In this document: positions 1 to 64,000 of the stretch, piece after piece | How positions within the stretch are numbered: the first letter of the stretch is position 1 | Layout: every line of letters starts with the position of its first letter | DNA from: Terribacillus sp. DMT04 | GTDB lineage: Bacteria > Bacillota > Bacilli > Bacillales > Amphibacillaceae | NCBI RefSeq assembly: GCF_019056395.1 | Contig: NZ_CP077639.1 | Coordinates: forward strand, 212,501-276,500 | Length of the DNA: 64,000 bases | Direction: 5' to 3' | Made by a program: the position numbers and the translations under genes | Notes under the pieces: model-generated | What the model was told of the DNA's origin: nothing | Databases searched by the model: none | What the model saw: the letters and a program-made list of their open reading frames with translations, nothing else

Positions 1-366
<366 letters not shown>

Positions 367-619
367 TAAAAACGAAAAGCGGAAAAGGCCGTTTAGAAAC
401 GTAAGGATAAGCAAGAGGCCGTAAAGGGGAATTTTCTCTTGAAGGGCTATTGCTTATACTGGAGTTTCTGGCCTTTGGAGCTGGATCTAGCTCAACGCAG
501 CTAGAACTTAGTAAGTCAACGCCAAAGACCAAGCACTTCGGTGCTTGGCAGCGCATGAGATGTAAAAGCATGAAGTTTCTTATCTAGTTTTGAGGGTTCA
601 TTCAATTGAATCTTTGAAT

Positions 620-736
620 TGTCTGGTGGTAATAGCGAAGAGGTCACACCTGTTCCCATGCCGAACACAGTAGTTAAGCTCTTCAGCGCCGATGGTAGTT
701 GGGTTCGCCCCGTGAGAGTAGGACGCTGCCAGGCAA
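620..736 (+). rRNA. 5S ribosomal RNA
   Basis: The conserved 5S core AGCGAAGAGGTCACACC and the stretch CCGAACACAGTAGTTAAG are present. The ends pair as TGTCTGG with CCAGGCA, which sets the limits to within a base or two. It lies about 250 bp after 23S and 27 bp before tRNA-Asn. Confidence 0.95.
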
Positions 737-762
737 TTTTTTTGTATACATATTTATATTGT

Positions 763-837
763 TCCACAGTAGCTCAGTGGTAGAGCTATCGGCTGTTAAC
801 CGATCGGTCGCAGGTTCGAATCCTGCCTGTGGAGCCA
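763..837 (+). tRNA. tRNA-Asn (GTT)
   Basis: Complete cloverleaf: acceptor TCCACAG pairs with CTGTGGA, the anticodon loop CTGTTAA gives anticodon GTT, the T arm is GGTTCGAATCC, and CCA is encoded at 835-837. Confidence 0.97.
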
Positions 838-840
838 TTT

Positions 841-913
841 GCTTCCTTAGCTCAGTCGGTAGAGCACCACCATGGTAAGGTGGGGGTCAGCGGTTCAAGT
901 CCGCTAGGAAGCT
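841..913 (+). tRNA. tRNA-Thr (GGT), host of the integrated element
   Basis: Acceptor GCTTCCT pairs with AGGAAGC. The anticodon loop ATGGTAA gives anticodon GGT (Thr). CCA is not encoded. The 3' half from base 870 onward is repeated at 9487-9533, so the element used this gene as attachment site and the tRNA stays intact. Confidence 0.96.
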
Positions 914-916
914 TAA
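870..916 (+). repeat. attL, 47-bp direct repeat (tRNA-Thr 3' end)
   Basis: Bases 870-916 are identical to 9487-9533. The repeat covers the anticodon arm, T arm and acceptor 3' strand of tRNA-Thr plus TTAA. The flanks differ at once on both sides (A versus T before, T versus C after), as expected for att core repeats made by a tyrosine integrase. Confidence 0.93.
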
Positions 917-963
917 TTACAGCAACAGTTTTATAGGTTATCTCTTTTAAACAGTATGTTTTC

Positions 964-981
964 AGTGACGAAACAGTGACG
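964..981 (+). promoter_or_regulatory. Possible integrase arm-type site, left end
   Basis: AGTGACGAAACAGTGACG holds two GTGACG half-units. A near copy in the same orientation lies 103 bp before attR (9367-9384). A short repeat near both ends fits an arm-binding site of a Tn916-type integrase. This is inference from position and repetition. Confidence 0.5.
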
Positions 982-1027
982 TCTTTATAGTATTGCCGAT
1001 AAAAACTTAATAAAGAGATATCTTTCC

Positions 1028-1070
1028 AAAACGACAATGTGAGTTTGACTCGCATTGTCGTTTTATTTTT
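1028..1070. terminator. Bidirectional terminator after int and tRNA-Thr
   Basis: AAAACGACAATG pairs with CATTGTCGTTTT, extended inward by GTGAG/CTCGC, with T- or A-rich tails on both sides. It overlaps the int stop codon. It can end int transcription and also the rRNA/tRNA transcript that now runs into the element. Confidence 0.85.
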
Positions 1071-2133
1071 CATCAAAGAAACTAGAGAAACGTTGAGCAG
1101 AATCTTTGTGAACTTGTGGTCGAACATGTGAATATATATTGATGGTTGTTTCAGCTTTTACATGTCCCAATCGTTGCTGAACAATTTTTACGTGCTCATT
1201 GATTTCTAGAAGTAAGGTGGCATGTGTATGTCTTAACTCATGAAATGTAATCTTTTTGACTTCTGCACGTTCACAAATACGATCCATTGAGCGCCGAATG
1301 TTTCGTTTCATCATATAGTCACCGTATGAATTTGCGACAACAATATTACATTTTGGTGATTGATTCTCTTTGTGTTCCTTTAAACATGCCAATTGTTGAT
1401 CTGATATAGGAATAGAGCGTCGAGATGCATCTGTTTTTAATCTTCCTAATTTCTTTTCATCTTCGTGGTAAGCTTGTTGAACATGTAGAACTTTATTAGA
1501 GAAATCAATATTTTTCCATTGGAGCCCAAGAATCTCTGAGAAACGCAAGCCAAATTGTAGTGCAAGCCAAAATGCCATATAACTCTGATACTCACGTGCG
1601 ACAGATAGGAACTTATGGCATTCTTCTTTTGTCCAAGTGTTTTTTTCTTTATAATTAGGCTGTGGCTTCTGAACACCGACTAAAGGGTTAGTCTTTAATT
1701 CATCCCACCTTATCATCATTTTGTAGATTTGGTTCATTAGGGTGTACAATTTGATGATGGTTGAATTAGCTAATTCTTTTTCTTTTTGAACAAGAAACTT
1801 TTGTATCTCAATCGATTTAATACTTGCCATTTCTCTAAATCCAAACACAGGTTGAATGTGTTTCTTAAAGTTGGATTCTGCATTCTGTAAAGCGCTCGTA
1901 CCTAAACTCTTCGGGGCAACCAGTGTAATATAATCATCAAAACCGTGCTCTAAAGTCTTTCTAGATTCTACTAAATGATTGCCGGTTAGTAAGTCTCTTT
2001 TCTGTTCTAATTCATCGAACTCAGCTTCTCTCTTTAATCGTCTGCGTGTTCCAATGTATCTTTTACCCTTATAGTAGACATTGGAACGATAAGCTACGAC
2101 AATCCCATTTTCTTTAATTTTCTCTATCGCCAT
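1063..2133 (-). CDS. int: Site-specific tyrosine integrase
   Basis: This 356-residue phage/ICE-type tyrosine recombinase would catalyse integration into and excision from tRNA-Thr. It has an N-terminal AP2-like arm-binding region (the YYKGKRYIGTRRR part), a SAM-like core-binding domain in the middle and a C-terminal catalytic domain. Visible catalytic signatures are R in LQFGLRFSEILGL, HxxR in HELRHTHATLLLE, and the nucleophile Y in TTINIYSHV just after LGHVKAE. I chose the ATG at 2133 because GAAGGAAAAT precedes it; an in-frame ATG 21 bases upstream has no better site. It lies next to attL, the usual place for int. Confidence 0.95.
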   Translation of the reverse strand: MAIEKIKENGIVVAYRSNVYYKGKRYIGTRRRLKREAEFDELEQKRDLLTGNHLVESRKTLEHGFDDYITLVAPKSLGTSALQNAESNFKKHIQPVFGFREMASIKSIEIQKFLVQKEKELANSTIIKLYTLMNQIYKMMIRWDELKTNPLVGVQKPQPNYKEKNTWTKEECHKFLSVAREYQSYMAFWLALQFGLRFSEILGLQWKNIDFSNKVLHVQQAYHEDEKKLGRLKTDASRRSIPISDQQLACLKEHKENQSPKCNIVVANSYGDYMMKRNIRRSMDRICERAEVKKITFHELRHTHATLLLEINEHVKIVQQRLGHVKAETTINIYSHVRPQVHKDSAQRFSSFFDEK

Positions 2134-2215
2134 ATTTTCCTTCAATCCTTTCAAATTAAAGGAGAACAGTTACATACATGTTTTAAGATAGCAAACTGTT
2201 CTCCAACATTCAATT

Positions 2216-2506
2216 TTAATCATTCGGTTGTTCACGAATCCACGTCTTTAGGAACTCATTCGTTTCAATAACAGGGAATACCCACTTCCGACCCACTTTA
2301 CGTCTTATTTGTTTAAATCGTGAGTCGTTGAAGAATGTATTTATAATGTGACCTTTCGAGAATGATGTGACTTGCATCAAATCATCCAGACTATAAAATA
2401 TTTTATCGTTTCCGAGTTCCTGCATCTTTTCATCGAGCTGTTTAAGAATGTGCTGTTCTAATGCTTCATTATCAATCTGAATATTAATAAGAGATGTATC
2501 AATCAC
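2216..2506 (-). CDS. DUF771-type DNA-binding protein, probable excisionase
   Basis: This 96-residue protein has a central winged-helix-like stretch (YSLDDLMQVTSFSKGHIIN followed by RKVGRKWVFPV). It resembles the DUF771 family found next to integrases in phages and ICEs of Firmicutes. From family and position it probably acts as recombination directionality factor or as a regulator of int. Its start overlaps the stop of the next upstream gene by four bases, so the two are translationally coupled. The exact role is inference. Confidence 0.65.
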   Translation of the reverse strand: MIDTSLINIQIDNEALEQHILKQLDEKMQELGNDKIFYSLDDLMQVTSFSKGHIINTFFNDSRFKQIRRKVGRKWVFPVIETNEFLKTWIREQPND

Positions 2507-2724
2507 TTAGATCTCTCCTTTCTCTGTATTAAATCGATTCGTATGTCAGTTAATCGAGCGTTTAACAATTCAAATTCAATTTTGCATTTTTTATGAGTTT
2601 CGTTTTCTTTATTAGATAAGGTACGATCATCTAACAATCCTAGGTGTGAATAAATATAGCCTTCTATATTTTTCAGGTGTACTTCTAATTCTTTTAGATC
2701 ATTTAAGCTGCGATTAATCGTCAT
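2503..2724 (-). CDS. Small hypothetical protein of the element
   Basis: This 73-residue, highly charged, mostly helical protein has no motif I recognise (begins MTINRSLNDLKELEVHLKN). GGGAGGAG lies upstream of the ATG. It overlaps the stop of the relaxase remnant on one side and the start of the DUF771 gene on the other, so it is part of the same right-to-left operon. Its length and charge pattern would fit a small coiled-coil accessory protein, but no function can be assigned. Confidence 0.6.
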   Translation of the reverse strand: MTINRSLNDLKELEVHLKNIEGYIYSHLGLLDDRTLSNKENETHKKCKIEFELLNARLTDIRIDLIQRKERSK

Positions 2725-3886
2725 AAGAATCGCTCTCCTCCCATGGTTTACCTTGATTAATATAGTAGTTCTTATACTTGTTTAACCAGCTAATATGGTC
2801 GTCATTAGGTTCAAAGTTTTCGAATTGTTCGTATAGATATTCTATTAATTCTCGTGCAGACTCATCTTCCCATATTTGCTGAACCTTCCACAGTGTAGGA
2901 AGAAGACCTGACCCTTTATATAGATGTTCAATTGATTGCTCTAACAAGTTGTTGCGTGGGGAGGGAGATTCGAAAAGAAAATTCTTTGAATCTAGTAATT
3001 CAAGCATCAACCTAGTAATCTTATGAGGTCGATTTGAATTTACGTAAAAAAACATATAACGGTCAATTAGAGAACTGATAATAATGTTTTTAAGGTCATC
3101 ATCAGAACTGCATTTCTTAATTGCATTTGTTATCTGATGAGCATATTCACCAGAAAACTCTGCCTCAACACGTGTCCAATCGTCTACAACCTTGGCAATA
3201 TGTCGCATGTGCTTCATGAAAGCTGTTCCTCTTTTTTATCGTAAATGCGAAGATGGACTTTTGTATTTCTGCCTTTTGCTCCAATATATAATGTTTGAGC
3301 GTTAAAGTTCTTCGATATGTCTGAAACCTTAGAATGGTTGATCTTATATGGTTTATTTTGATTATCTTCAATAACTTTTTGTAAGTAGCTTTTTTTAATA
3401 TTTCCCATATCGTAGTTCAGTCCTTCCATCTTCAATTGATCTTTTTAGTTTGGCGATGTTAATGCCTTCATTGAAGAAATCACAACATATATCGATTCTA
3501 GACAACCTAAATGTATACTCATTTGAATCTATTAACTTGAAGAAGGTATGCAGATGGATTGGTTCGTTGTAATATTCCTCGTATCGTTTTCGATACTCAT
3601 GCCATGCGTATGCACTAAATTTCACAATTACACCCATCTTGGAAAATGCTTCGTGATAAGCAATACAAAAGTAGAATGGTGCATTAATGAATGAATAGCC
3701 TTCGGTATAGCCTTCTGGTAATTTTACGTCAGATTTCCCAAAGTTATCGAATAGTGTAAGCATTTTAGACTTTATTAAGAATGAGTTTATTAGGTTAGTT
3801 GCTACCCATTCACGCCACTCGTCAAAAGAAAATACATCTATTGACTGTAAGACGAGTGTAAACTGGTCGATATCCGGTTTAATCAT
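2714..3886 (-). pseudogene. MobT/Rep_trans relaxase, split by two frameshifts
   Basis: Three consecutive reading frames encode one protein of the Rep_trans family (relaxases such as NicK of ICEBs1, Orf20 of Tn916, and pT181-type RepC). Part 1 (3886 to 3395) has the start DQFTLVLQ and the conserved RLSRIDICCDFF. Part 2 (3435 to 3214) has YIGAKGRNTKVHLRIYDKK, the region that holds the active tyrosine in RepC-type proteins. Part 3 (3217 to 2714) has WTRVEAEFSGEYAHQIT, which follows directly in intact relatives. The first shift lies near a GGGAAATATTA7 run and the second just after DKKEEQ. Each part could be translated separately, because ATGs overlap the stops, but the active-site region would be divided. 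I think the relaxase is inactive unless the frameshifts are sequencing errors. Confidence 0.8.
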
Positions 3887-3979
3887 GTATTAGTCTCTCC
3901 TTTATAGTAGGGAATACATTAAGTATTATTTTCTTGAGATGAATGCCTATAGGAATAGACTTTACTAGGGTTTTTAATC

Positions 3980-4100
3980 ATGACTGGAGCTGGGGTGATT
4001 ACCAACACCCCAGCTTACCCAAAGGAGAGCTGCACGGAGCGGACTCCTCCCCGCCTTGATCGGCGGGTCCCCTCCGCTCTCTGTGCCGCTGCTCCTTTAT
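3980..4100 (-). other. Candidate oriT (nested inverted repeats)
   Basis: The gap between the coupling-ATPase gene and the relaxase gene holds two strong inverted repeats. IR1 (3988-3997 with 4006-4015) is a perfect 10-bp stem AGCTGGGGTG/CACCCCAGCT. IR2 (about 4021-4098) is a long, interrupted, GC-rich dyad built from AAAGGAG/CTCCTTT, GAGCGGA/TCCGCTC and CCCGCC/GGCGGG. In ICEBs1 and Tn916 the oriT lies at this same place and has a GC-rich inverted repeat. Assignment is by position and structure; the nick site is not identified. Confidence 0.6.
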
Positions 4101-4114
4101 TAAAGCTAGGTGAT

Positions 4115-5416
4115 TCATTTCAAGAAGCTACAATAAGGTACAACTAATAGCCGTGGATTTTCTACATTTGCCAAACTAGGATAACTAAATATGCCCTTTC
4201 CAGCACTAAAGCGGACAGGTGGTATATTTACACTAGAAGCGAACAAAGTGCGGTAGGTTTGTTCATCACTATCACCTAGAGCAATCTTTAACACTAGTTG
4301 CTCTCTTATTGCTGTGGGCATAGTCTGTGCGTTCATCTGCTGAGTCGCAATCCAAAGTATGCAGCCAAGCTGACGACCCATAAAAGCCACATCAGCTAGT
4401 ATGCTATCGACTTCATCACGCTCTTTTTTGGATAAGGTTTTCCAAGAATCTCTTAATGCCCCGAATTCATCAATAAGCAAAATCAAAGCAGGAAGACCAG
4501 CTTCTTTATACGTTTTGTTGCGATTTAATCTAAAATAATTCTGTAACTCGTTCTGTCTTTCTGTCATCCTTTGATGAAAATTCTTAATTAACTCAACTGC
4601 ATTTGTTTTGTCGGCTGTTCTTTGTTTACCAACAATACGTTCTGCCATTTGATAAACATCAGAGCGTTTAGGGTCGACAATAAATAATTCATGCTGAACT
4701 TGCTTAGAAAAGGTCTGCTCACATAACATTTGTATAAAAAAGCTCTTACCTGAACCTGTTTGCCCGACTAATCCCATATGATGAAAAGGTACAGTAGTCC
4801 TTTCATCTAAGCGTAACTCGTATTCATTACCTGTCTTATTAGCCCATACTATTAAATCGTTTATTGTTTTTATTTCAGATTGTTTTTCTAGCTCATTTGA
4901 GTAGAACTCGAAGATATAGTAGTCTCGATCATTGGATAAGTAATTACGTTCGCATACATATCCGCTTAAAGCAGAATCAATACGCATACTTTCTAGTTTT
5001 TTGTCGAATTTAATCGAATTCCGAATAAATACTTTTCCGGATTTCCTTGTTCGATTATCGTCAAACAGAATATTAATCTTAGGAAGAATAACAAATCGAT
5101 GGTCTAACTCTCGTTCATCTTCAAATCTAGCATCTTTAATGTGCCTTCTAATTCTTTTTACCAATGAATAATGTTGTAACGAATAAAACATACCTAACCA
5201 TAGTTTGTTGCGTACTGACCAACAAACAAATAAACCAAATAACATTAAAGCGGCTAGAGTTAAGAAGATGTTTGATTCAACATGTGGCAGTTGAATTAGG
5301 TTAATCTTTTCCACAAGTAATGGATATGGCTTATGAAAAAATACCCATAAAATCAGAGAGATCCCGACAATAGAAAATGAAATGAAACCTCGTTGCATTC
5401 TATAGGTTCTTTTCAT
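4115..5416 (-). CDS. FtsK/SpoIIIE-type coupling ATPase (TcpA/ConQ family)
   Basis: This 433-residue membrane-anchored DNA-pumping ATPase would bring the relaxase-DNA complex to a conjugation channel. Two N-terminal membrane segments (about residues 10-27 and 48-65) are followed by a cytoplasmic domain. That domain has Walker A GQTGSGKS (about 215), a DPKRSDVY motif after it, and Walker B ALILLIDEFGAL. Its length and order match ConQ (YdcQ) of ICEBs1 and Orf21 of Tn916. The ATG at 5416 is chosen because AGGAAG lies 8 bases upstream; the GTG at 5425 overlaps that site. It lies between the HelP-like gene and the relaxase, the standard order. Confidence 0.9.
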   Translation of the reverse strand: MKRTYRMQRGFISFSIVGISLILWVFFHKPYPLLVEKINLIQLPHVESNIFLTLAALMLFGLFVCWSVRNKLWLGMFYSLQHYSLVKRIRRHIKDARFEDERELDHRFVILPKINILFDDNRTRKSGKVFIRNSIKFDKKLESMRIDSALSGYVCERNYLSNDRDYYIFEFYSNELEKQSEIKTINDLIVWANKTGNEYELRLDERTTVPFHHMGLVGQTGSGKSFFIQMLCEQTFSKQVQHELFIVDPKRSDVYQMAERIVGKQRTADKTNAVELIKNFHQRMTERQNELQNYFRLNRNKTYKEAGLPALILLIDEFGALRDSWKTLSKKERDEVDSILADVAFMGRQLGCILWIATQQMNAQTMPTAIREQLVLKIALGDSDEQTYRTLFASSVNIPPVRFSAGKGIFSYPSLANVENPRLLVVPYCSFLK

Positions 5417-5442
5417 ATAGATCACTTCCTAACATTGTTATT

Positions 5443-5462
5443 CCGCCCCCATCTGGGGGCGG
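5443..5462. other. Perfect GC-rich hairpin between helP and the coupling ATPase
   Basis: CCGCCCCC and GGGGGCGG form an 8-bp G-C stem with an ATCT loop. It is far more GC-rich than its surroundings. There is no U-tract after it, so it is not an ordinary terminator. It could be a single-strand origin, a relaxase-related site or an mRNA processing hairpin. Confidence 0.6.
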
Positions 5463-5511
5463 TCACACCCATGACTGATGCGTAAGGTGAGTATTGAAGT
5501 ATCTTAGCTTA

Positions 5512-5859
5512 TTATTGGATATCTACGTCATCAGCTTTAACAGCTAGTTCACTCATGAATGTTCCGTATATGGAGGCTGTCGGATTCACGAATAGTATCT
5601 TACTGAATTTTTTGAAATTCTTAGGCGGTTTGGGTACTTTAACGAATATTTGTTCACCTGCATTGAGGTCTGGTTCTACGTCATTACCTTCGTATAATGT
5701 TTTATCTGTCGCAATAACGCATTTATACTTTGTGCCAATCTGCTTCGTCTTTTGCTTGTCTGCATATTCATACCAAGGCTCTTGAGCTACAACTCGTATA
5801 TCTTTATCCTTGAAGAATTCTTCAGCGTCGAACTTGTTAAACTGTCTTAATTTTTTCAT
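5512..5859 (-). CDS. DUF961 protein, HelP-like helicase processivity factor
   Basis: This 115-residue protein (begins MKKLRQFNKFDAEEFF) resembles DUF961 proteins, including Orf22/Orf23 of Tn916 and HelP (YdcP) of ICEBs1. HelP helps the PcrA helicase unwind element DNA during conjugation and rolling-circle replication. The start at 5859 is supported by GGAGG 9 bases upstream; a longer frame upstream has no such site. It is the first gene of the leftward transfer operon, so the promoter should lie at 5870-6000, where a clear inverted repeat is found. Family membership is from overall similarity, not from catalytic residues. Confidence 0.75.
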   Translation of the reverse strand: MKKLRQFNKFDAEEFFKDKDIRVVAQEPWYEYADKQKTKQIGTKYKCVIATDKTLYEGNDVEPDLNAGEQIFVKVPKPPKNFKKFSKILFVNPTASIYGTFMSELAVKADDVDIQ

Positions 5860-5896
5860 GTGTATCGTCCTCCTTTTATTTAGACACTGTATATGA

Positions 5897-5931
5897 TTTG
5901 TGAATGAAAGAACTCTTAAATCATTCACAAA
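5897..5931. promoter_or_regulatory. Probable operator upstream of the transfer operon
   Basis: TTTGTGAATGA (5897-5907) and TCATTCACAAA (5921-5931) form a perfect 11-bp inverted repeat with a 13-bp spacer. It sits between the divergent helP-like gene and the gene at 6028. This spacing is typical for a dimeric repressor. The cognate repressor is not evident; the 6028-6630 product is one candidate. Confidence 0.6.
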
Positions 5932-6027
5932 CCCTATTTTGAAGCATATATTAGGGATTAAAAAGGGTAAAATTAATTTGGACACTTAAAAGGTTATGTG
6001 ATATTCTTTGAGAAAGGAGGAGTTAAG

Positions 6028-6630
6028 ATGATGATAAAAGCAGAAGAAGTCTTGGAATTATTTGATTTAGTTACAGGATATGGAGTAGATAATTATTCAA
6101 GAAGAGTTCTTCAAACATTAAGTAAACGAGATAAAAGGAAGCACGTAACTACTCATAAAAACATGAGTCGATATATAGAAAGTTACATTGAGCGTAAGTA
6201 TAAAGAGAAAAATAACAGACCGCCTATGGATATGGAAGAAAGAGATTCTATTATAAAGATTGAAGGATCAACAAAAGGGATGAGGTATGATAGAGAAGGA
6301 ATTATTCTGATGTTAGAAGATCGACGAATAAAAGAGTTGTTACAAAGCCAACTTGAAAAAAATACTGTCATGATTGAAGGACAGTCTATGCCTAAAGTTG
6401 TTAGCGAATATTTATTTGCAGAGTTGAATGGGATTATCGAAGATACCAAGCGAAAAGAATTCTATGAAGAGATAAAAGGGGACTCAACTGAAGATCTAAA
6501 AATGAAACTAACCATAATGGAACTAGAATTAAAAAGTAGAGAAACATTTGATAAAATGATTAAAGACTATGATGAAGTAGCAGAAAATCGTTCTCCAGAA
6601 AGCCTTTATTATTATGATATTAAAGAATAA
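6028..6630 (+). CDS. Hypothetical protein, possible element regulator
   Basis: This 200-residue, soluble, strongly charged protein (begins MMIKAEEVLELFDLVTGYGV) has no signal peptide and no membrane segment. I do not recognise the family. AAAGGAGG lies 7 bases before ATG 6028. An in-frame GTG at 5998 lies upstream of that site and is unlikely to be the start. The gene is divergent from the transfer operon and followed by its own terminator. The C-terminal half is rich in helix formers with coiled-coil tendency. Position, facing the inverted repeat at 5897-5931, would suit a regulator, but cargo function is equally possible. Confidence 0.7.
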   Translation: MMIKAEEVLELFDLVTGYGVDNYSRRVLQTLSKRDKRKHVTTHKNMSRYIESYIERKYKEKNNRPPMDMEERDSIIKIEGSTKGMRYDREGIILMLEDRRIKELLQSQLEKNTVMIEGQSMPKVVSEYLFAELNGIIEDTKRKEFYEEIKGDSTEDLKMKLTIMELELKSRETFDKMIKDYDEVAENRSPESLYYYDIKE

Positions 6631-6660
6631 AAAGCACAGATTTTATTCTGTGCTTTTTAA
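6631..6660 (+). terminator. Terminator after the 6028 gene
   Basis: AAAGCACAGA pairs with TCTGTGCTTT, followed by more T residues. It starts right after the stop codon. Confidence 0.92.
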
Positions 6661-6753
6661 TATCAGCATATTTAGTGAATTAGATTTACTCAAATGTTCA
6701 GCAAAATAAGCTATTTAAAGCCAATGATATAAATTATGAATACTTATCTAAAG

Positions 6754-6954
6754 CTAGAAAGAGCCTTCTATCCAATTTACAACCTTATCCCAAAATGAGA
6801 AAAGCAAAATAAATCCAGTTATCATTGATATAATAAACGAAATTAGGATTGGGTGTCTTTCAATAAAGGATTTCTTGCCGCGATTTGGTGAATTGTTCTG
6901 ATGACCAATATGGGATTTTTTAATTTTATTCTTATCCCCAATTTTAATATTCAA
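6754..6954 (-). CDS. Small single-span membrane protein, partner of the AbiTii protein
   Basis: This 66-residue protein has one transmembrane helix (ILISFIISMITGFILLFSFW, about residues 36-55) after a basic linker. Its N terminus KIGDKNKIKKSHIGH closely matches the C terminus of the preceding protein (KVGDKNKVVKSRLGH). It starts with TTG at 6954, overlapping the stop of the upstream gene (TTGA), so translation is coupled. A weak GGTGGTGGG lies upstream. The pairing of a soluble protein with a tiny membrane protein suggests a sensor-effector couple, but that is inference. I do not recognise a named family for this protein. Confidence 0.7.
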   Translation of the reverse strand: MNIKIGDKNKIKKSHIGHQNNSPNRGKKSFIERHPILISFIISMITGFILLFSFWDKVVNWIEGSF

Positions 6955-7643
6955 TCTTTCCCACCACCAAAGAAGTGTCCAAGTCTAGATTTTACAACTT
7001 TATTTTTATCTCCAACTTTAAGCGAACCGTCATAAATAATATTTTCAATATTGTAGACTGCATTATCTTTTTTAGATGTATCTTCTTCCACTTGTTCCTG
7101 TATATCTAATTCATCCAAGTTATCAAATTGATTCTCCAGTTCCATAATGATATCTATGAGCTTAGATTTCACTTTGGAAATAATCCCATCAAGTTGATTC
7201 GATCCAACCCTTATTCTCATCCTTGCAATTTGTAGTTCGCCTCTTGAGATATGATGACAAAAATCGGTACTAATGACTTTAGCATAATTATCTCGGTTTT
7301 CACCGTTGAGTATATTTTGAATTGCTGAAAGACTATCAGTCATTTCTAAAGTAGTAATACTATCATAAGTTTCGTCATCTGGAATTAGTGTTCTTAGGGG
7401 CACGGGAGAATCTGTATATTGGACATTATAGTTTACAACAAAAGTACCGGTAGGAGAACCTTTTAAAATTCTGTATTGTGGAAGAATGTCGTGTTCTCCC
7501 TTAAAACCTTCCAATTCTCCGTTTACCCAATTAATTATAGGTTTACTATCTAGATCGGATAGAATAACCTTTAATCGTAGCAGAATATTTTCGATATTTT
7601 CTTTCCCGCTAACTATATCTTTCAATAGTTGACTTCTTGCCAT
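6951..7643 (-). CDS. AbiTii-domain protein (putative abortive infection)
   Basis: This 230-residue cytoplasmic protein has an N-terminal AbiTii-type domain: SQLLKDIVSGKENIENIL, LLRLKVILSDLD and INWVNGELEGF are typical of that family, which is linked to abortive infection. The middle is helical. The acidic linker (EEDTSKKDN) leads to a short C-terminal tail with GDKNKVVKSRLGH, a motif repeated at the start of the next protein. A good start codon, ATG 7643, follows AGGGGGAATT. The operon with the 66-residue membrane protein lies in the cargo part of the IME, a usual place for defence genes. Mechanism unknown. Confidence 0.75.
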   Translation of the reverse strand: MARSQLLKDIVSGKENIENILLRLKVILSDLDSKPIINWVNGELEGFKGEHDILPQYRILKGSPTGTFVVNYNVQYTDSPVPLRTLIPDDETYDSITTLEMTDSLSAIQNILNGENRDNYAKVISTDFCHHISRGELQIARMRIRVGSNQLDGIISKVKSKLIDIIMELENQFDNLDELDIQEQVEEDTSKKDNAVYNIENIIYDGSLKVGDKNKVVKSRLGHFFGGGKD

Positions 7644-7963
7644 ATAAATTCCCCCTATGTGTTAACTTTAGACTTAGTCATGTTATAAGCTTTTACTAAG
7701 TGCAAAAAATAATTAGCGTAAATCTTTTTACTACTAGTACATTAGTTATATAGTAAATAGTTCTTAAATAGTTCTATATATTCCCATATTATCACTAGAG
7801 CACTTACTTATCCATTTTAATAGCGTATATGATTCCATAGGAGTCAACTAGTTGTTTTTAATAGTATTTTTTTAATAATTTGACTACTATTATATAGACA
7901 TCTTCAGTTATATAGTTTTACAATTAGGTTATATATATCAATCAGAGGGAGTTCAGAATGTGA
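7644..7963. other. AT-rich divergent intergenic region
   Basis: About 320 bp without a gene separate the AbiTii operon (leftward) from the channel-like gene (rightward). The stretch TTATATAG occurs three times (near 7746, 7892 and 7910) and the region is very AT-rich. It must hold two divergent promoters, but no single -35/-10 pair stands out. Confidence 0.5.
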
Positions 7964-9202
7964 ATGTCTAATATACCCTTGCTTACCGAAGATGCGTCTG
8001 TGAAAGAACCACCAAAAATTCCTGTTATAAATAAATTCGTGAAAGGGTTTTCGATTTTATTCTGGTGTTTCATAATCTTAAAATTATTCTTTTTTGATAT
8101 AGATGTTTATTTGTTCAATAAGTTCTTACCCGAATATGTAAATATACTGAACTATAAATTTGTCATTGGTATTTCTTTATTTGCTCTTGTGTTAGCGATA
8201 GTAAGAAGGAGGGTTGTTCTCCTTTGGACAATCTATATCCTATTATTTCCGTTTATCGTTGTATTCTGGAAGGTTCCTTATTTTATTTTTAAACAAAAAA
8301 GTTGGGTTCTTGCTGTTGCTGTTATCAATTCTGTTATAGCTTTTATTGTATCAATTAAATACGCAATTATTTTTTTGGCTATTTTTATACTTTCTACTGT
8401 TATTATATTTAATGCCTCTAATATCTACATTCTTTATAGTTCTACTTTTGTAATCTTAGTTGCACTAATTCTTATCGTGCTAAATAGATATATAATGATA
8501 TTTAAAACATCTAAGGTCAATAGGTTCTATATTAGTTTTCTATCTAAACCCTTTAATGAGAATGTATTAAAGAATATTACTTTAGATGAAAGTCTAAAAG
8601 AATTACCTTATGATCAGCTTAATGAACAGCAATTAAAAACATGGGTTGGTAATTTACAGAATACAGTAATGTATAACAGACTCTTTCTTTTTATGGCAAG
8701 AAAATTAAAGATTTATCAAGAAAGTAAATTAAATTATGCTTTTTTTGCAATTACTACTGTATTCTTACTAATTCTTACTACGCTTTCTTTTACATTAATA
8801 AATATGGCAATTTATAAAATTGACATTAATGCATTTAGAGTAAGTGAAGCACCTTCATTGTTTACTTTCTTTTATTATAGCTTTAATAATTTAATCTTTA
8901 ATGCAGTAGATGAAATGAAACCTGCTAATACTTTTGCGCAATCAGTATCCATGATTGAATCATTTTTGGCTCTAATTATGGGTTTGTTATTTGTTGGTCT
9001 TTTGTTTTCAGCGAAAAGTGAAAGGCATGCTCGTGAATTGGATGAGGTTATAACAAAATTTGAACAGCGCGGTAGTGAATTAGAAGTATTTATAAGAGAA
9101 GAATACAATATTAAATCAATTGAAGAAGCTTTAGAACTATTACAACAAGTGCAAGCAGTATTAATAAAATTTCTTTATAAGATAACCGATAACTTAAAAT
9201 AA
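7964..9202 (+). CDS. Multi-span membrane protein with K+-channel-like pore and degenerate filter
   Basis: This 412-residue protein has about six hydrophobic segments in the first 180 residues, a soluble part (about 180-255), and then a second membrane pair. That pair, about residues 262-352, has the helix-pore-helix layout of two-helix potassium channels: FTFFYYSFNNL, then a short loop and MKPANTFAQ, then ESFLALIMGLLFVGLLFS. The place of the TVGYGD filter is taken by IFNAVDEM, so potassium selectivity is not expected. The C-terminal 60 residues are helical and cytoplasmic. Start ATG 7964 follows GAGGGAG; an ATG-TGA start-stop pair sits directly before it (7958-7963). It is IME cargo next to an AbiTii pair. 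Function unknown. Confidence 0.65.
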   Translation: MSNIPLLTEDASVKEPPKIPVINKFVKGFSILFWCFIILKLFFFDIDVYLFNKFLPEYVNILNYKFVIGISLFALVLAIVRRRVVLLWTIYILLFPFIVVFWKVPYFIFKQKSWVLAVAVINSVIAFIVSIKYAIIFLAIFILSTVIIFNASNIYILYSSTFVILVALILIVLNRYIMIFKTSKVNRFYISFLSKPFNENVLKNITLDESLKELPYDQLNEQQLKTWVGNLQNTVMYNRLFLFMARKLKIYQESKLNYAFFAITTVFLLILTTLSFTLINMAIYKIDINAFRVSEAPSLFTFFYYSFNNLIFNAVDEMKPANTFAQSVSMIESFLALIMGLLFVGLLFSAKSERHARELDEVITKFEQRGSELEVFIREEYNIKSIEEALELLQQVQAVLIKFLYKITDNLK

Positions 9203-9240
9203 AAGGTAAACCTTCATTAAAAAAGTGGATACTAAAAAAT

Positions 9241-9272
9241 AAAGCGACCATACTTTTTTGGTCGCTTTATTA
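9241..9272 (+). terminator. Terminator after the channel-like gene
   Basis: AAAGCGACC pairs with GGTCGCTTT around a loop with a T run, followed by ATTA. It is nearly symmetric and may act in both directions. Confidence 0.85.
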
Positions 9273-9366
9273 CTTAGGTTCAATAATGAAAGAAGGTTTA
9301 TGAACGAAAATAATTCTAACTAAATTTATCAATAGATTGTATGTGACTGTTCTCCTACTTATTTTC

Positions 9367-9384
9367 AATGACGAAATAGTGACG
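9367..9384 (+). promoter_or_regulatory. Possible integrase arm-type site, right end
   Basis: AATGACGAAATAGTGACG matches the left-end copy at 964-981 in 16 of 18 positions and has the same orientation. See the left copy for reasoning. Confidence 0.5.
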
Positions 9385-9486
9385 ATTTTGTTATTCTATA
9401 TGATGTTTATGTTCAGTAAATACTTAAAAGGATAGTGATTTTCTTAGGATATAGCTGCATATAACATTTATATCTTCTCGGTATTT

Positions 9487-9533
9487 CCATGGTAAGGTGG
9501 GGGTCAGCGGTTCAAGTCCGCTAGGAAGCTTAA
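9487..9533 (+). repeat. attR, 47-bp direct repeat
   Basis: It is an exact copy of 870-916. Only the 3' part of tRNA-Thr is present here, so it is not a functional tRNA. Chromosomal sequence resumes after it. Confidence 0.93.
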
Positions 9534-9540
9534 CACGAAA

Positions 9541-9569
9541 CCCTAGAGTATAAAACTCTAGGGTTTTTT
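9541..9569 (+). terminator. Original terminator of the rRNA/tRNA operon
   Basis: CCCTAGAG pairs with CTCTAGGG, followed by six T residues. It lies 8 bp after attR. Before integration it would have followed tRNA-Thr directly, so it is the displaced operon terminator. Confidence 0.9.
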
Positions 9570-9697
9570 GATGCCTATTTGAATACTGCAATTTCTTTGT
9601 CGTTTTCTTATTGTTCAATATGTAATTAACCTTTTCTTCTCATGCTATATACTATGGTAACTCTCGTTGTTTAATAACTACCTTTTCACCACTAAGT

Positions 9698-9724
9698 AAG
9701 GCCAAGAGTCTTACCTGGCCTTTT
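9698..9724 (+). terminator. Weak terminator-like hairpin
   Basis: AAGGCCA pairs with TGGCCTT, with TTTT after it. No gene I can support lies directly upstream. The stretch 9570-9918 otherwise shows only a short, poorly supported leftward frame. Confidence 0.5.
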
Positions 9725-9921
9725 GATAACTATTAAAGTCAAACTATCTATTTAGTTTACTGACATACCGTTGTTCTTAGGGTGGTTTGACTTGATATGG
9801 TTGCTTATATAAGTCTTTACTCGGTCAATGGAGTTTATCTGACGTTCTTTAGGAGGATGGTGACTTTGCTTATGGGTAAGTACGAGGGCAATTACGGTTA
9901 CCATAATGAGCGAACTAAAAA

Positions 9922-9946
9922 AGCCGCATACAGCTTGTATGCGGCT
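9922..9946 (-). terminator. Terminator of the ars/CoA-disulfide reductase operon
   Basis: AGCCGCATAC pairs with GTATGCGGCT around a 5-base loop. On the minus strand a T run follows. It lies 4 bp past the stop codon of the reductase gene. Confidence 0.92.
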
Positions 9947-9950
9947 ATTC

Positions 9951-11591
9951 TTACTTCCGGTATTTCTGATAGTTTTTATTCCCGCCAGAAAGATTATATA
10001 CTTCTTCAAATCCCATATTGCGCAGAACGTTCTGTGCTGCGTTTCCCGTTACGCCGCTGTTGCAGTAGCAAAGGGTTGGTTTTGAGGGGTCGAGTTGTTT
10101 TGCTTTTTCCCGAAGCTCTGCTAGCGGGATATTGATGGCACTAGTTACATGTGATGTATCGTATTGCATTTTTGCTCGGGTATCAATGACTTGGAACTGT
10201 TCACCTTTTTTGAGCCTTTCCTGCAGCTGCTTTGGTGTTAGCAGTTTGTTTTGCTTTTTGATGGCGTTATCCAATGCCATGCCAGTGTACATGACAGGAT
10301 CCTTTGTTGTGCTGAATGGTGGTGCATAGGCTAGGTCCAGATGAAACAGATCTTCTGCTTTTGCACCAAAGGTCATAGCTGTTACAAATACATCGATGCG
10401 TTTATCTACGCCTTCTCCTCCGATTGCTTGAACCCCGAGCAGACGCCCAGTAGCTCGATCGGCAATTGCTTTGATAGTCAGTTCTTTCCCGCCCAAGTAA
10501 GGAGCGCGTGCAGGTTTAATATTGTGCAGTGTCTCAATATCGTAGCCATAGCTCAGAGCTTCTCTTTCATTCATACCTGTTTGCCCGATGGCTAGCTCAA
10601 ATACACGGACAATACCAGTGCCTAATATGCCGCGGTGGGCAGAAGTCCCGCCGGTTATGACATCCCCTGCGATGCGGCCCATTTTATTGGCTGTGGAACC
10701 TAAGGGACGATAGATGGGCTTTCCTGTTATAACCGAGAAGCTCTCGGCAACGTCGCCCACTGCATACACATCTGGCAAGTTCGTCTGCATTTTCTCGTTT
10801 ACTGCAATTGCACCTGTGTCACCAATCTCTACACCAATTGATTCGGCTAAAGCTGTATTTGGTTTTACGCCAACCGCTAGGAAGACAATATCAGAAGCAA
10901 TTGTTTCTCCTTTAGAAGTCACAACGTCTGACTTGGTAATACGCACTGCTTCTTGTTCAAGCAGCAGCTTTACACCATGTGCTTGCAGTGTATCTGCAAT
11001 TTGGTCAGCTATATCTTTATCCAAATGCTTCATAACTTGATTGCTGCGCTGGATCAGGTTCACTTCTACACCGAGGTGCGTGAGCTGTTCGGCCATCTCC
11101 AATCCGATGTAACCAGCACCTATGATAGTGGCTGTTTTGGGCTTTCTGGAGTCAATAAATGTATCAATAGCGCTTGCATGCTGGATAGTGCGCACGTGGA
11201 AGACGTGCTCAAGCTCTGTTCCGTCGATAACAGGTGTGAGCGGTGTGGCGCCAGTAGCAAATACCAGCACATCATATGTGTCTGTCATTGTCTCTCCAGT
11301 ATGTAAGTTCTTAATTGTCAACGTCTTGCTGTCATGATTAATAGAAACTACTTCATGTCTAGTTTGGATAGAGACATTATAGCGCTTCTTAAAGAAGGCA
11401 GCATCACGCGGATTGAGCGTTTCTAAATCCTCGACTTCCTCTCCAATAAAATAAGGAATGCCGCAAACACTGTAGGATATGTCATAATCTCGGTCGTAGA
11501 TACAAATGTCTGCGTCTTCATTGTTGCGTCGTGCTTTTGCTGCGACAGAAGTTCCGGCAGCCACAGATCCGATAATGCGTATTTTCATCAT
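9951..11591 (-). CDS. CoA-disulfide reductase with C-terminal rhodanese domain
   Basis: This 546-residue flavoprotein of the pyridine nucleotide-disulfide oxidoreductase family has FAD/NAD(P)H domains (VAAGTSVAAKARR near the start, GAGYIGLEMAEQL near 155, VYAVGDVAES near 275). The single redox cysteine in SYSVCGIPYF (about 43) is the CoA-disulfide reductase pattern. A C-terminal rhodanese domain (about 455-546) has an active-site cysteine in LCYCNSGVTG. Such fusions (CoADR-RHD) reduce CoA disulfides or persulfides and polysulfide. It is the last gene of arsR-arsB-reductase, 9 bp after arsB, followed by a terminator. In that context it may process sulfur or thiol species during arsenic stress, which is inference. 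AGGAG precedes two adjacent ATGs (11591, 11588). Confidence 0.9.
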   Translation of the reverse strand: MMKIRIIGSVAAGTSVAAKARRNNEDADICIYDRDYDISYSVCGIPYFIGEEVEDLETLNPRDAAFFKKRYNVSIQTRHEVVSINHDSKTLTIKNLHTGETMTDTYDVLVFATGATPLTPVIDGTELEHVFHVRTIQHASAIDTFIDSRKPKTATIIGAGYIGLEMAEQLTHLGVEVNLIQRSNQVMKHLDKDIADQIADTLQAHGVKLLLEQEAVRITKSDVVTSKGETIASDIVFLAVGVKPNTALAESIGVEIGDTGAIAVNEKMQTNLPDVYAVGDVAESFSVITGKPIYRPLGSTANKMGRIAGDVITGGTSAHRGILGTGIVRVFELAIGQTGMNEREALSYGYDIETLHNIKPARAPYLGGKELTIKAIADRATGRLLGVQAIGGEGVDKRIDVFVTAMTFGAKAEDLFHLDLAYAPPFSTTKDPVMYTGMALDNAIKKQNKLLTPKQLQERLKKGEQFQVIDTRAKMQYDTSHVTSAINIPLAELREKAKQLDPSKPTLCYCNSGVTGNAAQNVLRNMGFEEVYNLSGGNKNYQKYRK

Positions 11592-11600
11592 ATCTCTCCT

Positions 11601-12899
11601 TTAGTGGATAATGCGTAACCAAATATATAATCCTGTTAAAGTTAAGAACAAGGTAGGAATAGTTAAAATTATACCTGTCTTAAAATAGGTGCCCCATGAA
11701 ATTTTGACGTCTTTCTGTGAAAGGACATGCAGCCAAAGCAACGTAGCCAAAGAGCCTATTGGTGTGATTTTCGGTCCTAAATCGGATCCAATTACATTCG
11801 CGTATATAAGAGCTTCTTTCAGCACACCAGTCGTATTTGTTTGCGAGATAGCGATTGCGTCTATCATAACGGTTGGCATGTTGTTCATAACAGAAGAAAG
11901 CATAGCTGCAATAAAGCCCATGCCGAGTGTTCCAATAAACAGCCCTTCATCAGCGACATATTGAATGCTATCTGCTAGTACGTCTGTCAGACCTGCATTA
12001 CGTAAGCCATATACGACAACATACATACCAATTGAAAAGAATACGATATTCCACGGTGCTCCTTTGACTACCGTTTTTGTTTGCACTGCTGGACTGCGGC
12101 GTGCAATAAGCAGGAAGACAATCGCAATAGCTCCAGCTACAAAGGATACTGGAATATGGATGAATTCACAGACAAGATAACCAATTAGCAACAACGCTAA
12201 TACGTACCAAGATAGCTTGAACAATTGCTTATCTTTAATTGCTGATCCTGGGTCTCTTACTGCCGATACATCATAGGCAGCTGGTATACGTTTCCGGAAA
12301 AACAAATAAAGCACAAGGATACTCGCACCAAGCGAGATGAAATTCGGTACTATCATTCGGGAGGCATACTCCAGGAACGTAATATCAAAAAAGTCGGCAG
12401 ATACGATGTTCACCAAATTACTTACAACAAGCGGTAAGGATGTAGTATCTGCAATAAATCCACTCGCTATGATGAAGGGAAAGACAAGCGCTTCATCAAG
12501 GCGCAGCGCCCGAACCATTGCTAATACAATTGGTGTTAAAATTAATGCCGCTCCGTCATTGGCGAAGAAAGCAGCAACCGCGGCACCGAGCAGACAGACA
12601 TAAACGAACATCTTCGTGCCGTTTCCTTTGGCTGCTGCAGCCATATGTAAGGCAGCCCATTCGAAGAAACCAATGGCGTCCAGAATAAGCGAGATAAGGA
12701 TGATTGCTACAAAGGCTAAAGTTGCATTCCAGACAATTGTTGTTACTTCCCATACATCACTAAAATCAACGACACCGAGTAGCAAAGCAAGCATAGCACC
12801 AGCGCAAGCACTATAGCCGATATTCAGGTTTTTCGGCTGCCAGATTATGAGTACAAGGGTAATGAAAAAAATAAGGCACGCTAAAACAGTTGTTATCAT
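11601..12899 (-). CDS. arsB: Arsenite efflux permease ArsB
   Basis: This 432-residue polytopic membrane protein of the ArsB/NhaD ion transporter superfamily exports arsenite or antimonite using the proton gradient. About twelve hydrophobic segments are visible. Conserved parts include [17 protein letters not shown] and [14 protein letters not shown], which are ArsB hallmarks, and the end loop [20 protein letters not shown]. The ATG at 12899 is chosen because AGGAG lies about 10 bases upstream and the length then matches the family; a longer in-frame N-terminal extension overlaps arsR and is not believable. No arsC arsenate reductase or arsA ATPase is present nearby. Confidence 0.95.
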
Positions 12900-12912
12900 T
12901 TGTGTATTGCTC

Positions 12913-13260
12913 CTAACTGCAAGTAATTGCTTCTGCTTTGTGCCGAAGTTGTAGTAGTTGTTCATCTTGCGAGTCCAGCTGCGCCAGGACATTTTTTACG
13001 AGAGCGTGTTGCGGGCAGGATGGATCAAATCGATAATAGCGCCATTGTCCGCGCTTTTCTTCGATAACAAGGCCAGCTTTCCGGTACTTGCGCAAATGCT
13101 GGCTCACAGCAGGCTGGCTAATGTCAAACATCTCCACAAGTTCACACACACAGTATTCCTTCTCCGTAAGCAGTTTTAATAATAGCAGTCGTGTCGGGTC
13201 ATGGAGAATCTTCAGGGTTTCTGATAGTGTTTCCATAGACAAAGGTTTTGCAGTTACCAT
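12913..13260 (-). CDS. arsR: ArsR-family arsenic-responsive repressor
   Basis: This 115-residue winged-helix repressor derepresses the ars operon when it binds As(III) or Sb(III). The metal site CVCEL (in [13 protein letters not shown]) is at the start of the recognition region, with the DNA helix [19 protein letters not shown] after it. Start ATG 13260 has AAAGGAGG at good distance. It is the first gene of the leftward operon arsR-arsB-reductase, which it probably controls through repeats at 13280-13325. Confidence 0.95.
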
Positions 13261-13279
13261 ATGTAATACCTCCTTTCTC

Positions 13280-13326
13280 TGTCAGTATATAAGCATATTG
13301 TTATATAAAGCAATTGTTATATATTA
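13280..13326 (-). promoter_or_regulatory. ars promoter/operator region
   Basis: Read on the minus strand, two near-direct repeats TATATAACAAT-x2-GCTT lie in tandem just upstream of the arsR ribosome binding site, within an AT-rich tract with overlapping ATATA dyads. This fits an ArsR operator that covers a promoter. The exact -35 and -10 are not certain. Confidence 0.55.
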
Positions 13327-13396
13327 AAATACAGGAAAGATAAACACGAAGAATGGGTAAAGACGAGAAAAAAGGAAAAGTAGAGGAGGCGATCAC

Positions 13397-13609
13397 GTGA
13401 TTTTAAATAAAGGCGGCAAGCTGAGTACGGCATATTTTCTGTCTTATTTAGAACTAGTAATGAACGCCAGGCAATGCAGCAGAGCTGAAGCCCGTGAGAT
13501 TGTTTTTACTCGATTGTTTGACCAAGATAAGAACAAACTTGGACCTGATACCTATCAAGCTTTTGAAACAGCATATACGCAGTTCAGCAAGAAGTCGGAA
13601 TCCTTATGA
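13397..13609 (+). CDS. Small hypothetical protein
   Basis: This 70-residue soluble protein (begins with GTG-encoded MILNKGGKLSTAYFLSYLEL) has no membrane segment and no motif I can name. GAGGAGG lies 7 bases before the GTG at 13397, a strong initiation signal. It ends inside a bidirectional terminator that also serves the convergent antiporter gene. It is divergent from arsR. The helical pattern suggests a compact helical fold. Confidence 0.7.
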   Translation: MILNKGGKLSTAYFLSYLELVMNARQCSRAEAREIVFTRLFDQDKNKLGPDTYQAFETAYTQFSKKSESL

Positions 13610-13625
13610 GGATCCCGACTTTTTA
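13592..13625. terminator. Bidirectional terminator
   Basis: AAGTCGG-ATCC pairs with GGAT-CCGACTT (one mismatch each side), with T runs on both strands. It ends the 13397 gene and the convergent antiporter gene, and overlaps both coding ends. Confidence 0.88.
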
Positions 13626-14800
13626 AGAATGAGAGATAGCGGATAGATAATGATAGTCTGCACGACAAGTGATAGAAGTACAGCACCGAATGATAGAGAC
13701 AATATATAGTGATCAGATGACAGCTTTGCTTGCAGCGTTAACAATAGTACGATGCTCATCGTTCCTCTTACTCCTGCAAATGTTAGGATAGTCGCTCCTT
13801 TCCAGTAGACCAGCTTGCGCCATTTCTGTTTTGGTAAAGCAATTAATACTAATACAACAAATCTTACTGCTATGGATAGTAAGAAGATTAGCAGGAATAA
13901 GCCAAAATGCTTCCATTGGATATATTGCATGGACACAATACCAAGTACAATAAATACCAAAGAGAGAATGGTTGGCTCAATAATGCTCCAGAAGCCACCT
14001 TGAATGTGTCGGCTTTGTTCTTCATCATCTGTCTTCTGCAGCTCATAAGAAAACATAATACCGCTTGTTACAGTCGCTAATACTCCGGAAAAACCGAAGA
14101 CCTCAGCCAAATAAAAGCTTCCGTAAGCAACGATGATACTTACCATAACCTGATACGTATGGTTTTGTAAGATATGAATATTCTTCGATAACAGCCAGCC
14201 TAACACGAGACCGATTAAGATACCGCCTAAGGATACAGTAAGAAATTCCTTCGATAGATGCATGAAAGAAAAGGACTTTCCTGCTGTATACATGCTAGAG
14301 ACGATTGTAAAGATGACAACGCTTGTGCCATCATTAATCATAGATTCGCCTTCAAGATTGGCTGTGTACTTTTTATTAATATCTGACTCCTCCAAAACAG
14401 ATTCTACGGATACAGGATCTGTAGGTGTGAGTATAGAGGCGATAACTAGTGCGCCGATCAAAGAGATTGTGGTAAATAATGAGCCAATGCCCCAGACAGC
14501 CAATCCGAGCAGCAAGGCTGTGATAAATAATCCTAAAGTGCTCAAGAGGCCAAAAAAAGGACCGAATTTCTTTACTGATTTAAATGAATACCGATATGCC
14601 GAGATGAATAAAAGTGCTGGCAGGAAGCCTTTGTAAATTAGTTCTCGGCTGATGGTTACATCTGAAAAATAAGGAATGAAGGATAAAATAACTCCTGTTA
14701 CAACTAAAAGCAGCGGCACAGGCAGCTTCTGCTGTTTTTTATCCAGTGAAAAGAAGATGTAGCCTATTGCAAGGAAAATGATTAAATGATCTGGTGTCAT
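13604..14800 (-). CDS. Monovalent cation/proton antiporter, CPA1 family
   Basis: This 398-residue membrane protein has about twelve hydrophobic segments. The NhaP-type core motifs are clear: ILTPTDPVSVESVL and LEGESMINDGTSVVIFT carry the conserved aspartates that bind the cation. GVRGTMSIVLLLTL near the end is also typical. It exchanges Na+ or K+ for protons across the membrane; the ion cannot be told from sequence. It is shorter than CPA1 proteins with cytoplasmic tails and resembles B. subtilis NhaK (YvgP) in type. It is transcribed alone and converges on the 13397 gene. Confidence 0.9.
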   Translation of the reverse strand: MTPDHLIIFLAIGYIFFSLDKKQQKLPVPLLLVVTGVILSFIPYFSDVTISRELIYKGFLPALLFISAYRYSFKSVKKFGPFFGLLSTLGLFITALLLGLAVWGIGSLFTTISLIGALVIASILTPTDPVSVESVLEESDINKKYTANLEGESMINDGTSVVIFTIVSSMYTAGKSFSFMHLSKEFLTVSLGGILIGLVLGWLLSKNIHILQNHTYQVMVSIIVAYGSFYLAEVFGFSGVLATVTSGIMFSYELQKTDDEEQSRHIQGGFWSIIEPTILSLVFIVLGIVSMQYIQWKHFGLFLLIFLLSIAVRFVVLVLIALPKQKWRKLVYWKGATILTFAGVRGTMSIVLLLTLQAKLSSDHYILSLSFGAVLLSLVVQTIIIYPLSLILKKSGSS

Positions 14801-14982
14801 GGCCAGCCGCCTTTCTATACTTCTTGTATTGCTTCACCTTATTACATAACCGGAAAACGACTATGTTAACCATTCATGTCAGGCGCCCCTAGTTTTAGTA
14901 CACTGTATTTTGCGTTATAATGGTATAAGCAATTATCATTTCACAAACAGTTTTAAAATAGATTGAAAGAGAGTGTTCATCA

Positions 14983-15699
14983 ATGGGACGTAAATGGAAC
15001 AATATCAAAGAGAAAAAAGCTTCAAAGGATGCCAACACGAGTAGAATTTATGCCAAGTTCGGCCGTGAGATCTATGTGGCAGCCAAACAAGGCGAACCAG
15101 ATCCGGAGGCGAACCAAGCGCTGAAATTTGTATTAGAGCGTGCAAAAACGTATAACGTGCCAAAAGCAATTATCGAACGTGCAATCGAGAAAGCAAAAGG
15201 CGGCGGCGAAGAAAACTACGACGATATGCGTTATGAAGGTTTCGGTCCGAACGGCTCTATGATTATTGTCGATGCACTGACAAACAATGTAAACCGTACA
15301 GCGCCAGAGGTTCGTGCTGCGTTTGGTAAAAACGGCGGTAACATGGGTGTCAGCGGCTCCGTTGCTTACATGTTTGATGCTACAGCTGTTATCGGAATTG
15401 AAGGTAAATCATCAGATGAGGTACTGGAAATTCTAATGGAAGCTGACGTGGATGCGCGTGATATTCTTGAAGAAGACGAAGCAGTTATCATTTACGCAGA
15501 GCCAGACCAATTCCACGCCGTACAGGAAGCGCTCAAAGGAGCTGGCATCGAAGCGTTCACAGTTGCAGAGCTTTCCATGCTGGCACAAAATGATGTCACA
15601 CTAGATGCGGAAACACAGGAGCAGTTTGAGAAACTAATCGATGCCCTTGAGGATCTTGAGGATGTGCAGCAGGTTTATCATAATGTCGATTTAGGTTAA
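14983..15699 (+). CDS. YebC/PmpR family protein (YeeN type)
   Basis: This 238-residue protein of the YebC/TACO1 family begins [20 protein letters not shown], the form of the YeeN branch in Bacilli. Other signatures are [20 protein letters not shown] and the middle [21 protein letters not shown]. Family members act as transcription regulators or as translation factors that help ribosomes through proline-rich stretches; which applies here is unknown. GAAAGAGAGTG precedes the ATG. It is a single-gene unit with a strong terminator. Confidence 0.95.
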
Positions 15700-15703
15700 C
15701 AGG

Positions 15704-15742
15704 AAAAAAGCTTAGAGCCATACAGAGGCTCTAAGCTTTTTT
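15704..15742 (+). terminator. Terminator of the yebC-like gene
   Basis: AAAAGCTTAGAGCC pairs with GGCTCTAAGCTTTT around a 7-base loop, ending in a T run. Confidence 0.95.
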
Positions 15743-16263
15743 CGTTTACAGGACTTCTATCCTGTTTCTTTAAATCCAATGTATGATGTTTAGGTAATAA
15801 GTTGGTTTTAGGCTATTTTCTGCAGAAAAAATAGTGTAATAGGCTCCGTTCGTATCCTAGTAAAGGAACATTCCCATAATTTAGCGGTATGCTATTCATA
15901 TCGTTCGATTATGGGAAGACAAAGGCAGTAAATATGCGCAAGTTGAGGAAGATAATCTTCACTACTTTGCAAGCTGCTCATCTATGTTCAAGGACTATCT
16001 TCCGGTTACTATAGTTTCTATTCTTGGATCTTTAGGACGCCTCACACCCAATTAACTGAAAATTATTACTATTATCACGCAGGATATCTGGGTTTCTATG
16101 TATATGCTCCTCATTTTCCCGCCTTCTCTTCCCGAAACCGACATATTCTCGTAAGCTAGTTTATAACATCTGAGCGATTTTACACAATCTGTCATTTCGA
16201 GGAATGGAGGTGTGATTGGTTTCTGTCGGGAAGCAATCAATTAAAAAGGGAGCGAGTGAGAAT
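15743..16263. other. Long intergenic leader upstream of the protease gene
   Basis: About 520 bp without a supported gene. An inverted repeat TTCCCATAAT (15871-15880) / ATTATGGGAA (15908-15917) with a 27-bp spacer could be an operator. The promoter of the protease must lie here, but I cannot place it with confidence. Confidence 0.5.
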
Positions 16264-19200
16264 ATGCAGAAACGTATGACAAAGTGGCTCAGTATTTTGG
16301 CAATCGGGATTTTTCTTTTGTCTTTGTTTTCTCCTACAGCTTCACGAGCACAGTCTTCTGAGCGAACTTCTGTAAAAGCGAGTGAAGGTGTAGCAGCGAA
16401 AGTGGACAAAGATGTTACGTCGCAATTCAAAGCGGATGAACAAGTGACCTATTTGGTGAAGCTAAAGGATCAGGCAAATACGAAGAAAGCTGCTGAATTA
16501 GCGATTGAGAAGGCGGAAAAGCAGTCTGCTAATCTATCAGCAGAAGAGACGAAACGGATTCAGAATTCTGCTGTTGTAAGTAATTTGCGTGCAACAGCGG
16601 ATGCTTCCCAAGCGAACTTGCTCGATTATTTAAAGCAAGCGAAGGATAAAGGCGTTGTAAAGGCGTATGACGCTTATTATATCGTGAATGCGCTGAAAGT
16701 GACGAGCACGAAAGGTGTTATGGAAGATCTAGCTGCTTCGGAGGAAGTGGAGAAAATCCTTCCGAATAGAGAGCGTAAAATCCTTGAACCAACGAAGGCT
16801 GAAGAAGAGAAGGTCGCTGCTTTAGCTGAGGAAGTGGAAGCGTGGGGTGTAGAAAGGGTTGGAGCACCTGCAGTATGGCAGGAAACGGGATTGGATGGTT
16901 CCGGTATTGTGATTGGCGGCTTGGATACGGGTGTCCAGTATGATCATCCAGCGTTATTGGAAAAATACCGCGGCTATAATCCTGCTGATCCAGATAACGT
17001 GACGCATGAATTCAACTGGTATGATGCGGTTGACGGAGAGGCTGTCCCGTACGATGACTTGGATCATGGTACACATACAATTGGTTCAGCAGTCGGTGCA
17101 GCAGCAGATGGCACTGCTGATATCGGTGTGGCGCCGGGTGCAAAATGGATTGCAGTAAAAGCTTTCCATCCTGATACTGGCCAAGGGCAGACGACGGACG
17201 CTATTCTCTTGGATGCAGCTGAGTGGATGCTGGCTCCTAAGGATGAGGCAGGTACACCGCATCCCGAAAAGGCACCTGATATTATCAATAACTCTTGGGG
17301 CGGCGGTCCAGGCTTGGATGAGTGGTACCGGGATGTTGTGCAGACATGGCGCAGTGCGGGAATTGTTCCAGTTTTCTCAGCGGGTAATGATGGCGAAGCC
17401 GGAGATGCAACCGTTTCGGCACCATCCAATTATCCAGAGTCAATTTCAGTAGCTTCTACAAATAGCGAAGATGGACTGTCAAATACCTCTTCTCGCGGGC
17501 CATCTCCGTATGAAGGTGAAATTAAGCCGGATATTGCAGCGCCTGGAGTAAATGTTTACTCCTCCGTCAGCGGCAGTGGCTATAGTGCTGCATTCAGTGG
17601 AACATCGATGGCAGCTCCGCATGTGAGCGGTGTAATTGCGCTGCTTTTGCAGGCCGATAGCTCGCTCACTATAGATGAGATTGAGACTATTCTGTATGAT
17701 ACAGCGGAAAGGCAAACAAACAGTGATTATCCAGATGAAATCAATGAAGGCTTTGGTCATGGTATTGTGAATGCTTATTTGGCTGTATCTTCTATCACTT
17801 CCGGTGTTGGCGAGATTAACGGAAGTGTTTATCAAGATGGAGAGGACCAAGAAGCGGCAGTTATTGCTCATGATGCAATCACAGAAGTGTATCAAGGTGC
17901 AGCAACGCCGCTCACCGCAGTTGTCACGGATAATGTGAGTGCTGATACGGTGACACTTCAATATAAGAAAGATGAAGGAGAATGGCAAACAGTTGAGGCG
18001 GCACTTGTAGAGGGAAATGCAGCAAGCGGAACATATCAAGCAGTACTACCAGCGGAAGCGACAACAGGTTCTGCGTTAGCTTATAAATTTGTTGCGACAG
18101 ACTTCGGTGGTAATACGTCAGAGACAGACGTATATAATGTGGAGCTGCTTATACCATTAAATGTAGGGTATACGCAGGATTTTGAAGAAGAGCCGGCTGG
18201 TTGGACATCATTTGGCGATCAGAATTCCTGGGAATGGGGAGCGCCAGCTGCTGGACCTGAAGCAGCGGCTTCAGGTGAGAAGGTTTATGGTACAGGTGCT
18301 TACCTAAACAATGCAGATGCCACTTTGCTTGCTCCGCCGGTGGCAGTCCCAGAAGAGGGAGAAACATACTTGCAGTTCCAATCATGGTTTGATTTGGAGA
18401 GCAACTATGATTACGGGCACGTTGTTGTTTCAACAGATAAGGAAAACTGGGAGCAGGTAGGTTCATACAATGGTGCTAATGGTGCTTGGACCGCAGATGA
18501 AGTGAATTTGAGTGATTATGCGGGACAGACAGTTTACGTTGGTTTCCATATAGAATCAGATGGTAGTATCAGCAAGCAGGGCTGGTATATCGATGACGTA
18601 GCCATTTCAGACACTTCTAATGCTTCTGCATCAATTATGAAAGACGCGAAGAAGGTAAAAGAGGATGCGAAGCAAATAACCGAAAGTGCGAAGGGTAAGA
18701 AAAAAGTGAAGGCGAAAAAACTCGCTCCAACACCAATCAGAAATGTACAAGGCCCAACGCTGCCAGATGGGCAGGCAGATTATACAGAAATAGGCCCTAC
18801 AGCATTGCCAGTTGATGCGACGGTAACGGTGCAGGAAACGGGACGAAGCGTCCAAACAGATTCGGCAGACGGCAGCTATCGTTTAATGCAGGCGCCAGGG
18901 GATGTCACATTAGAAGCTTCTGCATATGGCTTCCATTCCAGTACAGCTCCTGTCACAGTTTCAGAGGGGACAGCTGTTACGCAGAACTTCACGCTAAACC
19001 CAATTTCAGAGGGGACGGTAACAGGTAAAGTCACGAATGCCAAGACTGGAGAAGCTGTTGAAGGAGCAAGAGTATATGTAGTCGAAGATGCTGCCGTGCA
19101 GCCAGTTGAAACAGATGAAAACGGCATATACACGCTATCTGCTTACGAAGGGACATACACACTCAAAATAACTGCTGCATCCTTTAAAGGCGCAGAATTG

Positions 19201-20589
19201 GAAGTAACGATAACAGCGGATGAGACAGCGGAGGAGAATGTTAAACTAGAGCCATTTATCGGTTTCGCCGGTGAAATTGGTTATGACGATGGCACGGCTG
19301 AGAATGCCAAAGCCTATTATGATGCAGGTAATGGCTGGGCTGTGAAATTTACGCTGGCGGAAGGGCAGTCTTCTGCACTTGTGACGGGTGGCTTGTTCCG
19401 ATTCTGGGATGAAAGTTTTCCAACACCAGGCGGCACTGATTTTGCAGTCGAGATATATGATGATTCCGGAGAAGATGGAGCGCCAGGTAAGAAGCTGGCC
19501 GGACCAATAGCTGGGGAAGCACTTCGAAACGGAGAATGGACGCAGGTTGATCTATCAGGAGAAGGAGTAGTAGTCAATTCTGATTTCTATATCCAATATG
19601 TCCAGACTGAAGCCAATCCAAATACGCCGGCGTTGGCAACCGATGAAGATGGTGAATTCTCCGGCCGCAGCTTGCAATACGTTGGCGGAGAATGGAGTTC
19701 TGTGCCTGAAGCAGAAGGAAATTATATGATCCGCGCGCTTGTTGATTATGAGGCAGAAGCGCCAGTGATTACATCTCCTTCACCTGATACAGTTACGAAG
19801 GATAACAAAGTGACGGTGGAAGGAACCGCTTTACCAGGCGGGACCGTAGAAGTCAGCAATAACGGAGAAGTCGCTGCATCTGTTGAAGCAACAGAGAAAG
19901 GGGCATTTACTGCTGAAGTGGAGCTGGCAGAAGGGGAAAACAGCTTAACAGCTGTGACAAAGCTAGAAAACGGCAGTACTGCACCGTCAGAAGCTGTTAC
20001 TGTTATTCATGATCTAACAGCACCTGAACTGAGCATTACAGCTCCTGAGGATGCTAGCAAAACCAATAAGGAGACTGTCACTGTGACAGGTACCGTGACA
20101 GATGATTATTTGGATAAGCTGACAATCAATGGTGCGAAAGCAAATGTGAAAGAAGATGGCACATTCTCTAAGCGTATTCTTTTGGAGGAAGGTGCAAATA
20201 AAATAAAGGTAGTTGCAACAGACCAAGCGGGTAACAAAACGAAACAGGTGATCCATTTAGAGGCGGATTACACAGCACCAGTGCTGGAAAATGTGCAGCC
20301 AGCTCAAGATACAAACTTGCAGCCTGGGGAGACTGTTGTCATTTCCTTCGAGTCAGAGCCTGGACTAGAAGATGCGACCTTCTATTTGAAGGCGCCGCTA
20401 ACGAACTTCCGGACAACAGCACAAGCAACAGAATTGCCGATGCGTGAGACAGAAGATGGTCATTATGTAGGCTACTGGACAGCAACGTCTTCTGCGAAAC
20501 TGGATGGAGCGGACATTGTTGTGAAAGCAACAGATGCATTTGGCAACAAGACGGAGGCAACAGCGTCAGGGAAGGTATTTGTAGAATAA
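16264..20589 (+). CDS. bpr: Secreted S8 serine protease, bacillopeptidase F type
   Basis: This 1441-residue exported subtilisin-family protease has a signal peptide (about residues 1-30, WLSILAIGIFLLSLFSPTAS), then an I9-type propeptide (VTYLVKLKDQA). The catalytic domain has Asp221 in GGLDTGVQ, His268 in LDHGTHTIG and Ser448 in SGTSMAAPHVSG. After it come a MAM/M6-type lectin-like domain (about 635-785, ending in GWYIDDVAISD), a lysine-rich linker, two carboxypeptidase-regulatory-like beta domains, a further beta domain, and C-terminal Big/Ig-like repeats (ITSPSPDTVTKDNKVTVEG onward). Length and order match Bpr of B. subtilis (about 1430 residues). The ATG at 16264 is chosen because the signal peptide begins there and AGGGAG lies upstream. 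No LPXTG anchor is seen, so it is probably released. Confidence 0.92.
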   Translation: MQKRMTKWLSILAIGIFLLSLFSPTASRAQSSERTSVKASEGVAAKVDKDVTSQFKADEQVTYLVKLKDQANTKKAAELAIEKAEKQSANLSAEETKRIQNSAVVSNLRATADASQANLLDYLKQAKDKGVVKAYDAYYIVNALKVTSTKGVMEDLAASEEVEKILPNRERKILEPTKAEEEKVAALAEEVEAWGVERVGAPAVWQETGLDGSGIVIGGLDTGVQYDHPALLEKYRGYNPADPDNVTHEFNWYDAVDGEAVPYDDLDHGTHTIGSAVGAAADGTADIGVAPGAKWIAVKAFHPDTGQGQTTDAILLDAAEWMLAPKDEAGTPHPEKAPDIINNSWGGGPGLDEWYRDVVQTWRSAGIVPVFSAGNDGEAGDATVSAPSNYPESISVASTNSEDGLSNTSSRGPSPYEGEIKPDIAAPGVNVYSSVSGSGYSAAFSGTSMAAPHVSGVIALLLQADSSLTIDEIETILYDTAERQTNSDYPDEINEGFGHGIVNAYLAVSSITSGVGEINGSVYQDGEDQEAAVIAHDAITEVYQGAATPLTAVVTDNVSADTVTLQYKKDEGEWQTVEAALVEGNAASGTYQAVLPAEATTGSALAYKFVATDFGGNTSETDVYNVELLIPLNVGYTQDFEEEPAGWTSFGDQNSWEWGAPAAGPEAAASGEKVYGTGAYLNNADATLLAPPVAVPEEGETYLQFQSWFDLESNYDYGHVVVSTDKENWEQVGSYNGANGAWTADEVNLSDYAGQTVYVGFHIESDGSISKQGWYIDDVAISDTSNASASIMKDAKKVKEDAKQITESAKGKKKVKAKKLAPTPIRNVQGPTLPDGQADYTEIGPTALPVDATVTVQETGRSVQTDSADGSYRLMQAPGDVTLEASAYGFHSSTAPVTVSEGTAVTQNFTLNPISEGTVTGKVTNAKTGEAVEGARVYVVEDAAVQPVETDENGIYTLSAYEGTYTLKITAASFKGAELEVTITADETAEENVKLEPFIGFAGEIGYDDGTAENAKAYYDAGNGWAVKFTLAEGQSSALVTGGLFRFWDESFPTPGGTDFAVEIYDDSGEDGAPGKKLAGPIAGEALRNGEWTQVDLSGEGVVVNSDFYIQYVQTEANPNTPALATDEDGEFSGRSLQYVGGEWSSVPEAEGNYMIRALVDYEAEAPVITSPSPDTVTKDNKVTVEGTALPGGTVEVSNNGEVAASVEATEKGAFTAEVELAEGENSLTAVTKLENGSTAPSEAVTVIHDLTAPELSITAPEDASKTNKETVTVTGTVTDDYLDKLTINGAKANVKEDGTFSKRILLEEGANKIKVVATDQAGNKTKQVIHLEADYTAPVLENVQPAQDTNLQPGETVVISFESEPGLEDATFYLKAPLTNFRTTAQATELPMRETEDGHYVGYWTATSSAKLDGADIVVKATDAFGNKTEATASGKVFVE

Positions 20590-20595
20590 ACAAGG

Positions 20596-20627
20596 AAGGA
20601 CCCGTCATCACGACGGGTCCTTCTTCT
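20596..20627. terminator. Terminator after the protease (bidirectional)
   Basis: AAGGACCCGTC pairs with CGACGGGTCCTT around a short loop, followed by CTTCTT. It lies between the convergent protease and dehydrogenase genes. Confidence 0.9.
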
Positions 20628-22015
20628 TATATGCCAATGGAAATATATTTTGTTTCTAAATAAGGCTCAATGCCCTCAATCCCGCCTTCGCGGCCGATTC
20701 CGCTTTCCTTCATGCCGCCAAACGGAGCTTGTACAGCGGATGGACCGCCATCATTCCAGCCGATAATTCCGTATTTTAAGTTCTCTGCGATATACAGACC
20801 GCGGCGGTAGTTTTCAGTGAAGAAATATGCTGCTAAGCCGAATGGCGTGTCATTTGCCAAACGGATTGCTTCGTCAATGTCAGAATAAGTTGTAATCGGT
20901 GCGACGGGTCCGAACGTTTCTTCGTGCATGATATCCATGTCATCTGTTACTTGGTCCAGGACAGTTGGATGGACGAAGAAGCAGCCTTTATCGGTATCGG
21001 CATCAAAGGTACCACCGGTAAGTACTTTTGCACCTTTGGACTTGGCATCTTCGATTTGAGCTGTGATCTTATCAAAGCCCTTTTTATTGATAATTGGCCC
21101 GATTGCAACATCATCTTCTGTGCCTGCGCCGACTTTTAAATCAGCTGCTGCTTTTGTGAATGCAGTTGTGAACGCTTCTTTGACTGATTCATGAACGAGC
21201 AGCCGATTCGCGCACACACACGTTTGACCGGCGTTGCGGAACTTGGAAGCTAGAGCATGATTTACGGCTCTATCAATATCTGCATGTTCATCGACAATAA
21301 GCGGAGCATGTCCCCCAAGTTCCATTGATACATGTTTCACGCTATCAGCACTTTGTTTTATGAGCAGCTTCCCTACAGGAGTGGACCCAGTAAAGGAAAT
21401 TTTACGGATATGCGGATGATCGGTGAAAATTTTGCCAACTTTTTTACCGTCAGCATTTGTATATTGGATAACATCTTCTGGTATGCCAGCTTCATGTGCC
21501 AATTCCACAAGGCGGATAGCTGTTAGTGGTGTGTCTGGAGCTGGCTTTATAATGAATGTACAGCCCGCGGCTAGTGCGGGTGCAGCTTTTCTTGTAATCA
21601 TTGCTGCAGGGAAATTCCATGGTGTAATCGCTGCAACGGGACCGACAGCCTCTCGCGTGACGAGCATGCGCTTATCTGTAGTAGAAGCGGGGATTGTGCG
21701 GCCGTAAACACGTTTAGCTTCTTCAGCGAACCATTCAATATAACCGGCAGCGTATAATACTTCCCCTTCAGCTTCTTTGAGCGGTTTACCGTTTTCGGCT
21801 GTCATTAAGGCAGCAAGCTCCGCTTTATTTTCGATGATCAAGTCATGCCAGGCACGAAGCAGCTTGCTGCGATGTGTAGCAGAGGTTTTGGACCAGTCAG
21901 GAAAAGCTTGATGAATTTTCTCGATTTTATCATTGATTGTTTTGTCTGAATCAATTTGCACTTTTTCAATTAATTCTCCGGTAGCTGGATTTGTTACATC
22001 GAAAGTTTGTGTCAT
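20627..22015 (-). CDS. gabD: NAD(P)-dependent succinate-semialdehyde dehydrogenase
   Basis: This 462-residue enzyme of the aldehyde dehydrogenase superfamily oxidises succinate semialdehyde to succinate, the last step of the GABA shunt. Visible hallmarks are the Rossmann entry [24 protein letters not shown] for cofactor binding, the general base Glu in [11 protein letters not shown] (about 229), and the nucleophile Cys in [11 protein letters not shown] (about 263). The CVC arrangement and overall similarity favour GabD over other aldehyde dehydrogenases, though relatives with wider substrate use exist. It is a single gene with AGGAGC upstream; no gabT or GABA permease is adjacent. Confidence 0.88.
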
Positions 22016-22248
22016 TTTGTATGCTCCTTTTTCGTCTTTTTATAGCAAATGACTAGCAATTAAATTTTCTATCTTACAAAAGAAATTATATCTTTTTCTC
22101 TATATTCCTGTTTTTAGAACAAAATATGCAAGAATATCAGAGAATGTTATAGAGGCTGAAAACGTTGATATGACGCGGTTTATATAGCCATTCAGGGGAG
22201 TGAGAGAGAAGAGTAGTTATCAGAATAAAAAGAAATCTATAAAATGGG

Positions 22249-22278
22249 TTTACAAATGGTTGCATCCCTGTATATAAT
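22249..22278 (+). promoter_or_regulatory. Promoter of the tRNA cluster
   Basis: TTTACA (22249-22254) and TATAAT (22273-22278) with an 18-bp spacer, about 55 bp before the first tRNA. The rest of 22016-22248 shows no gene. Confidence 0.75.
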
Positions 22279-22332
22279 AACTCTTGTCAGTTTCGAGTTA
22301 CGAAAAACACAACGATGACAAACAGACAATCT

Positions 22333-22404
22333 GGCCCGTTGGTCAAGCGGTTAAGACACCGCCCTTTCACGGCGGTAACACGGGTTCGAATCCCGTACGG
22401 GTCA
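22333..22404 (+). tRNA. tRNA-Glu (TTC)
   Basis: Acceptor GGCCCGT pairs with ACGGGTC (one G-T pair). The anticodon loop CTTTCAC gives TTC. CCA is not encoded. Confidence 0.95.
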
Positions 22405-22411
22405 TCAAGTT

Positions 22412-22487
22412 GGAGGATTAGCTCAGCTGGGAGAGCATCTGCCTTACAAGCAGAGGGTCGGCGGTTCGAGCCCGTCATCCTCCACCA
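22412..22487 (+). tRNA. tRNA-Val (TAC)
   Basis: Acceptor GGAGGAT pairs with ATCCTCC. The anticodon loop CTTACAA gives TAC. CCA is encoded. Confidence 0.96.
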
Positions 22488-22518
22488 CTTGCTTGATAAA
22501 AAAACATTGAAAAAGATG

Positions 22519-22547
22519 TTGACAAGCTAAATCCCACATGTTAAGAT
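22519..22547 (+). promoter_or_regulatory. Internal promoter within the tRNA cluster
   Basis: A consensus -35 TTGACA (22519-22524) and TAAGAT (22542-22547) with a 17-bp spacer lie in the longest gap of the cluster (22488-22586), about 40 bp before tRNA-Thr. Confidence 0.8.
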
Positions 22548-22586
22548 ATCATTCGTGGCGGTTGAAACAAACAAATTTAATAACAC

Positions 22587-22662
<76 letters not shown>

Positions 22663-22670
22663 GATAGTTT

Positions 22671-22756
22671 GGAGGGATAGCGAAGTTGGCCAAACGCGGC
22701 GGACTGTAAATCCGCTCCCATCGGGTTCGTAGGTTCGAGTCCTACTCCCTCCACCA
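22671..22756 (+). tRNA. tRNA-Tyr (GTA)
   Basis: A class II tRNA with a long variable arm. Acceptor GGAGGGA pairs with TCCCTCC. The loop CTGTAAA gives GTA. CCA is encoded. Confidence 0.96.
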
Positions 22757-22763
22757 TCTATAT

Positions 22764-22837
22764 TGGGCTATAGCCAAGCGGTAAGGCAACGGGTTTTGGT
22801 CTCGTGATCGTTGGTTCGAATCCAGCTAGCCCAGCCA
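22764..22837 (+). tRNA. tRNA-Gln (TTG)
   Basis: Acceptor TGGGCTA pairs with TAGCCCA. The loop TTTTGGT gives TTG. CCA is encoded. Confidence 0.96.
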
Positions 22838-22866
22838 TTTGATTTCTTACACAATAGAATGTTTTT

Positions 22867-22939
22867 GAGCCATTAGCTCAGTTGGTAGAGCATCTGACTT
22901 TTAATCAGAGGGTCGAAGGTTCGAGTCCTTCATGGCTCA
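22867..22939 (+). tRNA. tRNA-Lys (TTT)
   Basis: Acceptor GAGCCAT pairs with ATGGCTC. The loop CTTTTAA gives TTT. CCA is not encoded. Confidence 0.96.
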
Positions 22940-22974
22940 CTTTATAGATCAGTTCTTGTAACTGCTTCTATTGC

Positions 22975-23054
22975 GCGGGTGTGGTGGAATTGGCAGACAC
23001 GCTAGACTTAGGATCTAGTGCTTCGGCGTGGGGGTTCAAGTCCCTCCACCCGCA
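22975..23054 (+). tRNA. tRNA-Leu (TAG)
   Basis: A class II tRNA with a variable arm (GTGCTTCGGCGT). Acceptor GCGGGTG pairs with CACCCGC. The loop CTTAGGA gives TAG. CCA is not encoded. Confidence 0.96.
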
Positions 23055-23073
23055 TCATAAATACTTCTGCAGG

Positions 23074-23148
23074 GCGGAAGTAGTTCAGTGGTAGAACACC
23101 ACCTTGCCAAGGTGGGGGTCGCGGGTTCAAATCCCGTCTTCCGCTCCA
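23074..23148 (+). tRNA. tRNA-Gly (GCC)
   Basis: Acceptor GCGGAAG pairs with CTTCCGC. The loop TTGCCAA gives GCC. CCA is encoded. Confidence 0.96.
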
Positions 23149-23151
23149 CAT

Positions 23152-23224
23152 GGGGCCTTAGCTCAGCTGGGAGAGCGCCTGCTTTGCACGCAGGAGGTCA
23201 GCGGTTCGATCCCGCTAGGCTCCA
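23152..23224 (+). tRNA. tRNA-Ala (TGC)
   Basis: Acceptor GGGGCCT pairs with AGGCTCC (one G-T pair). The loop TTTGCAC gives TGC. CCA is not encoded. It is the last tRNA of the cluster. Confidence 0.95.
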
Positions 23225-23231
23225 TCCATAT

Positions 23232-23292
23232 AAGTCGTCCAATAGGACGGCTTTTTTTATTTGCACAGGAGACATACTCCTGTGCTTTTTTT
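23232..23292 (+). terminator. Tandem terminators of the tRNA cluster
   Basis: Two hairpins in a row: AAGTCGTCC/GGACGGCTT with seven T residues (23232-23258), and GCACAGGAG/CTCCTGTGC with seven T residues (23263-23292). Confidence 0.93.
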
Positions 23293-23351
23293 GTTTATCC
23301 CAGCATCTCTGGGGAAAAATAGCAGAAGAGATGCTAACTGGAGGGATGAAG

Positions 23352-23810
23352 ATGGAAGAGAAACATACATATAATCGAAGAAATTGTCTTTCGGGTATCT
23401 TATTCGGTTTTGGGTTAGCTGCATTTGTTGATGAAGCTGTTTTTCATCAACTGCTGCACTGGCATCATTTTTATGATTTGTCTACTACGAGCTGGGGGCT
23501 GATCTCCGACGGCTTTTTCCATGCTTTCAGCTGGTTTGCTACTGTTGGCGGTTTGTTCTTGCTGGCAGACTTGCGCAGACGCAAAAAGATGATACCTATG
23601 CTATGGTGGGGAATGGTTCTTTTAGGAAGTGGTGTTTTTCAGTTGTATGATGGTATCATCCAGCATAAGGTGATGCGACTTCACCAAATTCGTTATGGTG
23701 TAGACAATATTTTTTATTATGACTTGGTTTGGAATGGAATAGGAGCAGTGCTGCTGATTGTTGGAGTATTGCTTGTCTGGCTATCCAGGAGGAAAAAGCA
23801 TGCACAATGA
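23352..23810 (+). CDS. DUF2243 membrane protein
   Basis: This 152-residue protein has about four transmembrane helices and conserved histidines (DEAVFHQLLHWHHFYD, QLYDGIIQHKVMRLHQIRY), the DUF2243 pattern. Its biochemical role is not known. The ATG at 23352 is chosen because TGGAGGG lies 6 bases upstream; longer readings run into the tRNA genes. It overlaps the start of the CtaG-like gene, so the two are translated together. The DUF2243-CtaG pair recurs in Bacilli and suggests a link with copper or cytochrome oxidase assembly. The histidine-rich membrane face would suit metal handling, which is inference. Confidence 0.85.
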   Translation: MEEKHTYNRRNCLSGILFGFGLAAFVDEAVFHQLLHWHHFYDLSTTSWGLISDGFFHAFSWFATVGGLFLLADLRRRKKMIPMLWWGMVLLGSGVFQLYDGIIQHKVMRLHQIRYGVDNIFYYDLVWNGIGAVLLIVGVLLVWLSRRKKHAQ

Positions 23811-24564
23811 TAAACTGGCATTAATCATAGCTTTCTTAGCGATTCTTGGCTATTTGCTGGCAATGAAATTTTCAGCGAGAAAGTTTGAGGCATGGCCAAT
23901 TTATCGGCTGCTCCTGTTTGGGGCTGGTGTTGCAGTTGGGATTCAGGCGCTTGCTGGGCCAGTAGCGATGCATGCACATCATAGTTTTGTTTTCCACATG
24001 CTGGGTCATTTGCTACTTGGTATGCTTGCTCCGCTGCTAATCGTTTTGTCGCGTCCTCTTACGCTGCTTCTGCGTGCACTGCCGCAAAGGCGAGGGCAAG
24101 CTGTATCCCGTCTATTTCGCAGTATGTATGCTCGGTTTCTAATTCATCCTGTTACTGCCGCTGTATTGAATATCGGCGGTCTATGGGTTCTGTATACGAC
24201 TTCTTTGTATCATTATATGCATCAAGTAAATTGGGTATCATTCTTGGTTCATGTGCATGTATTTGCAGCGGGATACTTGTTTACGATGGCCATGCTGTAT
24301 ACAGATCCAGTTCCTTATCGAAAAAGCTATCTTTTCCGCGCTTTTGTGTTCGTCGGAGCGCTGGCAGGACACGGCATATTGTCCAAGTACCTCTATGCTA
24401 ATCCGCCGACTGGTGTAGATGCTGATGAAGCGCAAGAAGGAGCAATACTGATGTACTATGGCGGTGACCTTGTTGATCTTATCTTGATTGTGATTCTGTG
24501 CTGGCAATGGTATCGGGCGGCAGCGCCGGAGCATAAATTATCTGCAAGCGAGGCTAGGACGTAA
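23800..24564 (+). CDS. ctaG: Cytochrome c oxidase assembly factor, CtaG/Caa3_CtaG family
   Basis: This 254-residue protein has about seven membrane helices. It shows the Caa3_CtaG features: HAHHSFVFHMLGHLLLGMLAPLL near residue 50, HPVTAAVLNIGGLWVLY in the middle, and HVHVFAAGYLFTMAML. Family members support assembly of caa3-type oxidase, probably by delivering copper. AGGAGG lies 8 bases before ATG 23800, which is inside the end of the DUF2243 gene. No oxidase genes are adjacent here, so this may be a second copy or paralogue. Confidence 0.85.
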   Translation: MHNDKLALIIAFLAILGYLLAMKFSARKFEAWPIYRLLLFGAGVAVGIQALAGPVAMHAHHSFVFHMLGHLLLGMLAPLLIVLSRPLTLLLRALPQRRGQAVSRLFRSMYARFLIHPVTAAVLNIGGLWVLYTTSLYHYMHQVNWVSFLVHVHVFAAGYLFTMAMLYTDPVPYRKSYLFRAFVFVGALAGHGILSKYLYANPPTGVDADEAQEGAILMYYGGDLVDLILIVILCWQWYRAAAPEHKLSASEART

Positions 24565-24580
24565 CTGTTTAAGCTATATG

Positions 24581-24626
24581 AAAATCCAAACAATACTGCA
24601 ATTAGCAGCATTGTTTGGATTTTTTG
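24581..24626 (+). terminator. Terminator of the DUF2243-ctaG operon
   Basis: A long stem AAATCCAAACAAT/ATTGTTTGGATTT (with CTG/CAG inside) ends in a T run. Confidence 0.95.
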
Positions 24627-24738
24627 CATGAAAGAGTATGGATTTAGTAATTGTTCGCTTTTAGTATGCATAATCTTGGTTTGTTCTAGAATCTTTTCAT
24701 GTTTTGCAAACTATTCGGCAAAATACTTCTGTAAACGA

Positions 24739-24765
24739 TTTACATAGTGTCAAGACACATGTAAA
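24739..24765 (+). promoter_or_regulatory. NiaR-type operator overlapping the niaP promoter
   Basis: A 27-bp near-palindrome has half-sites TTTACATAGTGTC and GACACATGTAAA. This fits the ACA(T)GTGT/ACACATGT pattern I know for the niacin repressor NiaR (YrxA) in Firmicutes. A promoter TTTACA-17 bp-TAAACT (24739-24767) is superimposed. The niacin-transporter-like gene starts 38 bp later. Confidence 0.75.
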
Positions 24766-24802
24766 CTAGTGATGTTAAATACTAGAATGTAGAGGTGCTG
24801 GA

Positions 24803-26026
24803 ATGGATCATACAGTAGAGGGGCGTCAAACGACAAGTAAGCCTATGTCCGAACGCAAGCTGCTTGGTATTGTTGGTACTGGCTGGTTATTTGATGCAAT
24901 GGATGTGGGGATTTTATCTTTTATTATCACTGCGCTAACACTAGATTGGGGTTTAACCCCGCAGCAAGCGGGCTGGATTGGCAGCGTCAATAGTATCGGT
25001 ATGGCTGTTGGAGCTTTTGTATTTGGTATTATGGCGGATAAAATTGGCCGCCGGACTGTATTTATGATCACAATCTTAATCTTTTCTATCTGTAGCGGCT
25101 TGTCAGCTCTGGCAGCGTCTTATCTCATTTTTATTGTCCTTCGTTTCTTTATTGGTGCAGGACTTGGCGGAGAGCTGCCGGTAGCTTCTACGCTTGTATC
25201 CGAGTCCGTAGCGCCGGAAAGACGCGGACGCATGGTTGTTTTACTGGAAAGTTTCTGGGCAGTCGGCTGGCTGGCAGCAGCCATAATTTCTTATTTTGTC
25301 ATCCCAGCTTTCGGCTGGCGGGTTGCGCTCCTGCTGACAGCGATTCCAGCTCTTTTTGCCGTGCTGCTTCGCAAGAATCTCCCTGATTCACCTTCCTATA
25401 CAAAGTTAAAGGAGAAGACATCAGTCGTGGCAGGGATTCGTCAGCTGCTGGCAAAAGGTTTTGCGAAAAGAAGCGCGATGCTGTGGATAGTGTGGTTCTG
25501 TATCATGCTGAGTTATTATGGCATGTTCTTATGGCTGCCTAGTGTAATGGTGGAAAAGGGATTTGATATGGTACGCAGCTTTGAGTATGTGATGATTATG
25601 ACGCTTGCGCAGCTTCCGGGTTATTTCTCAGCAGCATGGCTTATTGAGAAAGTTGGACGCAAGCCAATTTTGATTATCTTTTTAATCGGTACAGCAATCA
25701 GTGCGGTGTTGTTTGGTAATGCAGAATCGGCTGCCATGCTGTTGATTTCAGGTATGCTGCTTTCCTTCTTTAATCTTGGAGCGTACGGCATTCTTTACGC
25801 CTACACACCGGAGCAATATCCAACGGCTGTTCGGGCGACGGGGTCGGGTATTGCAGCTACAGCCGGAAGAATTGGCGGTATTCTCGGACCGCTGTTAATC
25901 GGCTATCGAGGAACACTTGGTTTGTCAGTAAGTGCTGTTTTTCTTCTGTTTTGTGTGACCGTTTTGATTGCAGTTGCAGCTGTTTGGTTTCTTGGAGAAG
26001 AGACGAAAGGCAAGACGCTTGCTTGA
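24803..26026 (+). CDS. niaP: MFS transporter, probable niacin permease NiaP
   Basis: This 407-residue major facilitator protein has twelve helices. The loop 2-3 motif GIMADKIGRRTVF and the second-half copy WLIEKVGRKPILI mark the MFS fold. Conserved parts WLFDAMDVGILSFIITAL and GAGLGGELPVASTLVSE match the NiaP (YceI) branch of the aromatic acid/niacin proton symporters. It would import nicotinic acid for NAD salvage. The NiaR-like operator upstream supports this reading independently. Start ATG 24803, with AGAGGTGC upstream. The gene stands alone. Confidence 0.85.
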   Translation: MDHTVEGRQTTSKPMSERKLLGIVGTGWLFDAMDVGILSFIITALTLDWGLTPQQAGWIGSVNSIGMAVGAFVFGIMADKIGRRTVFMITILIFSICSGLSALAASYLIFIVLRFFIGAGLGGELPVASTLVSESVAPERRGRMVVLLESFWAVGWLAAAIISYFVIPAFGWRVALLLTAIPALFAVLLRKNLPDSPSYTKLKEKTSVVAGIRQLLAKGFAKRSAMLWIVWFCIMLSYYGMFLWLPSVMVEKGFDMVRSFEYVMIMTLAQLPGYFSAAWLIEKVGRKPILIIFLIGTAISAVLFGNAESAAMLLISGMLLSFFNLGAYGILYAYTPEQYPTAVRATGSGIAATAGRIGGILGPLLIGYRGTLGLSVSAVFLLFCVTVLIAVAAVWFLGEETKGKTLA

Positions 26027-26084
26027 TGCGTTATTTCTCTCCTGTATGGTAAAGTAGAGCGAGAGCACGAAGGAGGTTGACGCT

Positions 26085-26576
26085 TTGTTTTCTATACAAG
26101 ATTATACCGAGGCGGTAAGTGTTTCATTAGAAAAACATGCAGAAGATGTGATAGCTGAATTAAAACAGATATTTCAGCTGCCGTTTCTTCCGGAAGTAGA
26201 GAAGATAGCCTTTCGATTTTTCAAAGAGCCAATGGCATTTGAACTGTCCATTATGTATTATGCACTTGATGCTGATGGCAAGGAGCGTTATTACGAAGAA
26301 ATGGGCGACAAATATGCTGGCGGCAGTGAAGAAGTAGCCGAGGAAATCCCTTACTTGCAGCTTCCTGATCATGCAACTGACAGCTTTGAAGCTTTTCGTG
26401 AATTGCAGGAAGATGCTGTGGAGAAAGCGGATGAACAAGTGATGATTGCTTGGTTTAGTGAATGTTATAAGCGAGCCGGCGGAGAGGCGTTTTCATTAGA
26501 GGTCAGTGTAGGGTTTCATGACGACGTAAAGGCCTACTTCATTAAGCGTGGAGAGTGGGCGGAAGATCGCCGTTAA
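26085..26576 (+). CDS. Conserved hypothetical cytosolic protein
   Basis: This 163-residue acidic protein (begins MFSIQDYTEAVSVSLEKHAE with TTG start) has no signal peptide or membrane span. AAGGAGG lies 8 bases before TTG 26085, which settles the start. The body is largely helical; no catalytic motif is seen and I do not recognise the family. A terminator follows directly. It lies 58 bp after niaP, and a weak separate promoter cannot be excluded. Confidence 0.75.
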   Translation: MFSIQDYTEAVSVSLEKHAEDVIAELKQIFQLPFLPEVEKIAFRFFKEPMAFELSIMYYALDADGKERYYEEMGDKYAGGSEEVAEEIPYLQLPDHATDSFEAFRELQEDAVEKADEQVMIAWFSECYKRAGGEAFSLEVSVGFHDDVKAYFIKRGEWAEDRR

Positions 26577-26606
26577 AAAGTGCGTACTTGGAGTACGTGC
26601 TTTTTT
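26577..26606 (+). terminator. Terminator after the 26085 gene
   Basis: AGTGCGTACT pairs with AGTACGTGCT (with G-T pairs) and is followed by six T residues. Confidence 0.88.
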
Positions 26607-26610
26607 GTGC

Positions 26611-26648
26611 AAAAAAAATAACAGCTTGTTTCTGCAGAGCAGGCTGTT
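26611..26648 (-). terminator. Terminator of the spo0E-like gene
   Basis: On the minus strand AACAGCCTG pairs with CAAGCTGTT (one bulge) and is followed by ATTTTTTTT. It lies 5 bp after the stop codon. Confidence 0.85.
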
Positions 26649-26653
26649 ATTCA

Positions 26654-26815
26654 CTAAACATGTTTTCTTTGTTTTTCGTATTCGTTTAGCAGGTGGTCCA
26701 GCTGAACACTTGCGGTGATGACGGCGTCAGATGTTAGCGGAAGACGGCGGGACAAATCAAGCATGCGGCTGCGGGTTTGTTCAATTTTTTCCAAAATATT
26801 GTCTGCAGTAATCAT
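26654..26815 (-). CDS. Spo0E-like aspartyl-phosphate phosphatase
   Basis: This 53-residue protein reads MITADNILEKIEQTRSRMLD at its start and later has LTSDAVITASVQLDHLLNEY. The pattern IExxRxxM then LTSxxVI-x-S-x2-LD-x-LLN-Y is the Spo0E family signature. These proteins remove phosphate from Spo0A~P and so delay sporulation. In the usual SQELD motif, SVQLD is found here, with the key aspartate kept. GGAGG lies 5 bases before the ATG at 26815, and a terminator follows the stop. It is too short for common gene-length cut-offs and is easily missed. It points to a spore-forming host. Confidence 0.9.
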   Translation of the reverse strand: MITADNILEKIEQTRSRMLDLSRRLPLTSDAVITASVQLDHLLNEYEKQRKHV

Positions 26816-26967
26816 TTTTACCTCCATAATCTGATATACTATTTCTCGTTAAGTAGAGAATACCCTGTCTTATTTTAATTAAAACATTAAATACATAAAA
26901 AATCGAAAAAAGATAAAAAAACTGTTGCGGGCATCATTTAAGGGTTTTAAGATTTTTTTTGTGAAAG

Positions 26968-26994
26968 TGAAACCTTTTCAGAACGTCATTCGTT
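26968..26994 (+). promoter_or_regulatory. SigW-type autoregulatory promoter
   Basis: TGAAAC (26968-26973) and CGTT (26991-26994) match the ECF sigma-W consensus TGAAAC-N16-CGTA with one extra base. It lies 34 bp upstream of sigW, as expected for autoregulation. Confidence 0.8.
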
Positions 26995-27027
26995 ATTAAG
27001 AAGCCGCAGTTTGGCGGGAGGATTTTC

Positions 27028-27591
27028 ATGGAGAACATCATAAAACATCATATAAAGAACGTCAAGAAGGGTGACCAAGCTGCTTTTGAGGAGATTGTTT
27101 CCTTTTATCAGAACAAGGTATACCATATTGTATTCCGCATGATAGGAGACAGTTACGAAGCACAGGATATCGCCCAGGAGGCATTTATCCGTGCTTACAC
27201 CAACATTCATTCTTTTGATGAGAACCGGAAATTCTCCACATGGCTTTACCGGATTGCGACTAATCTAAGTATTGACCGCTTGCGGAAGAAAAAGCCGGAT
27301 TATCATCTAGATGCAGAGGTAAAGGGAACGGATGGTTTGGATATGTACTCGCAGCTAGCTGCAGATCAAGCTCTTCCTGAGGAAGAAGTGCAGAACATGG
27401 AGCTGCAGAGTAATATTCATAAAGAAATTCTATCCCTGCCGCCCAAATATCGCGGTGTTATTGTGCTGCGGTTTCTAGATGACTTGTCATTAGCGGAGAT
27501 CGGCGAAATCCTGGACCTTCCACTCGGAACAGTGAAGACCCGAATCCATCGTGGCAGAGAGCTGTTAAGGAAAAAATTGCGCCACGTGTAA
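27028..27591 (+). CDS. sigW: ECF RNA polymerase sigma factor SigW
   Basis: This 187-residue ECF sigma factor directs transcription of cell-envelope and antimicrobial-stress genes. Region 2 holds EAQDIAQEAFIRAYTNIHSF and WLYRIATNLSIDRLRKKKP. Region 4 holds LPPKYRGVIVLRFLDDLSL and the helix-turn-helix LPLGTVKTRIHRGRELLRKK. Size and neighbours (rsiW, cdaA, cdaR, glmM, glmS) match B. subtilis SigW. GGGAGGA precedes the ATG, and a sigma-W promoter lies upstream. Confidence 0.97.
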   Translation: MENIIKHHIKNVKKGDQAAFEEIVSFYQNKVYHIVFRMIGDSYEAQDIAQEAFIRAYTNIHSFDENRKFSTWLYRIATNLSIDRLRKKKPDYHLDAEVKGTDGLDMYSQLAADQALPEEEVQNMELQSNIHKEILSLPPKYRGVIVLRFLDDLSLAEIGEILDLPLGTVKTRIHRGRELLRKKLRHV

Positions 27592-27604
27592 AGGGGGGAA
27601 ACAC

Positions 27605-28222
27605 ATGAATTGCGAAGAAAGCCAGAAGCTTATGCATCAATATCTGGATGGTGATGCATCTGAAGAGGAAGCACAGCTTCTTCGAGAGCATCTGCACGCA
27701 TGTCCAGACTGCCAACAGCATTATCAGGAACTCAAACAAACAGAGAGTCTGCTCAGCGGAGCTGCCTATGAGTTAAGTGCACCTGCTGGATTCACAGCCA
27801 GTGTGATGGCAAAATTACCGAAGGAAAAGAAACGTGTCGGTTATATGAGATGGTTCCGGACACATCCTGTCCTCACTGCAGCAGCGGTATTCTTCCTGTT
27901 CATGTTCACAAGCTTATTTTCTGCTTGGAATAATGATGCTAGTGTTAGCGTTTCGAAACAAGAAGGATTAATTGTAGAAAATGATCTCGTTATTGTTCCA
28001 GAAGGCGTGACGGTCGAGGGGGACCTAGTCGTGGAGAATGGCGATTTGGATATTAGAGGAGAAGTTAACGGAGATGTCACGATCCTCAATGGAGATCTTG
28101 TAGAAGGCACCGGTGCGAAAGCAAATATGGCAGCGGCAGATAATATAACAGGTGAATACCAAGAGATAGACCGGATGTTTGGCTGGTTATGGTTTCACAT
28201 GAAACAAGTCTTTACATTTTAA
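27605..28222 (+). CDS. rsiW: Anti-sigma-W factor RsiW
   Basis: This 205-residue membrane-bound anti-sigma factor holds SigW until regulated proteolysis by PrsW and RasP. The zinc anti-sigma domain has Cys3, His29, Cys33 and Cys36 (HxxxCxxC in EHLHACPDC). One membrane span (about 88-106, LTAAAVFFLFMFTSLFSAW) separates it from an extracellular part with bactofilin-like beta repeats (VEGDLVVENGDLDIRGEVNG). AAGGGGGGAAACAC precedes the ATG, 13 bp after sigW, so they form one operon. Confidence 0.95.
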   Translation: MNCEESQKLMHQYLDGDASEEEAQLLREHLHACPDCQQHYQELKQTESLLSGAAYELSAPAGFTASVMAKLPKEKKRVGYMRWFRTHPVLTAAAVFFLFMFTSLFSAWNNDASVSVSKQEGLIVENDLVIVPEGVTVEGDLVVENGDLDIRGEVNGDVTILNGDLVEGTGAKANMAAADNITGEYQEIDRMFGWLWFHMKQVFTF

Positions 28223-28233
28223 TACGTAATTCC

Positions 28234-28264
28234 AGAGCTGCTTTTTTGAAGCGCTCTTTTTTTT
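28234..28264 (+). terminator. Terminator after rsiW
   Basis: AGAGC-x-GCTT pairs with AAGC-GCTCT, followed by eight T residues. The stem is short. Confidence 0.75.
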
Positions 28265-28421
28265 GCCCGAATTATTGGCGGGACAGGCCTGTATTACGGT
28301 AAGATAACAGGGTACAGTAAAGGAGAAACAGCCCTCCTGTTCGGAAGCGACTGTGGCCGGGGAACTGTGCTATAATGAACGAAGAAATTTGAGCTATTCA
28401 TATATAAAAGGACGTGTATCC

Positions 28422-29246
28422 ATGTTTGGGGGATTAAGTGAACTTTCCATCATATCCATACTGCGGATTATCGTGGACATTGCAGCAGTATGGTTCATCT
28501 TTTACAAAGTCTTGATGCTCATACGGGGAACGAAAGCGATTCAGCTTTTAAAGGGAATTTTCATCGTCGTTATTATTGCTTTCCTGAGCAGTGAGCAGAT
28601 ACTCGACTTCCCGATGCTCGCCTTTTTGAGTTCGCAGGCGATTACATGGGGGTTTGTAGCAATCGTCGTTCTCTTCCAGCCGGAGATAAGGCGTGCGCTG
28701 GAACAGCTTGGCCGAGGCAGCTTCTTCTCCCGTAACGTACGTTCTGAGGAAGAAGAAACGAATAGGAAGATCGAGGCAATTGTGAAATCGTGTAACTATA
28801 TGGGAAAACGGCGAATTGGTGCACTTATCACATTGGAACGTGAAACGGGTATGGGAGACTATATTGAAACTGGTATACCAGTGAATGGACATCTGACATT
28901 TGAATTACTGACGAATATCTTTGTTCCAAATACACCTTTGCATGACGGAGCTGTAATATTAAAAGAAAGCCAGATTGCGGCAGCTGCTTGTTATTTGCCG
29001 CTGTCTGAGAGTCCGTTTATTTCCAAAGAACTAGGAACGCGCCACCGTGCAGCGATGGGTATCAGTGAAGTGACGGACGCATTGACAATCATCGTCTCAG
29101 AGGAGACGGGAGCTATTTCTTGCACGAAGAATGGTGAGTTATTCCGTGATATCACTTCAGACGGACTGAAGGAAATCTTAACAAAAGAAATTGGTGTTCC
29201 TGCTTCCGGTTCTAAGGCTAGGAGATGGAGGGGTAAGAATGGATAA
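28422..29246 (+). CDS. cdaA: Diadenylate cyclase CdaA
   Basis: This 274-residue membrane enzyme makes cyclic di-AMP from two ATP. Three N-terminal helices (residues about 8-75) are followed by the DAC domain, with the catalytic DGA in PLHDGAVIL (about 173) and the ATP-binding GTRHRAAMG (about 206). The ATG at 28422 is chosen because AAAGGA lies upstream and the protein then starts MFGGLSELSI like its relatives. It overlaps cdaR, its regulator, and is followed by glmM, whose product is known to restrain CdaA in Bacilli. Confidence 0.97.
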   Translation: MFGGLSELSIISILRIIVDIAAVWFIFYKVLMLIRGTKAIQLLKGIFIVVIIAFLSSEQILDFPMLAFLSSQAITWGFVAIVVLFQPEIRRALEQLGRGSFFSRNVRSEEEETNRKIEAIVKSCNYMGKRRIGALITLERETGMGDYIETGIPVNGHLTFELLTNIFVPNTPLHDGAVILKESQIAAAACYLPLSESPFISKELGTRHRAAMGISEVTDALTIIVSEETGAISCTKNGELFRDITSDGLKEILTKEIGVPASGSKARRWRGKNG

Positions 29247-30564
29247 ATGGCTAAAAAGTCCATGGACATTGCGTGTTGTAGCACTCGTATTTGCTGTCCT
29301 TCTCTATGCCTACGTGAGTGCGGAAGCCGATGTAAACAATCGGGCTGGATCTGTTCCAGTCACAAGCTCTGATGAAACGAATACGGTTAGTGCGCCAGTT
29401 GGCATTCGTATTGACGATACAAAATATGTTGTGAGCGGCGTACCGGAGAATATTTCGATGCAGCTTGTCGGTCCGGCAAGTGACGTACGCGCTGCTATCC
29501 AGCAGAAAAACTATCAAGCTTATGTGGATCTGACAGATTTGAATACCGGAACACATGAGGTGAAATTACAGTATGAGAATGTATCGGACAACCTGCAAGT
29601 GTATATGCAGCCAGCATCGGTTGAAGTGACAATTGAAGAAAAAGCTTCACAGCAATTTAATGTGAACGTAGGCTATACCAATGAAGATCAGATGGCAGCA
29701 GGTTATCAAGTGGATAGCTCTACAGTGGAACCTCAGACAGTTTCAATCGTAAGTACACAGGAGATCATTGATCAAATTAGCAGTGTACGGGCTTATATTG
29801 ATTTAACGGGTATTGATGGGGATATCACAAGTAAGCAAGCACCTGTTAAAGTGTATGATGCGCAAGGGAACGAGCTGAGTGTGAATGTAGAACCCGAGAC
29901 GGTAGAAGTATCGGTACAGGTGAGTAATCCAAGTAAGACTGTTCCGGTAGAAGTGAAAACAAAAGGCAGTGTACCGGAAGATATCTCGGTCGCTTCTCTG
30001 ACACCGGAGAAGAATGAAGTAACCATCTACGGACCGCAGGATGCATTGGATGGGATTGACTCTATTAGTACAGAGGCTATCGACTTGTCTGCTATTAAAG
30101 AGAATCAAACAGTAGACGCAACACTTACCCTTCCGGAGGACGTGCGCGCTGTAAGTGACGAGCAGGTATCCGTCACTGTTGAATTGGAAGAGACGAGCGA
30201 GACGACAATCGATGATGTGCCCATAACAATTGAGAACTTGCCGGAAGACTTGGAAGCTTCATTCAATGATCCGCAGAATGAGCAGCTCGATGTGACAGTA
30301 AGTGGTGCAAGAGAAGTGATTGAAGGTCTTTCAGCTGAAGATATTACGGCTACAATTGATGCAGCCGACTTGGAAGAGGGCGAGCAGACCGTGCCGATTG
30401 ATGTGGCAGGTCCGGATAATACCGAGCTTTCGCTAAGCCAAGATGAGGCGACAATTACTGTGCAGGCTGTTGAATCGACGGCTGAAGAAACAACTGCTGA
30501 GGAAGAAACGAATACAGAAGAAGAATCAAATACAGATACACAAGCACAGACACAAACAGAGTGA
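29239..30564 (+). CDS. cdaR: CdaA regulator CdaR (YbbR-domain protein)
   Basis: This 441-residue protein has one N-terminal membrane span (WTLRVVALVFAVLLYAYVSA) and about four extracellular YbbR repeats of roughly 80 residues, rich in VxVxxxxP strands. It modulates c-di-AMP synthesis by CdaA. The C-terminal 30 residues are a low-complexity T/E/Q tail. The ATG at 29239 with GGAGGGG upstream overlaps the end of cdaA by eight bases. It is part of cdaA-cdaR-glmM. Confidence 0.95.
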   Translation: MDKWLKSPWTLRVVALVFAVLLYAYVSAEADVNNRAGSVPVTSSDETNTVSAPVGIRIDDTKYVVSGVPENISMQLVGPASDVRAAIQQKNYQAYVDLTDLNTGTHEVKLQYENVSDNLQVYMQPASVEVTIEEKASQQFNVNVGYTNEDQMAAGYQVDSSTVEPQTVSIVSTQEIIDQISSVRAYIDLTGIDGDITSKQAPVKVYDAQGNELSVNVEPETVEVSVQVSNPSKTVPVEVKTKGSVPEDISVASLTPEKNEVTIYGPQDALDGIDSISTEAIDLSAIKENQTVDATLTLPEDVRAVSDEQVSVTVELEETSETTIDDVPITIENLPEDLEASFNDPQNEQLDVTVSGAREVIEGLSAEDITATIDAADLEEGEQTVPIDVAGPDNTELSLSQDEATITVQAVESTAEETTAEEETNTEEESNTDTQAQTQTE

Positions 30565-30593
30565 CTGTGAGCCATGTGAAGGAGAGGTAACAA

Positions 30594-31943
30594 ATGGGAA
30601 AATATTTTGGGACAGATGGTGTTAGGGGGATTGCGAACGAGGAGCTTACCCCTGAGCTTGCTTTCAAACTAGGAAGATATGGCGGCTATGTGCTGACAAA
30701 AACGTCTGAAGATCGACCGAAAGTAATGATTGGGCGGGATACACGTATCTCTGGTGAAATGTTAGAAGGCGCTTTAGTTGCCGGTCTACTATCAATTGGC
30801 GCGGAAGTGATGCGAGTCGGTGTTATTTCCACACCAGGTGTTGCCTACTTAACGAAGAACATGGGAGCAGCTGCAGGTATTATGATTTCTGCTTCTCATA
30901 ACCCAGTTCAGGATAATGGAATCAAATTCTTTGGTCCGGATGGTTACAAGCTTTCCGATGAACAAGAGAATGAAATCGAGCAGCTGATCGATGCAGAGAC
31001 AGATGAACTGCCTCGTCCATCTGGAGCGGACCTAGGCCAAATCAATGACTATTTTGAAGGCGGTCAGAAATATATCAGTTATTTGAAGCAGACAGTAGAT
31101 AATGATTTTGAAGGACTTCATATCGCAATCGACTGTGCCCATGGAGCAACTTCTTCCATTGCTACACACTTGTTTGCAGATCTGGAAGCAGATATCTCTA
31201 CGATTGGTACATCTCCTGATGGACTGAATATCAATAAAAACGTTGGCTCAACGCACCCAGAAACGTTACGTGATTTCCTTCTGGAAAAAGAGGCGGATAT
31301 CGGACTGGCATTTGATGGTGATGGCGACCGCTTGATTGCTGTTGATGAGAAAGGTCAGATTGTCGATGGGGACAAGATTATGTACATCTGTGCCAAATAC
31401 TTGAATGACCACGGACGCTTGCGTCACAACACGGTTGTTTCCACTGTCATGAGTAACATTGGTTTCTACCGTGCGTTGGATCAGCACAGCATTAAGAGTA
31501 ACAAGACAGCTGTTGGTGACAGATACGTAATGGAAGAGATGCGCCGCGGCAACTTTAATCTTGGTGGTGAGCAGTCTGGACATATCATCTTCTTAGATTA
31601 CATGACAACTGGTGACGGTATGCTTGCAGCACTGCAGCTCGTTAATGTGATGAAAGAGACTGGCAAGAAGCTATCCGAACTTGCTAACGAAGTTGAGATA
31701 TTCCCACAAGTTCTTAAAAATGTCCCGGTAACAGATAAACAGGAAGCACTTGTGAATCAGCAAATTCTGGACGCAATTGCGGAAGTAGAACAGGAGCTTG
31801 GTGATCAGGGCCGTGTGCTTGTACGCCCGTCTGGAACAGAATCGCTTGTGCGTGTAATGGTCGAAGCACCGACAAAAGAAGATTGCGAGCGTTACGCAGA
31901 TCGAGTTGTCGCTGTTATTGAACAAGTATTAGGAACGAAGTAA
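30594..31943 (+). CDS. glmM: Phosphoglucosamine mutase
   Basis: This 449-residue enzyme interconverts glucosamine-6-phosphate and glucosamine-1-phosphate, for peptidoglycan and other amino-sugar polymers. The phosphoserine loop is in [18 protein letters not shown] (Ser about 100), metal binding in [12 protein letters not shown], sugar binding in GGEQSGHII and phosphate binding in [19 protein letters not shown] precedes the ATG, 29 bp after cdaR. A terminator follows. Confidence 0.98.
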
Positions 31944-31948
31944 AAAGA

Positions 31949-31990
31949 ACATATGCGCAAAGGAACGGAACATCCCCTTTGCGCATATGT
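31949..31990 (+). terminator. Terminator-like hairpin after glmM
   Basis: ACATATGCGCAAAGG pairs with CCTTTGCGCATATGT. The stem is long, but the tail TAATTT is only partly T-rich. Confidence 0.8.
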
Positions 31991-32096
31991 TAATTTATGT
32001 AACAAGAAAGAATTGACCAACTGGAATAGCTTCATGTAAAATGGAGAAGTTAGTCATTCTAGCAGGAAAGTGAGGATAGAGGTTATCAACAATTAA

Positions 32097-32260
32097 AGCG
32101 CCAGGACTTATCCCGAGCGAGGGGATAAGTTGACGAGGTGGAGGTTTATCGAGTTATTCGGCGGATGCCTCCCGATTGCACACATCTCAGTCGTTATGTT
32201 CAAGAGCCGAAAGCAGAGAGGCGACTTTCTGGATAAGGACAGAACAAGATGTGAAAAATA
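32097..32260 (+). ncRNA. glmS ribozyme: glmS ribozyme/riboswitch
   Basis: The glmS leader carries the self-cleaving ribozyme that responds to glucosamine-6-phosphate. Conserved parts are AGCGCCAGGAC at the 5' end (cleavage expected between A32097 and G32098), the P1 stem ACTTATCCC/GGGGATAAGT, GTTGACGAGGTGGAGGTTTA, and TTCGGCGGATGCCTCCCG. When the sugar is plentiful the mRNA is cut and degraded. The 3' limit is approximate. Confidence 0.95.
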
Positions 32261-32277
32261 ATAGATATACGAGAAAG

Positions 32278-32336
32278 GGGCAAACAACGCCCCGAGCTTT
32301 TAGAGCGCAGGCCGTTCGTTTGCCCCTTCCTGTCTT
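32278..32336 (+). other. Hairpin between ribozyme and glmS start
   Basis: GGGGCAAAC and GTTTGCCCC are separated by about 36 bases and form a perfect 9-bp outer stem. It may be a distal ribozyme helix or a barrier protecting the glmS 5' end. There is no T run adequate for termination before the glmS ribosome binding site (GAGGAGG). Confidence 0.6.
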
Positions 32337-32354
32337 GAGGAGGACAACAACGAC

Positions 32355-34157
32355 ATGTGTGGAATTGTAGGATATATTGGACAGAATGATACAAAGGAAG
32401 TATTGCTTAACGGACTAGAGAAGCTGGAGTATCGCGGATACGATTCAGCTGGTATCGCAATTGAGAACGAGCAAGGCGTGAACCTTTTCAAAGTGAAAGG
32501 CCGCATTGCTGCATTGCGTGAAAAAGTAGATCACAACGTTTCATCCACTATGGGAATTGGTCATACACGCTGGGCGACACACGGTGCACCGAACGTAGAT
32601 AACGCGCACCCGCACCAAAGCGCTTCTGGCAGATTCACTATCGTGCATAACGGTGTAATCGAGAACTATGTGGAAATCCGTAAAGAATACCTTTCTGACG
32701 TAACATTGAAAAGTGATACAGATACAGAAATCGTTGTACAGCTTATTGAAAAGATGCATGATGAATTGCAGGATACAGCAAAAGCTTTCCGCAAAGCGGT
32801 AAGCTTGCTAACTGGTTCTTATGCACTTGCAATGATTGATGCAGAAGATAACGAGACAATCTATGTAGCGAAAAACAAGAGCCCATTGCTAGTTGGTATT
32901 GGTGAAGGCTTTAACGTCGTAGCGAGTGATGCGATGGCAACACTTCGCGAAACAGATACGTACAAAGAAATCCGTGATAAAGAGATCGTTATCGTGCGCC
33001 GTGACAGCGTGGAAATCCAGCTGCTTGATGGCACAAAAGTAGAGCGCGAAACGTTCAAAACAGAAATCGATGCTGCTGATACAGAAAAAGGCACATACGA
33101 TCACTTCATGCTAAAAGAAACGGATGAGCAGCCGTTTGTTATCCGTAAAATCATTCAGCACTACCAGAATGAAGCTGAAGAAATCAAAATGGACCCTGCT
33201 ATCCGTAACGCAATGTTAGATGCAGACCGTATCTATATTGTTGCAGCTGGAACGAGCTACAATGCTGGTCTAGTTGGTAAACAATTTATCGAAAACTTGG
33301 CTAAGATTCCAGTTGAAGTGCATATCGCAAGTGAATTCTCTTATAATATGCCGCTTCTATCAGAGAAGCCATTATTCATCTTCCTATCTCAATCCGGTGA
33401 AACTGCCGACAGCAGAGCCGTATTGGTACAGGTCAAAGAACTTGGACACCCAGCACTAACAATCACAAACGTGCCAGGATCCACCCTTTCTCGTGAAGCA
33501 GACTTCACATTGCCGCTTTATGCAGGCCCGGAAATCGCGGTAGCCTCTACTAAAGCATATACAGCTCAAATGGCCGTTATGCTATTACTTGCTGTAGACA
33601 CAGCAAATGGCAAAGAAATCAAACTTGATTTCAACCCGCTGCAAGAGCTTGCAATTGTAGCAAACGCAATGGAAGTACTGACAGATCAAAAAGAAACATT
33701 CGAAACACTAGCACAAAATTATCTAAGTGAATCACGCAACGCTTTCTTCATCGGCCGTGGTGTCGATTACTTCGTCTGCGTCGAAGGATCACTAAAACTA
33801 AAAGAAATCTCCTACATCCAAGCAGAAGGCTTCGCTGGAGGGGAACTAAAACACGGAACAATCGCCTTGATCGAAGAAGGCACACCAGTCATCGCGCTAG
33901 CAACACAAAGCTCCGTTAACCACTCGATCCGTGGTAACGTACAAGAAGTAAACGCACGCGGTGCCAACACCCTGCTCATCAGCATGAAAGGCCTAGAACA
34001 TGACGAAGACGCCTTCGTTATCCCAGCTGTAAATGAGCTATTGTCACCACTAGTAAGTGTCGTGCCACTTCAATTGCTTGCTTATTATGCAGCAGTTCAG
34101 CGCGGTGCGGATGTTGATAAGCCACGTAACTTGGCTAAGAGTGTTACGGTGGAATAA
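32355..34157 (+). CDS. glmS: Glutamine--fructose-6-phosphate aminotransferase
   Basis: This 600-residue enzyme makes glucosamine-6-phosphate from fructose-6-phosphate and glutamine. The N-terminal Ntn-hydrolase glutaminase starts at Cys2 (MCGIVGYIG). Two SIS sugar-isomerase domains follow, with signatures [13 protein letters not shown] and [13 protein letters not shown]. The end [11 protein letters not shown] is the conserved peptide whose codons are the TnsD target of Tn7. Expression is controlled by the upstream ribozyme. The middle-to-late part (about 33450-34020) uses many A- and C-ending codons compared with the ends. Confidence 0.98.
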
Positions 34158-34182
34158 ATTAATAGTATAAGAAAAAGACTAC
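34122..34182 (+). other. attTn7 target and 5-bp target duplication
   Basis: The last 36 bases of glmS (encoding [11 protein letters not shown] and stop) are the typical TnsD recognition sequence. ACTAC at 34178-34182 is repeated at 50760-50764, directly outside the other end of the transposon. Confidence 0.93.
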
Positions 34183-34280
34183 TGTGGCTTTGAAATAAAG
34201 TTTAACCGTTTGTAAAAAAGTTCGACCGTTTATAAAAAAGATTAACTGTTTATAAAAAAGTTGCACCGTTTAACCCCTTT
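34183..34280 (+). repeat. Right (tnsA) end with four TnsB-binding repeats
   Basis: Four head-to-tail units with exact 20-bp period start at 34201, 34221, 34241 and 34261. They have the shape TTNRACCGTTTATAAAAAAG; the fourth diverges after CCGTTTAA. The terminal TGT is at 34183. Tn7 also has four overlapping sites at this end. Confidence 0.92.
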
Positions 34281-34304
34281 GGATATGATTGTCTAAAGGG
34301 GTGT
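34275..34304 (+). terminator. Hairpin with T run covering the tnsA ribosome binding site
   Basis: ACCCCTTT (34273 on) pairs with AAAGGGGT and is followed by GTTTTT, then directly ATG of tnsA at 34309. The 3' arm contains the only purine-rich tract (AAAGGGG) before tnsA. It looks like a terminator that also hides the ribosome binding site. Confidence 0.7.
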
Positions 34305-34308
34305 TTTT

Positions 34309-35148
34309 ATGTCTAAAAGGAAAAGAACATCTAAAGTCGAAAAGTGGATTAAAGAAGGTAGAGGAACTGGCAGTGGGGCAGATTATCAGCCATGGCTAAA
34401 AATTCAAGATGTTTCCTCACTAGGTCGGTCAACAAGATTAAAAGGTATAAAAACGGGCAGACAGCATGAGTTTTTATCAGACTTGGAACGAAACTACTTT
34501 TACTTGACTGAATTTTCAAATGGTATTACTGATATTCGTGAACAGTTTCCTCTATTACCACAAGAAGAAACGATTTTAATTGCAGAGGAACTAGGTATTA
34601 AACATCCTAAAGACCCCAAGACAGGAGAGTCTATTGTAATGACAACAGACTTCCTGCTAACTGTTAATAAAGGAAAAGAGATATTTGAAGTTGCTCGTAC
34701 TATCAAAATGAAAGATAAGCTAATGGATGAACGAGTGTTAGAGAAATTTGAAATTGAACGTGAATATTGGGATCGAAAAGGTATCCAATGGGGCATTGTA
34801 ACGGAAGAAGAAGTCGATAAAACAATGGCGAGAAATATTAGCTATATCCATGATTATTACGAAATCAATGATTACGATATGTTTCAACAGCTGAACGCTC
34901 AACATATTGAGGATTTGGCAATGTCTTTGTTAAATAGATTGCTAGATAGTTCAATAAGTATAAGAACCATTACGAATGAATTTGATATAGATACACACCT
35001 TCCAATTGGTAGTGGTGTTACAATTCTTTATCATTTGCTTGCTAGAAAAATTATTGTCATTGATATGCATAAACCAATAAATCTAGAGCAGTCAATTGAA
35101 ATTAAGTATATTGATGAAAGTAGCTTGAAGAAGGTGAAATATGGATGA
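34309..35148 (+). CDS. tnsA: Tn7-like transposase subunit TnsA
   Basis: This 279-residue endonuclease cuts the 5' ends of the transposon, so that with TnsB the element moves by cut-and-paste. Its fold is restriction-enzyme-like. Catalytic residues align with Tn7 TnsA: Glu in SDLERNYFY (about 60), Asp in MTTDFLLTV (about 115) and Lys in RTIKMKDKL (about 134), followed by the conserved DERVLEKFEIEREYW. The C-terminal half would contact TnsC. It overlaps tnsB by four bases (ATGA). The start lies right after a hairpin with a T run. Confidence 0.96.
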   Translation: MSKRKRTSKVEKWIKEGRGTGSGADYQPWLKIQDVSSLGRSTRLKGIKTGRQHEFLSDLERNYFYLTEFSNGITDIREQFPLLPQEETILIAEELGIKHPKDPKTGESIVMTTDFLLTVNKGKEIFEVARTIKMKDKLMDERVLEKFEIEREYWDRKGIQWGIVTEEEVDKTMARNISYIHDYYEINDYDMFQQLNAQHIEDLAMSLLNRLLDSSISIRTITNEFDIDTHLPIGSGVTILYHLLARKIIVIDMHKPINLEQSIEIKYIDESSLKKVKYG

Positions 35149-37301
35149 TTTATATTAATCAGGTTCTTCAATATGTTGTCGATTCTAAACGTATTCGTAT
35201 CATCGAAATAGAAGAGTCCCATGTTTTTATTGTAAATATTGATGGGATTAGTTCGATGCCGAAAAAGGAATTATATTCAAACCTCATAGCAGAGATTCAA
35301 CAAGAGGAATTGCTTGTGATTAGCGACCCATTTGCAAAAGTAATAAAAGATAGCGAATTAACCACCCGACAAATTCAGAAAAGAGATGAGGGTTGGTGGA
35401 TTATTCAGCGTTATTGTATAGAACACATGGAAGCATTGCTTCAAAAACGAGGTAGGGAAAAGAAAATAAAAGAAATTGCAGATGAGAGTGGAACAAGCTC
35501 TACAAGAATTAAGAAGTTACTGAGCCGATATTGGCAGCGTGGCATGAATAAAAACGCCATGTTACCTGACTACTCTAATTCAGGTGGTAAAGGTAAAACG
35601 AAAGCTTTAACGAAAGAAAAAGTTGGTCGTCCTAGAAGAGTAATTATAAATAATGAATATCAAACTGGTGTTAACATTACAGAAGAAGTAAAGGTCCAAA
35701 TTGAACACGTTATCAATAAGTACTACAGGAAAAAAAATAACTATTCATTGAAAGATGTCTATAATTTTATGCTACGTGATTTCTACTCTGATCGCTATAA
35801 AGAAAATGGCGAGCTGAAATACCGTATTTGGGATGTTACCCGAACTCCCTCATATCATCAGTTTTACTATTGGTTTAAAAAGCTTGAAGATCCAAAAAAA
35901 GATATTCAATTTCGTAAAAGTACGAAAGAGTATGAGTTGAAGCATCGTCCGATTTTAAGTAATTCTACATTGGAAACAAATGGTCCTGGGACTAGATTTC
36001 AGATTGACGCAACCATTGCGGATATATACTTAGTTAGTTCACTTGATGTGAATAAAGTAATTGGACGACCAGTTATTTATGCGATATTGGATGTATATTC
36101 ACGCATTATCACAGGTCTCTACGTTGGACTAGAAGGTCCATCTTGGGTTGGTGCAATGATGGCTTTAGATAATATGGTCGCAGACAAAGTAGAATTTTGT
36201 AAGCAATATGGTATTGATATTACATCTGAGCAATGGCCAACACATCATTTGCCTGAAGTTATTATTGCTGACCGAGGTGAGTTTGAAGGTTATTCGGTAG
36301 ACAACCTTATTAACAATTTAAATATTAAAATTGAGAACACTACAGCTTATCGCGGAGATTTAAAAGGAATTGTTGAAAGAAAGTTCCGGACATTTAACGG
36401 GAAGGTAAAGCAAAAAGCACCAGGAGCAATTCAAAAGGAATATCGGGAACGTGGTGATCAGGATTATCGTTTAAATGCCACGTTGAATTTAAAGGAGTTT
36501 ACGTCTCTTATTATTACAATGGCACTGCATCACAATCAAAAAGTCATTGATAAATACCCTGTTGAAAAAGAAATGGTTACAGAAGGGTTAGTTCCGACGC
36601 CGATTAATTTATGGAATTGGGGTATTCAAAATCGCACAGGAAGGCTAAGAACAATTGATAGAAATATTCTTCGCCTGAATGTTCTACCACGAGGAAAGGC
36701 GACAATTTCAAGAGCTGGTATCAAGTTTAAAAATCTCTTATATGGTTCTCAAAGAGCGATTGAAGAACATTGGTATTTGAAGTTGAAAAATAGAAGTGTA
36801 GAAGTTGTTTATGATCCACGAAACGTTGAAAAAATCTATATTCCCCACGATGACGGAATGGACTTTGAAACGTGTATTTTGTTAGAACCAAGTCAGCAAT
36901 ATAAAGAAGATTTCTTAGAAGAAATTGTCTTTCAACAACAACTTCGGAATGAACTAGAAGAAATAGAACGTAGAAATCAAATTCAACTCACAGTAAATAC
37001 AGATGCGGCAATGGAAGAAATCATTAAAAAAGCTGTGAGAAACAAAAAGCAATCTTACAATCAACCAACGAGTAAGAAAGCAAAAATAGCTTCTATTCGT
37101 GATAACAAGGATGTTGAAAAACTATTAAACCGTGAATCTGAAAAATTTGATTTATCACCTGATAAGGTTAGTAAATCAGCTGAAGTAATCGACTTCGCTA
37201 CAAAAGAGAAAATCGATGATAACACACCGAAGAAATCACCATCACGTCTAATGCAAAAGTTAAAGAAGAAACGAGATGAGGAATTTGGGAAAAACAAATG
37301 A
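35145..37301 (+). CDS. tnsB: Tn7-like transposase subunit TnsB (DDE)
   Basis: This 718-residue DDE transposase binds the end repeats and joins 3' ends to the target. N-terminal helix-turn-helix domains (about 80-130) precede a retroviral-integrase-like core. Catalytic residues are Asp in RFQIDATIADIY (about 288), Asp in IIADRGEFEGY (about 376) and Glu in LKGIVERKFRTF (about 411). A beta-barrel and a charged C-terminal tail for TnsC contact follow. Start and stop overlap neighbouring tns genes. All three acidic residues are intact, so activity is plausible. Confidence 0.97.
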   Translation: MIYINQVLQYVVDSKRIRIIEIEESHVFIVNIDGISSMPKKELYSNLIAEIQQEELLVISDPFAKVIKDSELTTRQIQKRDEGWWIIQRYCIEHMEALLQKRGREKKIKEIADESGTSSTRIKKLLSRYWQRGMNKNAMLPDYSNSGGKGKTKALTKEKVGRPRRVIINNEYQTGVNITEEVKVQIEHVINKYYRKKNNYSLKDVYNFMLRDFYSDRYKENGELKYRIWDVTRTPSYHQFYYWFKKLEDPKKDIQFRKSTKEYELKHRPILSNSTLETNGPGTRFQIDATIADIYLVSSLDVNKVIGRPVIYAILDVYSRIITGLYVGLEGPSWVGAMMALDNMVADKVEFCKQYGIDITSEQWPTHHLPEVIIADRGEFEGYSVDNLINNLNIKIENTTAYRGDLKGIVERKFRTFNGKVKQKAPGAIQKEYRERGDQDYRLNATLNLKEFTSLIITMALHHNQKVIDKYPVEKEMVTEGLVPTPINLWNWGIQNRTGRLRTIDRNILRLNVLPRGKATISRAGIKFKNLLYGSQRAIEEHWYLKLKNRSVEVVYDPRNVEKIYIPHDDGMDFETCILLEPSQQYKEDFLEEIVFQQQLRNELEEIERRNQIQLTVNTDAAMEEIIKKAVRNKKQSYNQPTSKKAKIASIRDNKDVEKLLNRESEKFDLSPDKVSKSAEVIDFATKEKIDDNTPKKSPSRLMQKLKKKRDEEFGKNK

Positions 37302-38970
37302 CATGGTTGTCTTAAAAGGAGAATTCGAAAGAAGCATCTATAAGGAACAACCTTTAAGTGAATATACCAACAATCCTTTCATCGAAGCCCTTCCACCGAT
37401 TTTTAGTGAAGATGATGTACTAGATAGATTTATGGTAACCCCACGAATTAAAGATCAAGACAAACAAAGTGCAATGAATATTCGTTATCACGTATTAAAA
37501 CGTGTAAGGAATTTTATTCAGCCGTTACCGATTCACTTTGAGGTAGAACGTCGATTGTCTACATTGATTCGAAGAGGGTATTTAGCACGAAATCCGTTAG
37601 ATATTACATTTCTAGAACGTGTTCGTGTGTTGCATGAATTGCGTGAGGAAGAGGATACATCCCATAAATATATTGATGAGCGACTGAATTATATTCGGTC
37701 AACTGCCGATAGCTTATCAATCATTGGTATTTCGGGAATTGGTAAAACAACGGCAATTGAACGTCTTTTACTTATGTATCCACAAGTGATCAAGCATGAA
37801 GAATACAAAGGGCAACCGTTTAATCGAACTCAAATTGTTTGGCTTAAAATTGATTGCCCATATGATGGAAGTTTATCTACACTTTGCAAAAGCTTTTTCA
37901 AAGCAATTGATGATTTACTAGGTACTCGATATCTAGAAAAGTATGGCTATTTAAACCGTGTAACATCGACCATGTTGTTGCACATGACATCATTAGCAAG
38001 TATGTATGGCATTGGTGTTCTAGTGATTGATGAAATCCAGCACTTACTACATTCAAAAAATGATCAGGAGGAGATGTTGAATTTTTTTGTAACACTGTCC
38101 AATACAGTTGGGATTCCCACCGTCTTGATTGGTACTTCTAAGGCAGAAAAGCTATTTAAAGGGAACTTTAGGCAGGCAAGAAGGGCTGCAAGTGATGGAG
38201 CAATTATTTGGGATCGTATATCGGAGGATAGTGAAGAATGGGAGTTTTTCCTAGAAACCCTATGGGAATTACAGTGTTTAAAAACTTATTCTGAACTTAC
38301 TGAGGAACTAAAGAAGGCATTTTATTATGAATGCCAAGGAATTACTGCTGTTGCTGTGAACCTATTTATTTTAGCGCAAGAACGAGCATTATTTGATGAG
38401 GATAACCCAAATGAAACCATTACACCACAAGTATTAAAAAAGACTGCGAAAGGAGATATGCAAACGATTCAACCAATGATGACAGCTATTCGGACGGACA
38501 ATTGGGCTGACATGATAAAATATGAAGATATCATGATCAACCTAGATGAAGCCATGCTGAATCATAAACGAGAGACAGAAATGGAAGGACGTATTCGCGA
38601 GGCTTTTAAAGAACGCCAAAATACAATTGAATACAAACGAAAAGATACAATTGAAAACTTAAGTGTTGAAGTTGCCTCTTTAGGCATTTTTGATAGTTTA
38701 AAAGAAAAAGATATTAAAAAAATTGTAGAAAATATAGTAGAAGAAAATCCAATAGATACGGAGTTTCTTCAACTTAAATCAGATGTGATTCAGCAGGCTA
38801 TTGCATTAAATCAACAAAAGAAAGAGCAAAAAGCAAAGGCAAATGTGAAAAAGGCAGAGGTTCTACCATTACTTAAGCTAAGAGAGCGAGCATTGGACAA
38901 AAAACAACATCCACATGAATTATTGAAGGCAAACGGGTACATTAAAAATCCTTTGGAGGAATTCTATTAG
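37276..38970 (+). CDS. tnsC: Tn7-like AAA+ regulator TnsC
   Basis: This 564-residue AAA+ ATPase links target selectors (TnsD or TnsE) to the TnsAB transposase. Walker A is GISGIGKTTAIERLL (about 153) and Walker B is GVLVIDEIQHLL (about 250), followed by a sensor IGTSKAEKLF. The C-terminal third is charged and helical and probably contacts TnsA/TnsB. The ATG at 37276 overlaps tnsB by 26 bases; a later start cannot be excluded. It also would give target immunity. Confidence 0.96.
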   Translation: MRNLGKTNDMVVLKGEFERSIYKEQPLSEYTNNPFIEALPPIFSEDDVLDRFMVTPRIKDQDKQSAMNIRYHVLKRVRNFIQPLPIHFEVERRLSTLIRRGYLARNPLDITFLERVRVLHELREEEDTSHKYIDERLNYIRSTADSLSIIGISGIGKTTAIERLLLMYPQVIKHEEYKGQPFNRTQIVWLKIDCPYDGSLSTLCKSFFKAIDDLLGTRYLEKYGYLNRVTSTMLLHMTSLASMYGIGVLVIDEIQHLLHSKNDQEEMLNFFVTLSNTVGIPTVLIGTSKAEKLFKGNFRQARRAASDGAIIWDRISEDSEEWEFFLETLWELQCLKTYSELTEELKKAFYYECQGITAVAVNLFILAQERALFDEDNPNETITPQVLKKTAKGDMQTIQPMMTAIRTDNWADMIKYEDIMINLDEAMLNHKRETEMEGRIREAFKERQNTIEYKRKDTIENLSVEVASLGIFDSLKEKDIKKIVENIVEENPIDTEFLQLKSDVIQQAIALNQQKKEQKAKANVKKAEVLPLLKLRERALDKKQHPHELLKANGYIKNPLEEFY

Positions 38971-38981
38971 GAGGTAATTCA

Positions 38982-40850
38982 ATGCTGCCATTCTTTACAG
39001 ATCCTTACCCAGATGAGTTGATTTATTCGGCGATTGCCCGTTACCACTTTTACAGTGGAAATATTAATTATAAAGATACGTTGGAAGAGGTATTTCAAAG
39101 TCGCTCTGTGATACCGAGTGTAGAGATTGGTAGCCATTTTCATGCCTTTGTCCAACAGATGGGAAATCATTATTTAGTGGAGAATTTGTTAGCGAAACAT
39201 ACCATTTACCCGTTTTATGCCCCGTTTCTTTCCAAACAGCGACAGCAAAAGATTATGCAGGACGTCCAAGGTGATGGCAGAGGTCTGTACACAAGGTTAG
39301 GTATGGTTGCAGGAGGTATTTGTAAGAAAGATGGATTATACTATTGTCCGCAATGTGCACAGTCTGATATTGATAACTACGGTGAACCATACATACATAG
39401 GGAACACCAATTGCAAGGTATAGATTTGTGTGCACATCATTATTTACAACTGAAAAAATATCCAGAAGACTTTACCGAGCAAAGTAGAATCAAATTTATT
39501 CGGTTTGAGGCAAAAAGAATGGATTTTTCTATTCTACAGGAAGTGAAATTTTCTGATCGTTTTGATATTCAAGTCAAGCTAGCAAAAATGGCATATCAAT
39601 TATTAAATATTGGTATAAATGCAATCTCACGGGAGGATATCTTTAAAAGGTACCGATTGCTCCTCAGAGAGAAGAATTTACTTACTACATCAAATCGAAT
39701 AAGACAAAAGGAGTTATTTGATGCATTCCAGGCAAAGTTCCCAAAAGGGTACTTAGATAGCTATGATTCGGCTTTAGTTGAGGAAGATGAATATAATTGG
39801 TTAAAGGTACTAACCCGTAATAAAAGGCGTCATGTGCACCCTTCGCGTCATCTATTTCTATTATACTTTTTAGATAGTGATATAGAGGAGCTTTTGGATA
39901 TTGGAGAAGATGAAGGTCCTTTTGGTAAAGGTCCATGGCCATGCCTAAATAAGGCTGAAGACCATTATAGGCAACTGGTAATCCAAAATGTAACGATTAC
40001 TAGGGATTTTAAATCAATTGCCCCCATTGGTACGTTTAAGTGTTCCTGTGGCTTCACTTATGCTAGAAAGGGTCCTGATAAATCGAATGAAGATAAATAC
40101 CGTATTGGTCGTATAAAAGCTTTTGGGGATGTCTGGATGGATAAATTAAAAGTCCTAGCAAACAATGGGGATCTTAGCATAAGGGCAATAGCTGAAATAC
40201 TCGGCGTTGATTCTAAGACAGTAAAAAAGTATTCATCCATGGATGGGCAAAACGAAAAGGCTAAAAGTAATGAAACTTCTCCATTGTTACTGCGATACCG
40301 TGAGCAACTACTTAAAGGAATAAAGCGATATCCTAATGAATCAAGAACTCAAATTAGAAGGTGCTTTCAAAAGGAATATACCTACTTGTATCGCCATGAT
40401 AAGGAATGGTTATTTAAACAGTTGCCTAACATTCGGACAATGGGGAAACCAAAAGCAAGTGTGGATTGGGAAGCCCGTGATCTTCAATATTTCTCAAAGG
40501 TGAAAGAACTTTACAAAGAACTTATTATGCTAGGTAAGCCTGCTCGAATTACTATTTCGATTATTGGAAAACGTCTTGGAATATTATCGAACTTAGAAAA
40601 ACATCTTCATAAGCTGCCACAAACTAAACAGTTTCTTGATGAAATTACAGAAACGGTACAGCAATTCCAAATTAGACGTTGTTGTAAAGTTATAGATCAA
40701 ATGTTGCGGGAGCAAGAACCTGTAAGGCCATGGAAGGTGCAACGAATTGGTGCTGTCAAATCACATCATTTTCGTGAAATAAGACCACATTTAGAGTCAT
40801 ATATACAAATGAAACAGGAAGTGGACGATTATGAGTGCACAACAAGTTAA
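38982..40850 (+). CDS. tnsD: Tn7-like target selector TnsD (TniQ family)
   Basis: This 622-residue protein recognises the end of glmS and recruits TnsC. The N-terminal TniQ region (PFFTDPYPDELIYSAIARYH) is followed by a zinc-binding cluster, CPQCAQ then HREHQLQGIDLCAHH. A second CSCGF motif lies near residue 350, and a helix-turn-helix follows (LSIRAIAEILGVDSKTVKKY). Its presence agrees with insertion exactly at attTn7. GGAGG lies 7 bases before the ATG, 11 bp after tnsC. Confidence 0.95.
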   Translation: MLPFFTDPYPDELIYSAIARYHFYSGNINYKDTLEEVFQSRSVIPSVEIGSHFHAFVQQMGNHYLVENLLAKHTIYPFYAPFLSKQRQQKIMQDVQGDGRGLYTRLGMVAGGICKKDGLYYCPQCAQSDIDNYGEPYIHREHQLQGIDLCAHHYLQLKKYPEDFTEQSRIKFIRFEAKRMDFSILQEVKFSDRFDIQVKLAKMAYQLLNIGINAISREDIFKRYRLLLREKNLLTTSNRIRQKELFDAFQAKFPKGYLDSYDSALVEEDEYNWLKVLTRNKRRHVHPSRHLFLLYFLDSDIEELLDIGEDEGPFGKGPWPCLNKAEDHYRQLVIQNVTITRDFKSIAPIGTFKCSCGFTYARKGPDKSNEDKYRIGRIKAFGDVWMDKLKVLANNGDLSIRAIAEILGVDSKTVKKYSSMDGQNEKAKSNETSPLLLRYREQLLKGIKRYPNESRTQIRRCFQKEYTYLYRHDKEWLFKQLPNIRTMGKPKASVDWEARDLQYFSKVKELYKELIMLGKPARITISIIGKRLGILSNLEKHLHKLPQTKQFLDEITETVQQFQIRRCCKVIDQMLREQEPVRPWKVQRIGAVKSHHFREIRPHLESYIQMKQEVDDYECTTS

Positions 40851-42363
40851 AATTAAGTGGCCATTCGGAAAAGGAGAAAGAGCAAGACTAATTTGGATTG
40901 GCGATCCATTCCGTTATGAAAACAAAATAATGATATATGCATACTTCCGGGCAAAGAGAGTAACAGAAAAAATACTATTGGACTGGGGTACATTGCCTTG
41001 CTTAGCCATCCAGCATTTTTATAGTGACGGAGTGATTACCACAAGTCAGCCACCGCAAGGAGCACGGGAAGTAGATATTACAATTGACCCAAATAAAGTT
41101 AAGTATTACGAGAGGTCATGGAACATCCAAGGTATTGATGACCCTTCAACTTCTCGCAGCTTCATTTTCTTCTTCGATGGCAGGAATGTCATTCTGCCAG
41201 TCATTGAAGTGCTGCGAAGTATATTAGCGCCAAATAGTTTTCTTTTGTATCGTTTGTTTGAATCAAATTCATTTCCTCAGTATTTTACTGAAACATATGA
41301 ACCAAATAAAATTCATCTTAGCTTTTCGTCATTATTTGAGTTGAAGTACACCAAATCAGCATTTATTTATCAATTAGTTTGGTTACTAACCAACCGTGAT
41401 TTGCGACAAACCTATGAAAGTATTTCCTTCAACTGGTTGCAGGAACAGGCATTGAAGTTTAAATGGAAATTTACAGAACCAATCACTGTGACTGCTCGTG
41501 TAAAGGAGAAAGATAATACATGGACGGTTTTACAAATTGTTAATGTAAAAAATAAGCATATTCCATATGAAAATATCTCGATTTCACATCCAGAAATACA
41601 AGATAAAGAGAAGTCGAAAGAAGCAAAGAAATATACATATCGTTCCCTAAATAAAAACGGTGACAAAATAGGCTTTACATTAGATGAACAAGTTGACGGA
41701 TCCGCAGAGGATTTTGATTTTGTGCAAATGAATAAGTTGAGACATGAATATACATCGGTGCCAAAAGTCAAACGGGTAAAACGTGGGATTTCCAAGCAAC
41801 GAACAGAAGAAGACGAAAATACAAAAAAATACTATGGCGAAAATAGGTCTATTCGTTCTACAGCAGACAGTGGTGGGCAGCACTTGGCAAGAGGTTTGGA
41901 ACATCAAATGCTGTACGAAGTCCAAGCTCAAGGGGAGTTGCGGAGTTTTATTAATGTCTTAAAGATATTGGAACAATCCCTGGAAGTCAAAGCAATTCGA
42001 GCATTTACTGATGTGTTACCGTGGAGCTTAGGAGAGAGAAAATTCACTAAGTTAAGTGACGGCATTACCAAAAGGAGTTATGTAGTTGCAGAAGTATTTA
42101 TGATGAATGGGGGACGGTTCAATATTATAGAGGTAGAACGTGAGCATCGTTCCTTATCAACACTTATTTTATCCTCGCCTACCAAACAAGATTGGAGTAC
42201 GATCTATAATCATGTACTTATGGATCTTGTCAATGCCAGTGGGTCATGGACTGGTAACTCATTAAGATCTATTGAAACTAAAGGAATTAGTATTGTTAAA
42301 GCAAGACATAGTAGTAAAGGAATTCAACATAGAGCAAGAATTTTACTAAGTAAAGTCTTGTAA
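40831..42363 (+). CDS. tnsE: Tn7-like target selector TnsE
   Basis: This 510-residue protein resembles TnsE in place and length (Tn7 TnsE about 540). TnsE guides transposition to replicating DNA, often conjugal plasmids, through the sliding clamp. The C-terminal domain (about 350-510, including GQHLARGLEHQMLYEVQAQG and NIIEVEREHRSLSTLIL) is the conserved part. It overlaps tnsD by 20 bases. With both TnsD and TnsE the element has the two classical Tn7 routes: a safe chromosomal site and spread by plasmids. Confidence 0.85.
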   Translation: MSAQQVKIKWPFGKGERARLIWIGDPFRYENKIMIYAYFRAKRVTEKILLDWGTLPCLAIQHFYSDGVITTSQPPQGAREVDITIDPNKVKYYERSWNIQGIDDPSTSRSFIFFFDGRNVILPVIEVLRSILAPNSFLLYRLFESNSFPQYFTETYEPNKIHLSFSSLFELKYTKSAFIYQLVWLLTNRDLRQTYESISFNWLQEQALKFKWKFTEPITVTARVKEKDNTWTVLQIVNVKNKHIPYENISISHPEIQDKEKSKEAKKYTYRSLNKNGDKIGFTLDEQVDGSAEDFDFVQMNKLRHEYTSVPKVKRVKRGISKQRTEEDENTKKYYGENRSIRSTADSGGQHLARGLEHQMLYEVQAQGELRSFINVLKILEQSLEVKAIRAFTDVLPWSLGERKFTKLSDGITKRSYVVAEVFMMNGGRFNIIEVEREHRSLSTLILSSPTKQDWSTIYNHVLMDLVNASGSWTGNSLRSIETKGISIVKARHSSKGIQHRARILLSKVL

Positions 42364-42492
42364 CCGTTGATGATATTTTTAAAATAGAGGTTTACTAACT
42401 TTCAACAATTTTACTTAAATGGTACATTTTACAGGATTTGAAGATTTGGAATTAAAGAGTTGAAAATATATTTAAAACAAGGGGGAAGATTA

Positions 42493-45134
42493 ATGTCCAA
42501 GGCATTAAGAGAGTATAAACAATTTCTAAAGAAATACGCAGGGGATTTGTCTAATTATGAAATGAAATTGGCAAGGATTATTTTAGACAATTTTACTTCT
42601 ATTGAAAAATCTAGTAGCGCTGGGGGAAGAAGGGGTAAACTTATCGCTAGTTTAGTAACCGAGCATGGTGATTCAGTCGATGGAGAGTTTTTATTAGATG
42701 AAACCTCTGAAGCAATAACTGAAGATCAAATCAATCGTCTTTCAAAATTAACTGTAAAAAACTTTAGGGGATTCTCTGATGAACATATCTTTGAATTTAA
42801 AAAACCCTATACTTTTGTTTACGGTCCTAATGGAAGTGGAAAATCGAGTTTCTGTGAAGCCCTTGAATATGCACTTTTAGGGACAATTCATGAAGCGGAT
42901 GCAAAGCGAATTGGCCTTGATAAATATATTAAGAATGCATATACAGGGCAATCCGAACTGCCTATTTTGAAAGGTGTAAATTCGAAGGATAGTCAAGTTG
43001 TTGTACATCCAATGCCCCAAGTTAATGAATTTTGTTTTATAGAAAGAAATCGTATAGAAGGGTTTGCCCGAGTCTCCGCTAATTCACCACAGGCTCAGCA
43101 ACAACGACTTGCTGCTTTATTTGGATTAGAGGATTTTAATACCTTTGTTGCGAATTTTAATGAATGGTTTGATAATTACCTTGATTGTGAAGGAAAGCTT
43201 GCAAAGAAACTTTCTGAAGAAGAGAAGAAAATCGAATTACATAAACAATATATAGAAACTTTGCCTCAAAAAAGAGAAGAGGTACAGCAACAGACAGATG
43301 AATTACTTAGCAAGTATCCTGATGTTAATACTTTAGAAGAATTAAAAGAAAATTTATCAGGAACGGAAGAGGCAGAGGGACTTGTACAAAAAAATAATGC
43401 ACGAATTGCGAGTTTAGGGAATTTAAAAAGTATACCAGACCCTGGTATTGAAAAGTTGATGGAAAGTACCCAACGTGTAGACTCGCTAATAAAAGAGCGT
43501 AATGAGGCAATGGAGTCTTTACAGGATTATAAAGATCAAATATCTTTAAAGGATCTGTATACCGCTATTTTACAAAATAAAGATAAATTTCATGATGTTT
43601 GTCCAGCGTGTGAATCAGAGTTATATATAGACGGGAATCTTGCAGTTCCTTTAAACCCTTATTCCCATGCCGCTAAGAAAGTACAAGAATTTGAGATAGC
43701 TATAAAACTTGAAACAAGAGTAACTGAAATAGATAAGCAGATACCTAAAGAACTCACGTTTCTTGAAACCAAACTCACGCATATTTTAACGCTTGTAGAA
43801 TCAATAGAATTCCCAAAAAAAGATACCATTGACGCTTTAAATCAACAGATATTGGATGCCAAGGAAGTTGAACAAAATTTAAGTGATGCAATAGCAACGA
43901 CTATCTATTATTTTGATGTTTTTAATGATTTTAAAGAACATCTGATTATTTACAACAAAAAAGTCACCGAAGCTGAGGATGAAATTAAAAATCTAAAAGC
44001 GGAAAATAGACGATTAGACGAAGTTCTAGAAGAGCTATCGAGAATTCGGACAAGAATAGAATCTATCAATGAAGGTGAAAAGAAGGCAAATGAAGCTGTG
44101 GAGAAATTTACCCAAGAAAACAAAGAATTAATTAAGCAGGTTGAAAAGGAAAAGCTGTTAGTAGCACGTAATTGCCAATACCATGATGCATATGTTTTAC
44201 TAAAAGCCCGTTTAGTAGAATATAACCGTCAGTTACCATCCGTTTTGGCATCTAACTTGAATGCTAAAACAATGGAGTTTTATAACGCAATCAACAGATA
44301 TGATCATCCGTATGATCTTTTGGAAGGGATCAATCTCCCTTCTAGTTCTGGCGAAAAGATAGAAATCCGCTTTAAAAATGGAGGAAACTTAAATGCATTA
44401 CATGTTTTAAGTGAGGGGCATATAAGGTGCTTGGGTCTATCTATCCTCTTAGCCAAGAATGTACAGGATAATTTACCAATACTTATATTTGATGATGTGG
44501 TAAACGCAATTGACGATGAGCACAGGCGAGGAATTATTGAAACTATATTGGAGAATGATTATATAAGTGATAAGCAACTTATTATTACTACTCACGGAGA
44601 AGAATTTGTAAAACAATTAGAAAATAATATCTCTAAAAAGGATTATGAAAAAAAGGTAACACGAATAGACTTTCTTAAAACAGATGAACCAAAGAAAATT
44701 ACAGTGAAATTAAATCTATCACGAAATTATTTAGTCCTTGCTCAACAAAGGTTAGAAGAAGGTCAACTTCGTGATAGTTTAGCGAACGGACGGAGAACAC
44801 TTGAAAACTTAATGAATAAACTTTGGAAAAGTTAGCGAAAAAATACAACGTTCAATTAAGTGTAGCAATGCGATCTCCCGAGAGACCGCCGGAATTAATG
44901 TCAACTGCTCAAGCGCTAAGAAAATTTATTTCCAAGCATACAATAGATGGATATGAAAATGTGGTTTCATCACTGGAGGTTTTGTTGGGGATGGAAAGCA
45001 AGCATCCTTTCGAATGGAACTATCTTAATAAAGGAACGCATGAAGAGGAGAGAATGGAAGAATTTGATAGGACAGTTGTCAAAGACATGATAGAATTATT
45101 AGAACAAATTGATGATACTATAATGAACAGATAG
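42493..45134 (+). pseudogene. SMC/RecF-like AAA ATPase, C terminus frameshifted
   Basis: The main frame (42493-44835, about 780 residues) has an N-terminal cap, then Walker A VYGPNGSGKSSFCEALEYAL (about 110). Long coiled coils flank a zinc-hook-like CPACESEL (about 380). ABC signature and Walker B regions are LSEGHIRCLGLSILLA and PILIFDDVVNAIDDEHRR, with ITTHGEEF after them. This is the layout of RecF/Rad50-like overcoming or defence ATPases. The frame stops at LMNKLWKS, while the next frame (from about 44823) continues with KLAKKYNVQLSVAMRSPERP to 45134. One A lost from the run TGGAAAAG explains this; the intact protein would have about 880 residues. ATG 42493 follows AAGGGGGAAGA. It may be a defence or repair factor carried by the transposon; the ATPase part could still function. 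Confidence 0.75.
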
Positions 45135-45164
45135 GTTGGTTTATTGAAATAAAATACTTAACAT

Positions 45165-45218
45165 AATACCCCTAAACAATATATACTAAGTATATATTGT
45201 TTAGGGGTATTTATTATT
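45165..45218 (+). terminator. 47-bp perfect palindrome, terminator plus PadR-like site
   Basis: Bases 45165-45211 form a perfect palindrome with arms AATACCCCTAAACAA... around a central A, followed by TTATTATTTG. It ends the ATPase transcript. Its centre TATATACT-A-AGTATATA is the same core as the operator at 45275-45299. Confidence 0.85.
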
Positions 45219-45268
45219 TGTATTTTAAAATAACGCGTAAATTATCAGGGGTAATTAAATATTTACGC

Positions 45269-45299
45269 TTTATATTATTATATACTTAGTATATAATAA
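45269..45299 (+). promoter_or_regulatory. Promoter and PadR-type operator of the ABC exporter operon
   Basis: A perfect 25-bp palindrome (45275-45299, core TATATACT-T-AGTATATA) covers a promoter TTTATA (45269-45274)-17 bp-TATAAT (45292-45297). The ATACT/AGTAT half-sites are typical of PadR-family repressors, and a PadR gene ends this operon. AGTAT occupancy would block RNA polymerase. Confidence 0.8.
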
Positions 45300-45329
45300 G
45301 ATGGGTAAAGAACGGGAGGAGTTATTAAT

Positions 45330-46049
45330 ATGATTAAAGTTAACAATCTAACAAAGGAATTTTTACAGGGTCAACAAAGAACTCAAGTACTGAAAGGTGT
45401 TGATTTGAACATTGAAGAAGGAGAATTCGTGGCTATAATGGGACCGAGTGGTTCTGGAAAAAGTACCTTACTTCAATTATTAGGAGGACTTGATGTACCT
45501 ACCAATGGAGACATACAAATTAATCATAAATTTTTAAATAAAATGAAGGAAAAAGAAAGAACGATATTTCGGAGGAAAAAACTAGGATTTGTTTTTCAAA
45601 ATTATCAATTATTGCATACTTTAACTGTGGAAGAAAATATTGCATTCCCTCTCCATGCTGACGGAAAATTGACTAATGAAAAAAGTAAAATGATCCATGA
45701 ATTAATTCAATCTGTAGGATTAAAGGGGCTTAATCGCAAACGAGCTAATCTGCTAAGTGGTGGTCAGCAACAACGTGTAGCTATTGCTAGGTCACTTGTT
45801 AATAACCCGACTGTCTTATTAGCTGATGAACCAACAGGGAATTTAGACAGGGCTAAGGCAGAGGAAATTCTTGGACTATTTTCAAAATTCCATCGTGAAA
45901 ACAAGCAAACCATTGTGATGGTCACACATGATATTTTTGCAGCTGGTTTTGCAGATCGTATCATACTTTTTAGAGACGGGGTTATAGATAAAGTTATATC
46001 TAGGAAGGATAGTGACTATGCTAAATATTTGGCGAATTTCATGGCGTAA
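45330..46049 (+). CDS. ABC transporter ATPase, MacB/LolD type
   Basis: This 239-residue nucleotide-binding subunit has Walker A GPSGSGKSTLLQLLGGL, signature NLLSGGQQQRVAIARS, Walker B VLLADEPTGNLD and the switch histidine in MVTHDIFAAGFADRI. It belongs to the MacB/LolD/FtsE-like family that powers mechanotransmission permeases with FtsX domains. In Firmicutes such systems give resistance to antimicrobial peptides or export peptides. GGGAGGAG precedes the ATG. It overlaps the permease gene by 32 bases. The operon appears to be repressed by its last gene, padR. Confidence 0.93.
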   Translation: MIKVNNLTKEFLQGQQRTQVLKGVDLNIEEGEFVAIMGPSGSGKSTLLQLLGGLDVPTNGDIQINHKFLNKMKEKERTIFRRKKLGFVFQNYQLLHTLTVEENIAFPLHADGKLTNEKSKMIHELIQSVGLKGLNRKRANLLSGGQQQRVAIARSLVNNPTVLLADEPTGNLDRAKAEEILGLFSKFHRENKQTIVMVTHDIFAAGFADRIILFRDGVIDKVISRKDSDYAKYLANFMA

Positions 46050-48480
46050 TATAATACTTAACAAAAAGAGGTTTCTCTTTACACTGCTTGCTATTATACT
46101 AGGGACGTCTTTTGTAACATCTATGCTAATAGCTGATAAAACAACAAATGACGTTTTTGACTATTATGAGCAAATGTATGTAGCCAATGCTGATTATTGG
46201 GTTTTAAGTGATGAACATACCTATTCTGAAGAGATGATTTCGTCTATTCAAAGCGATCCCACTGTTACAGATGCATTGCTTGCCCTTGATAAGCAAGCTT
46301 TCTTTGAGCTAGAAGGCGATCACTCTCTGAATGAAAGATCTGTACGAATTACAGGAGTAAATGATCAAAATAGCCCCTTGCTGAAGCTTCCAGTTATTGA
46401 AGGTAGCTTAGATAATAAAGGAATAATATTACCAGAAGTTATCGCAAACCTTTTAGGAAAAGGGGTTGGAGATACGGTTCGGTTTACCGATATGGGAGAA
46501 GCAAAAGTTTCCGCCATTGTTGAGTATACGCAACTGCTTGCAAGCCCAAGTAATTGGGAAAGTGCTGAATCAACCAGTTTTCGCATTATGGCTCCACTTG
46601 ATATGTTAAGAGAGTGGACAGGAAAAAATGATGAGATTTCCTATATGCGTTTTCAAACCAAAGGTGATGGTGAGGATCTCTTTCACTCATTTCAACAAAA
46701 GTTCCATGGTTCTAGTGTATATATAGAACCCGTTGTTGCAGATGACCTTCAGAGCAACGATATAGGTGGTCTTTATACCTTTTTCTATATAATTGCTGGA
46801 TTGGCGCTATTTATTAGCGGATTTATTGTTTTTAATATGATTTATACAAGCGTTATAGAACGGAAAAAGGAATTTGCAATAATGAAATGCTTAGGATATA
46901 CACAAAGTTCGGTTTCTAAGCTCGTACTTATTGAAATGACACTTTTAGCATTAATCGGTACAGCTATTGGCATTCCACTTGGTATATGGTTTGGAGATAT
47001 GTTTATGCAAGCGCTTCTTAGTGTATTCGAATTTGATATGGTCTACACTTTAAACTGGAAGCTGCCAACGATGATGGCTATCACGATTGGATTGCTATTC
47101 CCTATAGTCTTTTCGCTTTTCCCTATTTACAATGCAGGTAAGACATCAATTTTATTGACATTAAAAAAGGAAAACAATACGAATGCATCATCAAGACAGT
47201 ACATTCTTAGAACTATTGTGGGAGTGGTGCTTCTATGTTTTGTATTTATAAATCACCCTGTTGCTTATGCAGCTGTAATAGTAGGTGTCATTCTTCTATT
47301 TCCTTTACTATTGATGGGTTTAGGTAAAATAACAAAGCCTCTTTTGAAGTTTCTTTTTAATTATTCTGGTACCATGGCTATAAAAAATCTTTTCCAGCAA
47401 ATAAATCGCAATTCAAATACAGCTACTATTCTAGCTATTGGTATATCAGTTATATTATTACTTGGTGCAGTGGTAGAGTCAGCACCTAAAGGGTATGAAA
47501 AAGAAATTAAAAATACGTATGGGGGAGATATGAGAGTTACGTCTGAAGCACCATGGTCTACAGAAGATGTAACAAAACTTCTTTCATATCATGCGGTCAC
47601 AGACGTTAAGTCATTAACTGAAGCTACACCAATTACATGGGAGACAGTTAATGAAGAAAGAAGGCAATTTTCCGTTATTTCGGTAAGTGAAAATGGTCCT
47701 TCATTGTTTGCGGATGTTCGTGAAAAAGATTTGTATAATAAATTAAAACAGAAATCTTCTGTGTTGCTCGGCGAACGAGCCTTTGAAGAATGGGGTGGAA
47801 ATATTGGGCAAAGCATACGAATGAATACCCCCAATGGTGAACAGTATTTTGAAGTTATTGGAGTCGTCAACACATCGCATTATTCTGGATATGTCGCCTT
47901 TATGGACACGACCAATCTTCGTGATGAATTTGGATGGACCAATAGCTTCGATTTGCTACTTACCTTGAACAATCAAGCGAATGATTCCATACGTGATCAG
48001 TTATGGTCTGATTTTGGTGATCATCTATCAAAGGTCCAAACGGCAGAGGATGAAATTGAATCTACTACTTCAGCAATTTCTGGTATGAATGAACTTCTCT
48101 TAGTTATGTTGTTTATATTCATTGGATTAGCTAGTATTGGTACAGTTAATACATTATTGATGAATACTTATGAACGAAAGTTCGAGATTGGAACGATGCG
48201 GGCGCTTGGTTTTACTAAACAACAAATTAGAAACATGATATTAGCTGAAGGTTTGCTCATTGGATTATCAGGAGTTATAGGCGGAATTGCAACTGGTGTA
48301 ATTTTAATTTATGTAACAAGTAAATCTAAACTGATGGAAGGATTTATTTCTTTCCAACTCCCTATTGGTAATATTATATTTGCAATAATTGCTGGAATTT
48401 CTCTAAGTCTCTGTGCAGCCTGGATTTCTAGCAAAACTGCAAGTAAATTGGATATTCAGTCATCACTCAAAGAAGGTTGA
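46018..48480 (+). CDS. FtsX-like ABC permease with two FtsX domains
   Basis: This 820-residue permease has one N-terminal span (FLFTLLAIILGTSFVTSML), a large extracellular domain (about 45-255), three helices of the first FtsX domain (about 260-390), a middle pair near 405-440, a second extracellular domain, and a final FtsX triplet (from about 690, LLVMLFIFIGLASIGTVNTLL). Both FtsX copies carry the ERKxExxxMxxLGxT motif (ERKKEFAIMKCLGYTQ; ERKFEIGTMRALGFTK). This is the usual partner of the ATPase above. ATG 46018 lies 9 bases after AGGAAGG. It probably moves or extracts a hydrophobic or peptide substrate. Confidence 0.92.
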   Translation: MLNIWRISWRNIILNKKRFLFTLLAIILGTSFVTSMLIADKTTNDVFDYYEQMYVANADYWVLSDEHTYSEEMISSIQSDPTVTDALLALDKQAFFELEGDHSLNERSVRITGVNDQNSPLLKLPVIEGSLDNKGIILPEVIANLLGKGVGDTVRFTDMGEAKVSAIVEYTQLLASPSNWESAESTSFRIMAPLDMLREWTGKNDEISYMRFQTKGDGEDLFHSFQQKFHGSSVYIEPVVADDLQSNDIGGLYTFFYIIAGLALFISGFIVFNMIYTSVIERKKEFAIMKCLGYTQSSVSKLVLIEMTLLALIGTAIGIPLGIWFGDMFMQALLSVFEFDMVYTLNWKLPTMMAITIGLLFPIVFSLFPIYNAGKTSILLTLKKENNTNASSRQYILRTIVGVVLLCFVFINHPVAYAAVIVGVILLFPLLLMGLGKITKPLLKFLFNYSGTMAIKNLFQQINRNSNTATILAIGISVILLLGAVVESAPKGYEKEIKNTYGGDMRVTSEAPWSTEDVTKLLSYHAVTDVKSLTEATPITWETVNEERRQFSVISVSENGPSLFADVREKDLYNKLKQKSSVLLGERAFEEWGGNIGQSIRMNTPNGEQYFEVIGVVNTSHYSGYVAFMDTTNLRDEFGWTNSFDLLLTLNNQANDSIRDQLWSDFGDHLSKVQTAEDEIESTTSAISGMNELLLVMLFIFIGLASIGTVNTLLMNTYERKFEIGTMRALGFTKQQIRNMILAEGLLIGLSGVIGGIATGVILIYVTSKSKLMEGFISFQLPIGNIIFAIIAGISLSLCAAWISSKTASKLDIQSSLKEG

Positions 48481-48484
48481 TAAA

Positions 48485-48991
48485 TTGTCAGTAAAATATG
48501 GGATTTTAACGTTATTATTCCTGCAGAAACATCATGGATACGAATTGAAATTAGAATTAGATTCCCTTCTTGGAATTAAAGGTAAAATTAATCCTGGTCA
48601 GATATATACCACTCTCGATCGTCTAATCCGTGACCAACTTGTCTCATTCGTAGGAATGGATGACCAAGAAAGAAAACTTTATAAAATAAATACAGAAGGT
48701 AAAAATGAGTTGGAAAATTGGTTGTTAGAACCTGTACCTTATCATTCTACTAAAGACGACTTCCATTTAAAATGGAGCTGTGCTCGTAACATTTGTTTTA
48801 AACAGGAAAAGAAAATGCTTGATCAGCAAAAAGCAATGATAATGAAAGATGTCATGGAATTGACTAAATTAAAAACTGAATTTCTTCTTCAAGGTGACGA
48901 GAATAGGTATTTATTAATCACTGGTACACTCTTGCATTTAGAAGCAGATTTAAACTGGATTAATCAAGTTGAAAATCGAAATCGATCATAA
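48485..48991 (+). CDS. PadR-family transcriptional repressor
   Basis: This 168-residue regulator has an N-terminal winged helix (YGILTLLFLQKHHGYELKLEL, then INPGQIYTTLDRLIRDQLVS and the wing RKLYKINTEGKNEL). A C-terminal helical dimerisation part follows (PadR class with Vir_act_alpha_C). TTG at 48485, 4 bp after the permease stop, is chosen: GAAGG lies upstream and the conserved start VKYGIL follows. Ligand-controlled PadR proteins repress the exporter they lie with; the palindromes at 45188 and 45287 are likely targets. Confidence 0.88.
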   Translation: MSVKYGILTLLFLQKHHGYELKLELDSLLGIKGKINPGQIYTTLDRLIRDQLVSFVGMDDQERKLYKINTEGKNELENWLLEPVPYHSTKDDFHLKWSCARNICFKQEKKMLDQQKAMIMKDVMELTKLKTEFLLQGDENRYLLITGTLLHLEADLNWINQVENRNRS

Positions 48992-48997
48992 TTCTAG

Positions 48998-49030
48998 GCA
49001 AAGGTTTTCTCTTTTTAAAAACCTTTGCTA
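48998..49030 (+). terminator. Hairpin after padR
   Basis: GCAAAGGTTTT pairs with AAAACCTTTGC. A good T run is missing after it, so termination may be weak. Confidence 0.55.
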
Positions 49031-49140
49031 CTATTCATGTTCAAATTTTATGCAGTGCAATGTTTAAATAAGTTAAAAGTGACCTTAAGTAATCTTTTAT
49101 ACTGTTATTAGACTTTTACGAATAAAGGGGGAATCCTATT

Positions 49141-49290
49141 TTGAAGAAAGACGATATTATTATTTATGCTTGCGTTATTATTGGGGCAGGAGTAGGTTTA
49201 CTATTTGATAATGCTTTTCCTGGGGTGCTAATTGGTTTAGGAATTGGCTACGTATTTAAAATCCTATTTTTTAATAATAGAAATAAATAA
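49141..49290 (+). CDS. Tiny two-helix membrane protein
   Basis: This 49-residue protein starts with TTG (MKKDDIIIYACVIIGAGVGL) and has two hydrophobic, glycine-rich segments separated by FDNAFPG, ending in a lysine/asparagine tail. AGGGGG lies 9 bases upstream of TTG 49141. The GxGxGxG spacing suggests helix packing in the membrane. No family recognised. It is transposon cargo, between padR and a decayed gene. It could be a companion of the exporter. Confidence 0.65.
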   Translation: MKKDDIIIYACVIIGAGVGLLFDNAFPGVLIGLGIGYVFKILFFNNRNK

Positions 49291-49337
49291 GGAATTAGGT
49301 ATTAGATTGTTTCCTATTAACGAATTAAAAAGTTGAG

Positions 49338-49639
49338 CGGTGTATCAGTTAGTACTAGAAAAACTTCCAAATATGGATAGTAGTGATTCAGATTCCTTAG
49401 AGTAGATTGCTAGAGTAGGCCAAATTAAAAAATATATGCACCTTGGTCATAGTAATACACGTATACAAAATATTATTAAGAGAATGGATGTAAAAAAGTT
49501 ATGATTTTAATGACGAAGATGCATTTTTAAATAAACTTTGGGATATTAGAATGTCACCCGAGAGTCAAAAAATATAACCTGTATCCAATTGATCAAGAGG
49601 TTCTTAACTTTATGGATTATCTCGATAATAAATTTTAGC
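49338..49639 (+). pseudogene. Decayed gene remnant in the Tn7-like cargo
   Basis: Three frames read as one protein-like sequence. The first runs from about 49338 (VYQLVLEKLPNMDSSDSDS), has one in-frame stop, and goes on as IARVGQIKKYMHLGHSNTRI. The second continues with SYDFNDEDAFLNKLWDIRMS. The third ends with LYPIDQEVLNFMDYLDNKF at 49639. One nonsense change and two frameshifts are needed. The original function is not recognised. Confidence 0.5.
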
Positions 49640-49671
49640 CTTTGAACACAATTGTTCATGAGGAGGAAAAG

Positions 49672-50328
49672 ATGGGAACAGATATTTTAATTTATTTGGG
49701 CGGCTTAGCTCTTTTAGATACATTAAGCCCTACAATAATTGGTGTTACGTTATTTCTGATTTTAACAGATAATAAAAATTTAACATCAAGATTATTGACA
49801 TATCTATTTACGGTTGTGCTATTGTATTTTTCATTAGGTATAATAATGATGTTAGGCTTAAATTATATTATTGAAGCATTCTCAAATATTTTTCAAAATA
49901 AAATATTTAGCTGGGTTGTCTTTATTATAGGGGGGATCTTATTTACGGCTAGTTTTTTTATTCCCGAAAATAAAAAAAGTAATATTCCAAAGCCTAAAAC
50001 TCAAAGCGTATTATCAATTATATTTATTGGTATTACTACTTTTTTCATTGAGGCTGGTACAGCCTTACCGTATTTTGCCGCAATTGGTTTATTAACTACA
50101 ATTGATATACCTTTTTATCAATGGATTCCAATTATAGCCGCATACAATATTATTATGATTCTGCCAGCACTGCTTATCTTCTTTGGATATAAATTGTTTG
50201 GAAAGTGGATAAATTCCACTTTAGTTAATCTTCGGAATAAAATATCAAGCAGTTCAAATTCAGCCCTATCTTGGATAATGTGTATAGTTGGGTTGATATT
50301 AATATTTTACACCATAGATTATCTATAA
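49672..50328 (+). CDS. GAP-family membrane protein
   Basis: This 218-residue protein has about six membrane helices (GGLALLDTLSPTIIGVTLFL at the start; a final helix near 200-215). It resembles the GAP/Sap family (LysE-like fold), whose mycobacterial members support glycolipid or lipid export. AGGAGG lies 5 bases before ATG 49672, which decides the start. The conserved DTLSP near the N terminus and FFIEAGTALPYFAAIG in the middle match the repeated motif of this family. It is the last intact cargo gene. Substrate unknown. Confidence 0.75.
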   Translation: MGTDILIYLGGLALLDTLSPTIIGVTLFLILTDNKNLTSRLLTYLFTVVLLYFSLGIIMMLGLNYIIEAFSNIFQNKIFSWVVFIIGGILFTASFFIPENKKSNIPKPKTQSVLSIIFIGITTFFIEAGTALPYFAAIGLLTTIDIPFYQWIPIIAAYNIIMILPALLIFFGYKLFGKWINSTLVNLRNKISSSSNSALSWIMCIVGLILIFYTIDYL

Positions 50329-50614
50329 TTAGTCTTGAGAATATATTATTAAATCAAAAGATATTCAGATTGTAACTAAAAATGCTGGCCGGGAATGGTA
50401 ATTAAGACTTTCAATTTTTATTTTCCCTACTTCTAAAAAGGTCGGTATCCACTGTTAAATAGCCAGTATCCCGACCGGCAGAGTATTCGGGTAGAATAGC
50501 AGGAATTACCCAATGCCAATTCTGTTGGTTTCCAATATTAGCCCAATCGGTTTTTGAGGAAAACCCCTTTAATGATCCTATAATTGAAAAATGTAGGTTT
50601 ATGATGTGTTTTTG

Positions 50615-50759
50615 ATCAAACTTTTTTATAAAAAACATATAATACTATACAAATAATAACCCCGTTTTGATCAATCTTTTTTCAAAACGGCTTTTATTTA
50701 TTTAACACAAAATGCGTGTTAGTGAGATAATTTTAATCAAACTTTATTCCAAACCAACA
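50615..50759 (-). repeat. Left end with three spaced TnsB-binding repeats
   Basis: Three units in inverted orientation relative to the right end: near 50617 (TTTGATCAAACTTTTTTATA), near 50668 (TTGATCAATCTTTTTTCAAA) and near 50733 (TTAATCAAACTTTATTCCAA). The end is ACA at 50757-50759. Three spaced sites over about 145 bp match the left-end plan of Tn7. Confidence 0.88.
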
Positions 50760-50809
50760 ACTACATTTATGTTTCAGCCTATAATAAAGTTGTTTAAATA
50801 TGGAAGTTT

Positions 50810-50853
50810 AAAATCCATTTGCTTATAATTGATATAAGCAAATGGATTTTTTT
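50810..50853 (+). terminator. Strong terminator, probably the original glmS terminator
   Basis: AAATCCATTTGCTTAT pairs perfectly with ATAAGCAAATGGATTT, followed by seven T residues. It lies 46 bp outside the transposon. Removing the transposon and one target copy would put it about 75 bp after the glmS stop. Confidence 0.85.
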
Positions 50854-51048
50854 GTGAAGAACAATTTATTACATAATATTGGTTTACATGGTTTTTTACA
50901 AACATATTAGCTGATAGGTGAGCTTATTTCAAATCGGAGTTTAGGTATAACAAGTAGTGGTCCAAATAAAAAGAACTATGGTTGAAAGAAACTAACAACT
51001 AATACTTTTAACTGATTGAAGTAATTAAAATGAAGAAGGATGGGCTAT

Positions 51049-53190
51049 ATGTATATTTCTCAACTAGAGATTACAAATTTTAGGAACTTCAATAATGCCG
51101 TATTTAAGTTTAAACAAGGAATAAACACATTAATTGGTGAAAATAGTTCCGGAAAATCTAATGCGCTATATGCAATTCGACTGCTTTTAGATGAAAGTTT
51201 ACCTATTAACGCGACAAAACTTTTGGAACAAGATTTTAATCAAAATATTACTGAATGGAAAGGGCATTGGATAGTTTTAAAACTTACTTTTAAAGATTTG
51301 GACGTTAGTGAAGCAGCAAGCTTTCTGGCTCACCATTCACAAGATGTCAGAGCTGATGAAGAATCGGTTGGGACATATGCATTGTATTATCGTCCGAATA
51401 AATCAGTGAGAAATAAGTTATATGAGTTTACTAAAAGGCTTGAGAAACTTCAACAAACTGGTGAAGATATCACAGAAGTAAAAAGTGATCTTAAGCTTTT
51501 TTTAAAGGAGATTACCTTAAAAGATTATGAAAGTGTATTTACATGCAGAATAAATGCAGATTTTAATGATGAGCAACAATATAAAGACTTAGTTGGAGAT
51601 TTTGAAAATGGAATTTTTCCGAACCCTGAAGAGGACAATAATCTTGCTCTTGGCAATATCTCCCCACATATTACGTTGATAAAAAAAGAGATTTCATGCA
51701 CTTTTGTTAAGGCACTTAGAAATGTTATAGCGGAATTAAAGCAAAAGAAGAGTAGCCCTTTATTACAACTCTTGCGAGGAACAACTAAAGATATTGAAAT
51801 TATAGAAGCAGAAAAGATAAAAAAACAAGTACAAGATTTGAATAGTGATATAAGCGAATTAGATGAAATAAGTTTATTAACAAATAAAATAAAAGCTTCT
51901 TTAAATAGAACTTTAGGATATACATATTCGCCTAATGTAAATATTAAATCTGAATTACCAGAGGAAGTTGAGACATTACTCCAATCCTTAACATTATGGG
52001 TTGGGGATGATTCTAATAGTAACCAAGGAAAATTAGATGATTTGAGTTTAGGTGGTGCAAATTTAATTTATATCACTTTAAAGTTATTAGAGTATGAATT
52101 TTATCAAGATCAAGAAGAAAAAGCAGCACATTTCCTATTAATTGAGGAACCAGAGGCTCATATTCATACACATGTGCAAAAGACATTGTTTGAAAAATAT
52201 CATTTTGAAAATACACAAGTAATTATAACTACACATTCAACTCATATTTCTTCTGCAAGTAAAATAGATTCGATGAATATATTAATAAAAGAAAAGGGCT
52301 ATACACAAGTTTGTCAGCCTAGTAACGGATTGGATTCAGACACTTGCAAAAGAATTGAAAGGTACTTAGATGCAACAAGGTCAAATTTATTATTTGCTAA
52401 AGGTGTAATTTTAGTTGAAGGTGATGCAGAGCTTATATTAATTCCAGCTATGTTTAAAGCTGTTTTTGGACTCAATCTTGATGAAATAGGTGTAAGTGTA
52501 ATCAATATGAGTAGTACCGTTTTTGAACATGTTGCAAGCTTATTTGATGACATAAGAATTCATAGGAAATGTGCTATTATAACAGATCTTGATAAATCAA
52601 TAGAAGTGCTGCCATACAATCCGGATGATGACACTAAAGAGCAGAAGAAAATGAGAGATTCACAAACTGCAGGTCAAGAAAGGGCGGACGCTTTAAATAA
52701 AAGATATCGAGATAACATTTGGTTAGATACTTTTTATGCGCGACATACATTTGAAATTGACTTTACGTTAAATTCAAATGTTTATGAAATAAGAACGGTT
52801 TTACCAAAGATTTACAATCGTCAATTTGATATTGATAATTCTATCGTTAAGCTGTGTTCAAAAGATAAAGTAAGTGTTGGGAAGGAAGCGCTGAGACTTG
52901 CTAATAAGGAAGGTAAAGGATGGTTTGCTTTATTAGTTTCAGAAACTCTTTCTTTTGAAACGTATATTCCTCAATATATTTTAAATGCAATAGCATTTAC
53001 CTCTGCACATATAACAGAAGAACATTTAAGTGCAATGGCGAAGTATAGAATAAGGAAACTCTATAAGAAAAAGTATTGTAACCTTGATGAAAAGAACTTT
53101 GAACAATTAACTGATCTATTAAGTAGAGATAGTGAAGAAGACAAAGAAGATGCATTAATCATATTAACGAAACTTCTAGGAGTGAACTAG
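51049..53190 (+). CDS. gajA: OLD-family nuclease, Gabija GajA-like (ATPase + TOPRIM)
   Basis: This 713-residue protein is a class 2 OLD nuclease. The ATPase half starts with ISQLEITNFRNFNNAVF and Walker A INTLIGENSSGKSNALYAIR (about 35). It has signature-like LSLGGANLIYITLKLLEYE and Walker B HFLLIEEPEAHIHTHVQ, then ITTHSTHISSA. The C-terminal TOPRIM domain has the Glu in GVILVEGDAELILIPA (about 456) and the acidic pair in CAIITDLDKSIEV (about 515). GajA senses phage interference and nicks DNA. It is longer than the reference GajA (about 580). The ATG at 51049 has AAGAAGGA 8 bases upstream; ATG 51040 does not. It is followed by a UvrD-like gene, the Gabija pair. Confidence 0.85.
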   Translation: MYISQLEITNFRNFNNAVFKFKQGINTLIGENSSGKSNALYAIRLLLDESLPINATKLLEQDFNQNITEWKGHWIVLKLTFKDLDVSEAASFLAHHSQDVRADEESVGTYALYYRPNKSVRNKLYEFTKRLEKLQQTGEDITEVKSDLKLFLKEITLKDYESVFTCRINADFNDEQQYKDLVGDFENGIFPNPEEDNNLALGNISPHITLIKKEISCTFVKALRNVIAELKQKKSSPLLQLLRGTTKDIEIIEAEKIKKQVQDLNSDISELDEISLLTNKIKASLNRTLGYTYSPNVNIKSELPEEVETLLQSLTLWVGDDSNSNQGKLDDLSLGGANLIYITLKLLEYEFYQDQEEKAAHFLLIEEPEAHIHTHVQKTLFEKYHFENTQVIITTHSTHISSASKIDSMNILIKEKGYTQVCQPSNGLDSDTCKRIERYLDATRSNLLFAKGVILVEGDAELILIPAMFKAVFGLNLDEIGVSVINMSSTVFEHVASLFDDIRIHRKCAIITDLDKSIEVLPYNPDDDTKEQKKMRDSQTAGQERADALNKRYRDNIWLDTFYARHTFEIDFTLNSNVYEIRTVLPKIYNRQFDIDNSIVKLCSKDKVSVGKEALRLANKEGKGWFALLVSETLSFETYIPQYILNAIAFTSAHITEEHLSAMAKYRIRKLYKKKYCNLDEKNFEQLTDLLSRDSEEDKEDALIILTKLLGVN

Positions 53191-53196
53191 CTGAAA

Positions 53197-54972
53197 ATGT
53201 ACATTAACTTAAATCCTTTGCAACAGGCAGCTATAGATGAAGAAGAAAATGCACTGGTACTAGCTTGTCCAGGTAGCGGGAAAACGCGAATATTAACATT
53301 AAAGATTGCAAACGAGTTGGAGAAATTAAATAAAAGAACTCATAGAATTGCAGCACTTACATTTACTAATAGGGCTGCTGATGAGATCGATAAAAGAATT
53401 AATTCTATGAGTATAGATGTAAATCAATTATGGACAGGTACTATTCATTCCTTTTGTTTGCAATGGATTATTAGACCTTATGGTATTTATCTTCCAGAAC
53501 TACAAAGAGGTTATTCAATCCTAGATGAATTAAAAGCTCAAGATTTAAAGGAGACATTTAAATCGAAGTTTGATATACCTAGATTCAATGATTTTATCAC
53601 TAGAAGAGATAAAAATGGGGATTACATAAATAGTGAAGAAAAATATAATAATGCAGCTAAAGCTTATCATAAATTTATATTAGAGAATAAGTTAATAGAT
53701 TTCGATCTGATTTTGTACTTTTCATACAATTTAATTAAAAAACATCCTAAAATCTCTCGTAACCTTTCAAATATTTTTAAATACTTTTTTATTGATGAAT
53801 ATCAGGATACTCAAGATCTCCAATATGCAATTGTTGGAAAGATAATCAAAGCGGCAGAGGGTAAATGTAAAATTTTCTTGGTCGGGGACCCAGACCAAGC
53901 AATATTTAAATCTTTAGGTGGAATTGTGAAAGACCCTATGGAGATAAGCGAAGATATTGGAGGTTATAGTATAAAGCAATTAGGATTAAGTAATAATTAT
54001 AGATCGACTCAACGCTTAATAAACTTATATAGCAACTTTCAAAGTACAGGCTTAGTAATAGAATCGTTAGCAGACTATTGTAATGAAGAAGGAATAGTTA
54101 AATTTGATGAAAATACTCATAAGGATAATTTAGTAGATAGAATTGCAGAGATTATAAAAAAAGAAATCTCAGACGGTGTCTCTCCAAATGATATTTGTAT
54201 TCTAGCTCCACAATGGAGTTTCCTATCCGCTATGGCCAGAAGGTTAAAAGCTAATCTACCATATATAGAATTAGATGCTCCAGGATTAACTCCTTTACCA
54301 CGTGATCGTGATAATTTTTGGTTTAAGCTAGCAAGGATTTTTTTAATAACTAAAGAACCAAATAAGTATTTAGTAAGGATGAAATGGGCGCGCGAGATTT
54401 TAGAAGAATTAGTTACTGTAAGTGGCATCATGATTGAAGTTAATAACGATACCTGCAGGATATTTTTAAAAAAGATTAATTCAACAGATACTAAAGAAGA
54501 AAATGCAATCGAATATTTAAAAGAGAGTTTTAAGTATTTGTTCGAAAAGCTGAAATTTGATTATAGTTCAAGTGAATTATTAAAGGAACAATGGGATAAT
54601 TTCTTTAATGGATTAAGGCAACGATATGAAAGTCCAGATTTTCGCGATATCCCTAAAGATATAAACTATATGAAGAGAATGTTTAATACAAAAGAAGGTC
54701 TTGTTATAAATACTTGTCAAGGTGTTAAAGGTGAAGAGTTTCATACAGTAATTGCATTTGGATTATTAAGAGGATATCTACCACATTGGAATCAGATAAT
54801 TAATCAACCTATCACTAATGAAATAGAAGAATCAAACAAGTTATTGTACGTCATTTGTTCTAGAGCTAAAAAAAATCTGTATTTATTTGCTGAAAATGGT
54901 AGAACTACAGTAAAAAGAAGGCCTTACGAGGTCAATAAGCAATTAAGTACCATTAACTTTATGAATATATAA
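53197..54972 (+). CDS. gajB: UvrD/PcrA-like SF1 helicase, Gabija GajB-like
   Basis: This 591-residue superfamily 1A helicase has the motifs NPLQQAAIDEEENALVLACP followed by GSGKTRILTLK (Q motif and Walker A, about 28), TFTNRAADEI (Ia), DEYQDTQDLQYAI (II, about 200), FLVGDPDQAIFKSLGG (III), LSNNYRST (IV) and NTCQGVKGEEFHTVIAFG (V/VI region). Together with the adjacent OLD nuclease this is the Gabija anti-phage arrangement. It is shorter than PcrA and lacks its C-terminal part, as GajB does. It starts 6 bp after gajA. Confidence 0.88.
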   Translation: MYINLNPLQQAAIDEEENALVLACPGSGKTRILTLKIANELEKLNKRTHRIAALTFTNRAADEIDKRINSMSIDVNQLWTGTIHSFCLQWIIRPYGIYLPELQRGYSILDELKAQDLKETFKSKFDIPRFNDFITRRDKNGDYINSEEKYNNAAKAYHKFILENKLIDFDLILYFSYNLIKKHPKISRNLSNIFKYFFIDEYQDTQDLQYAIVGKIIKAAEGKCKIFLVGDPDQAIFKSLGGIVKDPMEISEDIGGYSIKQLGLSNNYRSTQRLINLYSNFQSTGLVIESLADYCNEEGIVKFDENTHKDNLVDRIAEIIKKEISDGVSPNDICILAPQWSFLSAMARRLKANLPYIELDAPGLTPLPRDRDNFWFKLARIFLITKEPNKYLVRMKWAREILEELVTVSGIMIEVNNDTCRIFLKKINSTDTKEENAIEYLKESFKYLFEKLKFDYSSSELLKEQWDNFFNGLRQRYESPDFRDIPKDINYMKRMFNTKEGLVINTCQGVKGEEFHTVIAFGLLRGYLPHWNQIINQPITNEIEESNKLLYVICSRAKKNLYLFAENGRTTVKRRPYEVNKQLSTINFMNI

Positions 54973-55019
54973 CTTGTGAAAATTAAGAGGTTTTTTACAT
55001 AGAAAAAGGAGATGTTTTA

Positions 55020-56030
55020 TTGAGGGCTAGAAAGTTTTATTATGATAACTTTGCTCCAAACGAAAAAGGGAAAAGTTATCAGAAGGTTCATCAAGAAAAT
55101 TTATACTCTGATTTAAGTGTGAAAAATATAAGGAAAATATATAATCATCAACCTAATCAAAGTAACGACAGATTAATTGAACAACTAGTGAATAAAATTG
55201 CTAGTCGTAACTCAGAAGATATAATGTTACGAATTAATAATATGTTTATAGCAAAAATTAATTCTTTTGAAGCAAATGCTTTTGCTCTTGAATCTAAAAA
55301 AAGATACTGGAGTGATTTAGTTTTTTTTCATGTGGGTTTGTCAGATGTCTGTTTTCAATTCTGTGTCAACTATCTAGAATTTAACCTAATAAGAGAAAGA
55401 ATAGATACACACATAAATGAGAATGCTCTTTTTAAAGCTAAGTTCTTTAAGGATTCCTCTAACTTAGTAGGAAACTGTGTAAAATGGAGAGAAAATGATA
55501 AGTATATCCAATTAGATGTGAATACAGTCATAAAAGGATATAGCAAAAATATAGAAAACAAAGCAGCGGCTTTAGCAACGTTTATGGATATGTTTATTTT
55601 AGCGCATGAAATCTCACATCACTTGTTGAATCATACGGGTAGAAGTCATGATTTTCAGAATTACTTGGAAATAATCCCTAAAGAAAGTTCAATTTGGGGT
55701 AAATCCACTAATCAATCTTTTAAAAATGAGTTTGAAGCAGACGCGTTTGCAATACTGTTACTATTAGGTATTACTCCTGAGAATTACAAAGAAAAGCTTA
55801 AAATAGAGAAACAATTATGCTTTGAGATGTCTTTTGGTGTCATTTTCACTTTGGAAATAATTTCAGTATTATCTAAAAATGAAGAGGCTTCTTCAACGCA
55901 CCCACCAATTGAAGAGAGACTAAAAAATGTGAACACTATTTTAGAGGAATTTGTTAGTGATCAAATTCTAAATATTATAGATGAATCCATATCAAGTTAT
56001 ATTGGGCTCATAAATACATTAAAACAGTAA
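55020..56030 (+). CDS. HEXXH metallopeptidase-like protein, third gene of the Gabija-like operon
   Basis: This 336-residue protein starts with TTG (AAAAAGGAGA upstream). A zinc-peptidase site HEISHH lies in MFILAHEISHHLLNHTGR (about 197), and a third ligand is likely in NEFEADAFAILLLLG (about 238), as in M48/M78-type gluzincins. The C-terminal EEASSTHPPIEERLKN is also typical of M48-like proteins (HPP.E.R). No membrane span or signal peptide is seen, so it should act in the cytosol. It lies 47 bp after gajB, before the operon terminator, on the same strand and with the same AT-rich composition. Classical Gabija has two genes, so this may be a new component or regulator. Function is inference. 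Confidence 0.75.
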   Translation: MRARKFYYDNFAPNEKGKSYQKVHQENLYSDLSVKNIRKIYNHQPNQSNDRLIEQLVNKIASRNSEDIMLRINNMFIAKINSFEANAFALESKKRYWSDLVFFHVGLSDVCFQFCVNYLEFNLIRERIDTHINENALFKAKFFKDSSNLVGNCVKWRENDKYIQLDVNTVIKGYSKNIENKAAALATFMDMFILAHEISHHLLNHTGRSHDFQNYLEIIPKESSIWGKSTNQSFKNEFEADAFAILLLLGITPENYKEKLKIEKQLCFEMSFGVIFTLEIISVLSKNEEASSTHPPIEERLKNVNTILEEFVSDQILNIIDESISSYIGLINTLKQ

Positions 56031-56065
56031 GGCGCCATACATCTCCAATAGTATGGTGCTTTTTA
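56031..56065 (+). terminator. Terminator of the Gabija-like operon
   Basis: GGCGCCATAC pairs with GTATGGTGCT (G-T pairs allowed) around a 10-base loop, then TTTT. It ends 21 bp before the histidine kinase start. Confidence 0.85.
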
Positions 56066-56085
56066 TCGAGAGGAAGTTCATAAAT

Positions 56086-57225
56086 ATGAAGGATACATAT
56101 TTCATCTGGCTTGCTATCTACTTTATTGTCTGGCTCTTACCTTTCTGGGGAATTGCTACCGATCTAAACACAAGACAACTAACAGGTATAAGTATGTTCC
56201 TTATCCTGTTATTCATTGTTCCGCTCTTTAAAGAAAAACCACTGATACAAACCCTATTATTCTGTGCACAAGCTCTACTGACAATCTTCATCTTCTATCC
56301 TATAAGCAACGACTTAAGCCCATATCCAGTTCTCATACAATCCTTAATTATGGCAGAAGCAGTCTTTTATCTTTCACGTACTAAAAGTTTAATAGTAATT
56401 GCTGTTCAAATTGCGAGTGCTGCAGTGATTTTAATATTATCCACACCCACCATTACTCAATTAGTATGGTGTGCATTATATTACCTTTTACTAGTAGTCG
56501 CCTTGCTTTATCATCAAGTTATACATAACAGAGAAAAAGAGGCGCGCTTAAGCAATGAGGCCTTACTCGAAGAATACAGAAGAATGAAAAGACAGCTTCT
56601 TGTAGAGGAGCAACAAGCAAGACAAGATGAGCGGATGCTAATTGGACATGAGATTCATGATTCGGTCGGGCATAAGCTGACGGCGTTGCTGTTTCAGTTT
56701 GAGGCATTTCGGTTAACGGCGGCTGAGAAGGACAAGGAGATGGTCGGGAAGCTGAAAGAACTGGCTGAACAGAGCTTGGAGGAGACGCGGCAGGCGGTGC
56801 GGTCATTCAAGCAAAATGAAGTGGGCGGTTTGCAGGGTGTGATCCGACTTATTCGGAAATTAGAGATAGAGAGTTTTATGAAGATCAATTTTTCTGTAAA
56901 GCATGGTGCGTTTGCGGCTCCTTTGACGGGTGAGCAGTCATTTGCAATCTTTCGTGCTGTACAGGAGGCATTGACGAATATTATGAAGCATAGTTCTTCA
57001 AGAGAGGCACAAGTCATATTCGAAGCTCCTGGAGGCAGTATTTTTCGGTTTGAGGTGATCAATGCTGCGATGCATGATCGTTACTTTCAAGAAGGGTACG
57101 GGTTGAAGGCGATGCGGGAGCGCTTAGAGAAAGTGGGCGGAACGCTTGAGATCGATTATGAGACGCACCGCTTTTTGGTGAGAGGCACGATAAGATTAGC
57201 AGACTGGGGCGGTTCTGATGATTAA
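56086..57225 (+). CDS. Sensor histidine kinase, NarL-type (HisKA_3)
   Basis: This 379-residue kinase has about six membrane helices (residues 5-155), no large extracellular sensor, and then a cytoplasmic HisKA_3 domain with the phospho-accepting His in IGHEIHDSVGHKLTALL. A HATPase domain follows (FRAVQEALTNIMKHSS, then GYGLKAMRERLEKVGG). This resembles intramembrane-sensing kinases paired with ABC exporters (LiaS/YvfT-like). Base and codon use change sharply near 56630: upstream A/C-rich codons, downstream G-rich ones. The ATG at 56086 follows AGAGGAAG. It overlaps the response regulator by eight bases. Confidence 0.92.
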   Translation: MKDTYFIWLAIYFIVWLLPFWGIATDLNTRQLTGISMFLILLFIVPLFKEKPLIQTLLFCAQALLTIFIFYPISNDLSPYPVLIQSLIMAEAVFYLSRTKSLIVIAVQIASAAVILILSTPTITQLVWCALYYLLLVVALLYHQVIHNREKEARLSNEALLEEYRRMKRQLLVEEQQARQDERMLIGHEIHDSVGHKLTALLFQFEAFRLTAAEKDKEMVGKLKELAEQSLEETRQAVRSFKQNEVGGLQGVIRLIRKLEIESFMKINFSVKHGAFAAPLTGEQSFAIFRAVQEALTNIMKHSSSREAQVIFEAPGGSIFRFEVINAAMHDRYFQEGYGLKAMRERLEKVGGTLEIDYETHRFLVRGTIRLADWGGSDD

Positions 57226-57850
57226 AATTTTGCTGGCAGAAGATCAAGTGATGGTTCGCCAAGGCTTAAAGATGATGATTGAAACGGATGACGAGATTCG
57301 CGTCACCGGGGAAGCGGATAATGGGAAGGAAGCGGTCAGCTTATGTGAGAAGCGGCTTTTCGATGTGGCCATTTTGGATATCCGTATGCCTGTGATGGAT
57401 GGCATTGAAGCAGCGAAAATCCTCCGCTCGCGCTTCCCTCATATCAAGATCCTCATGCTGACTACATTTGACGATAATGAATATGTATTGAGTGCCTTAA
57501 GGCTGGGAGTCAGCGGTTATATGCTGAAAAACGGGGATACAGCATCTCTCATTCGCTCCATTAAAAGCGCATTGAGCGGCGGCTTATCCTTGGAGGATCA
57601 GGTTGCTTCGAAAGTGATGCCGATTTTACTGCAAAACCAGGAAGAGCGGCAAATTGACGCGACGTTGACCCCTAGAGAAAGAGCAATATTGAAGTGCATC
57701 GGTGAAGGACTGAATAATAAGGAAGTGGCCGAGCGCTTAGGTTTATCTGTTGGTACTGTTAAAAATCAGACGAGTCACGTGCTGGATAAATTGGAGTTAA
57801 GGGATCGGACACAGCTAGCCATTTATGCAATTCGCCACCGCCTTGTATAA
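57218..57850 (+). CDS. NarL/LuxR-type response regulator
   Basis: This 210-residue regulator has a receiver domain (AEDQVMVRQGLKMMIE, phosphorylated Asp in VAILDIRMPVMDG, Lys in YMLKNG). A LuxR-type helix-turn-helix follows (LTPRERAILKCIGEGLNNKE, then VAERLGLSVGTVKNQTSHVL). It is the partner of the kinase above and probably activates the ABC genes downstream. Start and kinase stop overlap. Confidence 0.95.
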   Translation: MIKILLAEDQVMVRQGLKMMIETDDEIRVTGEADNGKEAVSLCEKRLFDVAILDIRMPVMDGIEAAKILRSRFPHIKILMLTTFDDNEYVLSALRLGVSGYMLKNGDTASLIRSIKSALSGGLSLEDQVASKVMPILLQNQEERQIDATLTPRERAILKCIGEGLNNKEVAERLGLSVGTVKNQTSHVLDKLELRDRTQLAIYAIRHRLV

Positions 57851-57885
57851 AAAGTGACGAAAGTAACAAGTGACCAATTGCAGAA

Positions 57886-57919
57886 TGACCATAGTCAGTA
57901 GTGGCTGTGGTCTTTTTTA
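57886..57919 (+). terminator. Terminator or attenuator between regulator and ABC genes
   Basis: GACCATAG pairs with CTGTGGTC (one G-T pair) around a 10-base loop, with six T residues after it. It separates the two-component genes from the ABC operon 40 bp downstream; partial read-through is possible. Confidence 0.8.
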
Positions 57920-57957
57920 TTTATGATGCAAGTAACAACATTATAGGGGGCAAAAAC

Positions 57958-58890
57958 ATGCTTGAAACAATCAACTTAAGCAAGTCCTTTAAAGGCAAAA
58001 ATGTCGTTCAGGATCTTAACTTGTATTTGGCAGATGGAGAATCAGTCGGTTTACTTGGTCCAAATGGTGCCGGTAAATCTACAACCATTTCGATGATATC
58101 TACTTTGATTAAGCCGACGAGCGGCAGAATCACGATGAATGGTGTGAACGCGATTGATAAACCAGGCGAGATTAGGAGTGTTTCAGGCGTAGTACCGCAG
58201 GAATTGGCTTTGTATCAGGAGCTGTCCGCTTATGAGAACTTGAAATTTTTTGGATCGATTTATAAGTTGAGAGGCAAAGAACTGGCGAAAGCTATTCAGC
58301 AGGCTTTAGAGTTTGTCGGGCTCAATGATCGCAAAAAGGATTTGGTGAGGACCTATTCCGGCGGGATGAAACGCAGACTGAACATTGCAGCCGCACTCTT
58401 GCATCGCCCGCAGATTTTAATATTGGATGAACCGACAGTTGGTATTGATCCACAATCGAGAAATCATATTCTGGAAGCTGTTCGCGCGCTGAATCAGCAA
58501 GATGGAACGACAATTCTTTATACGAGCCATTACATGGAAGAAGTGGAGCAGCTTTGCGATCGATTATATATTATGGACCATGGCAAGATTATTGCAGCAG
58601 GTACAAAAGAGGAATTACTGCGCATCTTGTCGACCGAGGATAAGATAAAGGTGGAGGTAAACAAGCTGGATGAAGCCTTTGTCGAGCAGGTAAAAACAAT
58701 TGAAGGAGTTCATAAGATTGAAGTTACGGAATTACAGCTGAAGATTATCGCTGCGAAGGGCAGCAGCTTGATCAGTAAATTAGTTCATCTTACCGAAAAG
58801 CATCAAATCCAATTGCTTAATTTCCAGACAGAAACGCCTAGTTTGGAAGATGTCTTTCTTCACTTAACGGGTCGCACACTGCGAGATTAA
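57958..58890 (+). CDS. ABC-2 type exporter ATPase
   Basis: This 310-residue ATPase has Walker A LLGPNGAGKSTTISMISTL, Q-loop SGVVPQELALYQEL, signature TYSGGMKRRLNIAAALLH, Walker B ILILDEPTVGIDPQSR, and the switch His in YTSHYMEEVEQL. A C-terminal extension of about 80 residues follows, as in drug-export ATPases (CcmA/DrrA type). ATG 57958 has TAGGGGG upstream; a longer in-frame reading runs back into the hairpin. It probably pumps a drug or envelope-active compound with the two permeases downstream. Confidence 0.94.
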   Translation: MLETINLSKSFKGKNVVQDLNLYLADGESVGLLGPNGAGKSTTISMISTLIKPTSGRITMNGVNAIDKPGEIRSVSGVVPQELALYQELSAYENLKFFGSIYKLRGKELAKAIQQALEFVGLNDRKKDLVRTYSGGMKRRLNIAAALLHRPQILILDEPTVGIDPQSRNHILEAVRALNQQDGTTILYTSHYMEEVEQLCDRLYIMDHGKIIAAGTKEELLRILSTEDKIKVEVNKLDEAFVEQVKTIEGVHKIEVTELQLKIIAAKGSSLISKLVHLTEKHQIQLLNFQTETPSLEDVFLHLTGRTLRD

Positions 58891-58899
58891 GGGGGTGTC

Positions 58900-60171
58900 A
58901 TGATGCGAAGCTTTATCAAAAAGGATTTGCTGATTTTTTTACGAGACTGGAAAGAGCTGCTTACGGTGCTGTTGCTTCCGATTGTTTTGGTTGTCGTGCT
59001 AAATTTCGCTTTTGCTGGGTTGTTTGATAGTGATGACGAAGTAACGATGGATTTACAGTTAGCCGTCGTGAATCAAGATAACGAGTCAGAGGTATTGGGG
59101 CAGCTGAAGGAAAGATTGGTTCGTGATGCAGCCTTTGAGGAGCAGGAGGCAAAGGCGGTTGCGGCGGCTGCAGAGGGGATACAGCCTGTTCAATTGCTAT
59201 CGGATTATTTGGAGAGTGATGAAGTAAAGGAGTGGGTGACGATTCATCATCTGGAGGAAAAAGCGGCTGCCGAGAAAGTGAAAGAGGGCGACCTCGATGG
59301 TATGCTGATCATTCCTCAAGGATATACCGCGGATAGTTTATATGCGAGCTTTACAGGCGAACCTCCAACTTCATCTTTAATTTATAAGATAGAAGAAGAA
59401 ACAACAACTAGCAGTGCACTGCAGCAGTTCATACAAGGATTTATTGAACAATTAAATTATCAATTTGCCATACAGGAAGTAACGGATGGTACAGGAATAG
59501 AGGCAGCTCTTCCTAAAGGCGGTTTGGAGGATATAGGTACTGCATACGATTTCAATATGACCCAGTATTTTACGATAGCATTGGGAGCGCTATTTGCCTT
59601 GTTTGTCGTAGCGACAGTAGCTATGAAAACAGGAGTGGAAATCAGGGACCACATATTCAACCGCATCTTATTAGCAAATAGCCATCCGATACGGTTTTTA
59701 ATTGGTAAGATGGCTGCTGCGGTTTGTCTGATTGTATTGCAGGTTCTGTTTGTATTGCTTGTATCTCATTTTCTGATGGGCGTATTTCCGGATCGATCGT
59801 TCATCTTTTGGGTTGGTATCTTGTTGATGATTGTTCTGCTCGCTTTCGTGCTGTCGGGCTTAGCGGCAATTTATACGGCAATTTTGTTGCGGATGACTAG
59901 TGTTGATGCGGCTAATGGGATTTTTATGTTGGCTACGTTGCTGTTCGGTACACTAGGAGGAGGATTTGTTCCCATCTATATGCTGCCTGATTGGCTGCAG
60001 CAAATCGGAGAATGGACGCCGAACGGTCTATTCCTAGCCATCCTGACAGAGTGGATTCAATTTGAAGATCCATCCACTATTGTCCAGCCTAGCATATATA
60101 TGATCGGCTTTTTCTTCTTGTTCACGTTCATTGGCTTAGCTTTGTTTCCGAAAAGGGGGAAAGCGCAATGA
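58900..60171 (+). CDS. ABC-2 type permease subunit 1
   Basis: This 423-residue membrane protein has one N-terminal span (LTVLLLPIVLVVVLNFAFAG), a large extracellular domain (about 45-215), and five C-terminal spans, the ABC2_membrane_3 (YhgE/LinF-like) plan. Two adjacent ATGs (58900, 58903) follow GGGGGTGTC. It starts 9 bp after the ATPase and overlaps the second permease by four bases. It should form a heterodimer with it. Confidence 0.92.
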   Translation: MMRSFIKKDLLIFLRDWKELLTVLLLPIVLVVVLNFAFAGLFDSDDEVTMDLQLAVVNQDNESEVLGQLKERLVRDAAFEEQEAKAVAAAAEGIQPVQLLSDYLESDEVKEWVTIHHLEEKAAAEKVKEGDLDGMLIIPQGYTADSLYASFTGEPPTSSLIYKIEEETTTSSALQQFIQGFIEQLNYQFAIQEVTDGTGIEAALPKGGLEDIGTAYDFNMTQYFTIALGALFALFVVATVAMKTGVEIRDHIFNRILLANSHPIRFLIGKMAAAVCLIVLQVLFVLLVSHFLMGVFPDRSFIFWVGILLMIVLLAFVLSGLAAIYTAILLRMTSVDAANGIFMLATLLFGTLGGGFVPIYMLPDWLQQIGEWTPNGLFLAILTEWIQFEDPSTIVQPSIYMIGFFFLFTFIGLALFPKRGKAQ

Positions 60172-61265
60172 AGGATGTATTATGGGCGCAATTCGCAAAG
60201 GACAAACGAAAACCGCTGCTCATATTATTATTGATTGCGGGGAGTATTGCCGCAACGCTTTTATTTGGTGGCGGCGTTCAGTCTGTGACAAGAGTTGCTA
60301 TTTTCAGTGAGGAAGCTAATGCCGCGGCAATTGAAAAGAAGTGGGAAGGGTTATTAAATACGAATGACTCTTTTACATTTGAAGTTGTAGACCCAGACAA
60401 AGCGCGTGAAAACATAAAGAAAGGCAATAGCGATGTGGCTGTAAAGCTCATGGAAGATGATTATCGACTGCTGGTTTCCAAAAATATGCCGAGCGTTTCC
60501 TCTGTCGAACAACATGTTAAGAAGGTATTTCAACAAGAAGCACAAATCCGTGCAGTGGAGTCACAAGAGGGAGGAGATGTGCGAGAGGGAATAAAAAGTT
60601 ATCTAGACGAGCCGCCGTTTCAAATGGAAACGCAAGGATTGGATAGTGAACAGGTTCCAACGTATAACATTCGTACGCAATTGCTGTTTGCTTTCACGTT
60701 CTTGATCTCGATGTTCCTCCTTGGATTCAAGGTTAACAACGTAACACAAGATAAAGTCGCAGGTATTTGGGATCGAATGATTTTATCCCCCTTGAAGAAA
60801 ACAAATATGTATAGTGGTTATTTGTTATATAGCTTTCTGATTACGATGTTTCAAATTGTCGTCGTACTAATCGTGTTTAAGTATGTCTTACAATACGAGG
60901 TGGGAGATAATTTGTGGCTGATAATCCTCATCGCTGCCTGCTTTACATTCGGCATGATCAGTATTGCCATGCTGATTACCGGACTTGTCAGGACGCCGGA
61001 GCAGTTTTATGCTATCTATCCGTCCGTCATTCCGGTGATTCCTCTCGTCAGCGGTGTTTATATGATGCCAGGAACGATTACGAATCCGGTGCTGCTGTTT
61101 ATTGCAGATCTATTCCCGCTGGCACATGCGATGGAAGCGATCATGTCAGTTGTGTTCTATGGTGCCGGTCTGCAAGATGTTATTATCTCGCTGTTGTATA
61201 TGCTGCTCATCGGCATAGTAGCTATGGGGGTGGGGATTAATCTGGTTGAGCGAAGAAGTAATTAG
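60168..61265 (+). CDS. ABC-2 type permease subunit 2
   Basis: This 365-residue membrane protein has the same layout as subunit 1: an N-terminal span (LLILLLIAGSIAATLLFGGG), an extracellular part (about 45-165), then five spans, ending in VAMGVGINLVERRSN. It overlaps subunit 1 by ATGA. A terminator follows. The operon resembles the two-component-controlled exporter YvfRS/YvfTU type of B. subtilis, a comparison from gene order only. Confidence 0.92.
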   Translation: MKDVLWAQFAKDKRKPLLILLLIAGSIAATLLFGGGVQSVTRVAIFSEEANAAAIEKKWEGLLNTNDSFTFEVVDPDKARENIKKGNSDVAVKLMEDDYRLLVSKNMPSVSSVEQHVKKVFQQEAQIRAVESQEGGDVREGIKSYLDEPPFQMETQGLDSEQVPTYNIRTQLLFAFTFLISMFLLGFKVNNVTQDKVAGIWDRMILSPLKKTNMYSGYLLYSFLITMFQIVVVLIVFKYVLQYEVGDNLWLIILIAACFTFGMISIAMLITGLVRTPEQFYAIYPSVIPVIPLVSGVYMMPGTITNPVLLFIADLFPLAHAMEAIMSVVFYGAGLQDVIISLLYMLLIGIVAMGVGINLVERRSN

Positions 61266-61272
61266 TTACGAT

Positions 61273-61302
61273 GGGGCTGAATAAGTGATTCAGCCTCTTT
61301 TC
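61273..61302 (+). terminator. Terminator of the ABC exporter operon
   Basis: GGCTGAAT pairs with ATTCAGCC around AAGTG, followed by TCTTTT. Confidence 0.88.
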
Positions 61303-61424
61303 CTACGTTTAGTCAAGTACTTATTCATAGCTTTTTAATATAGGTTATAGCCTTTTTTGGGTATAGGAAATAAACCTCGTTGTATTTATTTTTAAAACGA
61401 GGGAGAATTCGTGATACAATGAAG

Positions 61425-62642
61425 TTAGTGGTCCATAGAGACCGTGTACGAGTAATCGTACAATGTATTATTCTTGATCATGGAATAAATACATTTGAGA
61501 AGCTTGTTCATGCAAGCTACGGTGGCAACCTTATCCTTCTTGGGTACAGGTTGCTTTTTTAGTTTGTAATAATAGTCGACAATGTGATTGGGAGCTGCTT
61601 TTTGTTGGCGGATCATGTTTCGGACAATGAAGTATAATATTTTTCTTCCCTTAGGGTTTCCTCGTTTATTAATGTGATCTTGGCCATGATACTTTCCAGA
61701 TTGATATCTTCGGATATCAATTCCTACAAAAGCGTTGACTTTCTTATGATCTGGGAAGCGAGACAAGTCACCAAATTCACCGATAAAAAGCGCTGCGCTA
61801 ATTTCTCCAATTCCTGGAAGGCTGGTTAGTAACTCGAACTCAGGCAGTTTTTTTGAACCATCAATCATTTGATTAGAAATTTTCTCTTTTTCCTCTAATA
61901 GTTGAAGTAGCTGGAGCGCATAGTACTGCACTTTTTGGGTTTGAATACTATCTGGAGATACTGCAGGATAGGATTCTTTGGCATAATCTATTATTTGAAC
62001 AGCCTTTTGTTTTGCACGATTTTCGGAAATTTTCTTAGTGGTACTTCTAATCAATAGATTTTTTATCTTGGTCTGGCTCGATTTCAAAACAAGCACAGGA
62101 TGAGGGAACAAACTGATAAGTGTTAAGGCATAAGGTGTAATCCTGCTTGAGAAGAATTGTTCCAGCTCCGGAAAACTTAATTGAAGGGCATGGTGCAGAT
62201 ACATACGCATACGCTTTATCTCACCCTCTATTTCTTGATAGAAACGCGCAAAATCACGGAGTCGATGATAAAGGTCGGGCTGTTGAACTTTTTCTTCCCT
62301 GGAGTGCAGGTGGTGAGCTTGCGCTAATTTATGCGCATCATTTTTGTCTGTTTTCCAGCTTCGGAGAGTAGCCATTTCGAGCTGTTTTTTAGCCGCAAGG
62401 GGATTCAACAGACAATAACGTAACTGATTCTTTTGACAGAAGGTTTCCACTGGTTTCGAATAAATGCCGGTGGATTCAAACACAAGAACCGGGTCACCAG
62501 GGAGATTCCGGATTTCCTCAAGTAAGGTGTTAAAGCCTGTCTGCGTGTGTCTTAGTTCCCCTTCAGCTAAACAGATTTCACCCTGATAAATGACTTTATA
62601 GCTTTTCCCCATTGATACATCTAAAGCAATTACATACTCCAA
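61425..62642 (-). CDS. IS110-family transposase (DEDD)
   Basis: This 405-residue recombinase has an N-terminal RuvC-like DEDD domain: Asp in IALDVSMGKSYKV, Glu in VLVFESTGIYSKP, and two Asp in SWKTDKNDAHKLAQ. A coiled-coil middle is followed by the Transposase_20 domain (LTSLPGIGEISAALFIGEFG), with the likely serine nucleophile in RRYQSGKYHGQDHINKRGNP. IS110 enzymes recombine DNA guided by a bridge RNA made from the non-coding end. TTG at 62642 has AGAGGAG 8 bases upstream. All key residues are present. Confidence 0.93.
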   Translation of the reverse strand: MEYVIALDVSMGKSYKVIYQGEICLAEGELRHTQTGFNTLLEEIRNLPGDPVLVFESTGIYSKPVETFCQKNQLRYCLLNPLAAKKQLEMATLRSWKTDKNDAHKLAQAHHLHSREEKVQQPDLYHRLRDFARFYQEIEGEIKRMRMYLHHALQLSFPELEQFFSSRITPYALTLISLFPHPVLVLKSSQTKIKNLLIRSTTKKISENRAKQKAVQIIDYAKESYPAVSPDSIQTQKVQYYALQLLQLLEEKEKISNQMIDGSKKLPEFELLTSLPGIGEISAALFIGEFGDLSRFPDHKKVNAFVGIDIRRYQSGKYHGQDHINKRGNPKGRKILYFIVRNMIRQQKAAPNHIVDYYYKLKKQPVPKKDKVATVACMNKLLKCIYSMIKNNTLYDYSYTVSMDH

Positions 62643-62645
62643 TTT

Positions 62646-62846
62646 ATATCTCCTCTCACGTGTTTTGAAAGGTCTTCACTTTTTCATTTCGATTCCAATT
62701 TCCTATACACGAGCTCCATTGGCCCCAACATACTTAAATCTGATTCAGAAATGAAAGTGAAGAAGCTCGGTTTTAAATTCGGATTCAAGATCCCAGAGGC
62801 TGATCGAGCTTTCTTTCACCTCTCACTATACTCCTAAAAAGAAAAA
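62646..62846 (-). ncRNA. Candidate bridge RNA region of the IS110 element
   Basis: The region upstream of the transposase, on the same strand, holds a long interrupted dyad: CTTCACTTTTTCATTTC (62674-62690) with GAAATGAAAGTGAAG (62748-62762), enclosing a 57-base loop. GAGCTC-type short pairs lie around it. IS110-group elements encode their bridge RNA at this end. Assignment is by position and structure; the guide loops are not resolved. Confidence 0.5.
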
Positions 62847-62847
62847 T

Positions 62848-62883
62848 AGTGGGCAAAGTCATCCGTCGATGACCTTACCCACT
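62848..62883. other. Two-part hairpin at the outer side of the IS110 leader
   Basis: AGTGGG/CCCACT encloses a second stem GTCATC/GATGAC with loop CGTC and 4-base internal loops on both sides. It may be the 5' stem-loop of the bridge RNA, or a host hairpin just outside the element. No T run follows at once. Confidence 0.6.
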
Positions 62884-63020
62884 AATCTTAGTATGTTTTG
62901 CTATACTTTTTTTCTTGATAAATAGATAATTTACATATTAATCTTGAATGTAAGAGGAAAATACAGCTGTGCTGCTATATTCTATCTGTTAGTAATCTGC
63001 TTAATAAAGGGGAAAGTTTT

Positions 63021-63440
63021 ATGAAAGTACATGGAACAAGATTACGGCGTTCAGAACGAAGGGAACCCAAACCGATTAGCACTCCATTTGATAGAAAATA
63101 TGTAAGGAAAGCTTATTTGATGGGGCTGTTAGGGTGCGTCGCCACTTCGCTAATATTTTATTTTACGGATGATTATGAAATGTTTATTGTGATTATAATC
63201 TCGTATGTATTATTTCCTTTTGCGAAGTTCTTTTATGATGTGCTTTTGGGTTTCAGACTCGCTCGTAGAATAAAGAAAACACAAAATTGGGTGCTGCAAA
63301 GAGAGATAGAACAATTTCAGTTTGCAATGCATGGTTTCTTTATATTTGCCTTGAGTATGTTTTTGGCTCCCCCTGGTATGTTGTTTTTGCTAATTAGATA
63401 TGTAGTAAGGCTGTACAAGGTTAAAAGAAAAAACTATTAG
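63021..63440 (+). CDS. Small hypothetical membrane protein
   Basis: This 139-residue protein has a basic N terminus (MKVHGTRLRRSERREPKPIS) and three to four hydrophobic segments (about 36-50, 53-75, 100-130). AAAGGGGAAAG lies 4-5 bases before ATG 63021. I do not recognise the family. The gene stands alone between the IS110 element and the arabinanase-like gene. Confidence 0.75.
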   Translation: MKVHGTRLRRSERREPKPISTPFDRKYVRKAYLMGLLGCVATSLIFYFTDDYEMFIVIIISYVLFPFAKFFYDVLLGFRLARRIKKTQNWVLQREIEQFQFAMHGFFIFALSMFLAPPGMLFLLIRYVVRLYKVKRKNY

Positions 63441-63673
63441 ATAGCACGTACATCCATAAGAAAGTAGGTGTTAGCTAGCCTGCCGGAATTGTGGATATAG
63501 CAACAGGACACTTATTAGGGGAGAATATACAGATGAAAAGGATCTGGTGCTTACTTGATAAGTAAAAGCTAATTAAAACTTGTACGTACATATTGCTATA
63601 TTTGTGAAGATGGAGCTCTCCAAATCAATAAACTCATAAATAATTTATTTAATAAATAAGGATTTTATACTTA
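63441..63673. other. Intergenic region, no gene seen
   Basis: About 230 bp follow the 63021 gene before the promoter of the glycoside hydrolase. No coding frame with an initiation signal and no convincing terminator were found. Confidence 0.5.
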
Positions 63674-63729
63674 TTGACAACTTTCTCTATTCCTCCTAAT
63701 CTTAAATTAGTAATATGTAAGCGTTATCA
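63674..63729 (+). promoter_or_regulatory. Promoter with downstream cre site (CcpA)
   Basis: TTGACA (63674-63679) and TAATCT (63697-63702) are 17 bp apart. TGTAAGCGTTATCA (63716-63729) fits the catabolite-responsive element TGWAANCGNTNWCA at every position. A cre just past the start site predicts repression by CcpA when glucose is present. Confidence 0.88.
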
Positions 63730-63747
63730 TTAGTGGGGAGGAAAGAT

Positions 63748-64000
63748 ATGAAAACTAAAAAACGTTTGCTTGTTGTTTCGATGCTGTCTGCAGTTATGCT
63801 CATCCCAGCTTTGCCAGGTGCTGATACTTTTGCGAAAGCAAAAGGTGGACAGGATGTGGTTCCAGTCTTTGAAAACGCTTCTGTACATGATCCATCTGTC
63901 ATTGAAGTAGATGACCAATACTATGTTTTCGGCTCTCATTTAGCTGCAGCAAAAACAAACGATCTTATGAAATGGAAGATGGTTGACTCGGGTGTGCGAG
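63748..64000 (+). CDS. Secreted glycoside hydrolase family 43 (arabinanase-like), partial
   Basis: Only the first 84 codons are in the window. A signal peptide (KKRLLVVSMLSAVMLIPALP, cleavage probably near ADTFAKA) is followed by SVHDPSVIEVDDQYYVFGSH, where Asp in HDPS is the general base of the five-bladed propeller in GH43. AAKTNDLMKWKMV continues the first blade. This matches the long extracellular arabinanase AbnB/Abn2 type of Bacilli. GGGGAGG lies upstream of the ATG, and a perfect cre site lies in the leader. The protein runs past base 64000. Confidence 0.85.
   Translation, partial: MKTKKRLLVVSMLSAVMLIPALPGADTFAKAKGGQDVVPVFENASVHDPSVIEVDDQYYVFGSHLAAAKTNDLMKWKMVDSGVR

Follow-up and report, generated by a model that had tools for sequence, protein, structure and literature searches.

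A long-type Gabija locus of Terribacillus sp. DMT04 with a nearly orphan metallopeptidase-like gene behind gajB

In Terribacillus sp. DMT04, two genes reminiscent of the defence system Gabija are followed by a third gene that encodes a protein with zinc-peptidase-like motifs. The preliminary description of this locus proposed that the trio could be an undescribed three-gene subtype of Gabija, and the question is whether the third gene is a part of the system or an independent gene that came to lie behind gajB. The analysis covered a stretch of 64,000 nucleotides (NCBI RefSeq assembly GCF_019056395.1, contig NZ_CP077639.1, positions 212,501 to 276,500 of the forward strand), referred to as the window, and its features are compiled in Table 1.

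Table 1. Features of the window, numbered from its first nucleotide
Feature	Positions	Strand	Description
glmS	32355..34157	+	Left border of the hotspot; presumably glmS, named on the basis of its sequence
Tn7-like transposon	34183..50759	+	TnsA, TnsB, TnsC, TnsD, and TnsE genes plus cargo; between glmS and Gabija
Tn7-like cargo	42460-44835		SMC/RecN-like ATPase
Tn7-like cargo	45330-48991		ABC transporter with PadR regulator
Tn7-like cargo	49642-50328		SfLAP-family membrane protein
gajA	51049..53190	+	OLD-type ATPase/TOPRIM nuclease, 713 aa; PADLOC PDLC00072; Pfam AAA_15, OLD-like_TOPRIM
gajB	53197..54972	+	UvrD-type helicase, 591 aa; PADLOC PDLC00127; Pfam UvrD-helicase, UvrD_C
47-bp gap, gajB to peptidase gene	54973..55019	+	Contains AAAGGAGATG; no detected terminator or promoter-like site
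Metallopeptidase-like protein	55020..56030	+	336 aa; HEISHH (H196, E197, H200), NEFEAD (E237), THPPIEER; Pfam Peptidase_M48 (weak assignment)
Hairpin, then T run	56029..56062	+	-15.9 kcal/mol, z -3.35; 3' of the peptidase gene
Histidine-kinase gene	56086..57225	+	Resident gene, right border of the hotspot; match in 10/10 genomes of the genus, own genome included

The gajA-gajB pair and the length of GajA

The coordinates of the three open reading frames (ORFs) were confirmed, and homologues of GajA begin at the same start. The first two proteins fit the PADLOC models of GajA (709 positions) and GajB (594 positions) over almost their full length, with scores of 930 and 764 bits, respectively. 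The OLD-type ATPase and TOPRIM domains of GajA are recognized by Pfam and PADLOC, and the UvrD-type helicase gene lies immediately 3' of gajA, at a distance of 6 bp. The initial assignment of an OLD/TOPRIM nuclease and a UvrD-like helicase to Gabija is thus supported by both types of models. Judged by its sequence, the pair is an ordinary two-gene Gabija of a clade with long GajA proteins: both genes match their models almost end to end and are adjacent on one strand, whereas the peptidase gene behind gajB is what sets the locus apart from the modeled system.

The nuclease had also been considered unusual since it exceeds the reference GajA by about 130 residues. It is indeed longer than the solved Bacillus cereus GajA (578 aa), a distant relative (39 bits), and an alignment combined with a residue map places approximately 64 additional residues within positions 112 to 256 and approximately 57 beyond position 473. 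However, a GajA-alignment scan of the genome_contigs collection returned 312 relatives, and the median GajA length in the best 80 of these 312, hereafter the clade loci, was 712.5 residues; the three shortest values (L050, L051, and L076) are due to truncation by contig ends. By sequence comparison, long GajA is a trait of this clade in which some 130 extra residues are normal, and GajA length was discarded as a sign of novelty.

The nearest Gabija was found on the Priestia megaterium plasmid pBMV_2 (L008), with a GajA 74 to 76% and a GajB 71% identical to those of the window. Two further observations concern other members of the clade. A Shedu-gajA-gajB cassette with identical gene lengths and spacings is shared by an Escherichia coli plasmid and six species from different groups (L012 and L065 to L070, of which L068 is truncated); these lengths and spacings suggest a recent spread. 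In a Pseudoalteromonas megaplasmid (L010) and in Staphylococcus pettenkoferi (L019), gajB is divided into two ORFs, and these copies may be broken or reflect sequencing errors.

The metallopeptidase-like protein and its relatives

That the third gene, on the same strand, encodes a zinc-peptidase-like protein with a HEISHH motif and a second, glutamate-containing motif was borne out. The Pfam Peptidase_M48 model (PF01435) matches at 28.4 bits, above its gathering score of 20.3, and the best-scoring stretch comprises only profile positions 130 to 184 of 186. The HExxH, EAD, and THP...ER motifs are shared with this family, and H196, E197, H200, and E237 are invariant in four aligned sequences; we take E237 and its counterparts to be zinc ligands. 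Since the whole-genome search with Peptidase_M48 returned a different gene (112 bits) but failed to list the third protein, the assignment to M48 is weak. Hydrophobicity peaks at a score of 1.92 over 19 residues, which makes a cytosolic location plausible.

The motifs HEISH, EAD, and THP...ER occur in the same order in Lit of the E. coli prophage e14, a protease that cleaves EF-Tu on phage infection. In the catalytic half, both proteins share 26% identity over 132 residues (BLASTP 25 bits, E value of 0.002 in a single comparison), and weak signals were obtained with hhalign (probability of 53%) and the PADLOC Lit model (18.5 bits). The resemblance in this half is suggestive but too weak to establish family membership. 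Neither the own genome nor any of 14 control genomes was matched by the Lit model, so that this search was uninformative.

Weak matches were also recorded for PADLOC capP (19.7 bits) and for Pfam Peptidase_M78, the latter under its cut-off. They would agree with an ImmA/CapP-type regulatory peptidase that cuts a repressor and thereby switches on neighbouring genes. Besides the trio, however, there is no plus-strand ORF of at least 80 aa between positions 50329 and 56052, and hence no adjacent repressor gene of that size that could provide the substrate; the PadR gene at 48413 is part of the Tn7-like element. We consider this explanation very improbable.

Relatives of the peptidase were sought in Gabija loci and beyond. 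Neither the sequence search nor profile A2, which is built on only four sequences, detected a relative near GajA in any of the 80 clade loci, in flanks of up to 10 kb on each side and less at contig ends. These flank searches covered 1,420 ORFs of at least 70 residues in 95 loci, many flanks stopping at contig ends; other HExxH proteins occur there and do not match profile A2. The same profile, which does recover the own genome, found no relative anywhere in 49 genomes with a GajA of the clade (derived from 50 of the 80 clade loci, one genome being absent). GajB, on the other hand, was matched in 79 of the 80 clade loci, the exception (L076) being truncated by a contig end, and GajA and GajB thus stand without the peptidase in 79/80.

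The peptidase is scarce in general. Using the protein as the query, a match was obtained in 1 of 398 whole genomes of the phylum, namely, its own, and in 4 of 397 of the order: its own, two at 26% identity, and one at 21%. The last, an ORF of 154 aa that reads as an acetyltransferase, was deemed a chance match. Profile A2 at an E value of up to 1e-5 matched 2/388 genomes of the phylum and 2/338 of the class, in overlapping draws and both times the own genome and the same second genome (G139). The three relatives aligned with the peptidase are 23 to 25% identical. The phage collection contained one matching record, a protein of the Leptospira phage LkmZ_Bejolso9 (L015) annotated as peptidase U49, which shares the motifs and approximately 25% identity over the aligned length; its gene stands between hypothetical genes of the phage genome, whereas that of the window stands beside Gabija. 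No match was found among plasmids, either with the peptidase or with L003 and the Leptospira phage relative as queries, nor among solved structures at E values up to 10. In viral_contigs, none of 2 pattern matches to the peptidase and none of 139 to alignment A2 were confirmed, as was the case for 11 pattern matches to the single protein in genome_contigs, a scan that reaches close relatives only and may omit the own genome.

No GajA or GajB match was found around the three distant bacterial relatives, comprising two from the order (L117 and L118) and the weaker match in G139 (L119). As judged by reading, the surroundings of L117 resemble plasmid or integrative-element DNA, those of L118 contain several defence-like genes, and those of L119 contain metabolic genes. 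The peptidase is thus nearly an orphan, and since so few members of its family are known, its absence from sister loci is based on a small number of sequences.

The profile check for co-occurrence behind the OLD-UvrD pairs of this clade thus speaks against the three-gene subtype, and the peptidase was rejected as a conserved partner of Gabija. A three-gene Gabija with a peptidase was not found in the literature searched, which lies mostly outside subscription journals (including the accessible portions of PMC10781630, PMC8649781, PMC12407980, and PMC13304284), and no paper in that literature, with the same restriction, mentions "Gabija" together with "GajC".

Transcription unit, genes behind gajB, and insertion site

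No terminators were detected between gajA, gajB, and the peptidase gene. In the gap that separates the latter two, AAAGGAGATG precedes the TTG start of the peptidase gene, the folding equals that of shuffled sequences (z 0.10), and no promoter-like site is listed, in a region with 39 such sites overall against 41.7 expected from shuffles. Because the gap contains neither a folded terminator nor a listed promoter-like site, the peptidase gene is probably cotranscribed with Gabija. The GC content at third codon positions (GC3) is similar in gajA, gajB, and the peptidase gene (0.21, 0.22, and 0.24, respectively), whereas glmS and the kinase gene have values of 0.40 and 0.44.

A shared terminator had been advanced as a further argument for a three-gene operon. 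A hairpin followed by a T run does end the cluster, and the terminator scan has no entry for it. However, a similar hairpin precedes the same histidine-kinase gene in two genomes (L106 and L109) in which the slot holds no Gabija and glmS stands at a distance of only about 0.14 kb. The hairpin is therefore no proof of a three-gene unit and was rejected as operon evidence; it was most likely, judging from these sites, originally part of the site. Its right arm is visible in a short printed stretch of L111, and it was not seen in the examined stretches of L108, L110, L112, and L114.

The common strand, the uninterrupted short gap, and the similar composition are what one would expect if the peptidase were a working third component of Gabija that activates the system or curbs its toxicity by cleaving GajA, GajB, or another protein, and a gene stands close behind gajB in several other loci as well. 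Nevertheless, such a role is unlikely in view of the distribution described above, 79 of 80 loci combining GajA and GajB with no detected peptidase, and of the different genes that occupy the place behind gajB elsewhere. This is illustrated by the nearest relative on pBMV_2, where a gene with a Shedu SduA domain begins 6 bp after gajB, at the place of the peptidase gene in the window.

Sufficient sequence after gajB was available for 76 loci, namely, 70 of the 80 clade loci (9 were excluded because of contig ends and 1 because gajB is missing) and 6 plasmid loci. In 35 of them, gajB is followed within 200 bp by an ORF of at least 100 residues on the same strand, and 28 of these 35 are distinct. 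Pfam assigned SduA, SIR2 with NB-ARC, DUF4365 (twice), NERD, RNase_T, phage integrase, and others, and PADLOC assigned PglX; any one family matches at most 2 of the 29 proteins scanned, the window peptidase included. One may read this as an exchangeable accessory slot behind gajB in the long-GajA clade (SduA, DUF4365, NERD, SIR2-NB-ARC, and here the metallopeptidase), the occupant of which would be functionally tied to GajAB, so that in the window a gluzincin protease would add a cleavage step. We regard this as improbable; if true, the two-gene view of Gabija would have missed a modular third component.

As a separate observation, nuclease-type genes recur around this Gabija clade, with SduA, DUF4365, and NERD after gajB (L008, L031, L038, and L091) and SduA and Mrr_cat before gajA (L012 and L010). 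The folds of SduA, DUF4365, NERD, and Mrr_cat are presumably all of the PD-(D/E)XK type.

The trio lies between glmS and the resident kinase gene. In 8 of the 9 other genomes of the genus, the sequence examined extends to glmS, which the kinase gene follows at a distance of approximately 0.14 to 5 kb; in the remaining genome (L114), the sequence stops short of glmS and has the appearance of a further Tn7-like gene set. By comparison of these sequences, the glmS/histidine-kinase interval is an insertion hotspot. Other inserts were identified by reading: L107 has a set of three genes that includes an SMC-like ATPase, L111 has two reverse-transcriptase-like ORFs, L112 has an acetyltransferase, and L113 has a metal-ATPase-like gene accompanied by regulators. 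The Tn7-like set before the kinase gene of L114 contains a SIR2-like gene.

In the window, the interval also harbors a Tn7-like transposon. Tn7-like elements often bring OLD/UvrD genes, and PMC8649781 lists 338 transposons under Gabija on the basis of the OLD nuclease. Here, the ends of the element start with TGTGGCTTTGAAATAAAGTTT and TGTTGGTTTGGAATAAAGTTT and are flanked on both sides by a 5-bp duplication, ACTAC (34178-34182 and 50760-50764); gajA begins outside, and Gabija was thus rejected as cargo. Between the element and gajA, at 50923-51001, two short stretches echo the right end of the transposon (50676-50763) with their order kept (77% over 26 nt and 92% over 13 nt). They may be what is left of an older transposon end, or the similarity may be due to chance.

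A hotspot that accepts genes not suggestive of defence, such as those of L112 and L113, could also have captured passenger DNA, for instance, a stress or housekeeping protease that was stranded there. M48 is a common housekeeping family, with matches in 10 of 14 control genomes, and the L119 relative sits among metabolic genes. The conventional M48 gene encoded elsewhere in the genome and the location of the other relatives, in the Leptospira phage and in apparently mobile or defence-rich DNA (L117 and L118), speak against it, and a passenger without relation to defence appears rather unlikely, if worth bearing in mind.

Proposed interpretation of the locus

The explanation that we favor, with moderate confidence, is an ordinary long-GajA Gabija in the glmS/histidine-kinase hotspot and, behind its gajB, a single-gene metallopeptidase that is unrelated to the system and present as a rider. 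It is based on the strong matches of GajA and GajB to their models, the ordinary length of GajA, the lack of peptidase relatives in all clade loci and genomes inspected, the other gene found in this place in the nearest relative and the mixed set elsewhere, the peptidase relatives that have no Gabija nearby, the other inserts of the hotspot in related genomes, and the Lit-like motif order. It is weakened by the faintness of the Lit resemblance, and the low GC3 of the trio and the 47-bp gap would also fit a joint unit.

According to this rider model, the peptidase would be read off the Gabija transcript. GajAB, by homology, would sense infection and then cut DNA in the manner of known Gabija. 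The peptidase might be a soluble gluzincin, in which two histidines and one glutamate hold the zinc, that acts independently of GajAB. Our guess is that it would most likely be a latent exclusion protease that resembles Lit in its mode of action, cleaving a protein of the host or the phage in the course of infection and thereby forming a second protective layer; this guess draws weak support from the Lit-like motif order and from the finding of two relatives in DNA that belongs to a phage or looks mobile. Any role of the peptidase in defence is a guess from sequence features, and a functional link to GajAB, for which adjacency and similar composition speak, is hypothetical.

Taken together, the locus adds one long-type Gabija and an M48-like orphan peptidase that weakly resembles Lit, the peptidase being a fair candidate for testing as a single-gene defence.
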